Assembly: GCF_034259325.1 (NCBI RefSeq)
Contig: NZ_JAXIVS010000011.1
Coordinates: 124,001 to 188,000 of the forward strand
Direction of reading: 5' to 3'
Source: Hyalangium ruber
Lineage (GTDB): Bacteria > Myxococcota > Myxococcia > Myxococcales > Myxococcaceae
Length of the DNA: 64,000 bases
Shown: piece after piece, positions 1-64,000 of the stretch
How the letters are laid out: each line of letters starts with the position of its first letter
Numbering within the stretch: the first letter of the stretch is position 1
The notes under the pieces: generated by a model
Database searches by the model: none
What the model saw: only the letters and a program-made list of their open reading frames with translations
Told to the model about the DNA's origin: nothing
Position numbers and translations under genes: made by a program

Positions 1-1044
1 GAGGAGGCGCTCACCGCGCGCAGCCAGTTCGAGGACCTCATCGGCCAGTCCTCGCAGATGCGCGCCGTCTTCAAGCTGGTGGAGACGGTGAGCCACTCCA
101 CGGCCACGGTGCTCATCCAGGGTGAGAGCGGCACCGGTAAGGAGCTGGTGGCCCGCGCCATCCACTACCGCAGCGCGCGCAAGGACAAGCCCTTCGTCGC
201 CATCAACTGCTCGGCGCTCACCGAGACGCTGCTGGAGAGCGAGCTGTTCGGCCACATGAAGGGGGCCTTCACGGGGGCCACCGGCAACAAGAAGGGTCTG
301 TTCGAGGCGGCCGACGGCGGCACCATCTTCCTGGACGAGATCGGCGATGTGCCGCCCGCCACCCAGGTACGCCTGCTGCGCGTGTTGCAGGAGGGTGAAG
401 TCAAGCGCGTGGGCGCCAACGAGCCAGTGAAGGTGGACGTGCGGGTGATTGCCGCCACGCACGTGGACCTGACGCGCGCCAAGGAGCAGGGCAAGTTCCG
501 CGAGGACCTCTTCTACCGCCTCAACGTCATCACCATCGACCTGCCGCCGCTGCGCGACAGGCCGGAGGACGTGCCGCTCTTGGCCCACCACTTCCTGAAG
601 ATGTACGCGGCGAAGCTGGCCAAGAAGGTGACGGGCTTCACCCCGCGCGCCATGGAGGCGCTCACCGTGAACCGGTGGACGGGCAACGTGCGCGAGCTGG
701 AGAACGTGATTGAGCGCGCGGTGGTGCTCACCTCCAACGAGGTGCTGGACGTGGAGGACCTGCCGCCGGGCTTCCAGGAGTCGCCGCAGGCGGGCTCTCC
801 GGTGGAGGTGTTCAGCCTGGCGCACCTGCCCTACGCGCAGGCCAAGCGCCTGGCGATGCGGGCCTTCGAGCGGCGCTACCTCACCGCGCTGCTGGAGCGG
901 AACAACAACAACGTCTCCAGCGCCGCGCGCGCCGCGGGCGTGGACCGCTCCAACTTCCGCCGCCTGCTCAAGCAGTACGAGGTGGCAGGCCGCACCATGA
1001 AGACGCGCAAGGGCGAGGGCAACTCGCCATTAGAAGTGGCCTAG
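1..1044 (+). CDS. sigma-54-dependent transcriptional activator (NtrC type), 5' truncated
   Basis: The reading frame is open from the first base, so the N-terminal sensory or receiver domain lies outside the window; 347 residues are visible. They form a sigma-54 activator AAA+ ATPase: Walker A GESGTGKE (visible residues 41-48), the sigma-54-contacting GAFTGA loop (88-93), Walker [10 protein letters not shown] (108-116) and the arginine-finger region [12 protein letters not shown] Fis-type helix-turn-helix follows at the C-terminus ([20 protein letters not shown]). The protein would remodel sigma-54 RNA polymerase at enhancer-dependent promoters, a class abundant in myxobacteria. Its input signal cannot be told from this part. 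It converges on rarA with only four bases between stops. Confidence 0.93.
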
Positions 1045-1048
1045 CCGT

Positions 1049-2404
1049 TCAGCCTTCCTCGCCGGGCTCGCGGCCTCGTGCCGCGAGCTGGCGCTGGAAC
1101 TCCTCGTAGCGCTCGGCCAGCTCTCGCTCACGCCCGTTCGTGGTGGGCTTGTAGAAGCGGCGAGCCTTGAGCGCCTCGGGCAGGTAGTCCTCCGGCACGT
1201 AGTTGCCCTCGAAGTTGTGGGGGTACTTGTAGCCGCCCCCGTAGCCCATGGACTTCATCAGCTTGGTGGGCGCGTTGCGCAGGTTCATGGGCACCGGCAG
1301 CGCGCCCTCCTGTGTCACCGCCGCCCGCGCCTCGCCATAGGAGGTGAGCACGGCGTTCGACTTGGGCGCCAGCGCCAGGTACGTCACCGCCTGGGTGAGC
1401 GGCAGCACGCCCTCCGGCATCCCCACCAGCTGGAAGGCGTGCAGCGCGTCCACCGCCCCCCCCAGCGCCTGCGGGTCCGCGTTGCCGATGTCCTCCGAGG
1501 CGAAGATGACCATGCGCCGGAAGACGAAGACGGGGTCCTCTCCGGCCTCCAGCATGCGCGTCATCCAGTAGAGCGCCGCGTCCACGTCCGAGCCGCGCAT
1601 GGATTTGATGAAGGCGCTGACGACGTTGTAGTGCTCCTCGCCGCCCTTGTCGTAGAGCAGCATCTTCTGCTGCAGCGCCTCCTCGGCGGCCTTCTTGTCC
1701 ACGCGCGTGCCCCCGTAGGCGGCCGCGGCCTCCAGGGCGGTGAGGGCCTTGCGCGCGTCGCCTCCCGCGGCCTGGGCGATGAACTCCAGCGCCTCGTCCT
1801 CCACCTGCACCTTGCCACCCAGGCCCTTGGGGGACTCCAGGGCGCGGCGCATCACGGAGATGAGCTCCTCCTCCTCCAGCCCGCGCAGGGTGACGACGCG
1901 GCAGCGGGACAGGAGCGCCGCGTTCACCTCGAAGGAGGGGTTCTCCGTGGTGGCGCCAATCAGCGTCACCGTGCCCTTCTCCACGTGGGGCAGGAGCGCG
2001 TCCTGCTGCCCCTTGTTGAAGCGGTGGATCTCATCGATGAAGAGCAGGGTGCGCTGGCGGTTCATCTTCCAGCGGTCCTGGGCCCGCGCCACCGTCTCGC
2101 GGATGTCCTTCACGCCGGACAGCACGGCCGACAGCGACTCGAAGGCGGCCCCGGCGGACTGGGCAATCACCCGCGCCAGCGTCGTCTTGCCCGTGCCGGG
2201 TGGCCCCCAGAGCAGGAGCGAGGGCACCTGATCCTGCTCGATGGCCCGGCGCAGGAAGCGGCCCTCGCCCGTGAGGTGCTCCTGCCCGACGAACTCGGCC
2301 AGGGTGGTGGGGCGCATGCGCTCGGCCAGGGGGGCCTGGGACTCCTGCTCCTTCTGGCTGGCGTGGTCGAAGAGGTCCATATGGGGAGAACCTATCGCTC
2401 CCAT
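1049..2404 (-). CDS. rarA: replication-associated recombination protein A (RarA/MgsA AAA+ ATPase)
   Basis: A clamp-loader-like AAA+ ATPase of 451 residues that acts at stalled replication forks. Visible are Walker A GPPGTGKTT (67-75), Walker B LLFIDEIHRF (120-129), a sensor-1 region GATTENPSFEVN, and the RarA C-terminal tetramerisation region with YGGGYKYPHNFEGNYVPEDY. Length matches the family (about 440). The ATG at 2404 is preceded by GGAGGAAAAGA, an excellent ribosome site; a second ATG at 2380 (MDLFDH, the usual family N-terminus) lacks one. Divergent from nadK. Confidence 0.95.
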   Translation of the reverse strand: MGAIGSPHMDLFDHASQKEQESQAPLAERMRPTTLAEFVGQEHLTGEGRFLRRAIEQDQVPSLLLWGPPGTGKTTLARVIAQSAGAAFESLSAVLSGVKDIRETVARAQDRWKMNRQRTLLFIDEIHRFNKGQQDALLPHVEKGTVTLIGATTENPSFEVNAALLSRCRVVTLRGLEEEELISVMRRALESPKGLGGKVQVEDEALEFIAQAAGGDARKALTALEAAAAYGGTRVDKKAAEEALQQKMLLYDKGGEEHYNVVSAFIKSMRGSDVDAALYWMTRMLEAGEDPVFVFRRMVIFASEDIGNADPQALGGAVDALHAFQLVGMPEGVLPLTQAVTYLALAPKSNAVLTSYGEARAAVTQEGALPVPMNLRNAPTKLMKSMGYGGGYKYPHNFEGNYVPEDYLPEALKARRFYKPTTNGRERELAERYEEFQRQLAARGREPGEEG

Positions 2405-2454
2405 TCTTTTCCTCCAGCACGCCTTGCCCGGCTGGACTAGAACCTTCCGCCAGC

Positions 2455-3300
2455 GTGCAGACCCTGGCCATCGTCGCGAAGAGGGACAAGCAGGAAGCCG
2501 TGGCGCTGGCGGTGAAGATCCGCGAGCGCTACCCGCACCTCACCGTGCTCGGCGAGCGTTATCTGGCGCACGCCGTGGGCTGGCCGAGGGTGGAGGACCG
2601 GGAACTGTCCCAGCGGGCCGACCTCGTGGTGGTGCTCGGCGGCGATGGCACCCTCATCCACACGGCGCGGCTGCTGGGCGGGCGCGGGGTGCCCATCCTC
2701 GGGGTGAACCTGGGCAGCCTGGGCTTCATGACCGAGGTGCCGGTGGACGAGATGTTCGGTCTGCTGGACGAGGTGCTCGCCGGCCACTTCAAGGTGGACT
2801 CGCGCATGAAGCTCACCTGCCGGCTGCTGCGCAACGGGCAGGTCATCGTGGAGGATGAGATCCTCAACGACGTGGTCATCAACAAGGGCGCGCTGGCGCG
2901 CATCGCCGACCATGAGACGTCCATCGATGGGGTGCCCATCACCACCTACAAGGCCGATGGCATCATCCTGGCGACGCCCACCGGGTCGACGGCCTACTCG
3001 CTGTCGGCGGGCGGGCCCATCGTCCACCCCTCGGTGGACTGCACCATCCTGTCGCCCATCTGCTCGCATGCGCTCACCCAGCGCTCCATCGTGGTGCCGG
3101 CCGATCGCGTCATCCGCGTCACCCTGCGCCGCGAGACGGCGGATACCTATCTCACCCTGGATGGGCAGACGGGCCATGGGCTGCAGGGCGGCGACTGCAT
3201 CGAGGTGGTGCGCTCGCCCAACCGGGTGAACCTGGTGCGCAACCCCCGCGTGGCCTACTTCACCATCCTTCGGCAGAAGCTCCACTGGGGCGAGCGCTGA
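2455..3300 (+). CDS. nadK: NAD kinase
   Basis: ATP-dependent (or polyphosphate-dependent) phosphorylation of NAD to NADP in the cytoplasm. 281 residues, the usual size. The GGDGT motif is present (VVLGGDGTLIHTARLL), as are NLGSLGFMTE and the NAD-binding stretch DGIILATPTGSTAYSLSAGG. Starts with GTG (MQTLAIVAKRDK). Divergently transcribed from rarA, and followed after nine bases by a DUF218 membrane protein, probably in the same transcript. Confidence 0.96.
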   Translation: MQTLAIVAKRDKQEAVALAVKIRERYPHLTVLGERYLAHAVGWPRVEDRELSQRADLVVVLGGDGTLIHTARLLGGRGVPILGVNLGSLGFMTEVPVDEMFGLLDEVLAGHFKVDSRMKLTCRLLRNGQVIVEDEILNDVVINKGALARIADHETSIDGVPITTYKADGIILATPTGSTAYSLSAGGPIVHPSVDCTILSPICSHALTQRSIVVPADRVIRVTLRRETADTYLTLDGQTGHGLQGGDCIEVVRSPNRVNLVRNPRVAYFTILRQKLHWGER

Positions 3301-3309
3301 GTCGTCTCC

Positions 3310-4080
3310 ATGTTCCTGCTCCTCTCGAAGATCCTCGACATGTTCCTCGCGCCCCTCACGTGGGCCATGCTGTTCATCGTCGTGGGGCTCGTCCTGCGGC
3401 GGCGGGCGCGTCTGGCGGTGGGGCTCCAGGTGTTCGGGTTGCTGGTGCTCTACGTCTTCTCCATCGAGCCGGTGGCCGCGGGCCTCATGCGCAGCGTCGA
3501 GGCTGGGGTGACGCCGACGTATCGGCCCGATGTGGTCTACGACGCGGTCATCGTGCTGGGAGGTGGGCTGGATCCGGACGCCACCGAGACGTCGGGGCGG
3601 GCCGAGTACAACGGCGCGGGGGATCGCATCCTTCGGGGCTATGAGCTGCTGCGGGAGGGCAAGGCGCGCAACGTCCTCATCTCGGGCGGCTCGCTGGATC
3701 CTCGCCCCGAGGCAATCATCGAGGCGGACGTGCTGTCGCGGCAGCTCCAGCTGTGGGGTATCGAGCCCTCGCGCATCTTCGTCGAGGACAAGAGCCGCAA
3801 CACGCGGGAGAACGCGGTGGGGTCCGAGAAGATCATCCGCGAGCAGGGTTGGAAGACGCTGCTGCTGGTGACGAGCGCGGCGCACATGCCGCGGGCCTAT
3901 GGCTGCTTCGCGGCGGTTGGCGTTCGTCCGGATACTTTCGTAGCGGACGTGCGCGCGCCGCTCGGAAAGCGTCCTCCGAGCTGGTTGCCGCGCTCGTACC
4001 ACCTGAGCGCGAGTTCGGATGCCCTGCGGGAGTTGGCGGGCCGGCTGGTGTACCGGCTGCGCGGGTGGACGGTGTCCTAA
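3310..4080 (+). CDS. YdcF/SanA/ElyC-like DUF218 membrane protein
   Basis: 256 residues. Two hydrophobic segments fill the first about 65 residues, followed by a DUF218 domain with the family signature AVIVLGGGLD, a central RNTRENAVGSEKII segment and a VTSAAHMPRA segment. Members are linked to envelope polysaccharide or cell-wall processes (ElyC, SanA), with the domain usually outside the inner membrane. Exact reaction unknown. It lies nine bases after nadK and 19 bases before the epimerase gene, so the three are likely cotranscribed. Confidence 0.85.
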   Translation: MFLLLSKILDMFLAPLTWAMLFIVVGLVLRRRARLAVGLQVFGLLVLYVFSIEPVAAGLMRSVEAGVTPTYRPDVVYDAVIVLGGGLDPDATETSGRAEYNGAGDRILRGYELLREGKARNVLISGGSLDPRPEAIIEADVLSRQLQLWGIEPSRIFVEDKSRNTRENAVGSEKIIREQGWKTLLLVTSAAHMPRAYGCFAAVGVRPDTFVADVRAPLGKRPPSWLPRSYHLSASSDALRELAGRLVYRLRGWTVS

Positions 4081-4099
4081 CGGAAGTAGGGAGGTTCAC

Positions 4100-4990
4100 A
4101 TGGAGCTGCGAGACCAGACTGTCCTCGTCACGGGAGCCAACGGATTCGTGGGGACGTATGTCGTCCAGCGTCTCCGCGAGGAAGGAATGCGGGTGCGTGC
4201 GCTGGTTCGGCGTCCCGAGGCTCGGGCGGAGCTGGAGCAGCAGGGCGTGGAGACGTTCCTGGGCGAGCTGACGGACGCCCGCGCCGTGGAGGCCGCCGTG
4301 CGTGGTGCCCGGTACGTGGTGCATTGCGCGGCGACAGGGACGACGGAGCTCGCCGAGGCCCGGCGGGTGAACGTGGAGGCCACGGCCATTGTCACCGAGG
4401 CCGCGCTTGCCGCCCGGTGTGAGCGCTTCGTGCATATCTCCACCATCGCCGTCTACCCGTTCCGGAATCGGGCGGATGTGGTGGAGGAGGACACGCCCCT
4501 GGCAACCGAGGGCGATGCCTACGCTCTCACCAAGGTCGAAGCGGAGCGGGTGGTGAACGCGGTTGCCGCTCGGGGCCTTCGGACGGTCATCTTCCGCCCC
4601 GCGGTCATCCTCGGGGTACACCCCACGTCCACCTGGGGCACGCGGATTCCGGCGCTCATCGCGGCCGGGCAGTTCCCCCATGTGGACGGCGGGCGGACCT
4701 TGTTGGGCTTCCTTCACATCAGCAGCCTGGTGGAGTCCGTGGTCCGCGCCCTGCGTACCCATGAGGCCGTGGGGCAGACGTTCAACATCATCGATGGCCA
4801 CACGGAGTGGCACCGGTACACCGGGTTCTTCAGCAAGGGAGCGCTGCCCTCGCTCCCGCCGGAACAGGCTCCCGACTTCCTGAGCTTCCGGGGGAGCTTC
4901 TCGATCGAGAAGGCCCGGCGGGTGTTGGGCTTCGTTCCCCGGGACCTCTTCGACTCGAGCATGGACGAGATCGTCCGCTCGCCCCAGTAG
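4100..4990 (+). CDS. NAD(P)-dependent epimerase/dehydratase (extended SDR)
   Basis: 296 residues of an extended short-chain dehydrogenase. The N-terminal Rossmann motif VTGANGFVGTYVVQRL is clear, and a catalytic Tyr-x3-Lys is visible as YALTKVEAE. A substrate-domain segment VIFRPAVILG follows. The frame is open further upstream, but ATG at 4100 follows GGGAGG at good distance and begins exactly at the Rossmann strand, so it is chosen. The substrate is probably a nucleotide sugar or a steroid-like alcohol; it cannot be specified. Converges on the nucleotidase gene. Confidence 0.9.
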   Translation: MELRDQTVLVTGANGFVGTYVVQRLREEGMRVRALVRRPEARAELEQQGVETFLGELTDARAVEAAVRGARYVVHCAATGTTELAEARRVNVEATAIVTEAALAARCERFVHISTIAVYPFRNRADVVEEDTPLATEGDAYALTKVEAERVVNAVAARGLRTVIFRPAVILGVHPTSTWGTRIPALIAAGQFPHVDGGRTLLGFLHISSLVESVVRALRTHEAVGQTFNIIDGHTEWHRYTGFFSKGALPSLPPEQAPDFLSFRGSFSIEKARRVLGFVPRDLFDSSMDEIVRSPQ

Positions 4991-4997
4991 GCCACGT

Positions 4998-6602
4998 CTA
5001 CATCGTGGGCGCCGCCGGCACGCACTGCTTGTCCGTGGCCTTGATGTTCGAGGCTCGCAGGATGCGGCCATCGCCCTGGCGCATGGGGGAGGGTTTTCCG
5101 GTGCGCAGGGCGTCGCTGAGCACGTCCCGGGGCGTGCGGCCCTCCGCGAGGGCAGGGGTGGCGGGTACGCCACGGAACATCTCGTAGCCGTCCTTGCCGC
5201 TCGCGAGGAAGCTCAAGGTGGCCACGCTGTAGCGGGCCGTGGGCGACAGGGGCTTGTCGCCCACCAGGACGCAGAGCACCCGCTGGCCCCGAGGCCGGCT
5301 CGCGTCGAAGGCGAAGCGCAGGCCGGAGACCTGGAGGAACCGCCCCGGCTCCGAGTCCTCGGCGCTCTTGCTCACGCCGTTCTCCAGCGCGGCGAGCAGC
5401 GTCTCGCCCGTGACTTCCAGCCGCACCAGCTTGTCCGCGTACGGGAAGATGGAGAGCATCTCGCGCCGGGTCAGCTGTCCGGCGAGAAAGACGGTGTCGC
5501 CACGAATGGCGCCGCCGTTGACCAGGGCCACGTCCGTGCTCGCCGCCTCGCGCAGCACATCGGCGATGAGCGAGCCCAGGTTGGTCTCCTGGCTGCGCAC
5601 GACCTTCTTGCGCGCTTCCAGCGGAACGGCGGTGCGCCCCACGGGCTGCGCCAGCTCCGCCACCAGCGCGTCATAGCGCCGCATCGCCTCGGCGAAGGCC
5701 GGGTCCTCCGGCACGGCGCTCGTGACCGGCAGCACCTTCCAGTCGAGCTTCTTCACCGCGCCGCTGCGCAGATCCACGTCCAGCGTGACCTGGCCCAGCT
5801 CCACGGCATCCGCCGCCACCTTGAAGATGGGGACGCCCGTGGAGCGGTCCTCGATGCGCTCGTGCTCGTGGCCGCCGATGATGAGGTCCACGGGCGCGCA
5901 CTTCGCCAGCTCCCGGTCCTGCCCCACCTCCAGGTGGGTAAGCGCGATGATGACCGTCGCCCCCTGTGCGCGCAGGCGGGAGACGACAGGCCGGGCCGTG
6001 GAGCAGATGTCCCGGATGTTCGTGTCCTGCGAGACGCTGGAGGTCACCTCCGTCTCTGGCAGCAGCAGGCCGAACAGGCCCACCTTCACGCCGCCGATCT
6101 CCCGCAGCACATAGGGCTGGAGCCCCTCGAAGGGGCGGCCCGTGTGGTTGTCGAAGATGTTCGCGGCGAGCCAGGGGAAGCGGGAGGCGTGGATGCTCTC
6201 GCGCAGCACCGCGTCTCCGAAGTCGAAGTCATGGTTGCCCGGCACGGCGTAGTCCACGCCCAGAGCGTTCCAGGCGTCGATCATCTGCCGGCCCCGGAGC
6301 GGCTTGCCGTCCACCTCGGTGATGGACTCCACGGAGGGCGCCAGGGTGTCGCCCGCGAAGAGCGTCAGCGTGTGCGGAGACTCGGCGTGTACCTGCTTGC
6401 GCAGCGTGGAGACGCGCGCCAGTCCGCCGAGGCGGCCTCCATCCATCGGGCTGAACTGGTACACGTCGTTGAGGTGCAGCACGGTGATGCGGACCGTGTC
6501 CGAGGGCGCCACGGTCTGCGCGTTCTGGGCGCAGCCCGCCACGAGGAGCAGGGCGGGGATCCACGACGGGCAGCGGGAGCGAGGGCGTCGCACGGCGTTC
6601 AA
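4998..6602 (-). CDS. 5'-nucleotidase/UshA-like metallophosphoesterase lipoprotein
   Basis: A secreted phosphoesterase of about 534 residues. The N-terminus is a lipoprotein signal with lipobox LVAGC, so it is probably membrane anchored. Metallophosphoesterase motifs follow in order: LHLNDVYQF, FAGDTLAPS, PGNHDFDFG, LTHLEVGQD and GGHEHE. A 5'-nucleotidase C-terminal domain follows (NLGSLIADVLREA, NGGAIRGD, FPYADKLVRLEVTG). Likely hydrolyses nucleotides or related phosphoesters outside the cytoplasm. The start is judged to be TTG at 6602 behind GGAGGTGA, just before the signal peptide; a longer frame upstream overlaps the ABC permease gene and adds no recognisable sequence. Confidence 0.88.
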   Translation of the reverse strand: MNAVRRPRSRCPSWIPALLLVAGCAQNAQTVAPSDTVRITVLHLNDVYQFSPMDGGRLGGLARVSTLRKQVHAESPHTLTLFAGDTLAPSVESITEVDGKPLRGRQMIDAWNALGVDYAVPGNHDFDFGDAVLRESIHASRFPWLAANIFDNHTGRPFEGLQPYVLREIGGVKVGLFGLLLPETEVTSSVSQDTNIRDICSTARPVVSRLRAQGATVIIALTHLEVGQDRELAKCAPVDLIIGGHEHERIEDRSTGVPIFKVAADAVELGQVTLDVDLRSGAVKKLDWKVLPVTSAVPEDPAFAEAMRRYDALVAELAQPVGRTAVPLEARKKVVRSQETNLGSLIADVLREAASTDVALVNGGAIRGDTVFLAGQLTRREMLSIFPYADKLVRLEVTGETLLAALENGVSKSAEDSEPGRFLQVSGLRFAFDASRPRGQRVLCVLVGDKPLSPTARYSVATLSFLASGKDGYEMFRGVPATPALAEGRTPRDVLSDALRTGKPSPMRQGDGRILRASNIKATDKQCVPAAPTM

Positions 6603-6649
6603 GGATGTCACCTCCGGGGCGCGGACCTTACCCTCCCCAGGGCCCGCGG

Positions 6650-7684
6650 CTACATCCACTTGAAGTAGCGTACCGCGAGCCCGAAGGGAATGACGCCCCA
6701 CACACCGAGCACCAGGAGCTGGGGCCAGAGGCTGGGCAGGGCCGCGCCGTCCGTCATGATGGCGCGCAGCCCATCATTGAGCGCGGTGAGGGGCAGGGCC
6801 TGGATGACGGGCTGCATCCAGCCGGGGAAGTTGGCCGAGGAGAAGAACACCCCCGAGAGCACCATCATCGGCATGGTGACCAGGTTCATCAGTCCGTTGG
6901 CCGTCTCCGAGCTGCCCGCCCGGCTGGCGATGAGCAGGGAGAGCCCTCCAAAGGACAGGGAGCCGTAGAGGCCCAGGGCGACGAAGGCCAGGGTGCTGCC
7001 GAACATCTGCACGTCGAACAGCAGCTGTGCGAAGGCGACGAAGAAGAGGATCTCCACCACGGCGAGCACACAGCGGCTGAGGGCGAAGGACAGCAGGAAG
7101 TGGCTGCGCTTCATGGGCGTGGCGGCCAGGCGCTTGAGGAGCTTTCCGGTGCGCATCTGCACCACGGCCCAGCCCAGGCCCCACACCCCCGAGGACATCA
7201 GCCCCATGCCGAGGAGCCCGGGGATGAGGAAGTCGATGTAGCGCGAGCCCGGCGTCGTCACGGGCCGGTCCTGCACCACCAGCCGGTCCACGCGGCCGTT
7301 CAGCCGCTCGAGCGCGTCCACCGTCAGCATGCGGGCCGTGCGCCCTTCCTCCCGGGTCGGGTCCACGAGCAGCTCGGGCTGGGCCCCGGGGATGAGCACG
7401 AGGGACACCTTGCCTCGCCGCAGCGCGTCGCGGCCCTGGGCCTCGGACATGCGCGAGGCCACCAGCCCGTTCGTCGCGTCCAGCGAGGCGGAGAGCCGGT
7501 CCGCGTCGGCGCCATCCACCACCGCGATCGGGAGCTCGGGCAGCTCGCGGTCGCGGAAGGCGAGCCCGAGCGCCAGCGAGGTGAGCAGCGGGAAGGCGAA
7601 GGTCCAGAAGAGCGCGGCGGGCTCGCGCCACATCGCCCGCATCCGGAAGATGAAGAGTTCCCAGAGGGGATGGTTGGCTTTCAT
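6650..7684 (-). CDS. ABC-2 type exporter permease
   Basis: 344 residues of an ABC-2 permease (YhfA/DrrB-like). One N-terminal membrane segment near residue 25 is followed by a large extracytoplasmic domain and then five hydrophobic segments, including the stretch ending VLSGVFFSSANFPGWMQPVI, which is typical of this family. Its ATG overlaps the stop of the ATP-binding gene by four bases (ATGA), so the two are translationally coupled and make one exporter. The substrate is unknown; relatives export drugs or lipids. Confidence 0.92.
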   Translation of the reverse strand: MKANHPLWELFIFRMRAMWREPAALFWTFAFPLLTSLALGLAFRDRELPELPIAVVDGADADRLSASLDATNGLVASRMSEAQGRDALRRGKVSLVLIPGAQPELLVDPTREEGRTARMLTVDALERLNGRVDRLVVQDRPVTTPGSRYIDFLIPGLLGMGLMSSGVWGLGWAVVQMRTGKLLKRLAATPMKRSHFLLSFALSRCVLAVVEILFFVAFAQLLFDVQMFGSTLAFVALGLYGSLSFGGLSLLIASRAGSSETANGLMNLVTMPMMVLSGVFFSSANFPGWMQPVIQALPLTALNDGLRAIMTDGAALPSLWPQLLVLGVWGVIPFGLAVRYFKWM

Positions 7685-8643
7685 GACGCGTTGTCCTCGC
7701 GAAGGCTGCGGCCCGTGAGGGCGAGGAACACGTCGTCCAACGTGGCCTGGCGGGTGGAGAGGTAGCGCAGCTGCGTGCCGCGAGACGAGACGGCCGAGAG
7801 CAGCCCAGGCAGGGCCCGGTGGAGCTCCTTCACCGTGAGGGTGTGGCCCTCGCCGCGGGGGTGGTGGGACACGTACGTGGGAATGTCCGCGAACGCCTCG
7901 ACGGGGAAGGCCGAGGTGGTGGCGAACTCGATGACCTGGTCTCCGCCGATGGAGGCGATGAGCTCGGCGGGCGTGCCCTGGCCCACGATGCGACCGTGGT
8001 CCATGATGATGACCTGGTCGCAGAGCACCTGCGCCTCCTCCATATAATGTGTGGTGAGGACCACGGTGCGGCCCTTGCCCTTGAGCCCCTCGATGACGTC
8101 CCAGAGGGCGCGCCGAGACTGCGGATCCAGGCCCGTGGTGGGCTCGTCGAGGAAGAGCAGCTCCGGATCCGACACCAGCGCCACCGCCAGCGCCAGCCGC
8201 TGCCGCTGGCCGCCGGAGAGCTTCACTGAGTGCGCCCCGCGCTTCTCCTCCAGCCGCACCAGCGCGATGGCCTCCTCTACCTCCAGCCCCTGCTTGTAGA
8301 AGGAGCGGAAGAGGCGCACCGTCTCCTCGACCGTCAGCCGCTCGTAGAAGCGCGTCTCCTGGAGCGCGAGGCCGATGCGCTCGCGGAGCGCCGCTTCATC
8401 CTTCTCCCAGCTCCGCCCCAGCAGCCGCACCTCTCCGGCGGTGGGCTTCTGCAGCCCTTCGAGGATCTCGACCGTCGTTGTCTTTCCCGCGCCGTTGGGG
8501 CCGAGCAGCCCCACGCACTGGCCCGAGCGCACCTCGAAGTCGATGCCGGCGACGGCCACCGTGTCGTCGAAGCGTTTGACGAGGCCCCGTACCTGGATGG
8601 CGAGCGCGGGCGGAGCGGGAGCAGGACTGGGCGAGGGTTCCAA
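7681..8643 (-). CDS. ABC exporter ATP-binding protein (DrrA/CcmA type)
   Basis: 320 residues. Walker A GPNGAGKTT, signature LSGGQRQRLALA, Walker B LLFLDEPTTGLD and a switch histidine in VVLTTHYMEEA are intact, so it should hydrolyse ATP. A C-terminal extension of about 80 residues (DVFLALTGRSLRED at the end) is typical of daunorubicin-type exporters. A Pro/Ala-rich tail of some 15 residues precedes the domain. Coupled by a four-base overlap to the permease downstream. Confidence 0.94.
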   Translation of the reverse strand: MEPSPSPAPAPPALAIQVRGLVKRFDDTVAVAGIDFEVRSGQCVGLLGPNGAGKTTTVEILEGLQKPTAGEVRLLGRSWEKDEAALRERIGLALQETRFYERLTVEETVRLFRSFYKQGLEVEEAIALVRLEEKRGAHSVKLSGGQRQRLALAVALVSDPELLFLDEPTTGLDPQSRRALWDVIEGLKGKGRTVVLTTHYMEEAQVLCDQVIIMDHGRIVGQGTPAELIASIGGDQVIEFATTSAFPVEAFADIPTYVSHHPRGEGHTLTVKELHRALPGLLSAVSSRGTQLRYLSTRQATLDDVFLALTGRSLREDNAS

Positions 8644-8694
8644 GGGGCGCGTTCTCCCGTGTCGCCCGACCTGGTCGGTGGGGCGGGCGCCCCC

Positions 8695-9441
8695 TCATAC
8701 CGTGTAGCGGCGCCCTTGTGCGAGCGGCTCGATGACGCTCGCGGCGGTGTCGAAGTCGTCCGGGTAGTGGATGAGCCGCATCCGGGCGCGCAGCTCGGCG
8801 GGCAGCGCCGCGAGCTTCGCGTAGGGCGTGTGGACGCCGTAGTTCGTCTCATGCACCACGAGGTCCGCCTCGGCCAGCCACGCGATGAGTCCCTCGTCGA
8901 AGGCCGTGTCCGCGCTGTAGCCCAGGCACCGTCCGCCCGCGCGGATGCGCAGCGCCGTGGTCGGCAGGTGGTGGTACGTGCGGCGGCACTCGATGGAGAA
9001 GGGCCCGAAGCTCACGGCCGTCTCGGTGGAGAGCGGGGTGTGGGCGTAGTAGTCCTCGAAGTGCTTGGGTCGGGGGGACTCGCCGTGCTTCTCGATGAGG
9101 CACTCCATGCCGGCGGCCAGGTGCCCCTCCCAGAGGCGATGGGCCACCTCTGGGTGGCAGAGCAGCGCCAGCTTCCGCTTCAGCAGGAAGAAGGAGAAGT
9201 AGCCCAGGCCCTCCAGCCCGGAGCTGTGGTCGGCGTGCAGATGGGTGAGGGCGACACCGGCCACCCGGTCCGCGTCGAGCGGGATTCCGGAGGACTGGGA
9301 GGCCTCGCGCATCATCTTGCGGATGGGGTGCGGGCAGTCGATCAGCAGCACCTGACCTTCCGCCTCCACGGCGAGGCACGAGGAGTAGTACAGCGCGGAG
9401 AAGGCATCTCCGACTCCGAGGGTGAGGAACGACAGGCTCAT
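8695..9441 (-). CDS. MBL-fold metal-dependent hydrolase (RNase Z-like)
   Basis: 248 residues of a metallo-beta-lactamase fold enzyme with the intact metal motif THLHADH, a later GYSADTAFDEGL segment carrying the bridging Asp, and a C-terminal His in RLIHYPDDF. Resembles RNase Z/arylsulfatase-like hydrolases but is shorter than RNase Z (about 300), and no tRNA-processing exosite is obvious. The start ATG overlaps the coaD stop by four bases. Last gene of the TetR-MFS-coaD operon. Substrate unknown. Confidence 0.85.
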   Translation of the reverse strand: MSLSFLTLGVGDAFSALYYSSCLAVEAEGQVLLIDCPHPIRKMMREASQSSGIPLDADRVAGVALTHLHADHSSGLEGLGYFSFFLLKRKLALLCHPEVAHRLWEGHLAAGMECLIEKHGESPRPKHFEDYYAHTPLSTETAVSFGPFSIECRRTYHHLPTTALRIRAGGRCLGYSADTAFDEGLIAWLAEADLVVHETNYGVHTPYAKLAALPAELRARMRLIHYPDDFDTAASVIEPLAQGRRYTV

Positions 9442-9932
9442 ACGGGGCTCCGGGGCTCGAGGAGGCGCTGGCGCAGCTTGGCAGCGACGGCGGCCGGGCA
9501 GAAGGCCGAGATGTCCTCCCCTCGCGAGAGGCGATCCTTCAGGGCGCTGCTGCTGACCTCCGCGAGGTGTGCCTCGGCGGGGAGGAAGAGGGTGGAGATG
9601 TCCGGAGCCAGGGCGCGGTTGGTCTGCGCCAGCTCCGTCTCGAACTGGGCGTCGGTGGCCCCGCGCACCCCACGCAGCAGGACACTGGCGCCGATGGCCC
9701 GCGCGTATTCGACGACGATGCCCTCCGTGCTGGCCACGGTGACGTTGGGGTGGAGCGCCACCACCTCCCGGAGCAACTCCACGCGCTCGGCCGCGGTGAG
9801 CAGGGTGCGCTTCTTCGGGTTGACGGCGACGACGACCACCACGTGGCCGAAGAGGCGCGCGGCTTGTCGGATGACGGAGAGGTGCCCGGCGGTGACCGGG
9901 TCGAAGCTGCCGGCGTAGACGGCGATGGTCAT
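9438..9932 (-). CDS. coaD: phosphopantetheine adenylyltransferase
   Basis: Fourth step of coenzyme A synthesis: ATP plus 4'-phosphopantetheine gives dephospho-CoA. 164 residues, the normal size. The nucleotidyltransferase motif GSFDPVTAGHLSVI carries T-x-G-H, and the C-terminal family signature is seen as SSSALKDRLSRG. The frame stays open far upstream, but the true ATG is 9932, which begins directly at the first strand (MTIAVYAGSF) and overlaps the upstream MFS stop by four bases. Confidence 0.96.
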   Translation of the reverse strand: MTIAVYAGSFDPVTAGHLSVIRQAARLFGHVVVVVAVNPKKRTLLTAAERVELLREVVALHPNVTVASTEGIVVEYARAIGASVLLRGVRGATDAQFETELAQTNRALAPDISTLFLPAEAHLAEVSSSALKDRLSRGEDISAFCPAAVAAKLRQRLLEPRSPV

Positions 9933-11140
9933 GATGACGCCTCCGGAGTGGCTCGGAGCGAATGCGCCCGAGTCGGGTGGAAGGTGAAGAGCACGTAGGC
10001 GGTACCCACGGCGCTCAGCGCGGCGGCCAGGAGGAAGTGCCCGGAGTACCCGATGGCCTCGGCGGAGAACCCGCTGACGGCGGCCGACAGGCCCGTGGCG
10101 ATGACGACGACCGAGGCCTGCACGGTGTAGTCGGCGCCTGCGTGCTCGGGGCGACACTCCTCCATCATCACCGTGAAGAGCGCAGCGGTGGCCATGCCGC
10201 TGGCCAGGTGCTCCACGCCACAGACGAGCGCGAGCACCGGCAGCGAGGCGCCCTTCGTGGCCAGCGCGTAGAGCAGCACGGCCCCGGTCTGGAGCGCCCC
10301 GAAGAGGATCAGCGCGCGCCGCCGCCCGAGTCGGTTCACCAGCGCGCCGCCCACCAGCGCGCCCGCGAGCCCCGCAGTGAAGCCGACGCCGCCGAGCATC
10401 CAGCCAATGTCCGTGAGGCTGAGCTTCGCGTCGGCGAGGAAGGTGCGCAGCATGCCCGTGGCGAGCGCCTCTCCGGCCTTGTAGAGCAGCAGCAGCACCA
10501 GCCACCCTCCCGCGCCTGGGCGCTGGAGCCACCACCTCAACCCCAGGCTCTGCGGTGCCGGAGGTGCGGAAGGGGGCTCGCGGTAGAGCAGGACGGGCAC
10601 GGTGGCCACGAGCAGCATGGCCCCAAGGCTCAGCAGGGTCGGGCGCCAGCCCGTGGCATCGAACACCACGAGCATCAGCCCGCCGCCAAGGATCATCCCC
10701 ACCCGGTAGGCCGCTACCTGGATGCCGTTGCCCAGGCCCATCTCCCGTGAGGTGAGCAGGTTCACGGCGAGCCCATCGGTGGCCACATCCTGGGTGGCCG
10801 CCAGCAGGTTCACGAGCAGCACGGCGGCGAGGAGTCCCTGGGTGCTCACGCCCTCGACAGGGACCGCGAGCAGCAGAAGGACACCTGCCGACAGCACCTG
10901 CAGCGGGAGGATGTACCCGCGCCGCCGGCCCAGGCGCTCCGAGCCGTACCGGTCCATATAAGGAGACCAGAGGAACTTGAGCGCCCAGGGCAGCGCGAGC
11001 AGGTGCGTCAGCCCGATGTCGGGCAGCGACATGCCCTGTTTGCGCAGCAGCACCGGCAGCGCCTGGGTGAAGAAGCCGAAGGGGAGCCCCTGCGAGAGGT
11101 AGAGGCTCGACAGCAGGCCGAGCTTCGTCGCGGTCTTCAT
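9929..11140 (-). CDS. AmpG-like MFS transporter
   Basis: 403 residues, about 12 hydrophobic segments. The N-terminus (LYLSQGLPFGFFTQALPVLL) and the loop DRYGSERLGRRRGYIL are typical of the AmpG/PAT branch of the major facilitator superfamily, which includes muropeptide (anhydro-MurNAc peptide) permeases. Located between a TetR regulator and coaD with four-base overlaps on both sides. Wall recycling is a plausible role but the substrate is not shown by sequence alone. Confidence 0.86.
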   Translation of the reverse strand: MKTATKLGLLSSLYLSQGLPFGFFTQALPVLLRKQGMSLPDIGLTHLLALPWALKFLWSPYMDRYGSERLGRRRGYILPLQVLSAGVLLLLAVPVEGVSTQGLLAAVLLVNLLAATQDVATDGLAVNLLTSREMGLGNGIQVAAYRVGMILGGGLMLVVFDATGWRPTLLSLGAMLLVATVPVLLYREPPSAPPAPQSLGLRWWLQRPGAGGWLVLLLLYKAGEALATGMLRTFLADAKLSLTDIGWMLGGVGFTAGLAGALVGGALVNRLGRRRALILFGALQTGAVLLYALATKGASLPVLALVCGVEHLASGMATAALFTVMMEECRPEHAGADYTVQASVVVIATGLSAAVSGFSAEAIGYSGHFLLAAALSAVGTAYVLFTFHPTRAHSLRATPEASS

Positions 11141-11745
11141 GCCTCCTCCGAGGGCTGGGCCCCGTCGAGCAGCCCCGCCGCCATGCGCTTCACCGTGCTC
11201 GCCGCCGAGCCCGGCGGCACCAGCCCCGGCACCGACGCGGAGAGCACGAAGTAGCCCTGGATGGCCGCGAAGAGCCCGGCGGCCACCGCCCGCGCCTTGC
11301 GCTTGCCCGTCACCGCGCCGACCAGCTCCTCCAACTGCTCGAGGTCCGACCGCACCGCCCGCTCATAGAGGGTGCGCACCTCGGGCTGCTGGATGGCCTC
11401 CGCGCTGATGGTGACCCAGCTCGCCACCGCGGCGGGATCCGCATCCGCTCCGGTGGCCAGGAAGGCATCCAGGAACGCCTCCACCCGGGCCCGAGCGTCG
11501 TCTCCCTTCACCCGCGCGAGCCGCGCCGCCACCCGCTCGCGCACGAGCGCGGAGAGCTGCTCCACCAGCGTCAGGAGGATCTCCTGCTTGTCCTTGAAGT
11601 GGTAATGCACCAGCCCGGGGCTCAGGCCCGCGGCCTTGGCGATCTCCGTCACCGAGGCGCGCTCGTAGCCCCGCTCGGCCATGACCCGCAGCAGCCCGGC
11701 GACGATCTGCTGGCGGCGCTCCTCGGTGTTGGATGGACGGCCCAT
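11137..11745 (-). CDS. TetR/AcrR family transcriptional regulator
   Basis: 202 residues. The N-terminal helix-turn-helix is clear (SVTEIAKAAGLSPGLVHYHF, residues about 31-50); the ligand-binding domain resembles the BetI-like C-terminal group. First gene of an operon with the AmpG-like carrier, coaD and an MBL hydrolase, joined by a four-base overlap. A palindrome 16 bases upstream of its ATG is the likely autoregulatory operator. Confidence 0.93.
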   Translation of the reverse strand: MGRPSNTEERRQQIVAGLLRVMAERGYERASVTEIAKAAGLSPGLVHYHFKDKQEILLTLVEQLSALVRERVAARLARVKGDDARARVEAFLDAFLATGADADPAAVASWVTISAEAIQQPEVRTLYERAVRSDLEQLEELVGAVTGKRKARAVAAGLFAAIQGYFVLSASVPGLVPPGSAASTVKRMAAGLLDGAQPSEEA

Positions 11746-11760
11746 CGGCTGGCCTCGTTT

Positions 11761-11778
11761 ATTGGTTGTTCGACCAAT
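11761..11778. promoter_or_regulatory. probable TetR operator
   Basis: Inverted repeat ATTGGTTGTTCGACCAAT, with perfect six-base arms, in an AT-rich island 16-33 bases upstream of the TetR-family start at 11745. TTGGT..ACCAA half sites are common for this regulator branch, so autoregulation is inferred. Confidence 0.6.
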
Positions 11779-11825
11779 TTATTAGCCAGCCGAGGCCGAG
11801 ATGTCAATGTCGAGCGAGCGGGGGC

Positions 11826-12362
11826 CTACAAGGTGATGAGGCTGCGCACCCGGTCGGCGCCCAGGCGCTTCGCGCCGTCCAGGAAGCCGAGCACCATGAG
11901 GAAACTGAAGCCCACCAGCTCTCCTCCCAGCTGCGTGGCGAGCTTCGCGGTGGCCTCGGCGGTGCCGCCCGTGGCCAGCACGTCGTCCACGATGAGCACC
12001 CGCTCACCCTTCAGCACGGCGTCCTGGTGCATCTCCAGCCCGTCGGCGCCGTACTCCAGCGAGTAGCGCTCGATGACGGTGCGGTGGGGCAGCTTGCCGG
12101 GCTTGCGCGCGGGGACGAAGCCCGCGTTGAGCGCCAGCGCCACGGGCGCGCCGAGGATGAAGCCGCGCGCCTCCACGCCCACCACCTTGGTGATGTGCTG
12201 GCCCCGGAAGGGCGCCGACATCGCGTTGATGACCCGGCCGAAGAGGATGGGGTCCGCGAGCATCGGGGTGATGTCCTTGAAGACGATGCCGGGGCGGGGA
12301 AAGTCCGGCACGTCGCGCAGCCGGGCCAGGACTTCATCAGCGAGGTGGATGTCGGCGTTCAT
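11826..12362 (-). CDS. apt: adenine phosphoribosyltransferase
   Basis: Purine salvage: adenine plus PRPP gives AMP. 178 residues, normal length. The N-terminus [15 protein letters not shown] and the PRPP-binding loop [16 protein letters not shown] are diagnostic. The frame continues far upstream but the ATG at 12362 starts the conserved domain and overlaps the stop of the upstream dehydrogenase by four bases, indicating coupled translation. Confidence 0.96.
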
Positions 12363-13345
12363 GGGAAGAGCTCCGGGTTGACGCAGTGGGGCGGGCGGCG
12401 CCCGTCCAGCGCGGCGAGCAGGTTGTCCACGGCCATGGAGGCCATGCGGCCGCGGGTGGCATGGCTCGCGCTGGCGATATGCGGGGCGAGCAGGACATTG
12501 GGAAGCTTCAGCAGCGGGCTGTCCATGGGCAGGGGCTCGGGCTCGGTGACGTCGAGCGCCGCGCCGCCCAGGCGTCCACCGGCGAGCGCTTCGGCGAGCG
12601 CGGCCTGATCCACCACGGTCCCCCGAGCGGTGTTGACGAGCATCGCGCCCGGCTTCATCGCGGCCAGCTCCGCGCGCCCCATCCAGTGCCGCGTCTCCGG
12701 CGTCAGCGGCACGTGGAGCGAGACGAAGTCCGACTCGGCGAGCAGCGTGGCCTTGTCCACCCGCCGCAGCCCCAGCACCGCCTCCAGCTCCGGCTTCGGG
12801 TGGCGGTTGACGTACAGCACCCGCATCCCGAATCCCCGCGCCCGCCGGGCCATCGCGGCGCCAATCGCGCCCAGGCCGACGATTCCGAGCGTGGCCCCAT
12901 GGATGTCCGCGCCCAGCAGCAGGGTAGGGGACCACGTCCGCCACTGGCCGGCCCGCACATACCCATCGGCCTCCGCCACCCTCCGCGCCAGGCCCATGAG
13001 CAGGGCGAAGGCGAAGTCCGCCGTCGTCTCCGTGAGGACCCCTGGCGTGTTGCCCACGGCGATCCGGCGGGCAGTGCATGCCGCTACATCGATGTTGTCG
13101 TACCCCACCGCCACGTTGCTGACCGCCCGCAGTGAGGGAGAAGCCTCCAGCAGGGGCGCGTCTACCCGGTCGGTGAGCAGGGTAATGAGCCCTTCCACTC
13201 CGCGTGCGAGTTCCAGCAGGGCCTCTCGGGGCGGGGGAAGCTCCTCCTCCCACACCCGGAGTTCCACGTGCTTGCTCAGTCGGCCGAGGGCCTCTCCAGG
13301 GAGCTGGCGGGTGACGAAGACGCGTGGTCGGACGTGGGGAGCCAT
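12359..13345 (-). CDS. D-2-hydroxyacid dehydrogenase (glyoxylate/hydroxypyruvate reductase type)
   Basis: 328 residues. NAD-binding motif [17 protein letters not shown], followed by the catalytic Arg (NTARGTVVD), Glu (DVTEPEPLP) and His (LAPHIASAS) of the family. The sequence resembles GyaR-like glyoxylate reductases; the exact 2-keto acid is uncertain. The ATG at 13345 ([14 protein letters not shown]) is chosen because everything upstream in the open frame lacks domain homology and lies antisense to the helicase gene. Coupled to apt. Confidence 0.9.
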
Positions 13346-13489
13346 GGTGGGCGTTGATGATCTCACAGCCGCGAGCAGTCCAGGGGCAGTGTCTGCTCCG
13401 ATCTGAACGGGAGGCCGTAATCCCTTCGACGCGGCGAGCCATCTCTGTGGTATGCGAGGCAGTTCCCTTCGCCTGGGCATTCGCGACTC

Positions 13490-16400
13490 GTGCAATCTCC
13501 CGTCGACACCCGAGAATCTCTTCCCCCGCAGGACGGCTTGTGGCTGCGCGCCCTCAAGGCCGAAGTGCAGCCGACTACCTTCAAGAAGGGCCGCGAGTAC
13601 GCGGAGAGCCGCCGCGTCTTCGGACTCCAGCGTGAAGGCGACCGCATCCGCGCCCAGGTGGCCGGCTCCACCGGAGAGCGCTACGAGGTCATCCTCGAGC
13701 CCAAGGACGGCAAGCTCACCTCCACGTGCTCCTGCCCGTCCTGGAATACCTACGGGCCGCACTGCAAGCACGTGGTCGCCGCGGCGCTCATCTACGCCAC
13801 GCGCTTCCGTCCCCCTCCGCCGCCCGAGCCCAAGCGGCCGGTAGCGCCGCCCGAGCCCAAGCCCGAAGAGGCCCTCGCGGACGCCGTGGACGACGAGGTC
13901 CCCGTTCCGGAACTGCCGCCCTCGGCCGACCCGGTGAGCCTGCCGGCGCTGGCCAAGGTGGAGAGCTGGCTGGGCCTGTCCGCCCAGGCGGACTACGAGT
14001 TCTTCTATCGGCTGACGCCCTCCAGCACGGGCCCGAGCGGGCGCCACTGGGTGATGGACGTGCGCCGCAACGACGCCCAGATGAAGGGGCCCGTACACGT
14101 CAAGCGCCTGCTGCAGGCGGGCACGCGCATCGCTCCGGCCGACGAGCGCGTCTTCCTCATCCTCGCCAAGCACGAGCACCGCTACGACTCGCGCATCGTC
14201 CTCTCGGATGAGGACCTCGCGGACCTGTTGGATCTGCTGCGCCAGCGCCGCGTCATCTACCGGGGCACGGCGCTGATCTTCTCGGAGACGCCGTGTCGCC
14301 CGCAGATCCACCTCGAGTCTCGCGCGGACGGGGCCACCGCGCGCATCGAGCTGCTCTTCCCGGATGGGTCGAGCTTCCCGCTCAAGGATGTCATCCTCCT
14401 GGGAGGCAAGCGCACCTGGGTCATCCAGGCCCAGAACCTGTATGCGGTGGAGCCGGACTTCCCGCCGCGGCTGCTGCGCAAGTGGCTGTTGGAGCCGACG
14501 ATGTCCTTCCCGGCGCCCCAGCTCGATCGGGTGCTGACGTTCTTCGCCGCGCACCTGCCGCGCTTCCGCATGGCGTTCAAGGCGGACAACATCGACGTGG
14601 ACGAGTCGGTGGAGCCGCACTTCGTGCTCACCATGGAGGGCTCCCCCGAGCGCGTGAAGGTGCAGCTGGCCGCACGCTACGGGCAGACCACGGTGCCGGT
14701 GTCCCCGACCGCCAGCCACCTGGGCTACGCCAGCGGCGTGGGCAATGACAGCCGCAAGCTCTACCGGCGCCGCGAGGAGCTGGAGCGCGGCGCTGGCAAG
14801 CGCCTGACGGAGCTGGGCCTGCGCTTCGACGGTCAGGCCAATGCCTATGAGGCCAGCGGAGACTCCGCGCTCGAGTTCTGGGCGCGCGGGCTCGCCTCGT
14901 TGCCCCAGGAGTGGGAGCGCTTCGGCGTGCAGGCCCCCAAGGTGCGCCTGCGTCCCAAGCTCAAGCCGCGCGTGCGCGTGGGGATGAGCGGGGTGAGCTG
15001 GTTCGATCTCGACGCCGAGTTCGTCACCGATGATCAGGCGGTGGATCTGGGCGCGGTGCGCATGTGGCTGGAGTCGGGCCGGCGCTTCGTGCCCCTCAAG
15101 GACGGCAGCTTCGCGGAGGCGGACCCCGCCGAGATCAAGCGCGTGGCAGACATCCTGGAGGAGGCGGGCGCGATGCCGGGCCGCACGCGCACCCGGCTGC
15201 CGCTGCACCAGGGCGTGGCGCTGGACTTGCTCGCGGACCTGGGCGAGTTCACCGAGGTGGAGGCCAAGGCGCGGCAGGCGATGATGGAGCTGCGCGACAC
15301 CGCCGGCGTGCCCAAGATCTCCATGCCCGAGGGGCTCCAGGCCACGCTGCGCCACTACCAGGAAGGGGGCCTGTCCTGGCTCTGGTTCCTGCACCGGCAC
15401 GGCCTGTCCGGCATCCTCGCGGACGACATGGGTCTGGGAAAGACGATCCAGTCCCTGAGCCTGCTGCAGAAGGTGGCGAACGAAGAGGGCCGCAAGCCCT
15501 CGCTCGTGGTGGCCCCCACCAGCGTGCTCGCCAACTGGGAGCGCGAGGCCGAGCGCTTCACCCCGGGCCTCAAGGTCATGGTGTGGCACGGCCAGGACCG
15601 CAAGGAGCGCGCCGAGGACCTGAAGGACATGGACCTGGTGCTGACGTCCTACGCCCTGGTTCGGCGCGACCTGGATCAGCTCTCCCAGGTGGGCTTCCGC
15701 TACGTCATCCTCGACGAGGCGCAGAACATCAAGAACGCCGACAGCGCCACCGCGCAGGCGTGCAAGTCACTGCCCAGCGACACGCGCCTGGCGCTCACAG
15801 GTACCCCGCTGGAGAACCGCCTGAGCGAGCTGTGGAGCCTCTTCGACTTCCTCATGCCGGGCTTCCTGGGCAGCGCCGAGGGCTTCAGCGACCGCTACGA
15901 GCAGCCCATCCAGGTGGCCAACGACATCTCCGTGCGAGACCGGCTGCGCCGCCGCATCCAGCCCTTCATCTTGCGTCGCCTGAAGACAGAGGTGGCCAGC
16001 GACCTGCCGCCCAAGACGGAGAGCGTCGCCTGGTGCGAGATGGAGCCCGGCCAGGCCGCGCTCTACCGCGAGGTGCTGGACGAGAGCCGCCGCAAGGTCA
16101 GCGAGAGCATCGAGAAGGTGGGCTTCAAGCGCAGCCGCGTGTCGATCCTCGCCGCGCTGATGCGCCTGCGGCAGGTGTGCTGTGATCCGCGCCTGCTCAA
16201 GCTGCCGCCCAACACGCTGTTGCCGCCCAGCGCCAAGGTGGAGCGCTTCGGCCAGCTCGTGGACGACCTGGTGGCCGAGGGGCACCGCGCCCTCGTCTTC
16301 AGCCAGTTCACCGAGATGCTGGAGCTGCTCAAGGCCGAGGCCGACAAGCGGGGCCTGCAGTACCTCTATCTGGACGGCCGCACCAAGGACCGCATGGCCA

Positions 16401-16741
16401 AGGTGGATGACTTCAACCGCCCGGACGGTCCTCCGCTGTTCTTCATCAGCCTCAAGGCGGGCGGCACCGGCCTCAACCTCACCGCGGCCGACTACGTCAT
16501 CCACTTCGACCCGTGGTGGAACCCGGCCGTGGAGGACCAGGCCACGGACCGTACCCACCGCATCGGCCAGACCCGGGCCGTCATCAGCTACAAGCTGATT
16601 ACCCGCGGCACTGTCGAGGAGAAGATCCTCAGCCTCCAGAAGCGCAAGAAGGACCTCGCCGCCGGAGTGCTCGGCACGGAGGGGGACTTCGGTAAGTCCC
16701 TGACAGAACAGGACATTCAGGACCTGTTCAACGAGGGCTGA
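13490..16741 (+). CDS. SWIM zinc-finger SNF2-family DNA helicase/translocase
   Basis: 1083 residues. An N-terminal SWIM zinc finger (about 82-100, C-x-C-x(n)-C-x-H as [15 protein letters not shown]) is followed by a long middle region and a C-terminal SNF2 ATPase: motif [13 protein letters not shown] box (ILDEAQNIK), [13 protein letters not shown], and the helicase C motifs VFSQFTEML and TDRTHRIGQ. Such proteins are dsDNA-dependent translocases; the bacterial cellular role is poorly defined. GTG start at 13490. Upstream of recN but separated by 126 bases. Confidence 0.93.
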
Positions 16742-16866
16742 GCCCGCCGCGTCGCCTCCTCTCCCACCCGTCCGGCAGGCGTGGCCTGCACGGAACGCCT
16801 GTGCAGTGCCCGCAATACCTGCTAGGGTGTTCAGTGTCGTAGCCAGAAGCGGACATCGGAGGGCGT

Positions 16867-18609
16867 GTGCTGCTGGGACTTCGGATCTCGAACGTCGCGG
16901 TGATTGAAGAGGTGGAGGTTGCATTCGGGGCGGGGCTGACCGTGCTCACGGGAGAGACCGGAGCCGGAAAGTCCATCCTCGTGGACGCACTGGGGCTGCT
17001 GTTGGGCAGCCGGGCGGATGCGGATGTCATCCGGGCGGGTTGTGACGAGGCCGCCGTGGAGGGCGTGTTCGCGTGCAGTCCGGCGCTGGCCGCGCGCCTG
17101 GAAGAGCTGGGGCTGCCGGCGCTGGGCGAGGAGGTGCTGGTGCGCCGGGTGCTGGGGCGCAACGGGCGTGGCAAGGCGTACGTGAACGGCTCGCTGGTGA
17201 CGGTGGGGGTGCTCTCCCGGCTCACGCGAGGGCTGGTGGACATCGCCGGCCAGCACGAGCACGTGAGCCTCTTCGACTCGAGCCTCCACCGCACGCTGCT
17301 GGACCGCTATGGCGAGCTGGGCGAGGCCCTGGCCACGTACGGTCAGCACTACGCCCGCGTCCGCGAGGTGGAGGAGCGGATGGAGTCGCTGGGCGGCGAC
17401 GAGGCCCGGGTGCGCGAGCGCGCCGAGTTCCTGCGCTTCCAACTGGAAGAGATCAACCGCCTGGCTCCGGAGCCGGGCGAGGACGTGAAGCTGGACGTGG
17501 AGCGGCGCCGGCTGGGCAGCGCGGAGAAGCTCAAGCGCCAGGCGTCCGAGGCCGAGTTGCTCATCGCCGGGGACGAGAGCTCCGTTCTGGAGACGGTGGG
17601 GCGGGCCCTGGGACTGCTCAACGACGCGGCGCGGTGTGACGCGACGCTGGCGCCCATCGTCCAGTCGCTGGGCTCGGCGGTGGCGGAGATCGAGGAGTCG
17701 CAGCGGCGGCTCAACCGCTACACGGAAGGGCTCGAGTCGGACCCCTCGCGGCTGGCGGAGGTGGAGGAGCGCCTGGACGCCATCAAGCGGCTGTGCCGCA
17801 AGCACGGCACCGCCCTGGACGGCGTGCTCAAGAAGCGTGGGGAGCTGGAGGTCGAGCTGTCCACGCTGGAGAACCGCAAGGAGATCCTCGAGGGGCTCGC
17901 CAAGGAGCGGCAGGTGGCCCAGGCCCGGGCGAGAGAGAGTGCTACAGGCCTGTCGCGCGCCCGCGCTGCCTGTGCGGGGGAGTTCTCGCTCCAGGTGCGG
18001 GAGGGGCTGGCGGGGCTGGCCCTGGGCAAGGCCGCCTTCGAGGTGCGCGTCACCCCGGGGGAGACGCTGCGGCCCGAGGGCATCGACGAGGTGGAGTTCT
18101 TCTTCAGCGCCAACCCTGGCGAGCCTCCGCGCCCGCTGGCCAAGGTGGCCTCCGGCGGCGAGGCGAGCCGGCTGCTGCTGGCGCTCAAGCGAGCGCTCGC
18201 CGATAGCGACGGGTGCGGCTGTTACGTACTGGACGAGGCGGATTCGGGTGTGAGCGGGGCCATCGCGGACGTGGTGGGCCGGATGATCAAGGAGGTCAGT
18301 GGCCACCGGCAGGTGCTCTGCATCACCCACCTTCCCCAGGTGGCCGCCTATGCGGACGCTCACCTGCTCATCCGCAAGGGGCTCAAGGGGGAGCGTACCG
18401 TCTCCGAGGTGGTTCCCCTGGCCGCGGGGGCCGAGCGGACGCAGGAGCTTGCCCGCATGCTCTCGGGGGTGGAGGTGACGCGCGAGGCCCTGGGGGCGGC
18501 GGAGGCCCTGGTGCGGTCGGCGAACCGGGCGCTGGGGTCCACGCCCCGTCCCAGGCGGGTGTCGACGCCTGGCGGTGGGGCACGGGGGCGGCTTCGACGG
18601 AGCGCCTGA
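16867..18609 (+). CDS. recN: DNA repair protein RecN
   Basis: SMC-like ATPase of double-strand break repair. 580 residues (E. coli 553). The N-terminus MLLGLRISNVAVIEEVEV and Walker A GETGAGKS (about 29-36) are diagnostic, a coiled-coil middle follows, then the ABC signature region KVASGGEASRLLLALK and Walker B CYVLDEADSGVSG. Starts with GTG at 16867. The C-terminus has a short basic tail (TPRPRRVSTPGG). Confidence 0.96.
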   Translation: MLLGLRISNVAVIEEVEVAFGAGLTVLTGETGAGKSILVDALGLLLGSRADADVIRAGCDEAAVEGVFACSPALAARLEELGLPALGEEVLVRRVLGRNGRGKAYVNGSLVTVGVLSRLTRGLVDIAGQHEHVSLFDSSLHRTLLDRYGELGEALATYGQHYARVREVEERMESLGGDEARVRERAEFLRFQLEEINRLAPEPGEDVKLDVERRRLGSAEKLKRQASEAELLIAGDESSVLETVGRALGLLNDAARCDATLAPIVQSLGSAVAEIEESQRRLNRYTEGLESDPSRLAEVEERLDAIKRLCRKHGTALDGVLKKRGELEVELSTLENRKEILEGLAKERQVAQARARESATGLSRARAACAGEFSLQVREGLAGLALGKAAFEVRVTPGETLRPEGIDEVEFFFSANPGEPPRPLAKVASGGEASRLLLALKRALADSDGCGCYVLDEADSGVSGAIADVVGRMIKEVSGHRQVLCITHLPQVAAYADAHLLIRKGLKGERTVSEVVPLAAGAERTQELARMLSGVEVTREALGAAEALVRSANRALGSTPRPRRVSTPGGGARGRLRRSA

Positions 18610-18669
18610 TTCGGGTCGGAAGATCCGCGTCCTTGCCCCGCTCCAAGTCGTCACATAGCATCCGGCACC

Positions 18670-19467
18670 GTGTCCAAAACCGCAGGACAGAGCGCTGCAC
18701 CTCGACTGAAGGTCGTCTCGGCTGGTCAGACCGACGTCGGTCGTAAGCGCAACCACAACGAGGACAGCTTCCTCATTGACGATGAGCTGCAGCTCTACGT
18801 CGTGGCGGACGGCATGGGAGGCCACGCCGGTGGTGGTACGGCCTCCCGCATTGCCGTGGAGACCATCGACAAGGAGATGCGCCGCGCTCGCGAGAGCCGG
18901 GACAACCCGTTCATCTCCACCTCCAACCTTCAGGACTCCCTGATTCCTGAGGCGCTGCGCAACGCGGTGGAGAAGGCCTGCCTGGCCATCTACACCGCCG
19001 CCCAGGAAGACCCACGCCTCTCCGGCATGGGCACCACCGTCATCTCCCTGGTGGTGAAGGATGACCAGGCCTTCTTCGCCCACGTGGGTGACAGCCGCGC
19101 CTACCTCGTGCGCGGCGAGCTCATCCAGCAGATCAGCGAGGACCACTCGCTGGTCAACGAGCAGATCAAGGCGGGGATGATCACCCCCGAGGAAGCCAAG
19201 CACTCGCGCTACAAGAACATCATCACCCGCTCGGTGGGCTTCGAAGAGGAAGTCCAGGTGGACGTGATGGGAGTGCTCACCGAGCCCAACGATGTCTTCA
19301 TGCTGTGCTCGGACGGCCTGGCCAACATGCTCGAGGATCGGGAGATCCACGAGCTGGTCCTCAATACGCCCGATGTCGCGGACATGCCGAAGAAGCTCAT
19401 CGACATGGCCAATGACCGGGGCGGTGACGACAACATCACCGTCATCCTTGTGAAAGTTCAGGCGTGA
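18670..19467 (+). CDS. PP2C-family Ser/Thr protein phosphatase (Stp1/PrpC-like)
   Basis: 265 residues. All metal-binding motifs are present: RNHNEDSFLID, ADGMGGHAGGG, GMGTTVIS, HVGDSRAYL, the flap region EDHSLVNEQIKAGMITPEEA, LCSDGLANML and GGDDNITVILV. A segment of about 25 residues (RRARESRDNPFISTS region) is longer than in the shortest bacterial relatives. It should reverse phosphorylation by Hanks-type kinases, which are numerous in myxobacteria. Starts with GTG. Confidence 0.95.
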   Translation: MSKTAGQSAAPRLKVVSAGQTDVGRKRNHNEDSFLIDDELQLYVVADGMGGHAGGGTASRIAVETIDKEMRRARESRDNPFISTSNLQDSLIPEALRNAVEKACLAIYTAAQEDPRLSGMGTTVISLVVKDDQAFFAHVGDSRAYLVRGELIQQISEDHSLVNEQIKAGMITPEEAKHSRYKNIITRSVGFEEEVQVDVMGVLTEPNDVFMLCSDGLANMLEDREIHELVLNTPDVADMPKKLIDMANDRGGDDNITVILVKVQA

Positions 19468-19475
19468 CGGATCTT

Positions 19476-19507
19476 CCGACCCCTGCGGAACCCGGTGTAG
19501 GGGTCGG
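19476..19507 (+). terminator. stem-loop after the PP2C gene
   Basis: Perfect nine-base arms CCGACCCCT and AGGGGTCGG around a 14-base loop, starting eight bases after the phosphatase stop. No T-run follows, so it may be a Rho-assisted terminator or an mRNA 3'-end stabiliser. Confidence 0.5.
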
Positions 19508-19520
19508 CGGTCTGTTCACC

Positions 19521-19550
19521 TTGACACTCAAGAAACGCAGATGCTAGCTG
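19521..19550 (+). promoter_or_regulatory. candidate sigma-70 promoter for the M23 peptidase gene
   Basis: Perfect -35 TTGACA at 19521-19526 and a weak -10 TAGCTG at 19545-19550 (18-base spacing), in the only intergenic gap before the peptidase gene. Myxobacterial -10 elements are often poor matches, so this stays tentative. Confidence 0.35.
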
Positions 19551-19696
19551 CGCAAACTGTTCCAGCAGCGGCGAAATGCCGCTGAGGGACGGACTCGCGG
19601 GAGTGGGTAAGGGCGGGCAGGTGTGATGCGGGAGGGGAAGACTTAGCTTTCCGCGCCGTAGAGCCCATGCCGAAAGCGTAAACAGGGGAGTTGTTC

Positions 19697-20614
19697 GTGG
19701 CAAAGAAGACCTACACCGTCATGGTGGTTTCGGACCACCACTCTCCGGTCAAGCGCTACCAGATCCAGAAGTCCTTCTTGGTGCAGGTGGGTGTTGGGGT
19801 GCTGCTGTTGGCGGGCATGGGCCTGGGTGGGACCATGCATTACTTCCGCGTGGCGCAGGACGCCGCGGAGAACCGCATCCTGAGGGAAGAGAACCTGACG
19901 CTCCGCGGCCAGCTGAAGTCGGTGCGTGAGCGCATCGAGCACATCGGCTCGACGCTGGACCGGGTAGAGCGCTTCGACCAGAAGCTGCGTGCGATCACCT
20001 TGCTGTCGGACCCGCAGCGCAACCTGGCCATGGGTCCGACGGAGACGGAGCCGGGCACCACGGCGCCGACGACGGACACGCAGTTCACGCAGCTGGCGAC
20101 GAGCGAGACGCCCAACGCGCTGATGGGGCGGCTGGATCGCCTGTCGGCCGAGGCCACGCGGCAGGAGCAGAGCCTCCAGGAGCTGCAGGCGTACTTCCAG
20201 GACCAGAAGTCGCTGCTGGCCTCCACGCCTTCGCTGTGGCCGGCGCGCGGCTGGGTGACGAGCGACTTCGGCTCGCGCCTGGATCCGTATACGGCGGACC
20301 GGGTGATGCACGCGGGCCTCGACATTGCTGCGCCGCACGGCAAGGAAGTGTTCGCGCCGTCGGACGGCACGGTGGTGTTCGCGGGGCTCGAGGGCGGCTA
20401 CGGCAATGTGCTCGTCATCGACCACGGCTACGGCATCAAGACGCGCTACGGCCACCTGGCGAAGATGCTGGTGAAGGCCGGTGACAAGGTGAAGCGCGGT
20501 TCGCTGATCGCGGCGGTGGGCAACACGGGCCGCTCGACGGGCCCGCACCTGCACTACGAAGTCCGCGTGAACGGCATCCCGCAGAACCCGCGCAAGTTCA
20601 TCCTTGAGGAGTAG
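19697..20614 (+). CDS. M23 (LytM) family metallopeptidase, membrane anchored
   Basis: 305 residues. One hydrophobic segment near residues 27-45 (LLLAGMGLGGTMHYF) anchors the protein, a coiled-coil-like region follows (about 50-110), then an M23 peptidase domain with metal ligands in MHAGLDIAAPHG and HLHYEVRVNG. It would cut peptidoglycan peptide bridges in the periplasm during growth or division. The GTG at 19697 follows AGGGGAG; a TTG two codons earlier is less well placed. Converges on a degenerate GGDEF gene. Confidence 0.92.
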   Translation: MAKKTYTVMVVSDHHSPVKRYQIQKSFLVQVGVGVLLLAGMGLGGTMHYFRVAQDAAENRILREENLTLRGQLKSVRERIEHIGSTLDRVERFDQKLRAITLLSDPQRNLAMGPTETEPGTTAPTTDTQFTQLATSETPNALMGRLDRLSAEATRQEQSLQELQAYFQDQKSLLASTPSLWPARGWVTSDFGSRLDPYTADRVMHAGLDIAAPHGKEVFAPSDGTVVFAGLEGGYGNVLVIDHGYGIKTRYGHLAKMLVKAGDKVKRGSLIAAVGNTGRSTGPHLHYEVRVNGIPQNPRKFILEE

Positions 20615-20630
20615 TCGCCTCCGAGGTGCC

Positions 20631-21323
20631 TCAAGCGCCCGGGACGAAGCCGTCCAGGCGGATGCGCCGGCGCTGGATGACGTCCGTCGTCCGCCCCAGC
20701 CGCTCCATCACGTGAGCGCGCTCCAGCTCGGCCCACAGCAGGGGGCCGAGCACCTGCCAGTGGGACGGCTGGTCCACGGTGAACTCCAGCAGCGTCACCG
20801 TGTGCCGGGGCACGTCCGCGACGGGCGTGCCTGACGGCAGCACCTTCGCCACATCCTCGGAGAGCCGCGCGCGCGTGGCTTCCCGCTGCTCCTCGCGGAC
20901 CGTGAGCTGCGAGGTGGGCGTCAGCAGGGCGGCGAAGGCATCCGGGTGGAGCCGCACCACCTTGGCCCCCGGGTACTGCGCGCCAAGGGACTCCACCGTG
21001 GCCTTGAGCACCGCGTCCCCGACACCGAAGCCAAAGCGCGCGTTGGCGTTGATCATCCCCTGCACGTCGGCGATGACGGCGCCCACGCGCCAGCCGTCGT
21101 GGTGGGCATGGGTGGACAGGTCGAACTCCTCCTTGAGGAGCATCCCCTGCGTGAGCGCGAGCGCTGGAATCGCCCCCAGCTTGTCCGGCTGGCCCCTGCG
21201 GGCGCGCTCAGCCTCGAGCAGCGTCTCCACGGCGAGCTGGACGGGCTGGGCACTGCGGGCGACGGCCCAGGGGTGCAGGGCGACGAGGGCGGTGGCGGTG
21301 GCGTCATCGATGGCGTAGGGCAT
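20631..21323 (-). CDS. degenerate GGDEF-like domain protein
   Basis: 230 residues. The middle (about 80-140) reads like a GGDEF domain: ADVQGMINANARFGFGVGD aligns with the usual D-x-D-x-F-K-x-I-N-D-x-x-G-H-x-x-G-D segment, but the GGDEF loop is replaced by RLHPDAFAAL. It should not make cyclic di-GMP; a binding or scaffold role is possible. Assignment is by eye and moderate. It converges on the M23 gene. Confidence 0.6.
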   Translation of the reverse strand: MPYAIDDATATALVALHPWAVARSAQPVQLAVETLLEAERARRGQPDKLGAIPALALTQGMLLKEEFDLSTHAHHDGWRVGAVIADVQGMINANARFGFGVGDAVLKATVESLGAQYPGAKVVRLHPDAFAALLTPTSQLTVREEQREATRARLSEDVAKVLPSGTPVADVPRHTVTLLEFTVDQPSHWQVLGPLLWAELERAHVMERLGRTTDVIQRRRIRLDGFVPGA

Positions 21324-21369
21324 CCCCGCTCTTGTAGCGCGGCGGCGGCCCTCGCGCAGGGCCCATCCA

Positions 21370-22545
21370 TCAGACTCGGTGCGCGGTGACGGTCACCTCG
21401 TCGCGGTCATGGTAGAGCTGGCGCACGGTCAGCCCCTTCCAGCCTCCGTCCGTGGTGAGCGTGTGCCGCACCCGGAGCAGGATGGGGTTCTTGTCCTTCA
21501 TCGGCAGCTTGATGTTGGCCACCAGGTGCGAGGCCCAGCCGCGCCGCCCCCACTTGGCGAGCAGCTGCGCCACCTCCAGCGGGCGCCAGGCCATGTCACA
21601 GAAGAGCCAGTCCACGGGCTCCTCTGGCGCGAAGGCGAAGGCGCTCTCCTGCACGTGCCGCACGCGCGCGTTCGAGGCCAGCTCCGGCATCAGCCGCGCC
21701 GGATCCACGGCGATGACGCGAGCCCCTCGGGCCACCAGCCGCTGCGTCCAGCCCCCGGGAGCCGCCCCCAGGTCCACGCACACGTCGCCTCGGCCGGGCT
21801 CGAAGGCCAGGCCATGGAGCGCCTCTTCCAGCTTCATCGCCGCTCGGGAGGGAGACTCCCCCGCGCGCCGCATCCGCTGCCGCCCTCCCGCCGCCAGGGA
21901 CAGGGCCTCGCGAGCCAGTACGGCGCCCACCACGGTGAGCCCGGGGGCCACGCACAGGCAGACGATCTGCGCCCCTGCTTCACGGGCCCGCTCCGAGTCT
22001 TCGAGCAGCCGGCCAGCGGGCAGGCGGGCGCGAACCGCTTCCCGAAGGGCCTCGGCCTGGGGAGCGAGCGCATTGCCGCGTGGCGTGTCGGGCGTGAAGG
22101 CCTGGAGCACGAGGGGCGAGCCAGGGCGCAGGGCCGCCACCACGTCCGCCACCAGGGTGGCGAGAGGCTCCAGCGCCTCCTCCGAGGTGCTGGCCAGCAC
22201 CTGGAAGCCCAGCCGAGCAAAGGCGGGAGCGAGCCCTTGCTGTCCCTCGCTCTCGACGAGCGCCTCGCCCAGCGGACGCGGCTGTGCCCCCGCCCAGGCC
22301 AGCTCCTCGTAGAGGTGGGGCTCGAAGCCCGCGCGGCAAGTCCAGACCCACCGTCCGACGCGAGCCGTCAAGCTCTGTGGGGGCATGGTGGGCATCTGGA
22401 CCCGGGGTGGGATGCGAGGGCCCGGAGCAGCGGCGGCGGAGGGGCGCTCGGGAGTCCGGCCCTGAGTCCGAGCGGGACGCGGGCCCGCCGGGCGCTGCCC
22501 TGCGGGACGAGAGGGGTGGCGGGAGGACTTTCGACGCTGGGACAT
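21370..22545 (-). CDS. rlmM: RlmM-like 23S rRNA 2'-O-methyltransferase (FtsJ fold)
   Basis: 391 residues. The C-terminal half is an FtsJ-type SAM methyltransferase: motif I DLGAAPGGWTQRL, catalytic Asp in LFCDMAWRP, and catalytic Lys in LVANIKLPMKD. The N-terminal part (after a basic Pro/Arg-rich tail of about 65 residues) fits the THUMP-like region of RlmM, which methylates C2498 of 23S rRNA in E. coli. ATG at 22545 (MSQRRKSSRH) is chosen; the frame is open 19 codons further. The basic N-terminal tail is unusual. Divergent from secA. Confidence 0.82.
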   Translation of the reverse strand: MSQRRKSSRHPSRPAGQRPAGPRPARTQGRTPERPSAAAAPGPRIPPRVQMPTMPPQSLTARVGRWVWTCRAGFEPHLYEELAWAGAQPRPLGEALVESEGQQGLAPAFARLGFQVLASTSEEALEPLATLVADVVAALRPGSPLVLQAFTPDTPRGNALAPQAEALREAVRARLPAGRLLEDSERAREAGAQIVCLCVAPGLTVVGAVLAREALSLAAGGRQRMRRAGESPSRAAMKLEEALHGLAFEPGRGDVCVDLGAAPGGWTQRLVARGARVIAVDPARLMPELASNARVRHVQESAFAFAPEEPVDWLFCDMAWRPLEVAQLLAKWGRRGWASHLVANIKLPMKDKNPILLRVRHTLTTDGGWKGLTVRQLYHDRDEVTVTAHRV

Positions 22546-22720
22546 TGCGTGGTCTCGGTTCCGTTTTACTGTGTCCCGACCGCGCGCAGGGCAGACGGGC
22601 AAGAGGAATGCTTCGGGAGCGCGCGTGGTTTTCCCGGGGTTCCCTCTTACATCTCCAGGGATTTCCCTTCACTCGCCGCCGTGGTTCGGGGATTCTCCCG
22701 GCGCGAGAGAGCCATAACGC

Positions 22721-25537
<2,817 letters not shown>

Positions 25538-25548
25538 GCAGGACGGCG

Positions 25549-25566
25549 GCCCGGGGCAACCCGGGC
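25549..25566. terminator. GC hairpin between convergent secA and a hypothetical gene
   Basis: Perfect palindrome GCCCGGG-GCAA-CCCGGGC: seven base pairs closed by a GNRA-type GCAA loop, 11 bases after the secA stop and 27 bases before the stop of the opposing gene. No T-run, so if it terminates it may do so with Rho; it could act on both strands. Confidence 0.5.
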
Positions 25567-25592
25567 GCTGTCACCGCGCACCTGGCCCGCGC

Positions 25593-26912
25593 TCAGTCGT
25601 GGGCCAGGTAGCGCGCGACGATGGCTCCGAAGACCTGCTCCGGCGTGCGGCCTTGGCCGCGCGGCTCGTGAGCGCTGGCCAGACGGGGCTTTCCACCGGG
25701 GCCTGGAGGCCCTGGCTCCACCACGGCGAGTCGAGGGCCCGAGGGCGTGTCGGCCATGGCGATGATGGGCAACCCTCGCCCCATCGCCTCCAGCAGGGCG
25801 CTGCCTTCCACCGGGCGCCACCCCTTCGAGCGCGCGGTCTCATTCAGCCACTTCCAGATCTCCACGAGCGTGCCGGGCCGGAAGGTGTCGGCGGCCCGCG
25901 CGGGGAAGGCTTTCCCCAGCGAGGTGTGCTGGGAGCTCATGACGTCGAAGACGAAGAGGTGGGCCGCCTCGCGTGGCTCCTGGGGCCGTAGGTAGTAGCG
26001 GGGGTTGCTCGCCACGGCGTACTGGTTGATGACGTTCTGCGTGTAGAGGACCGTGCGCTGGCCCGGGTAGCTCTGCACGGGGGCCACGAGGGCCAACTCG
26101 GAGCGGGGGCTGGCGAGGCCTTCGGCGGGCCGGGTGCCGTCATAGGTGAGCTTCACCGCCGCCAGGGGGATGGAGGGCCGGGCGTTCTTTTGCGCCCCTT
26201 GGGTCTGATCGAGCAGCTCGTGGAGCTTGCCGGCGCGCAGCATCACCGAGGTGGACTGCCCGGGACGCTTGCGCGGAGGCTCGGGCGCCTGCGGCTCGGG
26301 AGCGGGGGCGGGGGGAGTGAGGGTCACCTCGACCACCACGGCTGCTCGCTCGCGGGTGGGCTCTGGCGGTCGTGGCTTCGCGCCGGGCTGCGGCGCCGGG
26401 CTCTTGGCGGGGGCTGAAGTATTGGCGCCGCTGGGAACGGGAGCGGCGCTCGTCGCGGCAGGGGGCGCTGCCGGGCTCGCGGCCTGGGGGAGCGGCGCGG
26501 GAGGCGCGGGCTTCTGGATGACGACGACGGGGGCGGGAGGCTGCTTGGAGGTGGCCGCCGGCCGTTCCACCGGAACAGGGGCAGGGGGCTGCCGGGGGCG
26601 AGGGGCTTTCTCCGGAGCCTTCTCGGGCGCGGGAACCGCGACGGCCTGAGGGATGTCCTCGACAGGGAGGCGAATCGCCTTCATGGGAACCGTGGGGGCG
26701 CTGTGCAATCCCTCGTCTCCCTCCATCTCCAGGGAGATCGGCTTCATGGCGATCGTCGGAGCGGCGTGCGCGGGGACAGGCCGCATGGGCACCGTGGGCG
26801 CACCGGAGGCAGCTCCTCCACGGCCCTCTTTCCTGCCTGCGGATGCGTCCTTCTGCTTGTTTCCAGCGGATGTGGGCTTCGGGCCACCAGGGGGCGGTTT
26901 GTCGTGTCCCAT
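25593..26912 (-). CDS. hypothetical Pro/Ala-rich protein with conserved C-terminal domain
   Basis: About 439 residues; I do not recognise a family. The N-terminal 230 residues are a low-complexity Pro/Ala linker with three spaced copies of a motif like PTVPMRP, PTIAMKP and PTVPMKA (about residues 40-85). The C-terminal 180 residues look folded (LVEIWKWLNETARSKGWRPV, LLEAMGRGLPIIAMAD). No signal peptide or membrane segment. ATG at 26912 follows GAGG at nine bases; a GTG at 26948 is the alternative. Divergent from the Ser/Thr kinase gene. Confidence 0.7.
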   Translation of the reverse strand: MGHDKPPPGGPKPTSAGNKQKDASAGRKEGRGGAASGAPTVPMRPVPAHAAPTIAMKPISLEMEGDEGLHSAPTVPMKAIRLPVEDIPQAVAVPAPEKAPEKAPRPRQPPAPVPVERPAATSKQPPAPVVVIQKPAPPAPLPQAASPAAPPAATSAAPVPSGANTSAPAKSPAPQPGAKPRPPEPTRERAAVVVEVTLTPPAPAPEPQAPEPPRKRPGQSTSVMLRAGKLHELLDQTQGAQKNARPSIPLAAVKLTYDGTRPAEGLASPRSELALVAPVQSYPGQRTVLYTQNVINQYAVASNPRYYLRPQEPREAAHLFVFDVMSSQHTSLGKAFPARAADTFRPGTLVEIWKWLNETARSKGWRPVEGSALLEAMGRGLPIIAMADTPSGPRLAVVEPGPPGPGGKPRLASAHEPRGQGRTPEQVFGAIVARYLAHD

Positions 26913-27068
26913 GTGGGGATACCTCGGAGGCCATGCGGAATGGCTCACCCGCCATCGTACTCGGCTCCATGCGTCTGGTCAGAGGGCGAGCACCTTTTTG
27001 CTCCCTCGCTCATGGCCTGTGCTCCCCTGCCTGGTGCGCCCGGGGTACGTGGTACGGCGCTCCGCATT

Positions 27069-27086
27069 GTGTGATATTTGTCACAC
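27069..27086. promoter_or_regulatory. CRP/FNR-like operator palindrome
   Basis: GTGTGATATTTGTCACAC is a perfect inverted repeat and matches the E. coli CRP consensus TGTGA-N6-TCACA in every fixed position. It lies between divergent genes, 94 bases upstream of the kinase start at 27180 and 157 bases upstream of the start at 26912. Confidence 0.6.
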
Positions 27087-27179
27087 GAGTTCATTCTGCT
27101 CAGGGGGAGATCAGGTGCCAGTGGGACGCGCGGACCAGTCGGCATGTGGCCTCTATGCCGAAGTGGGTGCCGGGAACCT

Positions 27180-29156
27180 ATGAATCAGCCGATGCGCAGC
27201 CTGCTGAAGTGCTCCCAGTGCGGAGCCATGCTGCCTCCAGGAAAGACGGTGTGTCCTAGGGACGGCGCACGCGCCGTAGAGGACAACCCCTTCGGCGACG
27301 AGTCCACCGTTCGCCACGACTCGCCCTCTCGCCGCTCGCAGGGCAAGGCCCCCGAGGCGCCCCCCAACTCGCTGGCGCTCGTCCCGGACGCGCCGGAGGA
27401 GGAGGACGAGGCCGAGGACAGCCCTGCCAGTGGCGGGTGGGAAGCCACGGTGTCGCGCGATGTGATGGTGGGCAAGCAGTTGGGTGACTTCGTCGTCAAG
27501 CGCCGCATCGGCGCGGGCGGCATGGGCATCGTCTACGAGGGCGAGCACCCCATCATTGGCCGCAAGGTGGCCATCAAGATCCTCCGACCCGAGCTGTCCG
27601 AGGGCTCCGGGGCGCGAGACCTCATCGCCGAGGCGCGGGCGGCCAGCGCCGTGCGCCACCGCGGCATCATCGACATCTTCGGCTTCGGCACCATCCCGCA
27701 CATCGGCCAGTACCTGGTGATGGAGTACCTGGAGGGCGCACCGCTCGACGAGGTCATCTCCCAGCGCGCGCCCATGCTGGAGGTGGAGGTCGTCGCGCTC
27801 CTGGACGAGTTGTTGGCAGCGCTCGGCGCCGCGCACGCCATGGGCGTGATTCACCGCGACCTCAAGCCGGGCAACATCTTCGTGGTGCGCGACTCGGGCG
27901 GCGGCGAGTCGGTGAAGGTGCTCGACTTCGGTCTGGCCAAGCGCAGCGAGATGCCCAACGGCACCAGCCCGCAGACGCGCGCCAGCATGATCGTGGGCAC
28001 CCCTGAGTACATGGCGCCGGAGCAGGCCACGGGCCAGGCGGTGGGGCCGCACACGGACATCTACTCGGTGGGCGTGATTGCCTTCGAGATGCTCACCCGG
28101 CGGCTGCCCTTCGAGGGCCCGTCGGCCATGTCCATCGCCATCCAGCACGTGCAGGCCAAGCCGCCCGCGCCCTCCACCTACGTGGATATCCACCCAGCGC
28201 TGGATGAGCTGGTGCTGCGGCTGTTGGCGAAGACCACCGCGCAGCGCCCGACCACGGTGGATGCGGTGCGCCGCGAGCTGAAGGCCATTGCCCGGCAACT
28301 GGGCGATGGCGCCACGCGCCTGGAGCCGTCGCCCCGGGGCGAGAAGCCCAGCGAGCCGGTGCCGCCGGTCCGCACCCAGCCGCTCCCCGTGCAGGCTGCG
28401 AACCGTCCCGTGCCGAGGAACTCGCGGCCCGCGCCCGAACTGGCCACCGAGACGCTGGCCGAGACGCCGGCGGTGGAACTGCCCGAGTCGGTCACCGTGA
28501 GGCGCGCGGACCCGACCGTCGCGCCGGGAGCGCACCCGACCACCGAGCGGGTGGCGTCGGTCCGTCCGAGCCGCACGCCGCAGCTGGCGGTGGTGGGAGT
28601 GCTCGCGCTGTTGCTGCTGGGGGGCCTGGGCTTCTGGTTCCTGCGGCCTGGGGAGACGCCTCTTCCCGTGCCGCCGACCGTGGTCGAGCCACCGCCTACC
28701 GTCGTGAAGGCCGAGCCCATAACGCCCACGCCCACGCCTCCTCCCGTGGAGGTGAAGACGGTGACGCCGCCTCCGGAGGAGACGCCGAAGCCGCCTCCGG
28801 TGGAGATCTCCGCGGGCAAGGTTGCCCAGCAGACGCCAAACACGTCCCAGACTGTGCAGAAGAAGCCTGGTTCGCGCCCGGGCACTTCGGCGGACCAGTA
28901 CTTTCCGCTCGAGGTTCAGGTCAGCCCAGGGTGGGGAGTGCTTCGCATCAAGTCGGGGCCTTGGGCGGACATGTTCGTGGATCGTCAGCAGAGGGGGCAG
29001 GTGCCGCAGGACAACAACCTGGAGCTGAAGGCGGGCACGTACCAGCTGGAATTGCGCAACCCCAAGTTCAAGGAGTACCGGGCTACCGTTCGCATCCTTT
29101 CGGGCAAGAGAACGGAGCACCAGGTGAACTGGGAGAAGGCGACCGAGGGGCCATGA
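27180..29156 (+). CDS. Hanks-type Ser/Thr protein kinase with zinc ribbon and PEGA-like domain
   Basis: 658 residues. An N-terminal zinc ribbon (C11, C14, C25 in KCSQCGAMLPP and TVCPRDG) precedes an acidic linker and the kinase domain: Gly loop IGAGGMGIVYEG (110-121), Lys133, HRDLKPGN (225-232), DFGLAKR (249-255), APE (279-281). A Pro-rich linker, a single membrane helix (about 467-487) and a C-terminal PEGA-like beta domain (about 575-655, WADMFVDRQQRGQVPQ) follow. The kinase is cytoplasmic with an outer domain. The frame is open upstream to 27078 but ATG at 27180 fits the zinc-ribbon start. Its stop overlaps the next start (ATGA). Confidence 0.93.
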   Translation: MNQPMRSLLKCSQCGAMLPPGKTVCPRDGARAVEDNPFGDESTVRHDSPSRRSQGKAPEAPPNSLALVPDAPEEEDEAEDSPASGGWEATVSRDVMVGKQLGDFVVKRRIGAGGMGIVYEGEHPIIGRKVAIKILRPELSEGSGARDLIAEARAASAVRHRGIIDIFGFGTIPHIGQYLVMEYLEGAPLDEVISQRAPMLEVEVVALLDELLAALGAAHAMGVIHRDLKPGNIFVVRDSGGGESVKVLDFGLAKRSEMPNGTSPQTRASMIVGTPEYMAPEQATGQAVGPHTDIYSVGVIAFEMLTRRLPFEGPSAMSIAIQHVQAKPPAPSTYVDIHPALDELVLRLLAKTTAQRPTTVDAVRRELKAIARQLGDGATRLEPSPRGEKPSEPVPPVRTQPLPVQAANRPVPRNSRPAPELATETLAETPAVELPESVTVRRADPTVAPGAHPTTERVASVRPSRTPQLAVVGVLALLLLGGLGFWFLRPGETPLPVPPTVVEPPPTVVKAEPITPTPTPPPVEVKTVTPPPEETPKPPPVEISAGKVAQQTPNTSQTVQKKPGSRPGTSADQYFPLEVQVSPGWGVLRIKSGPWADMFVDRQQRGQVPQDNNLELKAGTYQLELRNPKFKEYRATVRILSGKRTEHQVNWEKATEGP

Positions 29157-30013
29157 GATTCGCGGTGCTGTTGTTCCTGGGGACGATGCTCGCCGCGCTT
29201 CCGGCGCGAGCGGAGATGCGGGGCGTCACGCTCTACGAGCGGGGAGACTACGCCCGGGCCCGCAAGGCGCTGACGGATGAGCTCAAATCGCCTGGGCTCT
29301 CCAAAGAGGACCAGGCCAAGGCCCGGCTGTACCTCGCGGCGTCGCTGTTCGCGCTGGGCGTGGAGGACTCGGCCCGCATCCAGCTCGAAGAGCTGGCGGT
29401 GGTGGCGCCCGCGTTCAAGGTGGATCCCATCATCTTTCCTCCCAACTTCGTGAAGATGGCCGAGGCGGCGCGCGAGACGGTGGAGACGCAGCGCAAGCAG
29501 AAGGAAGCGCAGCTGGAGGCTGAGCGCCAGCGTCTGGAGGCCGAGCGCAAGGCCCGCGAGGAAGCCGAAGCCCGGGCGAAGCAGCCTCCACCCGAGGTGG
29601 AGGAGCCCGCGGAAGAGGAGGCGTCCGCGTCGCTGCAACTGCGCCCGGATGTCTTCGGCTTCGTCGATCCGGTGGGCAAGAGTGTCGGCGTGGGCGGCGG
29701 CCTGACGTTGGGGCTCGGCATGGTGGATCTGAACGCGCGCGTGCTGATGGGCAGCAGCGTGGGCGTGGGGGCGGAGGCGGGGCTCCTGCTGGGCAACGGC
29801 GCGGTGCAGCCCCGGCTGGCGCTTCGCGGCACGGCCGTCCCGGGCGCCTCCGCATACGGTGGCGGCGCGGTGGCGGGCCTTCGGCTGTCGGCCTCGAACC
29901 GGCTCACCTTCCTCGTGGATGTGGGGGCCGAGTACCTCGCCGTCGAAGACAAGAACCAGTACCGGGGCTTCCTGCTGACCACGTCGGCGGGCGTGGGCTT
30001 CGATCTGCTCTGA
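29153..30013 (+). CDS. secreted protein with TPR-like N-terminus and beta-barrel-like C-terminus
   Basis: 286 residues. A signal peptide (LLFLGTMLAALPARA) is followed by a TPR-like helical region (about 25-105), a charged coiled coil rich in Glu/Arg/Lys (about 110-150), then a Gly-rich beta region with alternating hydrophobic residues that looks like an outer-membrane strand array. ATG overlaps the kinase stop by four bases, so the pair is coupled and probably works together. No family name can be given. Confidence 0.8.
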   Translation: MRFAVLLFLGTMLAALPARAEMRGVTLYERGDYARARKALTDELKSPGLSKEDQAKARLYLAASLFALGVEDSARIQLEELAVVAPAFKVDPIIFPPNFVKMAEAARETVETQRKQKEAQLEAERQRLEAERKAREEAEARAKQPPPEVEEPAEEEASASLQLRPDVFGFVDPVGKSVGVGGGLTLGLGMVDLNARVLMGSSVGVGAEAGLLLGNGAVQPRLALRGTAVPGASAYGGGAVAGLRLSASNRLTFLVDVGAEYLAVEDKNQYRGFLLTTSAGVGFDLL

Positions 30014-30025
30014 GGGGGCTTCACC

Positions 30026-32104
30026 GTGTTCGTTTCCCTGCCGCGTGGCGCCGTTCGGGCCGCCGCGCTCGTGTCACTCGTGGTCACCCTGCCGCTGATC
30101 GCGAGCGCGGTGCCCAACGAAGCCCAATGGAGTACCTACCTGGGCGGCAACGGCCCCGACTACGTCGCGGCCCTCACGAACCTCAACGGCTATGTCGTGG
30201 CCGTGGGCCGCACCAAGTCGGCGAGCCTCGCTCCGGACGCGGGCACGACAGTGGAGCGCACGAGTCAGGACTTCTTCGTGGCCCGCTTCGATCCCTCAGA
30301 CGGTCGCCTCGTCGAAGACGTCACCACCCCCGTCGCGGTATTTGGAGGCAACGGGGACGATACGCCCAACGCCGTCGCGGCAGGACCGAACGGTGTGCTG
30401 TACATCGTGGGCAGCACCACCTCCTCCTCCGTTTCGGGCATGGGGCCTGTCATCGGCACGAAGGCCACGAACGTGGAGACCGTGCCGGATGCCTTTCTGA
30501 CCCGGATCGATGCAGAGGGGAATCCGGATTGGTTCCTGTACCTGAGCGGCAGTGGTGAGGACGTAGCCACGGGCGTGACGGTGATTGATGGCATCGTCTA
30601 CGTCTCTGGGTGGACGGCCTCCGGCAACTTCATGGGCGCGCTGGGGACGCAGCCCGTACCGAACGCCTTCGTGGTGCGGGTGGAGCCCACCGAGTTCGGC
30701 GCCATGATCGGGTGGGGTGAAGAGCCGCTGCTCATCGGTGGCTCGCGCTCCGACAAGTTCTTCAGCATCACCGCGGACCTGACGCAGAAAAAGCTCCTGG
30801 CGGTGGGGACGACCACGTCTCTGGGGATGCCCTACGACGCCAAGGTCCTGAATGCATACAAGGGAGGCATTTCGGATGCCTTCGTCGTGAAACTCGACGT
30901 GTCGGGAACACTCGAGTGGTTGACCTACGTCGGCGGCGAGGGAGAGGACCAGGGCAGTGCCATCACACCCGGGAAATCCCAGTCCTTTGTGATGGCAGGC
31001 ACCACGGACTCTCCCTCCCTCGTCAGCGGGACGCTCCCGGAGGGCAAGAATGCCTTCGTGGCCTGGGTGAACGGGGCAGGGAAGACACAGGGAGTCCAGG
31101 TGCGTGGGGGCAGTGGCGTTGATGAGGCACTGAGTCTCGCGGTCGACTCCAACTTCGGCACGGCCTACGTCGGCGGAAGAACGGCTTCGGCGGACTTTCA
31201 GGGAGCCAATGCCGGGTTCGACCCCGCGATCGAAAATGCGGTGGATGCCAATCCCCGGGAGGGCTTCGTGTGGATGGCTCCCGCCGCGGGAGGCGAGGGC
31301 TGGGCTTCTTTCGTGGGAGGCGGGAGCACGGATGCTGTCTCCTCGATGTGCCTGATGGACTCCGGCCGGGTCATCGTCGGCATGCAGACCTCATCGACCA
31401 CGGGGATGCCTGGGATCCCGTACCACTATGACGACAGCGCCGCCGTTGTCCCGGATGGGTATCTCCTGAGCGTGAAGGTGAACGATTTCACCCCGCCAGC
31501 GAGTGGAACGAATCCCCAGGTCACCCTGACACTGACCCCTACGGGCCTGACCCACTCCGTCTCCGTGTCCTGGGACCCGTTCAACGACATCACGCCCACC
31601 AACACCACGCCCATCGCGAAGTACGAGTGGGCCCTCGGCACCGTGGAGGAGCCCACCCAGGTGATGGGGTTTGAATCCGTGGACCTGGCGCTGTCCGCGC
31701 AAAAGTCGGGGCTGGCATTGCCACCGGGGAGATACGTCGCCACGGTCCGTGCCCAGGACGCCCATGGGCTCACCGCGAGCGTTACGTCCAACGAGGTGGT
31801 GGTCACGGACCCCAATGCTCCGGATGGGGGCACGGGCGGCGAGGACGGCGGCACGGGTGAGGACGACGGTGGGACGCCCGGCCCGGACGGCGGGACGCCA
31901 GGTCCGGACGGTGGGACGCCCGGCCCGGACGGTGGCTCACCCGGCTCCGACGGAGGCGGCGGGAACGGGGATGGCGACGGCGATGAGCTGGGGTCTCCAG
32001 TGGGCTGGGGCTGTGCCTCGGCGGGAGGCGCGGGCGTGCCGCTGTTCCTGAGCTTCCTGGCGCTCGTGCTACTGGGGCGCAGGCTTCGCGAGTCGTCCCG
32101 GTAG
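30026..32104 (+). CDS. secreted beta-propeller-like surface protein with MYXO-CTERM tail
   Basis: 692 residues. A signal peptide (AAALVSLVVTLPLIASA) precedes repeated units with WSTYLGGNGPDYV-like and YLSGSGEDVATGV-like segments, as in SBBP-type propeller repeats. A fibronectin-like domain lies at about 490-590. A Gly/Asp/Pro linker with four GGTPGPD-type units leads to a terminal GCASAGG, a hydrophobic helix and RRLRESSR. This Cys plus helix plus Arg tail is the MYXO-CTERM sorting signal, implying myxosortase processing and lipid anchoring to the surface. GTG start. Immediately follows the kinase pair. Confidence 0.87.
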   Translation: MFVSLPRGAVRAAALVSLVVTLPLIASAVPNEAQWSTYLGGNGPDYVAALTNLNGYVVAVGRTKSASLAPDAGTTVERTSQDFFVARFDPSDGRLVEDVTTPVAVFGGNGDDTPNAVAAGPNGVLYIVGSTTSSSVSGMGPVIGTKATNVETVPDAFLTRIDAEGNPDWFLYLSGSGEDVATGVTVIDGIVYVSGWTASGNFMGALGTQPVPNAFVVRVEPTEFGAMIGWGEEPLLIGGSRSDKFFSITADLTQKKLLAVGTTTSLGMPYDAKVLNAYKGGISDAFVVKLDVSGTLEWLTYVGGEGEDQGSAITPGKSQSFVMAGTTDSPSLVSGTLPEGKNAFVAWVNGAGKTQGVQVRGGSGVDEALSLAVDSNFGTAYVGGRTASADFQGANAGFDPAIENAVDANPREGFVWMAPAAGGEGWASFVGGGSTDAVSSMCLMDSGRVIVGMQTSSTTGMPGIPYHYDDSAAVVPDGYLLSVKVNDFTPPASGTNPQVTLTLTPTGLTHSVSVSWDPFNDITPTNTTPIAKYEWALGTVEEPTQVMGFESVDLALSAQKSGLALPPGRYVATVRAQDAHGLTASVTSNEVVVTDPNAPDGGTGGEDGGTGEDDGGTPGPDGGTPGPDGGTPGPDGGSPGSDGGGGNGDGDGDELGSPVGWGCASAGGAGVPLFLSFLALVLLGRRLRESSR
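31868..31951 (+). repeat. four tandem 21-base units encoding GGTPGPD
   Basis: In-frame units start at 31868, 31889, 31910 and 31931. The first three encode GGTPGPD and the last GGSPGSD. They form the linker in front of the MYXO-CTERM tail and could expand or contract by slippage. Confidence 0.85.
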
Positions 32105-32203
32105 CCAGGCAGGGGGGGCGCCGGACCCAGGCGCTCGCCCTGCTGCCCGCTGACCTGCCAGCCCCAAGAAGTGTGGGCATGTAGGCCTCCCGCGACGTGA
32201 AGC

Positions 32204-32232
32204 TTGCGCGCCCCGGAGGGGTTTTGTTAGGA
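32204..32232 (+). promoter_or_regulatory. candidate promoter for rpsB within the 279-base gap
   Basis: TTGCGC at 32204-32209 and TTAGGA at 32227-32232 with 17-base spacing. The match is weak. The gap 32105-32383 otherwise holds no gene; a transcript from here would carry a leader of about 145 bases before rpsB, long enough for a ribosomal-protein autoregulatory structure, but I could not identify one. Confidence 0.25.
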
Positions 32233-32383
32233 ACCGCCCGCCCTTGGCCCAAAGCTGGGGGAGGCAGGACGCAGTACCACTTCACACACGCCCGTGTCGG
32301 CATCCGGTGCTCCCGAGGATTCTCCCGGGGGCGGACGGCCGATGTTGTCAGCGGGCGTGGCGGATACAACCGGAGAAGCAAAC

Positions 32384-33370
<987 letters not shown>

Positions 33371-33407
33371 GCAGGCCCGAGCGTCTCTCGTACCAGCACC
33401 GAAGTCC

Positions 33408-33443
33408 GGCCGGGTGGTGGGGCTCTCACCGCCCGGCCTTTTT
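33408..33443 (+). terminator. Rho-independent terminator between rpsB and tsf
   Basis: Arms GGCCGGG and CCCGGCC plus inner GGTG and CACC close a short loop, followed directly by TTTTT. It sits inside the rpsB-tsf pair, so it probably acts as a partial terminator setting the S2 to EF-Ts ratio. Confidence 0.75.
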
Positions 33444-33521
33444 CCGTTTTCCCACCGAAGTACCTGACCTCAATTCCCCGACCGGCGCATGGCGCCAGGC
33501 AGACGGGGCCTGGAGAAGAAC

Positions 33522-34175
33522 ATGGCTGAAGTTACCGCCACGATGGTGAAGGACCTGCGCGAGAAGACCGGCGCGGGCATGATGGACTGCAAGAAGGCGC
33601 TGGCCGAGACCGGTGGCGACTTCGCCAAGGCCGAGGAGTGGCTGCGCAAGAAGGGCATCAGCGCGGCGGGCAAGAAGGAAGGCCGTGTCGCTGCCGAGGG
33701 CATCATCGCCACCTACGTCCACAGCGGCCGCATCGGCGTGATGGTGGAGGTCAACTGCGAGACGGACTTCGTGGCTCGCAACGAGGACTTCCAGGCCCTG
33801 GCCAAGGACATCGCCATGCACGTGGCGGCGACCACCCCGCTGTACGTGCGCCGCGAGGAGATCCCCGCCGACGCGCTGGAGAAGGAGAAGGAGATCCAGC
33901 GCGCCCAGCTCAAGGAGCAGAAGAAGCCCGAGGCCATGTGGGACAAGATCCTCGTGGGCAAGCTGGAGAAGTACTACGAGACGGTCTGCCTCGTGGACCA
34001 GTACTGGGTGAAGGACGACAAGAAGCGCATCCACGAGATGGTGACCGAGCGCGCCGCGAAGATCGGCGAGAAGGTCTCCATCCGCCGCTTCGCGCGCTTC
34101 GTGGTGGGCGAGGGCATCGAGAAGAAGAAGGATGATCTGGCCGCCGAGGTCGCCAAGACGCTGGGCCAGGCTTAA
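33522..34175 (+). CDS. tsf: elongation factor Ts
   Basis: Guanine nucleotide exchange factor for EF-Tu. 217 residues, the short form (E. coli 283). The signatures KDLREKTGAGMMDCKKAL and VEVNCETDFVARNEDF are present, including the TDFV motif that contacts EF-Tu. ATG at 33522 follows GGAGAAGAAC. The frame is open a few codons upstream. Confidence 0.97.
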   Translation: MAEVTATMVKDLREKTGAGMMDCKKALAETGGDFAKAEEWLRKKGISAAGKKEGRVAAEGIIATYVHSGRIGVMVEVNCETDFVARNEDFQALAKDIAMHVAATTPLYVRREEIPADALEKEKEIQRAQLKEQKKPEAMWDKILVGKLEKYYETVCLVDQYWVKDDKKRIHEMVTERAAKIGEKVSIRRFARFVVGEGIEKKKDDLAAEVAKTLGQA

Positions 34176-34214
34176 GCCGTCGAGGGCACGCCGCCACCCG
34201 GCGGGCCAGGCATG

Positions 34215-34268
34215 GGGCCGTGTGCTGCTGAGTCCGAGAGGGCTCGGGGCCACGGCCCTTCGCTTTTT
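34215..34268 (+). terminator. probable terminator after tsf
   Basis: Arms GGGCCGTG (34215-34222) and CACGGCCC (34251-34258) enclose a 28-base loop region and are followed by TTCGCTTTTT. The long loop lowers confidence. The rest of the 203-base gap before pyrH shows nothing clear. Confidence 0.5.
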
Positions 34269-34378
34269 CCGGGGCTTGCCTGAAGCCCGGGGAGGAAAGT
34301 TCGCGGTAGACGATCTGTAGACACCGTGTAGACGCGAACGTTGCTTGAGGCCGGGGTGGGGGATAGAAGCGGGGCCGC

Positions 34379-35128
34379 ATGTCCGAACCGACCCGCTCCC
34401 TCCGCTACAAGCGCATCCTCCTCAAGCTCTCGGGCGAGGCCCTGATGGGCGATGGCAAGTATGGCATCCACCCGCCCACGCTCACCCGCATCGCCAGCGA
34501 GATGAAGGAGGTGGTGGAGGCGGGCGTCGAGCTGGCCGTCGTCATTGGCGGAGGCAACATCTTCCGCGGCGTGGCCGGCTCCACCGAGGGCATGGATCGC
34601 GCGAGCGCCGACTACATGGGCATGCTCGCCACCTGCATCAACTCCATGGCCATGCAGGACGCGCTGGAGAAGCAGGGCGTGCATACCCGAGTGCTGTCGG
34701 CCATCAAGATGGAGCAGATCGCCGAGCCCTACATCCGCCGGCGCGCCGTGCGCCACCTGGAGAAGGGGCGCGTCGTGATTTTCGCCGCGGGCACCGGCAA
34801 CCCGTACTTCACCACGGACACCGCCGCGTCCCTGCGCGCCATGGAGATCAACGCGGAGATCATCCTCAAGGCCACAAAGGTGGATGGCATCTACAACGCG
34901 GATCCGAAGAAAGATGCCACGGCGCGGCGCTACCGCTCGCTGACGTACATGGACGTGCTGAAGCAGAACCTGAACGTGATGGACTCCACGGCCATCTCGC
35001 TGTGCATGGACAACAAGCTGCCCATCGTGGTGTTCGACCTGACGGTGCGCGGCAATATCGGTCGGGCCGTGCTGGGCGCCGGCGATATCGGTACAGTGGT
35101 GGGTGCATCCGAGACGGTCTGGGCCTGA
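34379..35128 (+). CDS. pyrH: UMP kinase
   Basis: UMP plus ATP gives UDP. 249 residues, normal length. KLSGEALMG at the N-terminus, the GGGNIFRG loop, and [20 protein letters not shown] near the C-terminus are diagnostic of bacterial hexameric UMP kinases, which are usually controlled by GTP and UTP. Followed by frr after 24 bases, as in most bacteria. Confidence 0.97.
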
Positions 35129-35152
35129 ACTCTTCCTTCCTAGGAGCTCACA

Positions 35153-35713
35153 ATGGCGAATGACGAAGTCGTCACGCAGTTGAAGTCCCGTATCGACAAG
35201 ACGCTCGATGACTTGCGCAAGGACCTGACGAAGGTGCGCACCGGTCGCGCCAGCACCAGCCTGCTGGACGGCATCCGGGTGGACTTCTACGGGACTCCTA
35301 CCCCGCTCAACGGCGTGGCCAGCGTGCAGTCGCCCGAGCCCCGGCTCATCACCATCAAGCCGTGGGACAAGAGCGTGCTGAAGGAGGTCGAAAAGGCCAT
35401 CCGCGAGGCGAACCTCGGGCTCAACCCGATGAACGACGGCGAGATGATCCGCCTGCCGTTCCCTCCGCTGACGGAGGAGCGCCGCAAGGAGATCGCCAAG
35501 CAGGTGAAGAACAAGGGCGAGGAGCACAAGGTCGCCATCCGCAACATCCGCCGCGATGCCAACGAAGCCCTCAAGGTGAGCCTGAAGGACAAGAAGATCA
35601 CCGAGGACGACAACAAGCGGCTGCAGGAGAAGGTGCAGAAGGAGACCGACGCGGGCGTGGCCGAGGTCGACAAGATCATCGCCGCCAAGGAAAAGGAGGT
35701 CATGTCGGTCTGA
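35153..35713 (+). CDS. frr: ribosome recycling factor
   Basis: 186 residues. The N-terminal KVRTGRASTSLLDGIRVDFYG, SVQSPEPRLITIKPWDKS and the C-terminal EEHKVAIRNIRRDANEALK segments are typical of RRF, which splits post-termination ribosomes with EF-G. RBS TAGGAGCTCACA precedes the ATG. Confidence 0.97.
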   Translation: MANDEVVTQLKSRIDKTLDDLRKDLTKVRTGRASTSLLDGIRVDFYGTPTPLNGVASVQSPEPRLITIKPWDKSVLKEVEKAIREANLGLNPMNDGEMIRLPFPPLTEERRKEIAKQVKNKGEEHKVAIRNIRRDANEALKVSLKDKKITEDDNKRLQEKVQKETDAGVAEVDKIIAAKEKEVMSV

Positions 35714-35716
35714 TTT

Positions 35717-35733
35717 GGAGGTTTAATACCTCC
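35717..35733 (+). promoter_or_regulatory. palindrome over the ribosome-binding region of the next gene
   Basis: GGAGGT-TTAAT-ACCTCC: perfect six-base arms with five-base loop, three bases after the frr stop and ending two bases before the next ATG. In RNA the left arm is a strong Shine-Dalgarno sequence that the right arm would mask, so it may be an RBS-sequestering hairpin, or a DNA operator. Confidence 0.45.
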
Positions 35734-35735
35734 TC

Positions 35736-36695
35736 ATGCGTGCCGCCCTCATCGCCGAGCCCTCTGTCCCGGTCTCCACGGCCCTGCGCAGGTTTCTCGA
35801 GAGCGCGGGGTATGAGGTCATCGTCGTCGCCACCGCGGGCGAGGCGCTGCGCGAGGTGCGCGGCAGTCCGCCCACGGTGCTGCTGGCCTCGTTCTCGGGG
35901 CCGCTGGATGGCGAGGCGCTGTGCCGGGAGGTGAAGCAGGAGGCGCCGGGGGTTCCGGTGCTCCTGCTCTACATGCCCGAGGAGGAGCACCCAGAGGCCC
36001 GGGCGGCCGCGGTAGGCGCGGACGCCTGTCTGGTGGGGCCGCTCAAGCGCACCACGGTGGTGACGTGCGTGGGGCTGCTGGTGCAACTCTCCGAGGCCCG
36101 GGCCGCCGCGAAGGACGCCGAGGCGGCCGCCTCCGAGGACAGCGCCGCCAGCGAGGCGGAGGTCCGCAAGGGGCGGCTGGATGCGCCCGGCTCTCCGGAC
36201 TTCGAGTTCCTCAAGCGCCTGCTGCTGATGGAGGTCAAGCGCAGCCGGCGCTACCGCTACCCCATCGCCCTGGTGCTGCTGGAGCTGGACCACCTGACCG
36301 AGCGCACCGCGAGCCTGAGCACCACGCAGCGCACCGCGATGCTGGCGGAGATGCTGGGGCTGCTCTCGGGCGGGGTGAGAGACATCGACGTCATCGTCCC
36401 CACGGCGGATGGGCGCTTCGTGGCCTTCCTGCCGCACACGCCGAGGACGGGCGCGCTGGTGGTGGCCGAGCGGCTGCGGATGCGGGTGAAGACGCTGGCG
36501 CCCCTGCCGAACATCTCGGTGTCCATCGGGTTGTCGGTCTTCGAGCCCTCGCCGGTGCGAGGCCAGACGCAGGTGAGCTTCGGCAACCTGATGAAGGACG
36601 CCAGCGAGGCGCTGCGCAAGGCGCAGGCGGCGGGTGGGGACCGGATCGAGTTCTCCGAGCGCGCCAACCCGGATCAGCAGGGGACGGGGAGCTAG
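35736..36695 (+). CDS. pseudo-receiver plus degenerate GGDEF protein
   Basis: 319 residues. Residues 1-118 fold like a response regulator receiver (MRAALIAEPSVPVSTALRRF, LLLYMPEEEH), but the expected phosphoacceptor segment reads LLASFSGPLDG with no Asp at the strand-3 position. Residues about 160-300 resemble a GGDEF domain (YRYPIALVLLELDHL, SVSIGLSVFE), but the active loop is TADGRFVAF. Both activities are probably lost, so a protein-interaction or ligand-binding role is likely. Starts just after frr behind a palindrome. Confidence 0.75.
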   Translation: MRAALIAEPSVPVSTALRRFLESAGYEVIVVATAGEALREVRGSPPTVLLASFSGPLDGEALCREVKQEAPGVPVLLLYMPEEEHPEARAAAVGADACLVGPLKRTTVVTCVGLLVQLSEARAAAKDAEAAASEDSAASEAEVRKGRLDAPGSPDFEFLKRLLLMEVKRSRRYRYPIALVLLELDHLTERTASLSTTQRTAMLAEMLGLLSGGVRDIDVIVPTADGRFVAFLPHTPRTGALVVAERLRMRVKTLAPLPNISVSIGLSVFEPSPVRGQTQVSFGNLMKDASEALRKAQAAGGDRIEFSERANPDQQGTGS

Positions 36696-37559
36696 ATGTC
36701 GGTGAAGAGCACCATCGAACATCTGGCTAGAACCGTAGAAGACCTTGGCATCCCCGGCCTGCGCGTCGACCAGGACACGCTCTCCTTCGATGAGCCAGTG
36801 GCGCTCGCGTGTATCGACTGCGACCGGCTCGAGTCCATCCAGGGGGACCTGGAGCGGCTCGTCCACCGGGTCAGCCCGGGTGGGATGATCTTCTTCGCCG
36901 ACTACAACTCCCTCGACAGCCGCCGAGCCTTCTTGGATGCCTGGGTCGTCGCGCATCCTGAGTTTCGGGTGCTGGAGGCAGGAGAGTCGTTGGTCGTGCA
37001 GCGACGCGCCAGGGAAGCCACCCAGGACCATGCCGCCTTGTGGGCAGACCCGGCCAGCGTGCAGGGGCGCTGGACCGAGCGCGCCCAGCTCGCTGCGGAC
37101 ATGGTGTCCCCAGGCTCGAGCGTGCTCGATATCGGGGCTGGGGGCATGGCCGTGCGGCGGCTCCTGCATCCCGCGTGTCGCTACACGCCCTCGGACTTCG
37201 TCCAGCGCAGCGAAGACTGCATCGTCGCGGACCTCAATGCGGGGCAGTTTCCACCGGGTCGCTGGGACGTGGTGACGATGCTGGGCGTGCTGGAATACAT
37301 CCAGGAGCCAGCGGCCGTGCTGACCCGCATCGGGGCCGCCGCGCCGCGGCTCGTCATGTCGTACTGTTGCCGCAAGGGTGCCTCCATCGCCTACCGGCGC
37401 AAGCTCACCTGGGTCAATGACTTCACCCCCGACGAGCTCGACGTGTTGCTGCGGCAGACGGGCTGGCGGATGGAGCGCGCGGTGGAGCTCAAGCGCCTGC
37501 CTACCTTCACGGAAGTGCTCCTCTCCTGCACGCGTGACGGGGCCTCGGAGACAGCGTAA
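36696..37559 (+). CDS. SAM-dependent methyltransferase with TylF-like N-terminal segment
   Basis: 287 residues. The N-terminal about 100 residues resemble the C-terminal end of TylF/macrocin-type O-methyltransferases (ACIDCDRLESIQGDLERLV, GGMIFFADYN). Residues about 125-240 are a class I methyltransferase with motif I VLDIGAGGMAVRRLL and VVTMLGVLEYIQEP. ATG follows the previous stop with no gap, so the genes are coupled. Target unknown; a sugar or surface polysaccharide is suggested by the neighbouring pyruvyl transferase. Confidence 0.75.
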   Translation: MSVKSTIEHLARTVEDLGIPGLRVDQDTLSFDEPVALACIDCDRLESIQGDLERLVHRVSPGGMIFFADYNSLDSRRAFLDAWVVAHPEFRVLEAGESLVVQRRAREATQDHAALWADPASVQGRWTERAQLAADMVSPGSSVLDIGAGGMAVRRLLHPACRYTPSDFVQRSEDCIVADLNAGQFPPGRWDVVTMLGVLEYIQEPAAVLTRIGAAAPRLVMSYCCRKGASIAYRRKLTWVNDFTPDELDVLLRQTGWRMERAVELKRLPTFTEVLLSCTRDGASETA

Positions 37560-37568
37560 AGAACGCTC

Positions 37569-38645
37569 GTGATCAAGTTCGGTCTGTCCTGCTATCGAAA
37601 CACCCGCAATCTGGGGGACGAGATCCAGAGCCTTGCCGCTCGTCAGTTCCTTCCGCGCGTGGACCACTTCATCGACCGTGACTTCCTCGCCGACTTCGTG
37701 CCCGGGGACGAGCAGCCCGTCGCGTTGATCCTCAACGGCTGGTTCGCCCACCGCGCTGAGAACTGGCCACCGGTCGAGAGCATCATCCCGCTGCCCGTCT
37801 CCATGCACCTCTCCTCCTTCCGAGGGTGGGGGCCGGCGGGAATTTCAGCCGAGCAGTTCTTCCTGCACCCCAGCGCTCGCGAGTACCTCGAGAAGTGGGG
37901 GCCCGTGGGAGCTCGGGACCTCCATACGCTCCAGCTCCTGAAGAAGGCGGAGGTGCCCGCGTATTTTTCCGGGTGCCTGACGCTCACCTTGAAGCGCAAG
38001 CCGGAGGCCGTGCGCGAGGACTTCATCGCGGCCGTGGATCTGCCCGCTGAGATCGTCGAAGCGCTCCGGAAGAGAACGGACCGACCGATCCTCACGCTCA
38101 CCCACGATGACACTGTGACCGCTGACGTGTCCGAGCGGTTCACCAAGGCCGAGCGCCTCCTGGACGCCTATCAACGCGCGCACTGCGTGGTGACGACGCG
38201 GCTGCACTGTGCCTTGCCTTGCCTCGCCTTCGAGACCCCGGTCCTCCTGCTCGACCAGAGCCCGGACCAGACCCGGTTCGCTGGGCTCCATCAGCTGCTT
38301 CGGCACAGCTCTCCCGAGGCGTTCCTGGAAGGGAAGGGGTTTCCCTTCGATCTCCAGAACCCCGAGCCCAATGACCTGGACTACCTGAAGCTCCGCAACG
38401 AGCTGACCTCCAGGGTCGAACAGTTCATCTCCGATGTGTCCTCCGAGCGAATCACCCCAGAGGCGCTCTCGGATGGGGGCTCCCTGCTCGCCCGCTACAA
38501 CACCCTCTGGGCCTTCTACACGGAGCTGCGCAAGCTCCGTGAGGTGACCTCTGCCGAGCTCGAGAAGGCTCGAAACGAAGTTCAGGAGCAGGCCAGGACG
38601 ATCGAACGCCTGACCCGTGAACTCGAGGCCGCCAGGGCCCGATGA
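37569..38645 (+). CDS. polysaccharide pyruvyl transferase family protein
   Basis: 358 residues. The N-terminus (SCYRNTRNLGDEIQSLAA), the central VGARDLHTLQLL and the VVTTRLHCALPCLAFETPVL segment match PF04230, whose members add pyruvate ketals to surface sugars. A coiled coil of about 45 residues ends the protein (LEKARNEVQEQARTIERLTR). Starts with GTG, nine bases after the methyltransferase gene. Its link to the peptide cluster that follows is uncertain. Confidence 0.85.
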   Translation: MIKFGLSCYRNTRNLGDEIQSLAARQFLPRVDHFIDRDFLADFVPGDEQPVALILNGWFAHRAENWPPVESIIPLPVSMHLSSFRGWGPAGISAEQFFLHPSAREYLEKWGPVGARDLHTLQLLKKAEVPAYFSGCLTLTLKRKPEAVREDFIAAVDLPAEIVEALRKRTDRPILTLTHDDTVTADVSERFTKAERLLDAYQRAHCVVTTRLHCALPCLAFETPVLLLDQSPDQTRFAGLHQLLRHSSPEAFLEGKGFPFDLQNPEPNDLDYLKLRNELTSRVEQFISDVSSERITPEALSDGGSLLARYNTLWAFYTELRKLREVTSAELEKARNEVQEQARTIERLTRELEAARAR

Positions 38646-38659
38646 AGGAGCGATTGAAC

Positions 38660-38932
38660 ATGGCCCATGTCCGTATCCCGACCCCACTTCGCGGCTACAC
38701 CCAGAACCAGAGTGAAGTGTCCGCCCAGGGCGCCACGGTGGGCGAAGTGCTCCAGGATCTGGAGCGTCGCTACCCCGGAATCGGCCCGCGCCTGCTCGAT
38801 GACAAAGGAAGTGTGCGGCGCTACGTGAACATCTTCCATAACGAGGAAGACATCCGGTTCCTCCAGGAACTATCCACGCCAGTGAAGGAGGGGGACCGCA
38901 TCACTCTCATCCCCGCCATCGCGGGTGGATAG
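38660..38932 (+). CDS. MoaD/ThiS-like ubiquitin-fold sulfur carrier
   Basis: 90 residues ending IPAIAGG, the C-terminal diglycine needed for adenylation and thiocarboxylation in MoaD, ThiS, CysO and PqsL-type carriers. The fold pattern fits (RIPTPLRGYT, VGEVLQDLERRYPG, VKEGDRITLIPAIAGG). ATG at 38660 follows AAGGAG at nine bases; an ATG six codons earlier overlaps the previous stop. No E1-like activating enzyme is next to it. It lies 3.5 kb from the YcaO-TfuA pair and may donate sulfur to it (inference). Confidence 0.85.
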   Translation: MAHVRIPTPLRGYTQNQSEVSAQGATVGEVLQDLERRYPGIGPRLLDDKGSVRRYVNIFHNEEDIRFLQELSTPVKEGDRITLIPAIAGG

Positions 38933-38972
38933 GCCGGGCAGCGCAGCGCCAGGTGCGTGATATAGGCGGACC

Positions 38973-39764
38973 ATGAGCACGGCACAGCCATCCCCGGTCC
39001 CGGCTACGTCCAGCGTGTATGACGAGCTTGCCGAGCGCATCCCGGATCCGCGCTTCGTCTTCATGAATCACGGGTATGCAAGCTCCCAGGGCGAAGACTT
39101 CAGCTGGTTGAAGTCCAAGCTGGACTTCGCCTTCCGGTATTCCGTCAATTTGATCCGGCAGACGCTGGAGGGAGTCGACCTCACGGGCAAGGTCGTCCTC
39201 GACGTGGGCTGCGGCCGTGGCGGGCCGTGCTCCTACCTTGTCCGCTACGCGAAGCCCAAGAAGGTCTACGGACTCGACCAGTCCCAGGGGAACATCGATT
39301 TCTGCCGGCAGGCCCACCGCGCCCGCAATCTCCGGTTCATCCGTGGGGATGCGCAGGCGCTGCCGTTCGATGATGCAAGCATCGATGTCGTCCTGAACGT
39401 CGAGTCAGCGCACTACTACCCCGACCTCGCTGGGTTCTATCGCGAGGTCGCCCGGGTGCTCCGGCCCGGCGGTGTCTTCTGCTACGCGGACATCGTCGCG
39501 CCTGGAGAGGTCGCCCGGAACCAGCGCTGGATGAGGTCCGCGGGGCTGGAGCGGGTGCGGTCCGCCGACATCACCGATGATGTCGCGCGGGGCATCTATC
39601 TCGGCAGCTACCACCTGCACCGGCTGTTCTTCCAGATGATCGATCCGAAGCTTGGGAACGAGGAGGCTGTCGTCCGCCTCCTCAATCGGATCACCATCGA
39701 GCGGTATGCCGGCTATACGCAGCGCGAGAGGAGCTATCACCTCTGGCGAATGCGCCGGCCTTGA
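38973..39764 (+). CDS. SAM-dependent methyltransferase (small-molecule/peptide type)
   Basis: 263 residues, class I fold. Motif I VVLDVGCGRGGPCSYLV, acidic loop GLDQSQGNIDF, motif III GDAQALPFDDASIDVV and NVESAHYYPDLAGFYREVARVL-type motif IV are clear. Resembles mycobacterial phthiotriol-type and other natural-product O-methyltransferases. Converges on the ATP-grasp gene with six bases between them and could tailor the cluster peptide or a glycan. Confidence 0.87.
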   Translation: MSTAQPSPVPATSSVYDELAERIPDPRFVFMNHGYASSQGEDFSWLKSKLDFAFRYSVNLIRQTLEGVDLTGKVVLDVGCGRGGPCSYLVRYAKPKKVYGLDQSQGNIDFCRQAHRARNLRFIRGDAQALPFDDASIDVVLNVESAHYYPDLAGFYREVARVLRPGGVFCYADIVAPGEVARNQRWMRSAGLERVRSADITDDVARGIYLGSYHLHRLFFQMIDPKLGNEEAVVRLLNRITIERYAGYTQRERSYHLWRMRRP

Positions 39765-39770
39765 GCGGAG

Positions 39771-40736
39771 TCATCCGCCTGCCCACTCGAAGTCGGTCTT
39801 GCCCTGTCTGAGCATCTCGGCAAGGGCATCCAGCACTGGAAGGCGGGCCTCGCGCTCCAGCGGGAGCCAGTCGCCCCGTGCGTCGATGCCGAGGAACACA
39901 TAGCGGTCCCCATCCGTCAGGCCGAGTTCGAGGATCGCCGAGGCCAGGCCCAGTCTGCGCACGACTGCGAGACAGGCTGTCCCCAGGGGCTCTGGAAGGG
40001 TGTGGGGCTGAAGCTTGGAGGCTCGCGCGGCGCGTGGTTTCCCGGTCGGTCGCGCGGGCAGCGCCGCCGCGAAGAGGCGGCACCCGATGACGGCCACACG
40101 CACCTTCGTCACCCCGGGCGTGGTCTGTTGGAGCATGACCGGGGCTCGCCGGAAGAGTTCGGCATCCTGAAGGCTCTCTAGAGTGAGCGCTTTCTCTGGG
40201 GCCGCCGCTCGGGCACTGGCAGGCGGCGACAGCTTCATCCGCAGGCGCAGTACCTGCCCCTGGCACTCGCGGAAGAATTCGAGCGCGGCATGTGGGTCGG
40301 TCGTGACGAGGGTGGGCGGAATCTCGAGCCCGCTCTCCTGGGCCGCGCGGAGTTGAAGTGCCCGGTTGTCGGCGCCATGGCGGAGTCGCCAGGGCGGGTT
40401 GACCCAGAATCGCTCTCGCAGGTGCAGATAGAGCCCGGAGACGGTCTCGGTGCATTCCGCCTGGGCATATTGCTTCGCGACGGGGCTCCACTCTGGCGGG
40501 AGCGAGAAGCCCCGATAGGTCCTCATCCAGACCGTGCGGACCCTCTCCAGGGAGAGCATGCCCTGCTCGCTCTGGAGCAACCCTGGGACGTGTGGCGACC
40601 CGGGATGGAGCGTGACGGTCGCGGTGAGCGGCAGATCCTCGGGATGGAAGCGGAACGTCTCGGTGCCCTTCTTCCGCAACGCGGTCTCCAGGGCATCGGC
40701 ATGCCGGTCATCCGGATCGGCGATCAGCAGGATCAT
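39771..40736 (-). CDS. MvdD-like ATP-grasp protein with altered metal ligands
   Basis: 321 residues, end-to-end similar to the ATP-grasp gene at 53644 (shared RERFWVNPPW near 108-116, and RLGLASAILELGLTDGD). These resemble microviridin-type (graspetide) ligases that form ester or amide rings between side chains. Here the expected E-x-N metal motif reads FLGIDARGDW (E to G283, N to D285) and the upstream Asp is Glu270, so ligase activity may be lost. ATG at 40736 is chosen; it overlaps the upstream glycosyltransferase stop by four bases. Last gene of the minus-strand operon. Confidence 0.8.
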   Translation of the reverse strand: MILLIADPDDRHADALETALRKKGTETFRFHPEDLPLTATVTLHPGSPHVPGLLQSEQGMLSLERVRTVWMRTYRGFSLPPEWSPVAKQYAQAECTETVSGLYLHLRERFWVNPPWRLRHGADNRALQLRAAQESGLEIPPTLVTTDPHAALEFFRECQGQVLRLRMKLSPPASARAAAPEKALTLESLQDAELFRRAPVMLQQTTPGVTKVRVAVIGCRLFAAALPARPTGKPRAARASKLQPHTLPEPLGTACLAVVRRLGLASAILELGLTDGDRYVFLGIDARGDWLPLEREARLPVLDALAEMLRQGKTDFEWAGG

Positions 40737-42442
40737 TTCTTCTCTCTGGCCCGCTCGATGTAGCCGTACTTGAGGAGCCACATGAGGTGGCGACGGCCCC
40801 GGTCGCCAGACAACGCTGTCCGGCTCGCCGCCAGCGTGCGCATGACCGAGCTGATGCTCACAGGCGCCCCCTTTCCGTGAGCGAGCGCCTTGAGGATCTG
40901 CTCCACGGTGCCGCGATGGAGCGGTTCGGACCCCACGTAGCGGGGCGCGAGCTGTCCAACCCCCGTCAGCAGTTCCCGGCCGGGCTCGCCGAGCACGAGC
41001 TTGCTGCGGCCTGTGAGTATCTCGGTGGCGAAGCCCTGGAAGGCGTCGAAGTACCGAGGCGCAGTGTGCGGCAGGGCGCGGGGGGCTCGTCGCTTCAACC
41101 GGGTCGTCGTGGCGCAGAGTTCCCTCCAGAGCGCCTCGTACCGGGCGATGATCTGCTTCCACGAGAACGACGCCACCACGTGCTGCCGGGCGCGTTGCCC
41201 CATCTGGCGCCGGAGCGTCTCGTTGCTCATCAAGGACTGGAGGCGTTCGCGCAGGACCGTCAGGTCGATGGCGACCGACTGCGCGAGCGTGAGGTGGGCC
41301 ACCAGATCCGTGGGGAAGTCCAGCAGCGACCCGAGCGCGGAGACATCGGCATCGCAGCGCATCCAGGAGGTCGGTATCCGGAATCCGGTCTCCCCGTCGA
41401 TGACGGTGCTGCGATAGCCATCCCAATCGGAGACGACGGCGGGAATGCCACAGGCCATGGCCTCGAGGGGCGTCAAGCCGAACGTCTCGTGGACGTTGTC
41501 GATCGGCGACACGAACACGTCCGCCGCGGAGTAGTACAGGTGTCGTCGTGCCTTGTGCAGCTCGGACATGACCATCACCCGGTCACCGATGCCCTGCTGT
41601 GCCGCGTGCTCTCGGATCGTCCGCAGATGGGAGTCCGTACCAGAGCCCGCGAGCACGAGTAGGGGATTCTGCCGGGGGTTGTCCGCGACGAGCTGGCGGA
41701 AGACGCGCAGCAGCGGCAGGAGGTCCGCCTTGCTGTCGGGCGCGACGCGGCCCGCCCACAGCAGGATGAAGGCATCGCGCGGGAGACCCAACTGGTGGCG
41801 GACGTCGGATTGGTCACGCTCCCGGAACAGGAGTTCATCGACTCCGAGCGGGATGACGTCGAAGCGTCCGCGGTACTTCAGCTGGGTGCCGTGGGCCCGG
41901 TTGAAGGACTCCTCGACCTGGCCCATGAGGGCGGCCAGTGCATCGCGCGTAGTGGGAGAGATGCACACGACGGAGTCACAAGGCCGGACGTCGAGCAGCA
42001 GCAGCTGGAGGAACCACGAGTGGCGCAGGTGCCGACGGCTGATGACATGCGGCGTGATCGTGATGGGGTAGGGCGTCCGGGCATGCATCTGGCGGAGCGC
42101 GAACGGACGCTCGGCCTCGCCTGTGATGTCGTGCCAGTGCGTGATGCCTTGTCCATCGAGGCCGCTCAGCAGCGTGCCGTAACCGTCCACCGTCGCGACG
42201 TCAGCGGGGCGGTGCCAGCGCCGCAGCAGGTGTTGCACCTCGGCACGGGTGGTCTCGACGTTGCCTGGCGACGAGAAGAACCGCGGCCGGGACTCGCCAT
42301 GCGCGAGCGTCGCGGTCACGAAGTCCTCGATCGCGACGTGCATTCCCCCGACGAGGGCGTCGGCGGGAGACCGCTGGGCGTCGAAGAACATGCCCAACAC
42401 CGGTGCTTGGGCCGCTTTCTCGGCCGGGGACTTTCTTGCCAC
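40733..42442 (-). CDS. GT4-family glycosyltransferase
   Basis: 569 residues. The GT-B nucleotide-binding half is clear: WAGRVAPDSKADLLPLLRVF, LAGSGTDSHLRTI and the E-x7-E type segment ETFGLTPLEAMACGIPAVVS. About 100 residues follow the catalytic domain, ending in a helical stretch (VSISSVMRTLAASRTALS). Translationally coupled to the ATP-grasp gene and following YcaO, so it may glycosylate the cluster product; the sugar is unknown. Confidence 0.88.
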   Translation of the reverse strand: MARKSPAEKAAQAPVLGMFFDAQRSPADALVGGMHVAIEDFVTATLAHGESRPRFFSSPGNVETTRAEVQHLLRRWHRPADVATVDGYGTLLSGLDGQGITHWHDITGEAERPFALRQMHARTPYPITITPHVISRRHLRHSWFLQLLLLDVRPCDSVVCISPTTRDALAALMGQVEESFNRAHGTQLKYRGRFDVIPLGVDELLFRERDQSDVRHQLGLPRDAFILLWAGRVAPDSKADLLPLLRVFRQLVADNPRQNPLLVLAGSGTDSHLRTIREHAAQQGIGDRVMVMSELHKARRHLYYSAADVFVSPIDNVHETFGLTPLEAMACGIPAVVSDWDGYRSTVIDGETGFRIPTSWMRCDADVSALGSLLDFPTDLVAHLTLAQSVAIDLTVLRERLQSLMSNETLRRQMGQRARQHVVASFSWKQIIARYEALWRELCATTTRLKRRAPRALPHTAPRYFDAFQGFATEILTGRSKLVLGEPGRELLTGVGQLAPRYVGSEPLHRGTVEQILKALAHGKGAPVSISSVMRTLAASRTALSGDRGRRHLMWLLKYGYIERAREKK

Positions 42443-42488
42443 GGGCTCTCCGGTCAGCGACAGGGCGCGGTTATCCGCGCGGCATATA

Positions 42489-43640
42489 TCAGATCGAGAT
42501 CGTGAGTCGTGCTCCCGGAACCATGACCTTCACGACCACGACCTCCGCGAGCCGCTGGCTCAGGTTCACCCGATATGCGCCCTGGAAGCCACCCTGCTGG
42601 AGGCTCTCGAGGACATGCTGGTAGTCGCGGGTCAGATCGTGGCTCGAGCGTTCCTCCAGCTCATCCCAGCTCGTGTCAGGAGTGAGCTGCGAGAAGAACG
42701 AGTACAGCCGCTGGTGGCTGCCGCCACCTTGGTAGGCCGCCTCCGAGAGGTCGTCCCGGGAGCCGTGGATGAAGGTGAGCCGCGATTGGGCGGCCTCGGT
42801 GATCGCCCGTGTCGCGGCCACCGAGGGACTCAGGTGGGCGCCGTAGCCCAGGTTCACCGTCGAGGCGTGGCTGAAGGGCGAGGAGTCCAGCAGGACAGCC
42901 ATGAACGTATGCGTGGGCAGCTCGCTCGGTGCTCGCAGCAGCACGAGCCGGAGCTCGGAGCGCTCGACCTGCTCCCGGAGCACGCCGACCACTTCGTCGG
43001 TGACGGTGTCGAGGTCGATGACATCGCACCGGCCCAGGTGGATCCGATTGCCTTCGGAGAGGCGTGAGAGGGTGTCTCGCTCGATCAACTCATACAGGCT
43101 GTGGAGCGTCGCCTCGGTGAGGTGGTTGCCGCTGGCCAGACCGTTGAACGAGTACCGGTGATGCTGGTGCCGGTAGTAGTAAGCGGTGAACGCTGGGAGC
43201 CAGAGCGCCTCTCCGGAGTGCAGGTCCTCGCCCTGGACCCAGTCGAGCACCTGGTCCTCCGTGAAGTACGCCGAGGACCAGAAGCCCTCGAGGCTCTCCG
43301 GTGAGACGATACGGGCGCCATCTCGGCGTAACTGCCCAAGCGAGGCGCGATGAAAGGGCACCGCAGGGTTCTCGGCGTGCCAGTGCTCGATCGACTCCAT
43401 CAGCGCCGACACCTGGGCATCGACGTGGCGAAGCCCCTTGCCGTTGGAGGTCTGCAGCACGCGCCCTTGCGGACGGATCGCGACGTAGACCGGGATGCCG
43501 GTGCAGTCGAGTCCGGTGATGTCCGCGCAGCGGGTGATGCCGAAGGAGCGCAGATGCGGTCGGATTCGCTCGAGGGTCGTCTCTGGAGAGACGACCCGAT
43601 GCGTCCCGCGCATGTAGGCCTTGGGAAGTTCGAGACTCAT
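42489..43640 (-). CDS. YcaO-domain protein (peptide backbone-activating enzyme)
   Basis: 383 residues. The ATP-binding motif TSNGKG (64-69) and the SALMESIEHWHAE helix (78-90) with the Mg-binding Glu residues are intact, as is the HSLYELIERDTLSRL segment. YcaO enzymes use ATP to phosphorylate a backbone amide, giving azolines (Cys/Ser/Thr) or, with TfuA, thioamides. The C-terminus (KVMVPGARLTISI) lacks the PxPxP end of azoline-forming YcaOs. Its ATG overlaps the TfuA stop by four bases, and the pair is diagnostic of thioamidation systems. Confidence 0.92.
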   Translation of the reverse strand: MSLELPKAYMRGTHRVVSPETTLERIRPHLRSFGITRCADITGLDCTGIPVYVAIRPQGRVLQTSNGKGLRHVDAQVSALMESIEHWHAENPAVPFHRASLGQLRRDGARIVSPESLEGFWSSAYFTEDQVLDWVQGEDLHSGEALWLPAFTAYYYRHQHHRYSFNGLASGNHLTEATLHSLYELIERDTLSRLSEGNRIHLGRCDVIDLDTVTDEVVGVLREQVERSELRLVLLRAPSELPTHTFMAVLLDSSPFSHASTVNLGYGAHLSPSVAATRAITEAAQSRLTFIHGSRDDLSEAAYQGGGSHQRLYSFFSQLTPDTSWDELEERSSHDLTRDYQHVLESLQQGGFQGAYRVNLSQRLAEVVVVKVMVPGARLTISI

Positions 43641-45067
43641 GACGGCTGCCCAGGGGTCAGGAGGCTGGCGGTGCGTCCCGACAGCTGGAGCTCCTGGACG
43701 ACGGCGACCTCGAGATCATGCGCGCGTCCGAACCGGGTAGGGCCCTGCGCGATGACCCACTCCGCGAGTGCCCGCTCCTCGAGGACGCGGAGGAGTCGCT
43801 CCGGTGCGAGCTCGAGTGAGCGGGCGGCATCCACCTGGCTGGTGGCGGAGCCCAGCCCCCACGATGCGAAGAGGGCGTCGCGTTCAGCGGGGGGACACCG
43901 CACGCCGCTCTCGCGAGCCCAGGCCACGATGAAAGCCCGCTCCTCGGCCTCGGAGGTCCGCGGGGGCCGCTCTCGGGACAGGTGCGCTTCGAGTCGGGCC
44001 ACGGCATCTCGATCCCATTCCAGTCCGAATGCTCCGGGGCCCGACTCGAGCAGCCAGGACAGCAGGGCGCGCTCGGCGAGCAAGGCCGTGTGCTCCTGGC
44101 GCGTCAACCCGTGGGCACGTGCCCAGGTCCCCGCGTCCACGACGTCGTTCGCGCGGGCCCAGTGGCTCTCGAAGGCCCGCACGGAGGTCTCTGGGCAGGT
44201 CAGCTCGCGCTGGCGCGCCCAGTCGAGGATGAACCACTGGCGCAACACGCGCTGGCTCGTGGCGTCCCAGAGTTCCTGGGACTGGCGCGCCGCGCGGAAG
44301 AGGGTGTGCCCCGCGACGGGCGTGGTGCCACTTCCCAGCTGACGGAAGCCCAGGCTCACGCGCTGGAACTCCTCGCGCCACAGATCCACCCGGTCACTCG
44401 AACCAGACCGGCCCACCCGCTCCCGCTGGGCGCAGTGCCGCAGGACGCCACTCGCGTCGCGAGACTTGAGGTCCACGGCGTTCTCGCGCAGGTACTGCTT
44501 CCACTCCGCCACTCGCGGCTTGGGCCAGTCGCGCAGCAAGGGGCACTCGAGAAGGCGGCGGTACGAACGCTCGGGGTAGTACGTCTCTCGCATGAAGGTC
44601 AGGAGTCGCTCCGACTCATCTTCCGAGAGCTTTCCGTCGGCCACCGCCTGGCGCAGGGTGTAGCGGATGTTGACGAGCGGCTCCGACAGCGCGCGATACC
44701 CCATGTCCTCGGGAGCGTGGCGCAGCGCCACTTCATCGTCCGCGTTGATGAGACCATCGCGGTACCACTCGAAGATGGTGCCGTACCCCACCATCCCGAA
44801 GGAGTGGAGCTCCGCGGCGCGGAGCGCACCCATGCTGCTGGCTCCGAATACCTCGATGCCCTCGTCCAGCGCGGCGAGCAGCTCCCGCTGCCAGATGGAG
44901 GGCCCGCTGTGGAAGATTCCATCGATCAGGACGATGGTCTTCACCCCGGAGGCCAGCACCCGGTAGATGTCGCCCTTGCGCGCCGGCGGGCGGTACTCGG
45001 CGTCCAGGATGGCTCGGGCCCGTTCCTGGCTGAGGGACGGGCCTAGGAAGACGATGACCGATGCCAC
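43637..45067 (-). CDS. TfuA-like protein with two C-terminal helical repeats
   Basis: 476 residues. The N-terminal about 215 residues match the TfuA core: VIVFLGPSLSQERARAIL, IVLIDGIFHSGPSIWQRELL, GASSMGALRAAELHSFGMVG. TfuA partners YcaO in peptide backbone thioamidation. The C-terminal half carries two similar segments, about 278-363 and 378-463, each with WAR..., CP..., ERAL..W and FG landmarks, an internal duplication of near 100-residue period. TfuA cores are usually near 220 residues, so this extension is unusual. Coupled to YcaO; four bases upstream of it lies the first JmjC gene. Confidence 0.9.
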   Translation of the reverse strand: MASVIVFLGPSLSQERARAILDAEYRPPARKGDIYRVLASGVKTIVLIDGIFHSGPSIWQRELLAALDEGIEVFGASSMGALRAAELHSFGMVGYGTIFEWYRDGLINADDEVALRHAPEDMGYRALSEPLVNIRYTLRQAVADGKLSEDESERLLTFMRETYYPERSYRRLLECPLLRDWPKPRVAEWKQYLRENAVDLKSRDASGVLRHCAQRERVGRSGSSDRVDLWREEFQRVSLGFRQLGSGTTPVAGHTLFRAARQSQELWDATSQRVLRQWFILDWARQRELTCPETSVRAFESHWARANDVVDAGTWARAHGLTRQEHTALLAERALLSWLLESGPGAFGLEWDRDAVARLEAHLSRERPPRTSEAEERAFIVAWARESGVRCPPAERDALFASWGLGSATSQVDAARSLELAPERLLRVLEERALAEWVIAQGPTRFGRAHDLEVAVVQELQLSGRTASLLTPGQPS

Positions 45068-45071
45068 GGGC

Positions 45072-46421
45072 CTAGCGCGCCTCGGACCGGACGCGCTTCT
45101 TCGCGGACGGCTTCGTGGCCCGCTTCACGGGCAGCTTCGTGGATGAGCGGGCTGGCCGCGCGGCGGCCTCTTCGACCTGGATGGCACGCATCGAGTAGAG
45201 CCGCCCGAGCATCGACCGGATGAACGCGGCATCCAGCGCGTACTGCTTCTTGCGGACCGTCGCCTCGCCGCTGTGCTTCTTGATCAGTTCACGCACCTTG
45301 TACTTCTGGCCGCTGTTCAGATCGCGGAACAGCTCGACGAGCTTGGGGTGCGCCTGGACGGCGAACGAGTGCCCATAGATGGCGCCAAGCAGCTGCCCCT
45401 CCTGCACCTGGAACAGGACCGGCTCGGAAGGATCGACCCAGACCGTGTCGGTGTCCTTGAGCTCACGCGGCTCCTGCTTTGGCGCGGCCTCGAGCCCCAG
45501 GCCGCTCAAGCGGGCGAGCCACTTGCGAGAGACCGCCAGACGCAGGTCCGTGCCAATGCTCTCGAAGGCCTCCAGCATGGTGTTGAGGTTCTCGGGCATC
45601 TCCGGCGAGCGGCGTGCCTTGTCCGGCTGGAAGGAGGGGATCGTCTGGCTCTTCTCGACCTTGCTGAGCCGCGAGTCGATCAGCTTCGTGGCGTCTCGCT
45701 GGATCGACTCGATCCAGTAGTGCTTGTGGACCGCCATCAGGATGCTGAGCTGGAGGGCGGGCTCGGAGCCGGCCTCCGAGACGTGGTAGTAGCCCTGGGG
45801 GATGTAGAGAACGTCGCCCGGCTCGAGATCGAACGTCTGGGCCTCCCCGAGGATGGACTCGTAGCCGGCATGCCCGACCAGATGGGGGTGGCGCTGCAGC
45901 ACTTCGGGCGCCCACATCCGGAAGCGCTTGCGCCCATCGAGCATCACCAGGAGGTTGTCGATGGGATCCTCATGGACACCGAATCCCGTGACCTCGGTGC
46001 GGCTGTACCAGATGACCGCGTCGGTGCTCTCCGGCACGCCGATCTCCGAGTAGAGCCCCTTGACGAAGCCGCGCGCCTGTCGCCACAGCCCGATGTCCCA
46101 GGTATGTGCCTTGTTCAGCACGACCGCGAAGCCACGCCCGTTGAGCGCCTCCGTCACACGGCGCGTGTAGTCCTCGATCGACGCATCATTGGAGGGCAGG
46201 AAGCCCCGGGCATCGAACTCCCGGTAGGACTTGTCGACGAAGAAGCGCAGGGCGACCTGCTCGCCAGGCTTGTTGGCGGACTTGCTCGCCGCCGAGAGGA
46301 TCCGGAACGCGTCATGCTTGGCCAGGAACTCTGTCGGGAAGAGCTTGCGGAAGTGTACGGGCTGCTTCCGCCAGTAGCGAGCAACGAAGTCAGGCCAGTT
46401 CAGCTGAAACGGCGCCACCAT
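45072..46421 (-). CDS. JmjC/cupin-like iron oxygenase (1)
   Basis: 449 residues. The cupin_4/JmjC core has the 2-His-1-carboxylate set H150-E-D152 (GFGVHEDPIDN) and H213 (IPQGYYHVSE), with the LDGRKRFRMW strand between. Family members hydroxylate protein or peptide side chains with 2-oxoglutarate and oxygen. A winged-helix-like C-terminus ends in a basic tail (RATKPSAKKRVRSEAR). ATG at 46421 follows CAGGAG; the frame is open 41 codons upstream. Paralogous to the next gene. Confidence 0.87.
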   Translation of the reverse strand: MVAPFQLNWPDFVARYWRKQPVHFRKLFPTEFLAKHDAFRILSAASKSANKPGEQVALRFFVDKSYREFDARGFLPSNDASIEDYTRRVTEALNGRGFAVVLNKAHTWDIGLWRQARGFVKGLYSEIGVPESTDAVIWYSRTEVTGFGVHEDPIDNLLVMLDGRKRFRMWAPEVLQRHPHLVGHAGYESILGEAQTFDLEPGDVLYIPQGYYHVSEAGSEPALQLSILMAVHKHYWIESIQRDATKLIDSRLSKVEKSQTIPSFQPDKARRSPEMPENLNTMLEAFESIGTDLRLAVSRKWLARLSGLGLEAAPKQEPRELKDTDTVWVDPSEPVLFQVQEGQLLGAIYGHSFAVQAHPKLVELFRDLNSGQKYKVRELIKKHSGEATVRKKQYALDAAFIRSMLGRLYSMRAIQVEEAAARPARSSTKLPVKRATKPSAKKRVRSEAR

Positions 46422-46435
46422 CTTTTGAACTCCTG

Positions 46436-47713
46436 TCAATCCACGGCCCCTGGGAGCAGGGACCCCAATTCCAATGCACGCACGCGATGGAGCTGCGTGA
46501 GCAGTTGATGGGCCTCGGCGCGGTCGGAGGCGGACCAGTGCCACGTCGCCGTCTGCTCATCGAGCAGCGCACCGACGCGCCACCGCTGGCCACTGTTGAG
46601 GCGCTCCACCAGCGCCTGGACACCCTCGCTCGCGCGTGTCACGAACGAGTGCCCCCGCGCGGCCCCCACCAGCGAGTCGCCCAGGGCGTATAGCAGGATG
46701 GGGTTGTCGGAGTCGCCCTGGAGCGTATCGTCGTCGGTAATGGCGCGCGTATCCCGCTCCTGCGGGGGACCAAGCCCGAGGCTCGTCAGCCGCGCCAGCC
46801 AGCCCCGGGCCACCTGGAGCCTCATGCTGGAGCCGATGCCCGAGAAGGCATGGGTCAGCTGCTCGAGGTGCTCGGGTAGGGGAGCTGTCACCTCACCCCC
46901 TTGGGGGGGGATCAGCGGAATCGTCATGCTCGCGGGCACCTCGCGGAGCTGGGGCTCCTGCGCTCTCCACATCGAGCCCCGGAACCAGTCGAGCCAGAGC
47001 ATTCGCTCGGAGGTGATGGCGAGGCTGAACTGGAAGCACGGTTGGTTGTCGCCCTCCACGACGTGGTAGTAGCCCTGGGGGATGTAGAGCATGTCCCCGG
47101 GCTCCAGATCGACGATGAGACTCTGGTCTCGGATTCCCAGATAGGTGGTGTCGTTCACCACCTCGGGGTGGGCGCGGATGATGTCCGTGGGCCACAGCAG
47201 GAACCGCTTGCGGCCCGTGAGCACGAAGATGAGGTGATCGAACGGATCATTGTGGACACCGAAGCCACTGACGCCTGCCCGGCTCAGCCAGAAGACCAGG
47301 TCCGTGTTCTCCGGGATCCCGACACCTTCGTAGAGCTCTTGCAGGAAGGTACGGCACCGCAGCCACAACGAGTCATTCCAGGCCTCGGCATGGTTGAGCG
47401 CCAGCACGAAGTTCTGCCCGGGCAGCTGGGTGGCCAGCCGCTGCGTATACGCCTCGAGGGACTTGTCCGCGAGCGGCAGAAAGGGCCTGGGGTCCGACTC
47501 CTTGAAGCCCTTGCCCGTGAAGAAGTGGAGCGGGACGCGGCTGCCTGGCTTCTCCGCCGTTGCCCGACTCGCCGTGGCGAAGATCTCGAAGCCCTCATCG
47601 GGCGAAAGAAGCCCCGGCCGGAACGCCGCTGGGAAATGCACTGGAGCCTTGCGCCAGTACCGCGCAATGAAGTTCTTCCAGCCGATCGGCGGCGCTGACG
47701 TCATGGTGCTCAT
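46436..47713 (-). CDS. JmjC/cupin-like iron oxygenase (2)
   Basis: 425 residues, paralogue of the preceding JmjC protein and separated by 14 bases. Metal ligands H154-N-D156 (GFGVHNDPFDH) and H217 (IPQGYYHVVEG) are intact. The start is ambiguous between ATG 47713 and 47704; both lack a strong ribosome site. Probably the first gene of the six-gene minus-strand operon (JmjC2, JmjC1, TfuA, YcaO, glycosyltransferase, ATP-grasp). Likely hydroxylates the precursor peptide (inference). Confidence 0.85.
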   Translation of the reverse strand: MSTMTSAPPIGWKNFIARYWRKAPVHFPAAFRPGLLSPDEGFEIFATASRATAEKPGSRVPLHFFTGKGFKESDPRPFLPLADKSLEAYTQRLATQLPGQNFVLALNHAEAWNDSLWLRCRTFLQELYEGVGIPENTDLVFWLSRAGVSGFGVHNDPFDHLIFVLTGRKRFLLWPTDIIRAHPEVVNDTTYLGIRDQSLIVDLEPGDMLYIPQGYYHVVEGDNQPCFQFSLAITSERMLWLDWFRGSMWRAQEPQLREVPASMTIPLIPPQGGEVTAPLPEHLEQLTHAFSGIGSSMRLQVARGWLARLTSLGLGPPQERDTRAITDDDTLQGDSDNPILLYALGDSLVGAARGHSFVTRASEGVQALVERLNSGQRWRVGALLDEQTATWHWSASDRAEAHQLLTQLHRVRALELGSLLPGAVD

Positions 47714-47764
47714 TCTCGGTTGTTCAACGGGCCAGGCCGCGCGCGAGGCACTGGCGCGGCGCAT

Positions 47765-47792
47765 CGTATATGTCGGGCCTCTCATGCGTAAA
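47765..47792 (-). promoter_or_regulatory. candidate promoter of the minus-strand tailoring operon
   Basis: On the minus strand, TTTACG (47787-47792) and TATACG (47765-47770) with 16-base spacing, about 52 bases upstream of the ATG at 47713. It lies in the 180-base divergent gap, whose AT-rich stretch stands out from its surroundings. Weak match. Confidence 0.3.
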
Positions 47793-47893
47793 TGACCAAC
47801 TCACGTGCCTGGCCGTCAGGTCTCCACGGCAGGCGGGCGAAGAGCGGTTGATGTGGCCGGGGACAGTAGATAAACCTGCCACCCCTGTCGGCC

Positions 47894-49291
47894 ATGGTGC
47901 TCCCTCCAAAACTCTTCGTGGAGCTGGCGGCCATGCCGCGGCTCGAGGCGTGGTTTCTGGGCGGCGTGCTCCACAGGCTGCTGCAGGCGAAGTTCGAGCC
48001 GCGGGGGTGCCGCGCGGTGCTGGAGCGCATGAATGGCCGGGTGACGCGTCCCGTGCTTCGCCCCCAGTGCGTGGATGACGGAGGGATGGTCATCGATGAC
48101 AGCGCGCTGTTCCCCGAGCCCGGTCCCTGGCAATTGGACTTCCAGGCGCCCGAAGCAAAGTGGAACTCCGAGCTGCCCGCGGACGTGCTCCCGGCCATTG
48201 CCCACTTCCTTCGCCTGGCCACCCACACGGAGGATGTCCAGGGCCTGCGCGAGGTGTGGCCCTTCCAGGAGGAGGACGCGCTCGAACTGCTTCGTCCCAC
48301 GCCTCCTCCCGAGGTGCGCTGGCCCGTGCCGGACAAGCCCGGCATCTATCGTCGCGAGCACGCGAGCCTGCTGCTCCGATCGCGCACGACGAGCATTCTG
48401 GTGGATCCGGTCAGCCTGGATCGCCGCATGCCCTACATGAGCGAGGCGCCGGTCCACCTTCCTTCCCAGGGCGTGGACGCCGTGGTCATCACCCACGGCC
48501 ACGGAGACCACTGGCACCTTCCCTCGCTGCTGACCCATCTGGCCACGCCAGACGTTCCGGTGCTGGTGCCGCGCATGCCCCGCATCAGCCTCCTCTCCCC
48601 CCAGCATTTCGAGGCGTCCCTCAGGGCGTGTGGCCAGAACGTGCTGGCGCCCGCCTGGGGAGAGACGGTGAAGGTGGGGGACATCGAGATCGACATCCTG
48701 CCCTTCTATGGCGAGCAGCCCGCGCGAGAGGGGCCTGCCCTGAAGCCGGGCTTGCGCAACTGGGGCAACTGCTACCGCTTCACCACGGAGGACTTCTCGT
48801 GTGTGTTGTTGGTGGATGGCGGAACCGACCCCGCGGGGAGCATGGAGCACGTGCTGGCCAGTTCCTTCGCGCGGCGTGGCCCCGTCGATGTGCTCCTAGC
48901 GTGCCAGCGAGAGTTCCAGTCCCCCTTCTTCGGAGGACTGAGTGACATCTGGGCGGCGCTGCCATGGGCGCAGCTGTGCGGCCTCCACGAGGACTACCAG
49001 CGGGGGCAGTTGAAGAACACGACAGCCGGGACCCAGGGGATCGCCGAGGCCTGTGGCGCGGCCGGGTCCCGCTACTTTCTCGCCTATGCCAACGGTTTCC
49101 AGGGGGTGGGCAAGCCGATCACGGACATCGGCTGGGGCAGTGGTGAGCCCTCTGAAGCCGCCTGCAACGGACTGCTGCGCGAGCAGCTGAAGCGCCGAAA
49201 CATCACCACCGAGGTCCCCGAGTGGAGCCCCGGGGACGCGGCGTGTTTCTCGCGAGGGCAGCTGTCGTTGGAGCGGCCCTCTCTTCGCTGA
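47894..49291 (+). CDS. MBL-fold metallohydrolase in the peptide cluster (1)
   Basis: 465 residues. An about 150-residue N-terminal helical region is followed by a metallo-beta-lactamase fold with intact metal motif THGHGDHWH (200-208) and the VVITHGHGDH strand. The layout REHASLLL...ILVDP, PVLVPR, GETVKVGDIEIDILPF matches the MBL protein at 59409, so the two are paralogues. Such proteins recur in peptide clusters but their reaction is rarely known. Divergent from JmjC2. ATG at 47894. Confidence 0.83.
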   Translation: MVLPPKLFVELAAMPRLEAWFLGGVLHRLLQAKFEPRGCRAVLERMNGRVTRPVLRPQCVDDGGMVIDDSALFPEPGPWQLDFQAPEAKWNSELPADVLPAIAHFLRLATHTEDVQGLREVWPFQEEDALELLRPTPPPEVRWPVPDKPGIYRREHASLLLRSRTTSILVDPVSLDRRMPYMSEAPVHLPSQGVDAVVITHGHGDHWHLPSLLTHLATPDVPVLVPRMPRISLLSPQHFEASLRACGQNVLAPAWGETVKVGDIEIDILPFYGEQPAREGPALKPGLRNWGNCYRFTTEDFSCVLLVDGGTDPAGSMEHVLASSFARRGPVDVLLACQREFQSPFFGGLSDIWAALPWAQLCGLHEDYQRGQLKNTTAGTQGIAEACGAAGSRYFLAYANGFQGVGKPITDIGWGSGEPSEAACNGLLREQLKRRNITTEVPEWSPGDAACFSRGQLSLERPSLR

Positions 49292-49297
49292 GGCGTT

Positions 49298-50419
49298 CTA
49301 CCGACGGGCCTTCTCCGCGCCGCGCGTCTGCTCGACCCACTGGCGCCAGGCCGCCGCATCTTCGCCGAGATCCTTCCCCGCCAGGATGGTGAGCACCTTG
49401 CGAGCGGGCTCGGCGTCGGTTTTCTGCTGCATGCCCGCCATCTCCACGAGCATCGCGCCCGCCTTGTCGAGGATCTGCTGGCGGTGAGCGGCACCCTCGG
49501 TCTCCACGATACGAACGAGTGCCCAGGCCGCCTTGTTGCGGTCCGTCACGAGCGGATACCAGAGCGCTTCCAGGACGGGCTCGAGGGGGATGATGACGCG
49601 CTTCTGGCCCGCCTGCGCCGTACCGAGCAGGCGAAGCGCCTCGTTGCGCACGCCCTCGAAGGAATCGCGCACCGACGGGAGGATGATCCGCACCAGCTGC
49701 TCGCGCGAGTGGAGGTAGGGCAGGAGCATGAGCGCGGTCATCCGCTTGGAGCTGTCACGGTCCTCGCGCAGCACGCGCGTGAGCGCCTCGGCGTTGCGAG
49801 GCACTCCGTCGATGAAGCGCTGTTCCAGGGGCACGAGTTCGGAGTGATCAAAGCCGCCGTAACAGTTGATGGCACGGCAGCTGCCCTTGCTGTATTCGGG
49901 AACCGCGCCTTCACTGCTCAGTTTCCAGTAGGTCTTCTGATAGTCCCCCCATGCGGCGAGGAGGCCCTCTGGATCCGGGATGTCGCCCTGCGGCTCGGGG
50001 GAGAAGCGCATGCGCCACTCGTCTCCGGGATCGACCAGATCCACGGTCACACGGAAAGTATGGGTCGGCGGGTAGGCGACGAGTGAGTACCGGCAGAAAG
50101 GGAAGTTGTAGGCGGCCAGGAGGCGGGGCTTGCTCTCGATGAGGTACGGGGTGAATTCCCCCTTCTCGAGATCGAAGCGAGTGCCCGGGGCGGGCAGACC
50201 GATGAGCTCGAGCAGCTTCTCCTTGGGCACCTTGTGCGAGCCGAACACCTCCACACCCTCGAACACATAGGTGGACGTGGGAGGGACTGGCGCAGCGCTC
50301 TGTGCGGAGGGGGCCGCCTCGGGCGCGGCAGCGGTCTGGGCAGAGGGGGCTCCGACGGTCTGGCGAACGGGAGCGGAGCAGGCGGTGAGAAGGACGAGTG
50401 CGAGGACGAGGTATTTCAT
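49298..50419 (-). CDS. lipoprotein with HEAT-like repeats
   Basis: 373 residues. Signal peptide with lipobox LLTAC (VLALVLLTACS) and an Ala/Pro-rich linker. The C-terminal half (about 215-350) has helical repeats of HEAT type (ALTRVLREDRDSSKRMTALM, VRNEALRLLGTAQAGQ). A middle beta region (YSLVAYPPTHTFRVTVDLVD) is unassigned. Located beside the precursor gene and convergent with the MBL gene. A role in immunity or peptide handling is possible but unsupported. Confidence 0.75.
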   Translation of the reverse strand: MKYLVLALVLLTACSAPVRQTVGAPSAQTAAAPEAAPSAQSAAPVPPTSTYVFEGVEVFGSHKVPKEKLLELIGLPAPGTRFDLEKGEFTPYLIESKPRLLAAYNFPFCRYSLVAYPPTHTFRVTVDLVDPGDEWRMRFSPEPQGDIPDPEGLLAAWGDYQKTYWKLSSEGAVPEYSKGSCRAINCYGGFDHSELVPLEQRFIDGVPRNAEALTRVLREDRDSSKRMTALMLLPYLHSREQLVRIILPSVRDSFEGVRNEALRLLGTAQAGQKRVIIPLEPVLEALWYPLVTDRNKAAWALVRIVETEGAAHRQQILDKAGAMLVEMAGMQQKTDAEPARKVLTILAGKDLGEDAAAWRQWVEQTRGAEKARR

Positions 50420-50535
50420 GGGTTTTCCCCTCCACCGGGAGAGGCTCGGAGCGCGCGAATCTAACGGGGCGGAATGCGCGTCGCGAAGCGGAATTGGAGA
50501 GAGCGCACCTTCCCTGGATGGCGGGCATCAATGGC

Positions 50536-50564
50536 TTGACAAGCCTGGCAGCTCCCTTGAGACT
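50536..50564 (+). promoter_or_regulatory. candidate promoter of the precursor peptide gene
   Basis: Perfect -35 TTGACA (50536-50541), weak -10 GAGACT (50559-50564), 17-base spacing. A start near 50571 would give a leader of about 113 bases containing the direct repeats. The other contents of the gap 50420-50683 are those repeats and the precursor ribosome site. Confidence 0.4.
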
Positions 50565-50608
50565 CCGCGCCTCGTCAATTCAAGTGCCGGTGCACGGCGT
50601 GTCGGTTC

Positions 50609-50660
50609 GAATTGGCATTGCGCGGCATCTTCATCTGAATTGACGTTGCGCAGCACCTTC
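50609..50660 (+). repeat. imperfect 24-base direct repeat upstream of the precursor gene
   Basis: Copies at 50609-50632 and 50637-50660, 28-base period, identical at 20 of 24 positions. All four differences are transitions. Both begin GAATTG, share TTGCGC and end CTTC. Two tandem sites this close suggest a dimeric regulator or a leader RNA element. Confidence 0.65.
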
Positions 50661-50683
50661 GAAGACGAATAGGGAGAGACATC

Positions 50684-50851
50684 ATGGCGAACAAGTCCGA
50701 GCAGAAGAAGGTCACCACCAAGAACAACGACAAGGCCAAGAAGCAGCCCCTCGCCCTCGAGTTCATCGAGGACACGGACCTGGCCAACGTCTCCGGCGGC
50801 GCCATCCCCATCTCCAGCAACACTGGCGGCGACGTCGTTTGGGGCTACTAA
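50684..50851 (+). CDS. RiPP precursor peptide with double-glycine leader
   Basis: A 55-residue peptide behind a strong ribosome site (GGGAGAGACATC). Leader residues 1-39 are Lys/Asp/Asn-rich and end DLANVSGG, matching the double-glycine consensus at -12 (I), -8 (D for E), -7 (L), -4 (V), -2 and -1 (GG). Predicted core is residues 40-55, AIPISSNTGGDVVWGY. It has no Cys, so lanthionine is impossible. Modifiable residues are Ser44, Ser45, Thr47, Asp50, Pro42, Trp53 and Tyr55. The gene sits between the two enzyme blocks and ends in a strong terminator. It is too short for usual gene callers. Confidence 0.9.
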   Translation: MANKSEQKKVTTKNNDKAKKQPLALEFIEDTDLANVSGGAIPISSNTGGDVVWGY

Positions 50852-50878
50852 GCCCTTCTCGCGCCTTCTGATGTGAGG

Positions 50879-50905
50879 AGCGCGGCGCCCCAGGGGCTCC
50901 GCGCT
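50879..50905 (+). terminator. GC hairpin 3' of the precursor gene
   Basis: Arms AGCGCGG and CCGCGCT plus inner GCCC and GGGC with one mismatch and a three-base loop, 27 bases after the stop. No T-run, so perhaps an mRNA-stabilising or pausing structure ahead of the true terminator at 50937. Confidence 0.5.
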
Positions 50906-50936
50906 GCATATCGTGAAGCGTGAGCAATGGTAGTTG

Positions 50937-50967
50937 GCTGGCCTCGGAACCGGGGCCAGCGTTTTTT
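50937..50967 (+). terminator. Rho-independent terminator of the precursor gene
   Basis: Arms GCTGGCC and GGCCAGC extended by a T-G and C-G pairs to about ten pairs, followed by GTTTTTT. It separates the precursor from the JmjC3 operon, so the peptide is probably made from its own abundant transcript. Confidence 0.8.
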
Positions 50968-51057
50968 CGAGAGGCGTCCGCTGCTGGTTCGGGTTGAAGG
51001 CTCCAGACTCGTAGACCGCGCGAAGGACGTCAGGTCGCCCGAGTCGATCCACTCCCC

Positions 51058-52335
51058 ATGAACCGTTCCGCGCCTTCGCGCGCATTCTGGCGCCGTTTCA
51101 GCGCTCGTCATTGGCTCGAGTCACCGCTGCACCAGCAGCAGCCTCGGGTTCCGTTTCAGTTGACCCCCGACGAGCTCTTCGCGGCGCTGGTCGCGGCGAG
51201 TGAGGCCTCTCAGGGGGGCTCTGCCTCGGGTCTGGTGCGGTTCTACATCGGCGATGCGCTCGTGCCGGACACCTCCTACCTGCCGGCTCGTACCGATGGT
51301 TCGCTCGACGCCTACGTCGAGCGTCTGGAGCGCCTTCTGCAAGGGCGCAAGTTCGGGCTCATCGTGAACGCGATCCAGGGGCACAGCTTCGCGCTCTGGT
51401 CCCGCCTTCGTGAGTTCCTGCACGGCTTCTATCAAGCCACCGGTGTTCCGCCCTACGTGGCGGAGGCGGGGATCTTCTTCGGGAACTACGAGTCCACGGC
51501 GTTCGGCGTCCATCAGGACCAGGTCGACGTGATGATGTTCGTGCTGCGAGGGCGCAAGACCATGCGCTTCTGGGAGCCTACGGCGCTTGAGCTCCCCGAG
51601 GTCGTGCGCCACCGACACGCGTACCAGCCACTCCTGTCACGGTCGACCAGCGCGCGCGCGGAAGCCGGTGACTTCGTGTACTGGCCAGCGGGCCACTGGC
51701 ACGTCGGAGAGTCCGAAGGCCTCTCGCTGACACTGAACGTCGCACTGGGGACCCGTGGCGGAACGGCGGCGAACCCCACTCCCATGATGTCCCCCGCCGA
51801 GGTCGTTGCCTCCGCTGTTCGTGGCGTGCTGAGCGCCCGGATGCCGCCCTCGAGCGCTGTCCAGCAGCGAGGCAGCGAACTCGCCCTTGCTGGGAGTAAG
51901 CCCGTGCCCCTCGCGAAGTCGCTCCGGGCCGCGGTCAAGATGCTGCGTGAGTCGATGCGTGATGGAGAGTTGGAGTGCAGGCTGCTCGCCGCGGATCTGA
52001 GCCGGCAGACGGGTTTTGGCTTCCAGCCGATTCCGTCGCTGCTACCGTCCCGGACGATTTCGCACGAGGACGTCGTTCGTGGGGATGAGAGGTATCCCAT
52101 CCTGTGGGCGCGCGCGGGCGACAAGCTCGTGCTCTCGGCCAACGGACGGGCGCTGACGACTTCGTTCCAGCCGGTGGTGGTGCGCGTGCTCAAGCGATTG
52201 AACCAGGGCCTTCCGGTTCCGGTCTCCGCCTTCGTGCGCCAGCGGCGTCCGGTGTCGGAAGCGGTGATCCCACTGCTCGAGCACCTGTATCGCTGTCGGG
52301 CCATCTCGCTTGCCGAGCCCTCCTTGCGAGAGTGA
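51058..52335 (+). CDS. JmjC/cupin-like iron oxygenase (3)
   Basis: 425 residues, third JmjC paralogue in the cluster. Ligands are H152-Q-D154 (AFGVHQDQVDV) and H215 (AGHWHVGES); the second half is winged-helix-like and more divergent from the others. It starts a plus-strand run with the P4H-like gene, ATP-grasp gene and LanB gene. Likely hydroxylates the core or leader-bound precursor (inference). ATG at 51058 lies 90 bases past the precursor terminator. Confidence 0.86.
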   Translation: MNRSAPSRAFWRRFSARHWLESPLHQQQPRVPFQLTPDELFAALVAASEASQGGSASGLVRFYIGDALVPDTSYLPARTDGSLDAYVERLERLLQGRKFGLIVNAIQGHSFALWSRLREFLHGFYQATGVPPYVAEAGIFFGNYESTAFGVHQDQVDVMMFVLRGRKTMRFWEPTALELPEVVRHRHAYQPLLSRSTSARAEAGDFVYWPAGHWHVGESEGLSLTLNVALGTRGGTAANPTPMMSPAEVVASAVRGVLSARMPPSSAVQQRGSELALAGSKPVPLAKSLRAAVKMLRESMRDGELECRLLAADLSRQTGFGFQPIPSLLPSRTISHEDVVRGDERYPILWARAGDKLVLSANGRALTTSFQPVVVRVLKRLNQGLPVPVSAFVRQRRPVSEAVIPLLEHLYRCRAISLAEPSLRE

Positions 52336-52365
52336 GTCGGGGCCCTCTACGATCCCTTGCAGGCA

Positions 52366-53601
52366 ATGGAAGCTCAAACCCTGATACTCAATCCAAACAT
52401 GCGGGTCGCGGTGAGACGCGACGGGGAGCAGTGGCAGTCGATCTTTCTCGCCTCGCCCATCAAAGGGCGGGACCTGCGCATCAAGGTCGTCAACAGCGAC
52501 AACCCCTCGCTGTTCGAGGCCGTGCGGGAAATCGTCCAGTCGGGGGAGATCGACGCGGACTGCATCGCGCGTCATGAGGCGGATCTCACCCGCCTGGGGG
52601 TGCTGATCGGCGCCGCCGAGGTCTCCCGCCCAGTGGTCTTCCATTGCTGGTTGACCGAACCCGAAAGCGGCGAGCGCGCGGGCCACGCCTCGCACGAGGA
52701 CGCGGACCTGGGAGATCTCGTCGGCGCACCCGTCCTCGTGTACCAGCCGCCCGGTACAGCGCTGCCCGACGTCCTGCGAGAGCGGGTGTTGCTCGAGAAG
52801 CAGTTCGCGTGGGGGGCTCCGGAGAGCTGGTTCGCGCCAGGCTGTGGACGACTCTGGGTGGAGGATCCCGGCACGCGCATCCTGGCGGTCTTCAGTGTTC
52901 CAGCGCACCTCGAGTCGATCGTCGCATCGCTCCGGCCCGATGAGCCTCCGCCCTCCTCGCTGACGGCCGAGACGAGCCGGCTCTTGAGGCGCGCGAACGT
53001 CCTGGTCACGAGGGGCTTCGCGGCACACCGCGCGGAGGAGTGGGAGCGGACGTGTGATGAGGCGCGGCGACGCTTCGCCTCGGATGGCTTCGTGAACGTC
53101 GAGGGGCTGCTGCACCCCCTGCAGCTCGTGGCGCTGCGCCACTACCTTCGAGAGTTCGTCGCGGAGGGACACGCCGAGCTGACGAAGGAAGAGACGGTGT
53201 GCTACGGCGCCCACAACGAGGGCGTCTGCCGGTACCTGCACCATCAGCTCTCGGGGCTGGTGGGCAGGATCGTCGGCAGGGAAATCAAGCCGTCATACAC
53301 GTACTTCCGTACCTATCGGCCTGGCGCGGTGCTCGAGAGACACCTCGATCGGGAGCCCTCGCACTACAGCATCTCGTTCCTGGTCGATTACACGCCCGAG
53401 AGTGCGGATCGCTCGCCCTGGCCGCTTTGTCTGGAGCCAGGCTCGGGCGGCGTGGTGCCTGTATTCCAGCGGCGCGGGGACGGCGTCTTCTTCGAGGGCA
53501 TCAAGGTTCCACACTTCCGGGATCGGCTGGCCGCTGGCTGCACCTCGACATCGGTCTTTTTCGAGTACGTGCCGAAGGAGTACAGCGGCCCCCTGCGTTG
53601 A
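52366..53601 (+). CDS. P4H-like 2OG-Fe(II) oxygenase with uncharacterised N-terminal half
   Basis: 411 residues. The C-terminal about 190 residues resemble prolyl-4-hydroxylase-type oxygenases: H326-L-D328 (VLERHLDREP), the SFLVDYTPE strand, and H383 (IKVPHFRDR). The usual Arg/Lys about ten residues after the last His, which binds 2-oxoglutarate, looks like Thr393 by eye. The N-terminal half is not recognised. ATG at 52366; a TTG lies three codons earlier. Follows JmjC3 by 30 bases. Confidence 0.78.
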   Translation: MEAQTLILNPNMRVAVRRDGEQWQSIFLASPIKGRDLRIKVVNSDNPSLFEAVREIVQSGEIDADCIARHEADLTRLGVLIGAAEVSRPVVFHCWLTEPESGERAGHASHEDADLGDLVGAPVLVYQPPGTALPDVLRERVLLEKQFAWGAPESWFAPGCGRLWVEDPGTRILAVFSVPAHLESIVASLRPDEPPPSSLTAETSRLLRRANVLVTRGFAAHRAEEWERTCDEARRRFASDGFVNVEGLLHPLQLVALRHYLREFVAEGHAELTKEETVCYGAHNEGVCRYLHHQLSGLVGRIVGREIKPSYTYFRTYRPGAVLERHLDREPSHYSISFLVDYTPESADRSPWPLCLEPGSGGVVPVFQRRGDGVFFEGIKVPHFRDRLAAGCTSTSVFFEYVPKEYSGPLR

Positions 53602-53643
53602 GGCGCGGGGCCTCGCTCCTGGAGCGGCTCGAATTCATCGATC

Positions 53644-54690
53644 ATGATCCTGATCGTCACCAGCAGAGGCGATGCACACGCGCTGGCCGCGGAGCGTGCC
53701 TTCGAGAAGAAGGGCGTGGCCTTCCGCACGTGGTACATCGACGATCATCCCCCGACGCTCGAGATGGCGTTCCGGCCCGGAGGAGCCCGGCCGCGCGGCA
53801 CGCTGGGGAGGGGAGGGGAGACGATCGCCCTCGATGACATCCGGGCGGTGTGGCATCGAAAGCCCAAGCCCATGCAATACCCGGCGGGGCTCGACCCCCA
53901 GCTCGTTCTGGAGAGCCAACAAGAGACCGGAGAGGGGCTCAGGGCGCTCTTCCTTCACCTGGAAGATCGGTTCTGGGTCAACCCCCCCTGGCACGAGCGA
54001 GAGCTGGCGCTCTCCAAGGTCCACCAGCTCGAAGTGGCCTCCGCGCTCGGGTTCCGCGTGCCCCGAACCTTGCTTACCAACGACCCGCAGGAGCTTCAGG
54101 CGTTCTACCGGAGCTGTGGCGGAGAGGTCATCTACAAGCTGGTCTCGGGGGTCGCCATTCCCGGTGTTCTCCAGAATGGGCGGGTCCTGTACACGACGAA
54201 GCTGACGCCGCGACACCTGGCCGAGGTCGAGCGGCTGGTGGCTGCTCCCGGGTTGTTCCAGGAGTACATCCCGAAGCGCTCCGAGCTTCGGGTCAATGTC
54301 ATCGGCCGGAAGGTCTTCGCGACGCTCGTCGACTCTCAGCAGGTCGAGGAGAGCCGAGTGGACTGGAGGCGAGGGCAGGATCGTGGGCTCGAGTTCAGGG
54401 CGCACGAACTCCCTCCAGCTATTGAGGAGCGGTGCCGTGCCTTCACACGGAGCCTGGGGCTCGCCTTCGGGGCGCTCGATCTCATTCTCACCCCGGATGG
54501 GGACTATGTCCTCCTCGAGATCAATCCGGCGGGACAGTGGCTGTGGATCGAGCGGGAGACCCGGCAGCCGTTGCTGGACAACCTCACGGAGATGCTCCTC
54601 CAGGGGACGACGGACTACGTCGACTCGATGCCCGAGCGGCGCGTAACACCCGATGACACCCTCCGATACCTCAGCGAACTCGAGCGATGA
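53644..54690 (+). CDS. MvdD-like ATP-grasp peptide ligase
   Basis: 348 residues. ATP-grasp fold with a candidate ATP-binding lysine in GGEVIYKLVSG (K165), metal-binding FGALDLI (D279) and LLEINPAGQW (E292, N294). These match microviridin/graspetide ligases (MvdC, MvdD), which make ester or amide links from Asp/Glu carboxylates to Ser/Thr/Lys. The core has one Asp (Asp50), with Ser44, Ser45 and Thr47 as possible partners. Stop overlaps the LanB start by four bases. Confidence 0.88.
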   Translation: MILIVTSRGDAHALAAERAFEKKGVAFRTWYIDDHPPTLEMAFRPGGARPRGTLGRGGETIALDDIRAVWHRKPKPMQYPAGLDPQLVLESQQETGEGLRALFLHLEDRFWVNPPWHERELALSKVHQLEVASALGFRVPRTLLTNDPQELQAFYRSCGGEVIYKLVSGVAIPGVLQNGRVLYTTKLTPRHLAEVERLVAAPGLFQEYIPKRSELRVNVIGRKVFATLVDSQQVEESRVDWRRGQDRGLEFRAHELPPAIEERCRAFTRSLGLAFGALDLILTPDGDYVLLEINPAGQWLWIERETRQPLLDNLTEMLLQGTTDYVDSMPERRVTPDDTLRYLSELER

Positions 54691-57600
54691 GCCATTCAGA
54701 CAGCGACAAGCCGCCCTCGGGAGCCGCGACGCCAGGGGCCCTGGTCTCGGAGTTCTTCGTCTTCCGTACGCCGGTCCTGGCCTTCGATGAGTTCCAGCGC
54801 TGGGGCGAAGGACTGGAAGCGCCGAGCACGACGGGAGAGCTGACCCGGCTGGAGTTCGCGCTCGAAGCGGACCGGCAGCGTCTGCGCTCCCGGCTGCGGC
54901 AGCTCCTTGCTCGCCCCGAGCTGGATGAGGCCATCTTCGTGGCCTCGCCCTCCCTGTATGCGCAGCTCGGTGACTGGAGGGACAACCCAGGCAGTGAGCG
55001 CGGGACCAAGGTCGAACGCGCCCTGGTCCGATACTTCTCCCGGATGATGGGGAGGCCTACGCCCTTCGGACTCTTCGCCGGAATGTCGGTGGGCGTCATC
55101 GGCGCGGAGACACGACTCTCCATGGTTGGGAGGGATGGCTATCGTCGCAAGGTCCGGCTGGACACGGACCATGCGATGGCCTTGGCGGACACTCTGGCCC
55201 AGGACGCTCGGCTCCAGGCGGTTTTGCGGTACCACCCGAACACCACGGTCTCCTCCCACTCCGCCGACCGGCTGCAGTACATCGAGGCGCGTTGCACGGG
55301 TGTCGCGTGGACGCACCGCGAGGTGGGCATCCGCTCCACGCCTCCGTTGCGGACCGTTCTGGCGCGAGCGGCCCGCGGTGCGAGCCGAGCAGCGCTGGCT
55401 GCCGCGCTCGAGCAGGAACATGAGGTAGAGCAGGGTGAGGCGGAGGCGTATGTCGACGAGCTGATCCGCCGGCAGGTACTCCAGTCGGAGCTTGCGCTCT
55501 CAGCGACCGGGACCGAGCCACTCGACCACCTCATTGGCCGCCTCGAGGCGTTGTCGAAAGAACATGAGGCCTTGCCGCGGCTGGTGCGCGTGCGCCAGAT
55601 GCTCTCGGAGCTGAATGCCTCCGGGCCGGGCGCTTCTTCTGAGCGGTATCAGGCCATCGCGGCGTCGCTCCTGGAGCTGCCTGGCGACCCCGGGCAGGCT
55701 CAGACGCTGCAAGTGGATATGCACAAGCCGGGAGCGGGAGCGACGCTGGGCCGGCAGGTGCTCGATGAGATGAGCCGCGGTGTCCACCTGCTGTACCGCA
55801 TCTCCCGCTCAGCGCAGACGGATGGGCTTGGAGGCCTTCGGGCGGAGTTCGTGCGTCGGTACGGTGATCGGGCTGTTCCCCTCATGGAGGCGCTCGACGA
55901 GGACGGCGGGTTCGGCATCGATTCGGCTCAGCATCTGCGTCATGACGCGGCTCAGCTGCTCGCCGACCTTCCCTTCCCGGAGTCCAAGCCGGATGAGCTC
56001 GTGCCGGCCAACCAGCGAGAAGCCGTGCTCCTGCGCAAGTTCGAGAGTGCGCGGGTCAGTGGGGCGCGGCAGATCGAGTTCACGGAAGCGGACCTTGCTG
56101 CGCTCGAGACTCCTGGTCGGCTGCCGCTGCCTGATGCGTTCTCGGTTCATGCCGCGCTCGCGGCGCGCTCCCAGGAGGCGCTGGCGCAAGGGGACTTCCA
56201 GCTCCTCATCGAGAGCGTCTACGGCCCCTCCGGAGCGACCCTGTTGGGACGCTTCTGCCACGCGGACCCGGAGCTGACCCAGCACGTCGAGCGCCACCTT
56301 CGGTCGGAGGAGGCGCTACGGCCGGACGCGGTGTTCGCCGAGATTGCCTTCCTCGGAGATAGCCGCGTCGGCAACGTCGTGCTGCGGCCGACGCTGCGCT
56401 CGCACGAGATTCCCTACCTCTCCAGGTCCGGCGTACCGGAGGAGCGGCAGATCTCGGTCGGTGAGCTGTGGCTGTCGGTGGAGCAGGGGCGGTTCGTGCT
56501 GCGCTCGGAGCGACTCGGCCGCGAGGTCATTCCGCGACTGACGTGCGCGCACAACTTCCGCGACCAGAGGCTCTTCCGTCTCTACAGGTTCCTAGGGATG
56601 CTTCAGGAGCAGGCACAGGCGTCCAACCTGCGGTGGAACTGGGGAGCGCTCCGGCACGCGGCGTTCTTGCCCCGGGTGGTGTCGGGCCGCCTCGTGCTGT
56701 CGCGCGCGCGCTGGATTCTACAGCCAGAGGAGTGGCGCCCTATCTTCGAAGCGCGAGGGGCGGTGCGGTACGAGCGCCTGCAGCGTCTAAGGGCGGGGTT
56801 GGGGATGCCGCGCTACGTCACTTTCTCGGAGGGCACCGACTTCTTCCCGGTCGACTTGGACAACGCCCTCTGCGTCGAGAATGCCGTTCAGCTCCTGGGG
56901 GATGTCCAGCGCGCGGCGTTCTTCGAGATGTTTCCCGACCCTGAACACCTCTGCGTGGTGGGGCCGGAGGGCAGGTTCGTCCACGAGCTTCTCGTGCCCT
57001 TCGTCCGGCAGCGGTCTCCCAGCGTCCCCCTTGCCCCTCGCCCTTCAGGCGCGCGGGTGTCGCCCTCCTCACGTACTTTCGCACCGGGCTCGGAGTGGCT
57101 CTTCGCGAAGCTGTACACAGGACGCTCGAGCGCGGATGACGTGCTCCGGAAGGTGGTGGCCCCGATCGCGAGGGGTGCGCTGGCCTCGGGGGCGGCCGAC
57201 CAATGGTTCTTCATCCGGTACGCGGATCCGGACTGGCACGTCCGGCTGCGGTTGCACGGCTCGCCGCGCCGACTCGCGTTCGAGGTACTCCCAGCCCTTC
57301 ACGATGCGCTCGCGCCATTGATCGAGGCGGGCACCCTCCACCGTGTCCAGCTCGACACGTATGAGCGCGAAGTCGAGCGGTACGGTGGCCTCGAGGGGAC
57401 GCTCCTTGCCGAGTCCCTGTTCCATGCGGACAGCGAGGCGGTCGTGGCCGTTCTAGAGGCGATGCCGGGCGAGCTGGGGCTCCGCGTGCGGTGGCAGCTC
57501 GCGCTCTATGGCATCCATCGGCTCTTGCTCGATCTCGAACTCGACTCCCAAGAGCGGCATGCCGTGGTCCGGACCGCGCGCGAGCAATTGGGAGCGCTCT

Positions 57601-57950
57601 TCAAGCTACCCCCTGAGTTCGAGCACCGACTGGGAATGCGATACCGGCGTGAGCGCCGCACCATCGAGGAGCTGCTGGCGCCCTCTGGGGGGCCGCCCGC
57701 CTTGCTCCGTGGCGGGATGGAGTTCCTCGACCGGCGTGGCGCCCAAATCGCGCCCATCGTCTCCCGGCTACGGGAACGCGCCCGCTCGGGACATCTCTCC
57801 GTGTCCCTCGAGGAGCTCACCAGCAGCTACATGCACATGTTCACCAACCGGCTCCTGCGGGCCCACGCCAGGGAGCAGGAGCTGGTGCTCTACGACTTCC
57901 TGAGTCGCTTCTACGACTCCCAGTCTGCTCGTTCGAGGCCGAGGGGGTAG
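54687..57950 (+). CDS. full-length LanB-type dehydratase
   Basis: 1087 residues (NisB 993). The N-terminal glutamylation domain carries the family motif RYFSRMMGRPTPFGLFAG (115-132). The C-terminal SpaB_C/thiopeptide-type elimination domain starts near 800, with FFIRYADPDWHVRLRL, whose His (about 851) fits the elimination His of NisB. LanB uses glutamyl-tRNA to glutamylate Ser/Thr, then eliminates to Dha/Dhb. The intact elimination domain argues against a PEARL aminoacyl-ligase. No LanC is seen in the window. Coupled to the ATP-grasp gene. Confidence 0.9.
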   Translation: MSHSDSDKPPSGAATPGALVSEFFVFRTPVLAFDEFQRWGEGLEAPSTTGELTRLEFALEADRQRLRSRLRQLLARPELDEAIFVASPSLYAQLGDWRDNPGSERGTKVERALVRYFSRMMGRPTPFGLFAGMSVGVIGAETRLSMVGRDGYRRKVRLDTDHAMALADTLAQDARLQAVLRYHPNTTVSSHSADRLQYIEARCTGVAWTHREVGIRSTPPLRTVLARAARGASRAALAAALEQEHEVEQGEAEAYVDELIRRQVLQSELALSATGTEPLDHLIGRLEALSKEHEALPRLVRVRQMLSELNASGPGASSERYQAIAASLLELPGDPGQAQTLQVDMHKPGAGATLGRQVLDEMSRGVHLLYRISRSAQTDGLGGLRAEFVRRYGDRAVPLMEALDEDGGFGIDSAQHLRHDAAQLLADLPFPESKPDELVPANQREAVLLRKFESARVSGARQIEFTEADLAALETPGRLPLPDAFSVHAALAARSQEALAQGDFQLLIESVYGPSGATLLGRFCHADPELTQHVERHLRSEEALRPDAVFAEIAFLGDSRVGNVVLRPTLRSHEIPYLSRSGVPEERQISVGELWLSVEQGRFVLRSERLGREVIPRLTCAHNFRDQRLFRLYRFLGMLQEQAQASNLRWNWGALRHAAFLPRVVSGRLVLSRARWILQPEEWRPIFEARGAVRYERLQRLRAGLGMPRYVTFSEGTDFFPVDLDNALCVENAVQLLGDVQRAAFFEMFPDPEHLCVVGPEGRFVHELLVPFVRQRSPSVPLAPRPSGARVSPSSRTFAPGSEWLFAKLYTGRSSADDVLRKVVAPIARGALASGAADQWFFIRYADPDWHVRLRLHGSPRRLAFEVLPALHDALAPLIEAGTLHRVQLDTYEREVERYGGLEGTLLAESLFHADSEAVVAVLEAMPGELGLRVRWQLALYGIHRLLLDLELDSQERHAVVRTAREQLGALFKLPPEFEHRLGMRYRRERRTIEELLAPSGGPPALLRGGMEFLDRRGAQIAPIVSRLRERARSGHLSVSLEELTSSYMHMFTNRLLRAHAREQELVLYDFLSRFYDSQSARSRPRG

Positions 57951-57975
57951 GGGGTTGCCCCTACCCAGCGTGCCT

Positions 57976-59277
57976 CTACTGGAACACGGGAGCGAGCAGT
58001 CCGATGCGCGGCGAGAGCAGCTGCGAGAGCAGCGTCATCACCTCTTCGGAGGAGTAGCGATCGGCGAATGCCGCCGCGATCTTCCCCGCCGTGCGGGTTC
58101 CATCACACGCTTCGAGCACCGGCTCTACATCCGCGGGAAGGACCCAGGTCTCATTGCGCGTCGGGGTCAGGCGGCGTAGCAGCGGCGGTTCGACGAGCCT
58201 GTCGCGGGAGCGTTGGTACGGGCGGCTCTCATGCGTGGCGACGACGCGCTCGTCCTGGATCTCATAGACGGTGTGCCGCGTGCGGTGCATGAGCCGCATG
58301 CCTCGCAGCTCCGCCTTGGAGTAGGGCTTGGGCGCGGGTCTGTCCGCATGCTCGACATAGAAGCCGAAGAACGGCGCGCGCTCGGCCGCTAGCAGGTTGA
58401 CGACTCGCTGCTGCTCCCGCGCATCGAGCTTGCGCCACGCGGCGAGGAGCGCGGGGTCGTCGACGTAGCGTGCCAGGTCCCACACGTGCGGCGTCGGCCA
58501 GGACAGGCGCAGCCCCGCATCGGTCACCAGCGCGTACAGCGAGTCGATGTCGTAGGCGATCTCGTAGGGTTGCAGCAGCGTGTCGGCGAACGTGGGGATG
58601 TCATCCTCGACATTGCCAAGCATCCGCAGCGTCTGGGCCATCCCTCCGCACTTGTCGGAGGCGCGTACCGCGCGCAGCAGCTGCATGGCCAGCTCGTGCT
58701 TGCGCTTCAGGTTGCGCGGTCCGCCCGCCAGTGTCTCGACCGCGCGCTGGAACTGCCGGAAGAAATGCCGGTGCTGCTCGTTGTACGCCATGATGAGGCC
58801 CGCGCCGCCGCTCCGGAGCGCCTGCCGTAGCAACCGCATCCCCTTCAGCGGGTCCTCCAGGACGGGGAGCACGCCGGTACAGAAGATGATGTCGAAGTCG
58901 TCGCGGAACGTCGACTCCAGCAGGTTCTGGTGCTGGAACTCGACGTTCTTGATGCCCAGCTGCCCCGCCAGGCGTTTGGACACCTCCAGTGAGCGCGGCG
59001 ACAGATCTGTCGCGAGGATCGTCGCCTCGGGGAAGCGCAGCGCCGTGAGGATCGACTGCTCGGTCCCACAGCCGGCCACCCAGATGCGTGAGTCGGGACG
59101 CAGCGCATCCTCGCGGCGACGCCCGAGCTGGTAGTTCATCCGATTGAGATGGAAGTGGACCGGCTCGACCCGGTGCAGGGCCGTGACTCGAGGGAATGGG
59201 TATTGGGTGTAGAGCTCACCGATGAGGGAGGTAATCGTCTGGGGCTCTGCTGATTGCCGACGGCGTGCCGCACGCAT
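57976..59277 (-). CDS. SAM-dependent methyltransferase fused to a PqqD-like domain
   Basis: 433 residues. Class I methyltransferase (about 60-200): IWVAGCGTEQSIL motif I, LATDLSPRSLEVS, and IIFCTGVLPVLEDP. The C-terminal about 80 residues match PqqD/RRE-type peptide-recognition domains (WVLPADVEPVLEACDGTRTA, AAAFADRYSSEEVMTLLSQL), so it may bind the leader itself. Convergent with LanB and divergent from the MBL-2 gene, whose open frame overlaps its 5' end. Confidence 0.85.
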   Translation of the reverse strand: MRAARRRQSAEPQTITSLIGELYTQYPFPRVTALHRVEPVHFHLNRMNYQLGRRREDALRPDSRIWVAGCGTEQSILTALRFPEATILATDLSPRSLEVSKRLAGQLGIKNVEFQHQNLLESTFRDDFDIIFCTGVLPVLEDPLKGMRLLRQALRSGGAGLIMAYNEQHRHFFRQFQRAVETLAGGPRNLKRKHELAMQLLRAVRASDKCGGMAQTLRMLGNVEDDIPTFADTLLQPYEIAYDIDSLYALVTDAGLRLSWPTPHVWDLARYVDDPALLAAWRKLDAREQQRVVNLLAAERAPFFGFYVEHADRPAPKPYSKAELRGMRLMHRTRHTVYEIQDERVVATHESRPYQRSRDRLVEPPLLRRLTPTRNETWVLPADVEPVLEACDGTRTAGKIAAAFADRYSSEEVMTLLSQLLSPRIGLLAPVFQ

Positions 59278-59408
59278 GGCGGCGCATATTGCATCCGCGT
59301 ATCAGGAGTGGCAACTGGAGAGCCCTGCCCCCTTGTCGAAGGCGAATCGGGCGGGCTGGACGATTGATGAACCGCACGCAACGAGAAGATCGCAGACGGA
59401 GACGCGGC

Positions 59409-60950
59409 GTGCTTCGCCTGTCTTCGTACTCACTGCCACAGCTCCTGCACGGCTCGAGCAAGCTGGTGCCCCAGAACATGCAGGAGGCGCCAGAGCGGCT
59501 CCAGTATCTCGAAGGGCTGGTCGAGTATCTCAACCTGCTGCTGAACAAGACGCGTGGCTCGGAGGGGGCTCGGCCCTCTATCGAGCAGGTGTTGGACGTC
59601 TACGACCGCATTCCCTTCGCGCGGAGCCTCGTGGACCTCACCCATGTGCGCGGCAAGCTCGTTGCCAGGGAAAGAGCCCACGCACGCGATGGCCTGTCAC
59701 TCGATGTCGACCGGCTCGCCGTGGCGTTTCCGGATGGGCGCCTGCGCACGCCGCAGTCGACAGTCACGCTGTCCACGGGCAAGGCAACGCCGGTCGTGGC
59801 TCGCCTGCTCGCGGCGCTCCGATCGGGGGCCTCACGCCAGGCGCTCACGACGGTTGCTGGCGGCGACGTCGCCAACCTCGAAGCGATGCTCGATCGACTG
59901 ATTGCCCGGCGCGTGCTCGAGGAGTTGGGCTCAGCCGAGGAGCGCACCGCTCCCCAGTTCCAGGCCGGACGCGGCGATCGCTTTACCTGGCTCGGTCACG
60001 CCTCGGCGCTCTTTCAGTCCGGGGGAAAGACCGTCTGGATCGATCCGCTCCTGTCTCCTCACATGGTGTGGAAGCAGGACGAGTTCGGGCGCGTCTTCTC
60101 ACCGAGCCATGCCGAGGCACGTCTGTTCGAGCCCTACGGTCCCGGCGCGCCACAGCTCGCGCCCTACGAGCTGCCCCTGCCAGACGCGGTGTGCATCACA
60201 CACCAGGACGTCGATCACATCGATCTTGGCGTCCTGATGACCCTTCCGGATGACGTCCCCATCGTCGTTCCCCGGCGCTCTCCCGAGCACCCCTGGGAGG
60301 TGGATCTGGAAGGGCTCATTCGCAAGGTGCTCGGCCCCGAGCGTCAAATCCGCGTGCTGGCGCATGGCGAGACGTTGGAGCTTGGAGGCATTCGCGTCAC
60401 GGCGTTCCCGTTCCGCGGCGAGATGCCGCCCGCGCTCCCTCATACGTGGAACTGCTATCTCCTGGAGACGGAGCGCTCCGCGCTCGCCTGCCTCGCCGAC
60501 TCGCGCCTCGCGCGCGAGGAGGAGGAGTTCCTGAGCTCGCGCCTCGGCGGGACGGCCAGACCGTTGACGCTGTTGGCCGGTGCTCCGTTGGAACGCAAGA
60601 CCGGGCCGGGCTGGCGGGACGGACTGACCTCGACGGAGCTGTACAACGATGCGCGGCTCTACTCGTGGTACGCGCCACTCTGGAGCATGTTCCAGCCCGT
60701 GCAGGTCACGAACGTGTCCTATGCCCAGCTGGAGCGGCTGGCTCGCCGTGCCAACCTTCAGCACTTCTTTCCGTATGCCCGAGGCTCGGCGCCCTGGTTC
60801 CGCCTCTTGCCGGGCGATCCGCTCTACATCCCGATCAACTCCATGAGCATCACGGACCTGGAGCGGCTGGAGCAGGAGTTGGCGCGGTCATGTACCCGTC
60901 CCAGGCTCCTGCCGGCCCATTACGGACAGCCCATCCGCATCGACGGTTGA
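59409..60950 (+). CDS. MBL-fold protein with PqqD-like N-terminal domain and altered metal motif
   Basis: 513 residues. A winged-helix, PqqD-like domain (about 101-175, VARLLAALRSGASRQALTTV) precedes an MBL fold paralogous to the gene at 47894. Its metal motif reads THQDVDH (264-270), so the second His of HxHxDH is Asp267, and metal binding may be weakened. Start uncertain: GTG at 59409 follows GGAG at seven bases; ATG at 59367 is the alternative. Confidence 0.8.
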   Translation: MLRLSSYSLPQLLHGSSKLVPQNMQEAPERLQYLEGLVEYLNLLLNKTRGSEGARPSIEQVLDVYDRIPFARSLVDLTHVRGKLVARERAHARDGLSLDVDRLAVAFPDGRLRTPQSTVTLSTGKATPVVARLLAALRSGASRQALTTVAGGDVANLEAMLDRLIARRVLEELGSAEERTAPQFQAGRGDRFTWLGHASALFQSGGKTVWIDPLLSPHMVWKQDEFGRVFSPSHAEARLFEPYGPGAPQLAPYELPLPDAVCITHQDVDHIDLGVLMTLPDDVPIVVPRRSPEHPWEVDLEGLIRKVLGPERQIRVLAHGETLELGGIRVTAFPFRGEMPPALPHTWNCYLLETERSALACLADSRLAREEEEFLSSRLGGTARPLTLLAGAPLERKTGPGWRDGLTSTELYNDARLYSWYAPLWSMFQPVQVTNVSYAQLERLARRANLQHFFPYARGSAPWFRLLPGDPLYIPINSMSITDLERLEQELARSCTRPRLLPAHYGQPIRIDG

Positions 60951-60968
60951 GGGCTCGGGGAGCACGCA

Positions 60969-62225
60969 CTACCCCGCGGACGCCTCCACCCTGGGGGCCT
61001 CGACCGCCCAGGCGATGGGCCAGGGTGGCATCGGATGGCTGCCGGCCCGAGGCAGCCGCTGGGTGCGGCGCGCGTCGGAGCCGACGTTGAGCGGTCCGGG
61101 TTCGGCCTTCAGGGAAGTGGTCCACGAGCACTGCGAGCAGATGAAGCGCTCGGGGGGCTTCTCATGGCCGAAGATCCAGCGCCGGAGCTGCACCATGCGG
61201 TCGCTCTCCGCGATCTCACGCAGGCTCTGCTGCCGGATGTCCCCGAACACGTACTCCTGGTTGAAGTCCTGGCAGCACAGGAACACCTTGCCATCGTGCG
61301 CGATGTTGAGCTGGTTGAGCGCGTACGTGCAGCCGGAGAGGAGGCCGAGGTGCTCCACTTCGGCCGCGTACTCCTCTTTCTGGAGCAGCCCGGCGCGATT
61401 GTCCGTCGGCCATGCGACCGAGTCGCCAAACATCGTGGCGAACATCTCGTTGATGCGCCGGACGTTCTCGTCCGCGGACTCGCGTGGGGAGTTGATCGAC
61501 AGCCGCGCCGGGAGGCCGTGCTCATGAATGGTGCGCAGGTTCGCGAGGACCCGGTCGAAGAGCTTCGCTCCAGTGATGCGCTCGTACTCGGCACGGTCGA
61601 CCGAGGGCAGGTTGATGACGAGGTGGATGTTTCCGAACTCCGCCAGGGCTCGGATCTTCTCCGCGTTCAGGAGGCTGGCGTTGGTGTGCAGACGCACCTG
61701 CAGCCCGTGCTCCTTCGCGAGCCGCACACGCTCCAGCAGCGTGGGGTCGAGCGTGGGCTCGGAGTAGTGGTTCAACGAGATGGACGGCGCCCCATACTCC
61801 CGGACCCGATCGACGACGAGCGCGTAGAGCTCCGGGCTCATGAAGGCCTTGGGCTTGGGGGCGGCCTCGACCGGGCAGAACGAGCAGCGGAAGTTGCAGT
61901 GGCGGTTGATCTCGATCTCGACGCAGGTGTACCGATGCCGACGGAACGCTTCGGACTCCGGCAGCAGGACCTCGCGAGTGGCAAGGCGCTGGAAGGTCTC
62001 GGGCGACGCCACCGCGAGCGCGGCGACCTCCCCGGGATTGCGGCGCAACCGCTCGAGCTGGCGCTTGTCCTCGCGAGACGTCACCACCAGCCGCATCGCC
62101 AGCAGGTCGTAGAACATGCCTTGTCCGGCAAGCGGCGCACGTCTCAAGGCCCAATCGTCCACGACGGTGTCGTCAATGGAGACGAGGTAGGGCGATACGA
62201 TGAAGCCAGTGCCACTGCTGCCCAT
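60969..62225 (-). CDS. radical SAM/SPASM peptide maturase
   Basis: 418 residues. The 4Fe-4S motif CNFRCSFC (C110, C114, C117) opens the radical SAM barrel, and a SPASM-type region follows (GCTYALNQLNIAHDGKVFLC, then FICSQC). About 90 N-terminal residues (GFIVSPYLVSIDDTVVDDWA) could hold a substrate-recognition unit. SPASM maturases make peptide C-C or thioether crosslinks or epimerise residues. ATG at 62225 follows GGGAG; the frame is open to 62309. Confidence 0.88.
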   Translation of the reverse strand: MGSSGTGFIVSPYLVSIDDTVVDDWALRRAPLAGQGMFYDLLAMRLVVTSREDKRQLERLRRNPGEVAALAVASPETFQRLATREVLLPESEAFRRHRYTCVEIEINRHCNFRCSFCPVEAAPKPKAFMSPELYALVVDRVREYGAPSISLNHYSEPTLDPTLLERVRLAKEHGLQVRLHTNASLLNAEKIRALAEFGNIHLVINLPSVDRAEYERITGAKLFDRVLANLRTIHEHGLPARLSINSPRESADENVRRINEMFATMFGDSVAWPTDNRAGLLQKEEYAAEVEHLGLLSGCTYALNQLNIAHDGKVFLCCQDFNQEYVFGDIRQQSLREIAESDRMVQLRRWIFGHEKPPERFICSQCSWTTSLKAEPGPLNVGSDARRTQRLPRAGSHPMPPWPIAWAVEAPRVEASAG

Positions 62226-62306
62226 GAACGCAACTCCCGCGCCTCGAGGTCCCAGCGAAGTCGACACGATGCAACGGGCCAGACTCAGGGCATGAGGGGG
62301 TTCATC

Positions 62307-62335
62307 CATACATGAGGGGTGGTGTACCCAGTCAA
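62307..62335 (-). promoter_or_regulatory. candidate promoter of the radical SAM gene
   Basis: Minus-strand TTGACT (62330-62335) and TGTATG (62307-62312) with 17-base spacing, 82 bases upstream of the ATG at 62225. The rest of the 243-base divergent gap (62226-62468) shows no further clear element. Confidence 0.35.
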
Positions 62336-62468
62336 GGCATTGCCGCGAGGACGCGGGCCGAGTCGTGGACAGGTCCGTGGCCCTTGACTAAGCTGCGTGG
62401 GCCGAGCACGACGGAGACGCGGCCCTCGCCGTGATGCACGTCAGGGCTCGGGTACTCCACAGCGCGCC

Positions 62469-63470
62469 ATGAGACGTAGCCTCCGCCCCTCGATCGTCCG
62501 CCTGCTCGCCCTGGGGGCAGGCACGGCCGTATTGGCCTGGGGCGTTGACCGTCTCAGTGACGGGGACGAGGTGCGAAGGCCCGAGCGCAGCGGGGTATCC
62601 ACCGCTCCGCCCAGGCCTCCGGAGTCGGCGGAGCTGTTCGTGGGCGTGGTCGTCGCCTCGACCGATGTGAGCCTGGCTTTCCAGCAAGCGGGGCGGCTCG
62701 AGCAGGTGCGCGTCCGGGTGGGAGATCGCGTCAAGCAGGGCCAGGTGCTGGCCGCACTCGATGTCCTGCAGGCGCGCCAGGAGCTGAAGGTGGCACACGC
62801 GCAGTTGATCGCGCAGCAGGCAGAGCTTCGCAAGGCGGAGATCCGGCAGCGGCAGACGCGCGTGGAAGTGGAGCGCGTGAAGGTGCTCGGAGAGCAGGTC
62901 TCCCGCGCGGAGCTCGAGAACGTGACTTTTCAGGAGGAGCTGGCCTCCACCGAGGTGGCCATCTCGTCCGCGCGTGTGGCCGAGCAGTCCGCCCGTGTGG
63001 AACTGCTGTCCCTCCGCCTGGGATACATGGAGCTTCGCGCGCCCTTTGGCGGTCAGGTGGCGGCGGTCCTCGTCCCCGTCGGAGGACAGGTGGGGGAGGG
63101 GCAAGCGGTCATCCGGCTCCTCCTGCAGGAGGAGAAGTTCCGCGTCCGCTTCGCGGCGCCGGAGCACATCGCCGGCCGGCTCCAGCCTGGAGCGCGGGTC
63201 GAGGTGCTGGGGCCTACTCCTGACACCCGCATCCAGGCCACTGTCGAGACGGTGTGGCCCGAGGTCGACATTGCCTCGCGCCAGGTGTTCGTCGAGGCCA
63301 GCGCGCCCTTGCCTTCCTGGCCAGGGGCCGCGTTGTGGGTCGGGACACCGGTTCAAGTCATGCTGCCGTCACCTGGCGCTCCGGAGCTGGAGGCGGGGCC
63401 GGCCGTACAGCTTCAGCCCGAGCAGAGCGCCGTGGCAGGCAAGCAGCTCGAGGAGAAGACGGCCCAGTGA
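62469..63470 (+). CDS. HlyD/RND-type periplasmic adaptor subunit
   Basis: 333 residues. One N-terminal membrane segment (SIVRLLALGAGTAVLAWGVD) then a biotinyl-lipoyl and barrel-sandwich layout (VRVGDRVKQGQVLAALDVLQ, YMELRAPFGGQVAAVLVPVG) around a helical hairpin of about 70 residues. It should join an inner-membrane exporter to the outer membrane. ATG at 62469; the frame opens at GTG 62397. Its stop overlaps the next GTG by four bases. Confidence 0.87.
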   Translation: MRRSLRPSIVRLLALGAGTAVLAWGVDRLSDGDEVRRPERSGVSTAPPRPPESAELFVGVVVASTDVSLAFQQAGRLEQVRVRVGDRVKQGQVLAALDVLQARQELKVAHAQLIAQQAELRKAEIRQRQTRVEVERVKVLGEQVSRAELENVTFQEELASTEVAISSARVAEQSARVELLSLRLGYMELRAPFGGQVAAVLVPVGGQVGEGQAVIRLLLQEEKFRVRFAAPEHIAGRLQPGARVEVLGPTPDTRIQATVETVWPEVDIASRQVFVEASAPLPSWPGAALWVGTPVQVMLPSPGAPELEAGPAVQLQPEQSAVAGKQLEEKTAQ

Positions 63471-64000
63471 CAGCCGGCCCTCAAAAGAAGCTCTACCGCG
63501 AGGAGGCGCTGCAGGCCTTCTATGCGGGTGAGAGCGCACCTGGACAGGTGGTGCGGCTGTCCCCGGCCTGGCTGGGATACACCTATTGGCTCCTGGCGGT
63601 GGCGTTCCTGGTGGCGGCCGTGGTGCTCGTGTTCGGCCGGCTGAACCAATATGCCACGGGCCCCTCGATGGTCCGGGCGCAAGGGCTCATCCCCGTGGCC
63701 GCGAGCCGGGAGGGGATGGTGGTAGCGGTCCTCGTTTCACCGGGGGACGAGGTCCAACGCGGGCAGCCGTTGGTGCGCCTGCATGCGGGTGACGAGCAGG
63801 CGGAGCATGAGCGGCTCGAGCGCGAGTACCAGGTCCAGCTCATGAAGACGCTGAGCAGGCCGGAGAACGCCATCGCTCGCGAGGCGCTCGCCACGCTGGC
63901 CGGGCAGCGAGAAGCCTCTCGGGCCTTGTTGGAGGAACGGACGCTTCGGGCATCCTCGGCCGGTGTCGTTTCGGATGTGCGCGTCCGTCCGGGACAGCAC
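63467..64000 (+). CDS. HlyD-family secretion adaptor, 3' truncated by the window edge
   Basis: 178 residues are visible, starting with GTG that overlaps the previous stop. A short cytoplasmic N-terminus, a membrane helix (YWLLAVAFLVAAVVLVFG) and a lipoyl-like half (VLVSPGDEVQRGQPLVRLHA) are followed by a coiled-coil start and ASSAGVVSDVRVRPGQ. This is the layout of adaptors paired with C39-peptidase ABC exporters of double-glycine peptides. The gene continues off the right edge. Confidence 0.85.
   Translation, partial: MTAGPQKKLYREEALQAFYAGESAPGQVVRLSPAWLGYTYWLLAVAFLVAAVVLVFGRLNQYATGPSMVRAQGLIPVAASREGMVVAVLVSPGDEVQRGQPLVRLHAGDEQAEHERLEREYQVQLMKTLSRPENAIAREALATLAGQREASRALLEERTLRASSAGVVSDVRVRPGQH

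Follow-up and report, generated by a model that had tools for sequence, protein, structure and literature searches.

YcaO-TfuA loci are well known from RiPP pathways and beyond. In methanogens the pair (MJ1094/6pe3 and MaTfuA/6xp8) is responsible for thioamidation of a glycine in McrA, and the thioamitides (thioviridamide/thiostreptamide S4 type; loci L207-L210) are made by RiPP pathways with a YcaO-TfuA pair. Genome mining has yielded 613 TfuA-related gene-cluster families (Malit et al. 2021, PMC8120280), in some of which ThiS, rSAM, glycosyltransferases or a split LanB are encoded as well, and graspetide branch-6 ATP-grasp loci are associated with YcaO and TfuA (PMC8939145); these links of TfuA have thus already been reported. 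In the std cluster of Streptomyces thermodiastaticus, one peptide is thioamidated by YcaO-TfuA and then hydroxylated (PMC13174530). Thioamide formers outside high-sulfide habitats tend towards ThiS homologues and TfuA (PMC13063428), and thiocarboxylated ThiS (ThiS-COSH) is hydrolysed by TfuA through a Ser-Lys pair, according to PMC13185837 and PMC8939145.

A YcaO-TfuA pair of Hyalangium ruber, a soil-dwelling relative of Myxococcus from the same family, is carried on a genomic island of about 29.9 kb. The window analysed here, a stretch of 64,000 nucleotides, contains the island from 36696 to 64000 (no strand assigned), and the right edge lies past the window end, at extended coordinate ~66623. 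The gene behind frr stops at the same end in five relatives as in the window (36.66 kb). There, no more than 24-140 bases separate it from the next conserved gene, whereas in H. ruber this next gene resumes at 66.607 kb. Because the flanks are almost joined in these relatives, the sequence between them was considered an island; its boundaries are sharp and it is absent in 5/5 relatives compared. Since the island is missing as a whole, the pair travels together with a precursor, modification enzymes and an exporter. The pair is best read as the thioamide-forming YcaO-TfuA module of a RiPP pathway encoded on this island, with a probability of roughly 73%.

Both genes of the pair are located on the minus strand. 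TfuA (43637..45067, 476 aa, GTG start) matches the Pfam TfuA family over 119/119 positions (E 3e-46) and YcaO, a predicted ATP-dependent amide activator (42489..43640, 383 aa, ATG start), matches Pfam YcaO over 325/325 positions (E 6e-69). The four-base overlap described in a first-pass annotation of this DNA was found as an ATGA at 43637-43640, common to the TfuA stop and the YcaO start. In both genes GC is distributed over the codon positions as expected for coding DNA, which together with the full-length Pfam matches rules out chance or misread ORFs. TfuA precedes YcaO in the window, while YcaO comes first in all 41 of the other Myxococcaceae pairs that were examined, from 40 regions. The same genome has another YcaO-TfuA pair that is not linked to the island, and several genomes of the family contain adjacent pairs like this second one.

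The minus-strand operon holding the pair starts with two JmjC/cupin-type oxygenases, JmjC2 (46436..47785, PF08007 8e-12, the true start may lie inside) and JmjC1 (45072..46421, PF08007 9e-13, HED...H metal motif), the latter 4 bases upstream of TfuA. YcaO is followed by a group-4 glycosyltransferase (40733..42442, PF00534 1e-24), whose gene overlaps by 4 bases with that of the MvdD/SAV_5884-type ATP-grasp peptide ligase A (39771..40736, PF21068 2e-12, TIGR04187 1.5e-48). Ligase B is encoded on the plus strand (53644..54690, TIGR04187 1.7e-65). Both ligases score below the TIGR04187 subfamily cut-off of 350, and PF21068 is above its own cut-off; a graspetide-type ATP-grasp ligase of the MvdC/MvdD/SAV_5884 kind is thus present on the island. 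A third JmjC/cupin-type oxygenase adjoins the precursor (51058..52335, plus strand, PF08007 5e-9). JmjC homologues were found in 36/195 genomes of the phylum, with a YcaO-TfuA pair in 0/10 loci inspected. A JmjC-type ornithine hydroxylase is known from the RiPP pathway to biphenomycin (PMC12707348).

The other plus-strand genes are a SAM methyltransferase at the island edge, which is the first gene of the island (36696..37559, PF13489), two metallo-beta-lactamase-fold hydrolases (47894..49291, PF12706 5e-12; 59265..60950, PF12706 7e-10), a full-length LanB-type dehydratase (54687..57950, PF04738 4e-153, PF14028 7e-64) and an HlyD-family export adaptor (62397..63470, PF13533/PF13437). On the contig beyond the window, a second adaptor ORF (~63254-64417) runs past the window end and is followed by the last gene of the island, a C39-peptidase ABC exporter (64407-66623) assigned by eye. 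The minus strand encodes a HEAT-repeat lipoprotein-like protein (49298..50419, PF13646 6e-5, below cut-off), another SAM methyltransferase (57976..59277, PF13847 6e-13) and a radical SAM/SPASM enzyme (60969..62309, PF04055 1e-19, PF13186 9e-13). The protein at 52357..53601 (plus strand) has no family assignment: by eye its N-terminus resembles an RRE and its C-terminus a 2OG-oxygenase, neither supported by any search, as whole and halves gave no family or PDB match and the AlphaFold model was poor (pLDDT 35). No RRE was demonstrated on the island.

The candidate precursor (50684..50851, plus strand) is an ORF of 55 aa with the RBS GGGAGAG, a leader ...EDTDLANVSGG that gives weak bacteriocin-leader model matches, and the core AIPISSNTGGDVVWGY. 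No other small ORF of the island has both a GG-leader-like sequence and codon bias, and this one probably represents the RiPP precursor; the C39-type exporter fits its GG leader. The predicted core of 16 residues (1634.794 Da) holds Ser5, Ser6, Thr8 and Asp11 and has no Lys or Glu. It also has no Cys or Met, therefore sulfur can enter the product only by modification. The precursor had no homologue besides itself in 96 family genomes, which leaves the core without comparative support. With the putative leader and core, LanB, ATP-grasp ligases and C39-ABC exporter (by eye), the locus has the components of a RiPP cluster, and the island probably makes one heavily modified small peptide. It does not correspond to a class I lanthipeptide locus: LanB is full-length, but no LanC was found among the island proteins and the core has no Cys.

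All positions conserved at at least 95% among 168 aligned YcaOs are kept in the window YcaO (G67, K68, G69, E82, E85, E184, E187, R188, E282, Q285, R295 and others). The C-terminus, ...VKVMVPGARLTISI with GARLTISI as last residues, has no PxPxP. The first-pass annotation was therefore right in describing a YcaO that retains its ATP motif and lacks the PxPxP end. At three ATP-motif sites the alignment places M81, H180 and A284 (the match to the numbering of PMC8120280 is our own mapping), and Met, His and Ala are the preferred residues in three ATP motifs of TfuA-linked YcaOs (Malit et al. 2021, PMC8120280). The same residues were found here in MjYcaO and four thioamitide YcaOs, and C/Q/N in LynD, TruD and MusD. 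Upon comparison with the NCBIfam models, YcaO reached 218.5 bits with the McrA-thioamidation model TIGR03266, which is below the equivalog cut-off of 365 bits, and 107 bits with the SagD model.

In a tree of 63 rows, the window YcaO is positioned among TfuA-first or TfuA-fused enzymes (support 99/94) from Cyanobacteria, Chloroflexota, SAR324, Planctomycetota, Verrucomicrobiota, Acidobacteriota and others. The same TfuA-first clade was recovered in a tree of 36 rows without the long rows (support 100/97). No experimentally characterised member was found for this clade, which is spread over many phyla. Grouping with the McrA and thioamitide enzymes was rejected in an AU test (p 2.8e-4), ruling out that YcaO is a plain member of either clade. 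The phylogeny is unrooted and contains long branches.

TfuA consists of an N-terminal TfuA domain (residues 1-220) and a C-terminal tandem helical repeat. The N-terminal domain matches the solved archaeal TfuA 6xp8 (sequence E 4.5e-46), and the predicted model resembles this structure with a Z of 27.2 and 2.2 A over 212 residues. The score for NF033432 was 232.6 bits, just below the cut-off of 235.2 bits. Over 148 TfuAs, 6xp8 included, just one Ser and one Lys exceed 90% conservation, S78 and K201 (99%), and they probably correspond to the published catalytic Ser-Lys pair. The repeat in the C-terminal half (36/101 identical, score 110 vs 30 +/- 5 for shuffles) is missing in 6xp8 (217 aa); when the TfuA model was compared with known folds, no match was listed for this half, which that search barely covered. 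Adjacent genes, a TfuA fold with the conserved Ser/Lys and a YcaO with M/H/A, the features of a TfuA-dependent thioamide-forming pair, are all found at this locus.

Two other chemistries were considered for YcaO. An azoline former would cyclise Ser5, Ser6 or Thr8 onto the preceding amide, giving one or more oxazolines (-18.011 Da), with TfuA in a structural role. YcaO does belong to the cyclodehydratase superfamily, the predicted core holds two Ser and one Thr, and the activation step is common to azoline and thioamide enzymes (PMC5589413), yet a grouping with LynD, TruD and MusD was rejected in an AU test (p 1.9e-7), and neither an E1-like/ocin-ThiF cyclodehydratase partner nor a SagB-type dehydrogenase was recognised among the island proteins. 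With M/H/A in place of C/Q/N, no PxPxP end and no Cys in the core, we consider azoline formation very improbable, the tree and the ATP-motif residues being the grounds for rejecting it. TfuA is not known to be part of azoline systems. The use of a nitrogen nucleophile (amidine/macrolactamidine, bottromycin-type) or another nucleophile, TfuA only activating it, seems hardly probable at all. Amidine formers do occur among stand-alone YcaOs without PxPxP, and the clade of the window YcaO offers no characterised member for guidance, but no need for TfuA is reported for the known amidine-forming YcaOs, and both the conserved Ser/Lys of TfuA and the island-encoded sulfur carrier speak for sulfide. 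The first-pass annotation had proposed a thioamide or an azoline. Its thioamide half is favoured by the TfuA partner with Ser/Lys and fold, the M/H/A residues, the McrA-model scores and the carrier; its azoline half is contradicted by the tree and the core without Cys. The phylogeny that it had suggested as a check placed YcaO outside the azoline clade and outside the thioamitide/methanogen clade as well; this sequence-based tree excludes azoline kinship yet gives no proof of thioamidation.

The sulfur carrier is of the CysO/SAMP1 type and ends in ...AIAGG (38642..38932, plus strand, homologous part from 38660; NF041918 62.6 bits, cut-off 60; PF02597). Its best PDB matches are the CysO-type carriers 3dwg_C and 4n6e_B, with which it shares the sequence family and the GG end; here, it is a second copy inside a RiPP island. 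The carrier is 72/90 identical (80%) to a paralogue on contig C5 of the genome, which is adjoined by a ThiF-family gene. Five ThiS matches were found in the genome of 10.77 Mb, and the chance expectation is ~0.014 per 29.9 kb. A ThiS-like gene is also present at 5/79 other YcaO-TfuA loci, in favour of a link between carrier and pair. The carrier gene sits in a convergent operon apart from that of the pair, between genes for a polysaccharide pyruvyl transferase family protein (37569..38645, plus strand, PF04230 4e-17) and a SAM methyltransferase (38973..39764, plus strand, PF08241 2e-25). Co-option of CysO for 2-thiosugar biosynthesis is a precedent, and the island carrier probably feeds the island TfuA.

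Within the thioamide reading, the carrier could instead serve another sulfur step, the pair drawing its sulfide from the housekeeping pool. The separate operon and neighbours of the carrier gene would agree with this, as would the presence of a ThiS-like gene at only 5/79 other YcaO-TfuA loci, but among the island proteins none apart from the pair was recognised as inserting sulfur, and we consider this route unlikely, though it deserves to be kept in mind. It is improbable that the pair thioamidates a cellular protein, or a peptide whose gene lies elsewhere, instead of the 55-aa peptide. YcaO enzymes are known to thioamidate proteins (McrA; uL16, PMC13063428), the genome contains its second pair with similar adjacent pairs in several family genomes, and the search of 96 family genomes yielded no other example of the 55-aa peptide. 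Against this, the pair has a precursor, RiPP enzymes and an exporter around it on the island, is missing from relatives along with it, and shares its operon with RiPP-type ATP-grasp and JmjC genes.

For the preferred reading, a thioamide-forming pair acting on the 55-aa peptide, the following pathway can be proposed by analogy with characterised relatives. An E1 with its gene outside the island would thiocarboxylate the C-terminal GG of the carrier; the ThiF homologue beside the C5 paralogue is a candidate for this E1. TfuA would bind the carrier and hydrolyse it with S78/K201, releasing sulfide, and YcaO would activate a backbone amide of the precursor with ATP, upon which the amide oxygen is exchanged for sulfur from sulfide (+15.977 Da per site). 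Gly9/Gly10 or Asn7 may be guessed as the site, from the thioGly of McrA and the thioAsn of StdA. The same peptide would be modified further, with LanB dehydrating Ser/Thr and the JmjC enzymes hydroxylating, and the ATP-grasp ligases may join Ser/Thr to Asp11. Finally, the C39-ABC exporter would cleave after VSGG and secrete the product. What sequence analysis shows is the gene content and the island, together with the conserved residues, the fold of TfuA and the carrier paralogy. The mass change of +16 put forward in the first-pass annotation fits S for O (+15.977), but as a nominal value it is not diagnostic on an island with three JmjC-type proteins, because each of these enzymes would give +15.995; the two shifts are nearly isobaric (PMC13063428).

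Compared with the methanogen system, the pair belongs to the same two families and shares the Ser/Lys of TfuA, the M/H/A of MjYcaO and the TfuA fold, but it falls outside that clade, is located in a RiPP island, has TfuA ahead of YcaO and a TfuA of 476 instead of 217 aa extended by the tandem repeat. A RiPP pathway with such a pair is also found in the thioamitides, from which the locus differs in the clade of its YcaO, a core without the SVMAAAATVAFHC pattern and another enzyme set. The TfuA families of Malit et al. (PMC8120280) represent the same kind of locus, with ThiS and tailoring genes beside tfuA, and the branch-6 graspetide loci (PMC8939145) likewise combine ATP-grasp ligases with YcaO-TfuA; LanB and JmjC are present on the island in addition. 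Thioamidation and hydroxylation of one peptide, as proposed here, are known from the std cluster (PMC13174530), where hydroxylation is performed by an MNIO instead of the predicted JmjC proteins and the core is unrelated. The combination of full LanB, two ATP-grasps, three JmjC proteins and an own CysO-type carrier on one island was found neither in the 40 regions examined from the family nor in the 79 named loci. Tentatively, and at slightly less than even odds, we propose a new RiPP class: a sulfur-free core of 16 residues that is dehydrated by LanB, cross-linked by ATP-grasp ligases, hydroxylated several times by JmjC proteins and given a backbone thioamide, with a dedicated CysO-type carrier, by a pair from a long-TfuA, TfuA-first clade for which no characterised member was found.

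The locus is a clean test case, as sulfur in the product must be added, most likely by the YcaO-TfuA pair. The linked carrier would show how sulfide is supplied for thioamides in an aerobic soil bacterium, and the pair represents a YcaO-TfuA clade that extends over many phyla, among them Cyanobacteria, Chloroflexota, SAR324, Planctomycetota, Myxococcota and Acidobacteriota.

The island has sharp edges and measures about 29.9 kb, extending from window position 36696 to 64000 and on along contig C11 to extended coordinate 66623. It is flanked by a GGDEF/response-regulator gene after frr on one side and by the next conserved gene on the other, and comparison of these flanks showed that the whole island is missing from five relatives.

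The C-terminal half of the window TfuA (residues 250–476; 43637–44320, reverse strand) consists of a helical unit of about 100 residues duplicated in tandem, a repeat absent from the archaeal TfuA (structure 6xp8). For the YcaO comparison, four Streptomyces genomes (L207–L210), with thiostreptamide-type cores (SVMAAAATVAFHC) near YcaO-TfuA, served as thioamitide references. The clade of the window YcaO includes TfuA-YcaO fusions in single proteins of Acidobacteriota (L118, 8294–11119; L119, 8324–11131). As assigned by eye, clade members adjoin several Nif11-like and other GG-leader precursors in Hyella (L106) and, in a Richelia MAG (L111), a LanM-like gene accompanied by a GG precursor.

Family searches with the protein at 52357–53601 (forward strand) gave no match; by eye, its start appears RRE-like and its end 2OG-oxygenase-like with HxD...H.

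The sulfur carrier of the island has a paralogue with 80% identity on contig C5 (L201, about 3940–4212, reverse strand), adjoined by a ThiF-family gene. A JAMM-type peptidase gene, assigned by eye, also lies beside it.

TfuA was present in 83 of 96 Myxococcaceae genomes. Another YcaO-TfuA pair, unlinked to the window pair, is found at about 1.099 Mb on contig C1 (L085) and could be a protein-thioamidation system; several genomes of the family carry adjacent pairs of this kind. Many Myxococcaceae also possess tandem JmjC genes (L223–L232), at several of these loci close to a gene homologous to the ABC exporter gene of the island, and these tandem loci perhaps represent a separate family of JmjC-modified peptides.

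Follow-up and report, generated by a model that had tools for sequence, protein, structure and literature searches.

A candidate RiPP precursor gene in a lineage-specific island of Hyalangium ruber encoding an unusual mix of peptide-modifying enzymes

We analysed a window of 64,000 nucleotides from the myxobacterial soil bacterium Hyalangium ruber (contig NZ_JAXIVS010000011.1, positions 124,001 to 188,000). In six relatives from five genera (L206-L211), pyrH, frr and a response-regulator gene (the last seen in all but L211) are followed directly by a 110-aa gene and its conserved neighbours. Here, 29.9 kb (36696 to ~66611) separates the frr/response-regulator flank from the 110-aa gene, and none of the six relatives compared has this insert. 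Since synteny with the six relatives defines the borders of the island, they are given without prior assumption; with 49-92% identity between the genes on either side and their counterparts in the relatives, the insert lies in genuine chromosome of the family. The G+C content of the insert is 66.9%, versus 69.0% and 68.5% in the two flanks. The island contains the following features:

36696-64000, on to ~66611 (L150:2711) just past the window end, no strand: lineage-specific insert; the six relatives lack it at this site, where the flanking genes are shared
36696-37559, plus: methyltransferase-like protein (motif read by eye)
37569-38645, plus: PS_pyruv_trans (PF04230), polysaccharide pyruvyl transferase family (family search)
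38642-38932, plus: ThiS-type sulfur carrier with Gly-Gly C-terminal end (PF02597, E 2e-17)
38973-39764, plus: SAM methyltransferase (family search)
39771-40736, minus: degenerate MvdD-type ATP-grasp without the DWR motif and E..N metal ligands (family search, residue comparison)
40733-42442, minus: glycosyltransferase group 1 (family search)
42489-43640, minus: YcaO, closest solved relative the archaeal MJ1094, without C-terminal PxPxP (family and solved-relative search)
43637-45067, minus: TfuA with a C-terminal extension (NCBIfam ThioGly_TfuA_rel)
45072-46421, minus: JmjC_2/ROX-type oxygenase, HxD...H present (family search, residues)
46436-47713, minus: JmjC_2/ROX-type oxygenase, HxD...H present (family search, residues)
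47894-49291, plus: metallo-beta-lactamase-fold protein, like the di-iron hydroxylase CmlA (E 8e-6 to CmlA)
49298-50419, minus: HEAT-repeat lipoprotein, with 38% homologues in myxobacterial ATP-grasp/PPIase graspetide operons (family search, locus comparison)
50609-50660, no strand: two 24-bp direct repeats (50609-50632 and 50637-50660), 20/24 identical, 28-bp period, just 5' of the ribosome site
50671-50679, plus: ribosome binding site AGGGAGAGA, 4 nt 5' of the ATG (duplex energy)
50684-50851, plus: candidate precursor peptide gene, 55 aa, leader residues 1-39 and core 40-55 (coding score, sole credible precursor ORF of the insert)
50937-50967, plus: intrinsic terminator, 10-pair stem, 4-nt loop, GTTTTTT tail (terminator scan)
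51058-52335, plus: JmjC_2/ROX-type oxygenase, HxD...H present, first gene 3' of the precursor (family search, residues)
52357-53601, plus: putative 2OG-Fe(II) oxygenase of prolyl-4-hydroxylase (P4H) fold (H329, D331 and H386 invariant in five homologues; model)
53644-54690, plus: graspetide-type ATP-grasp ligase, DWR and E/N metal ligands intact, closest solved relatives MdnB and MdnC (family, solved relatives, residues)
54687-57950, plus: full-length LanB (residues aligned with NisB)
57976-59277, minus: methyltransferase with a weak C-terminal PqqD-like match, E 0.03 (family search)
59265-60950, plus: second metallo-beta-lactamase-fold (MBL) protein (family and solved-relative search)
60969-62309, minus: radical SAM/SPASM protein (family search)
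62397-63470, plus: HlyD-type periplasmic adaptor (family search)
64407-66623 (L150:507-2723), beyond the window end, no strand given: C39-peptidase ABC exporter, PF03412 and ABC (family search)

The ORF at 50684-50851 begins with an ATG at 50684, and its stop codon ends at 50851; the product is MANKSEQKKVTTKNNDKAKKQPLALEFIEDTDLANVSGG followed by AIPISSNTGGDVVWGY. The 39-residue leader ends in DLANVSGG, and the 16-residue core, AIPISSNTGGDVVWGY, lacks Cys; it has a single Pro (Pro42), presents Ser44, Ser45 and Thr47 ahead of a single Asp50, and also contains Gly and Asn. The nearest in-frame stop codon 5' of the ATG is a TGA at 50636-50638 (plus strand), and no other ATG, GTG or TTG lies between it and 50684, leaving a sole start. 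With codon log-odds trained on the long genes of the window, the ORF scored 25.2 (GC3 0.96), whereas no other intergenic ORF of 40-80 aa within the window scored above 1.7. When the intergenic sequence was simulated 300 times with a first-order Markov model, a null that keeps first-order base composition only, the best score per set had a median of 0.6, a 95th percentile of 5.1 and a maximum of 10.0. Given this gap to both the other ORFs and the simulations, the ORF is very probably coding and not a chance frame. When all small ORFs of the insert were scored, only this one (26.7 in the insert-wide run), besides ThiS, had a clear coding score; the next best, at 7.0, overlaps a neighbouring gene. 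By this measure, the ORF is the only credible candidate precursor gene of the island.

The signals around the ORF are in keeping with a gene. The duplex of AGGGAGAGA with the anti-SD has an energy of -9.0 kcal/mol, which ranks 7th among the 51 called genes of the window and is equalled by 5.7% of random 20-mers. The terminator scan found 2 sites in the precursor region, versus 0.7 expected, and we therefore grade the terminator at 50937-50967 as a consensus match. An imperfect inverted copy of the 24-bp repeat lies at 50567-50593, and the repeats 5' of the precursor are a possible operator or regulator site. A search of Rfam around the precursor gene returned no match. The original prediction, made from the sequence alone, had placed at these coordinates a 55-residue ORF with a double-glycine leader, a Cys-free core and its own terminator, between two enzyme blocks. 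All of this agrees with our analysis. A C39-peptidase ABC exporter that matches such a leader is encoded where the insert ends. The ribosome site, which had been called strong, is good but not exceptional.

The island LanB has both PF04738 and PF14028 at full length, and its R855, E895, R898 and H1050 align with NisB R786, E823, R826 and H961, which we take to be the glutamate-elimination residues; the pairing of H1050 with H961 comes from a weak local alignment and is supported by MibB. The ATP-grasp protein at 53644-54690 keeps D240-W241-R242, E292 and N294. The DFR motif of graspetide synthetases, the counterpart of DWR, is described as critical (PMC13097080). Having lost the DWR motif and metal ligands, the second ATP-grasp is probably not catalytic, and it is perhaps a partner or a remnant of the intact copy. 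All three JmjC proteins of the island share H150, D152 and H213. There was no Pfam match for the 52357-53601 protein; its AlphaFold2 model (mean pLDDT 77) matches PHD2-type and Pseudomonas P4H prolyl hydroxylases with E values of ~3e-7 to 1e-6. A search of the tailoring enzymes of the island for RRE domains gave only the one weak PqqD match.

The YcaO protein matches MJ1094 with an E value of 2e-31, versus values near 1e-12 for LynD and others; it ends in VPGARLTISI, and its gene adjoins tfuA. The TfuA protein scores 232.6 bits, just under the 235.2 cut-off of the McrA-thioglycine TfuA family. In archaea, the sulfur donor for YcaO is thiocarboxylated ThiS, which TfuA hydrolyses (PMC8153245; also PMC8939145), and YcaO-TfuA action is described on Gly, in McrA (PMC5589413), and reported on Asn for another cluster (PMC13174530). 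Because YcaO is closest to MJ1094, TfuA lies near the thioglycine cut-off, ThiS ends in Gly-Gly and there is archaeal precedent, the YcaO-TfuA-ThiS set points to thioamidation rather than azoline formation.

These assignments bear on the enzyme chemistry expected by the original prediction. Dehydratase chemistry is backed by a LanB whose glutamate-elimination residues are conserved relative to NisB, and hydroxylase chemistry by the P4H-fold enzyme together with three JmjC proteins with HxD...H. ATP-grasp chemistry stands in part: a ligase of the MdnB/MdnC kind is present, but the fit to the core depends on a single Asp, and the other ATP-grasp has lost catalytic residues. The precursor and its GG leader had been predicted correctly, but the thioamidation set had been overlooked.

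The system draws on several RiPP classes. LanB has the glutamylation and elimination domains of class I lanthipeptide biosynthesis, and we found no match to LanC among the island genes scanned. Because the core has no Cys and there is no LanC, the system as predicted from its genes is not a lanthipeptide; nor, with a YcaO that lacks PxPxP and is partnered by TfuA, is it predicted to be an azoline-forming TOMM. The YcaO-TfuA pair characteristic of thioamidated RiPPs is present, with adjacent genes and ThiS in the same insert; no match to ThiF/E1 was found among the island genes scanned. Of the two ATP-grasps, 53644-54690 has the DFR/DWR motif and ATP/metal residues of a graspetide synthetase and 39771-40736 does not. 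The leader segment PLALEF fits the loose graspetide leader motif Phhx(1,2)h (PMC8939145), to which PFFARFL is an alternative. Where graspetide cores place donors before acids, this core has Ser44, Ser45 and Thr47 before one acid, Asp50, and contains no known core motif. The pairing of a GG-leader peptide (DLANVSGG) with a C39-ABC exporter (PF03412 and ABC) is also present.

We found no homologue of the precursor among 60 relatives or in plasmids. When the precursor and other GG-leader peptides were combined into a profile, the only match in the same genome was a peptide of graspetide type, encoded next to a different ATP-grasp gene. Among the family-search matches listed, no other site has LanB, TfuA and ATP-grasp within 15 kb. 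The nearest parallels are loci L132-L134 and the myxobacterial ATP-grasp loci with adjacent GG-leader peptides. L132-L134 combine LanB (35-37%), a P4H homologue (30-38%), a weakly ATP-grasp-like protein and a 55-aa precursor (L132:14774-14941, L133:5871-6038, L134:5737-5904) that resembles the island precursor in layout (K-rich start, Pro, EELAxVMG); these loci also encode two ~400-aa proteins without a Pfam match. Two of the myxobacterial ATP-grasp loci share the HEAT protein. At L123:10805-10972 and L125:9257-9436, in myxobacteria, GG-leader precursors ending GGTTSDTGDTDQ occur with a rosaritide-like ATP-grasp, PPIC and a HEAT-repeat protein.

Several island proteins were rejected as anchors for finding homologous clusters. 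LanBs with 44-50% identity occur in ordinary lanthipeptide-type loci without TfuA/YcaO, mostly with KKLSLxKETVR leaders, and a LanB-anchored search of 85k genomes for related loci found nothing. The P4H protein retrieved 46 loci from 85k genomes, chiefly in Acidobacteria and without the other island genes; the closest TfuA relatives among the matches listed (L118, L120) have no evident RiPP context; and the second MBL protein has only partial matches elsewhere in the family. We also rejected kinship of the leader to microviridin leaders, since its gapless score to PFFARLLEAQELEQAAGG, although above that of shuffles (P 0.001-0.006), is equalled by lanthipeptide and other GG leaders. A charge swap between a leader Arg and the E191/D192/N195 pocket, which contacts the leader in MdnC (PMC7823629), was likewise set aside, as the pocket is not conserved even in ligases beside PFFAR leaders.

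We propose, with a probability of about three in four, that the product of the ORF is the substrate of one RiPP island, the 29.9-kb insert, and that its core is heavily modified by the island enzymes, cut at the double glycine and exported. From the observed gene content, motifs and borders, we infer the following chemical steps, sites and order on the core. The 39-residue leader would recruit the island enzymes. YcaO-TfuA, fed by thiocarboxylated ThiS, would replace at least one backbone carbonyl oxygen with sulfur, for which Gly and Asn are the precedented sites. LanB would glutamylate Ser44, Ser45 and/or Thr47 and then eliminate to give dehydro-residues, which would stay open without ring closure, since there is neither a core Cys nor LanC. 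The intact ATP-grasp would ligate Asp50 to a surviving Ser or Thr, the P4H-type enzyme would hydroxylate Pro42, and the JmjC and CmlA-like enzymes would hydroxylate other side chains, which transferases would decorate. Finally, the C39 domain of the exporter would cut after Gly39 and the product would be secreted.

Alternatively, the ORF could be a real RiPP precursor on which only a subset of the island enzymes acts (for example LanB, P4H and JmjC), with YcaO-TfuA-ThiS modifying another target such as a cell protein. TfuA-YcaO pairs are common in the phylum (TfuA was matched in at least 108 of 195 genomes), the closest relatives of the pair in the phylum among the matches listed (L118, L120) have no evident precursor, and MdnB/C-like ATP-grasps without YcaO are also common; nevertheless, we consider this division of labour rather unlikely, with all of the enzyme sets within one sharply bordered insert and no second precursor. 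An unmodified double-glycine bacteriocin exported through C39 would account for the leader and the exporter, and bacteriocin models match weakly, below their cut-offs (E 0.01-0.02). However, these matches fall far under the curated cut-offs and span the GG leader, ~15 RiPP-type enzymes surround the gene, and a 16-residue core is short for class II, all of which makes a bacteriocin improbable. If the ORF had arisen by chance between genes, or were a decayed gene there, the lack of a precursor homologue would be expected, but a codon score of more than twice the maximum of 300 simulated replicates, and a start, ribosome site, GG motif and terminator that are all in order, leave very little room for that explanation.

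Some evidence weighs against the reading that we prefer, a precursor modified by the enzymes of its island. KKLSLxKETVR, an element found in class I lanthipeptide leaders of the same family, is missing from the leader, and one acidic residue in the core is few for a graspetide; island enzymes may also modify other peptides in trans, or in part be idle. The further suggestion that a single peptide combines a backbone thioamide, dehydroamino acids, an ATP-grasp side-chain link and several hydroxylations, and so constitutes a hybrid RiPP class, is tentative, at clearly below even odds.

Elements of the proposed pathway are familiar from known systems. Goadsporin and the dehydrazoles, in which a dehydratase is paired with azoles made from Ser, Thr or Cys, similarly join dehydroamino acids to YcaO backbone chemistry; in contrast, the island YcaO has TfuA as its partner and most resembles a thioamidating YcaO from archaea, and the island LanB is one full-length protein. 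Nocathioamides, named in PMC13174530 as chimeric lanthipeptides with thioamides, unite YcaO-TfuA thioamidation and lanthipeptide-type chemistry on one precursor, whereas the island has neither a core Cys nor LanC and adds a graspetide ligase, P4H and several JmjC enzymes. Thioamitides (thioviridamide, thiostreptamide S4) share YcaO-TfuA thioamidation and Ser/Thr dehydration, but dehydration in thiostreptamide S4 needs the phosphotransferase TsaC with TsaD (PMC8153245) rather than a tRNA-dependent LanB, and the island adds ATP-grasp and P4H. The var cluster, which makes the thiovarsolins, likewise combines YcaO and TfuA with an ATP-grasp ligase; its ATP-grasp is homologous to a pheganomycin-pathway protein and is not described as MvdD type, and no LanB is named among the genes sufficient for production (PMC6511847). 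With microviridins and other graspetides (MdnB/MdnC), the island shares an MvdD-type ATP-grasp with DWR and a GG leader; it differs in a core with one acidic residue and no TxKxPSD, and in the presence of LanB and YcaO-TfuA-ThiS. Rosaritide has a C39-type exporter and corallotide a 2OG oxygenase (both PMC13097080), as does the island, and myxobacterial ATP-grasp/PPIase loci have the HEAT protein in common with it. ATP-grasp occurs with YcaO-TfuA in branch 6 of PMC8939145, lanthipeptide dehydratases occur near graspetide synthetases at low frequency (PMC13097080), and RRE domains fused to JmjC (PF08007) proteins, as well as JmjC homologues in RiPP-like contexts, have been described (PMC12710340).

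Thus, every component is already known, and the chemistries are known in pairs at most; the combination is new in the searches made. We found no report of LanB, YcaO-TfuA-ThiS and an MvdD-type ligase together, an absence that is weak evidence given incomplete literature coverage. A precursor in a RiPP cluster is as such expected; what is surprising is the enzyme combination around one 16-residue core, since the island mixes enzymes that normally belong to three separate peptide-antibiotic families. If our reading is right, this one core would be the substrate of LanB, YcaO-TfuA-ThiS, a graspetide ligase and up to six putative oxygenases, and the order and compatibility of the combined chemistries would be directly testable on one short peptide. 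Hydroxylation (+15.995) and thioamidation (+15.977) differ by 0.018 Da, and so are easily misread in low-resolution screens. Whether a bacterial RiPP TfuA works like the archaeal protein, with thiocarboxylated ThiS, has been stated as an open question (PMC8153245), and the insert offers a bacterial RiPP island in which ThiS is encoded alongside TfuA and YcaO.

Other candidate precursor loci were noted in the course of these searches. An ordinary cluster of microviridin type (L198:11509-11694) is also present in the same genome, with a PFFARLLEAQELEQAAGG leader, a KYPSD-type core and two ATP-grasp genes. At L051:5888-11386, a LanB gene occurs with seven similar precursors that have LDGAVGG leaders and nearly Cys-free cores, and with a transporter-sized gene; no LanC-like gene was noticed there. 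In many myxobacteria, conserved ~60-aa peptides ending EKLDELEEIxFLLEEIESKIAPLALA (L142:18625-18825, L143:1073-1258, L144:18979-19155 and similar) adjoin a 332-338 aa protein near JmjC genes, and these peptides look like another precursor family.
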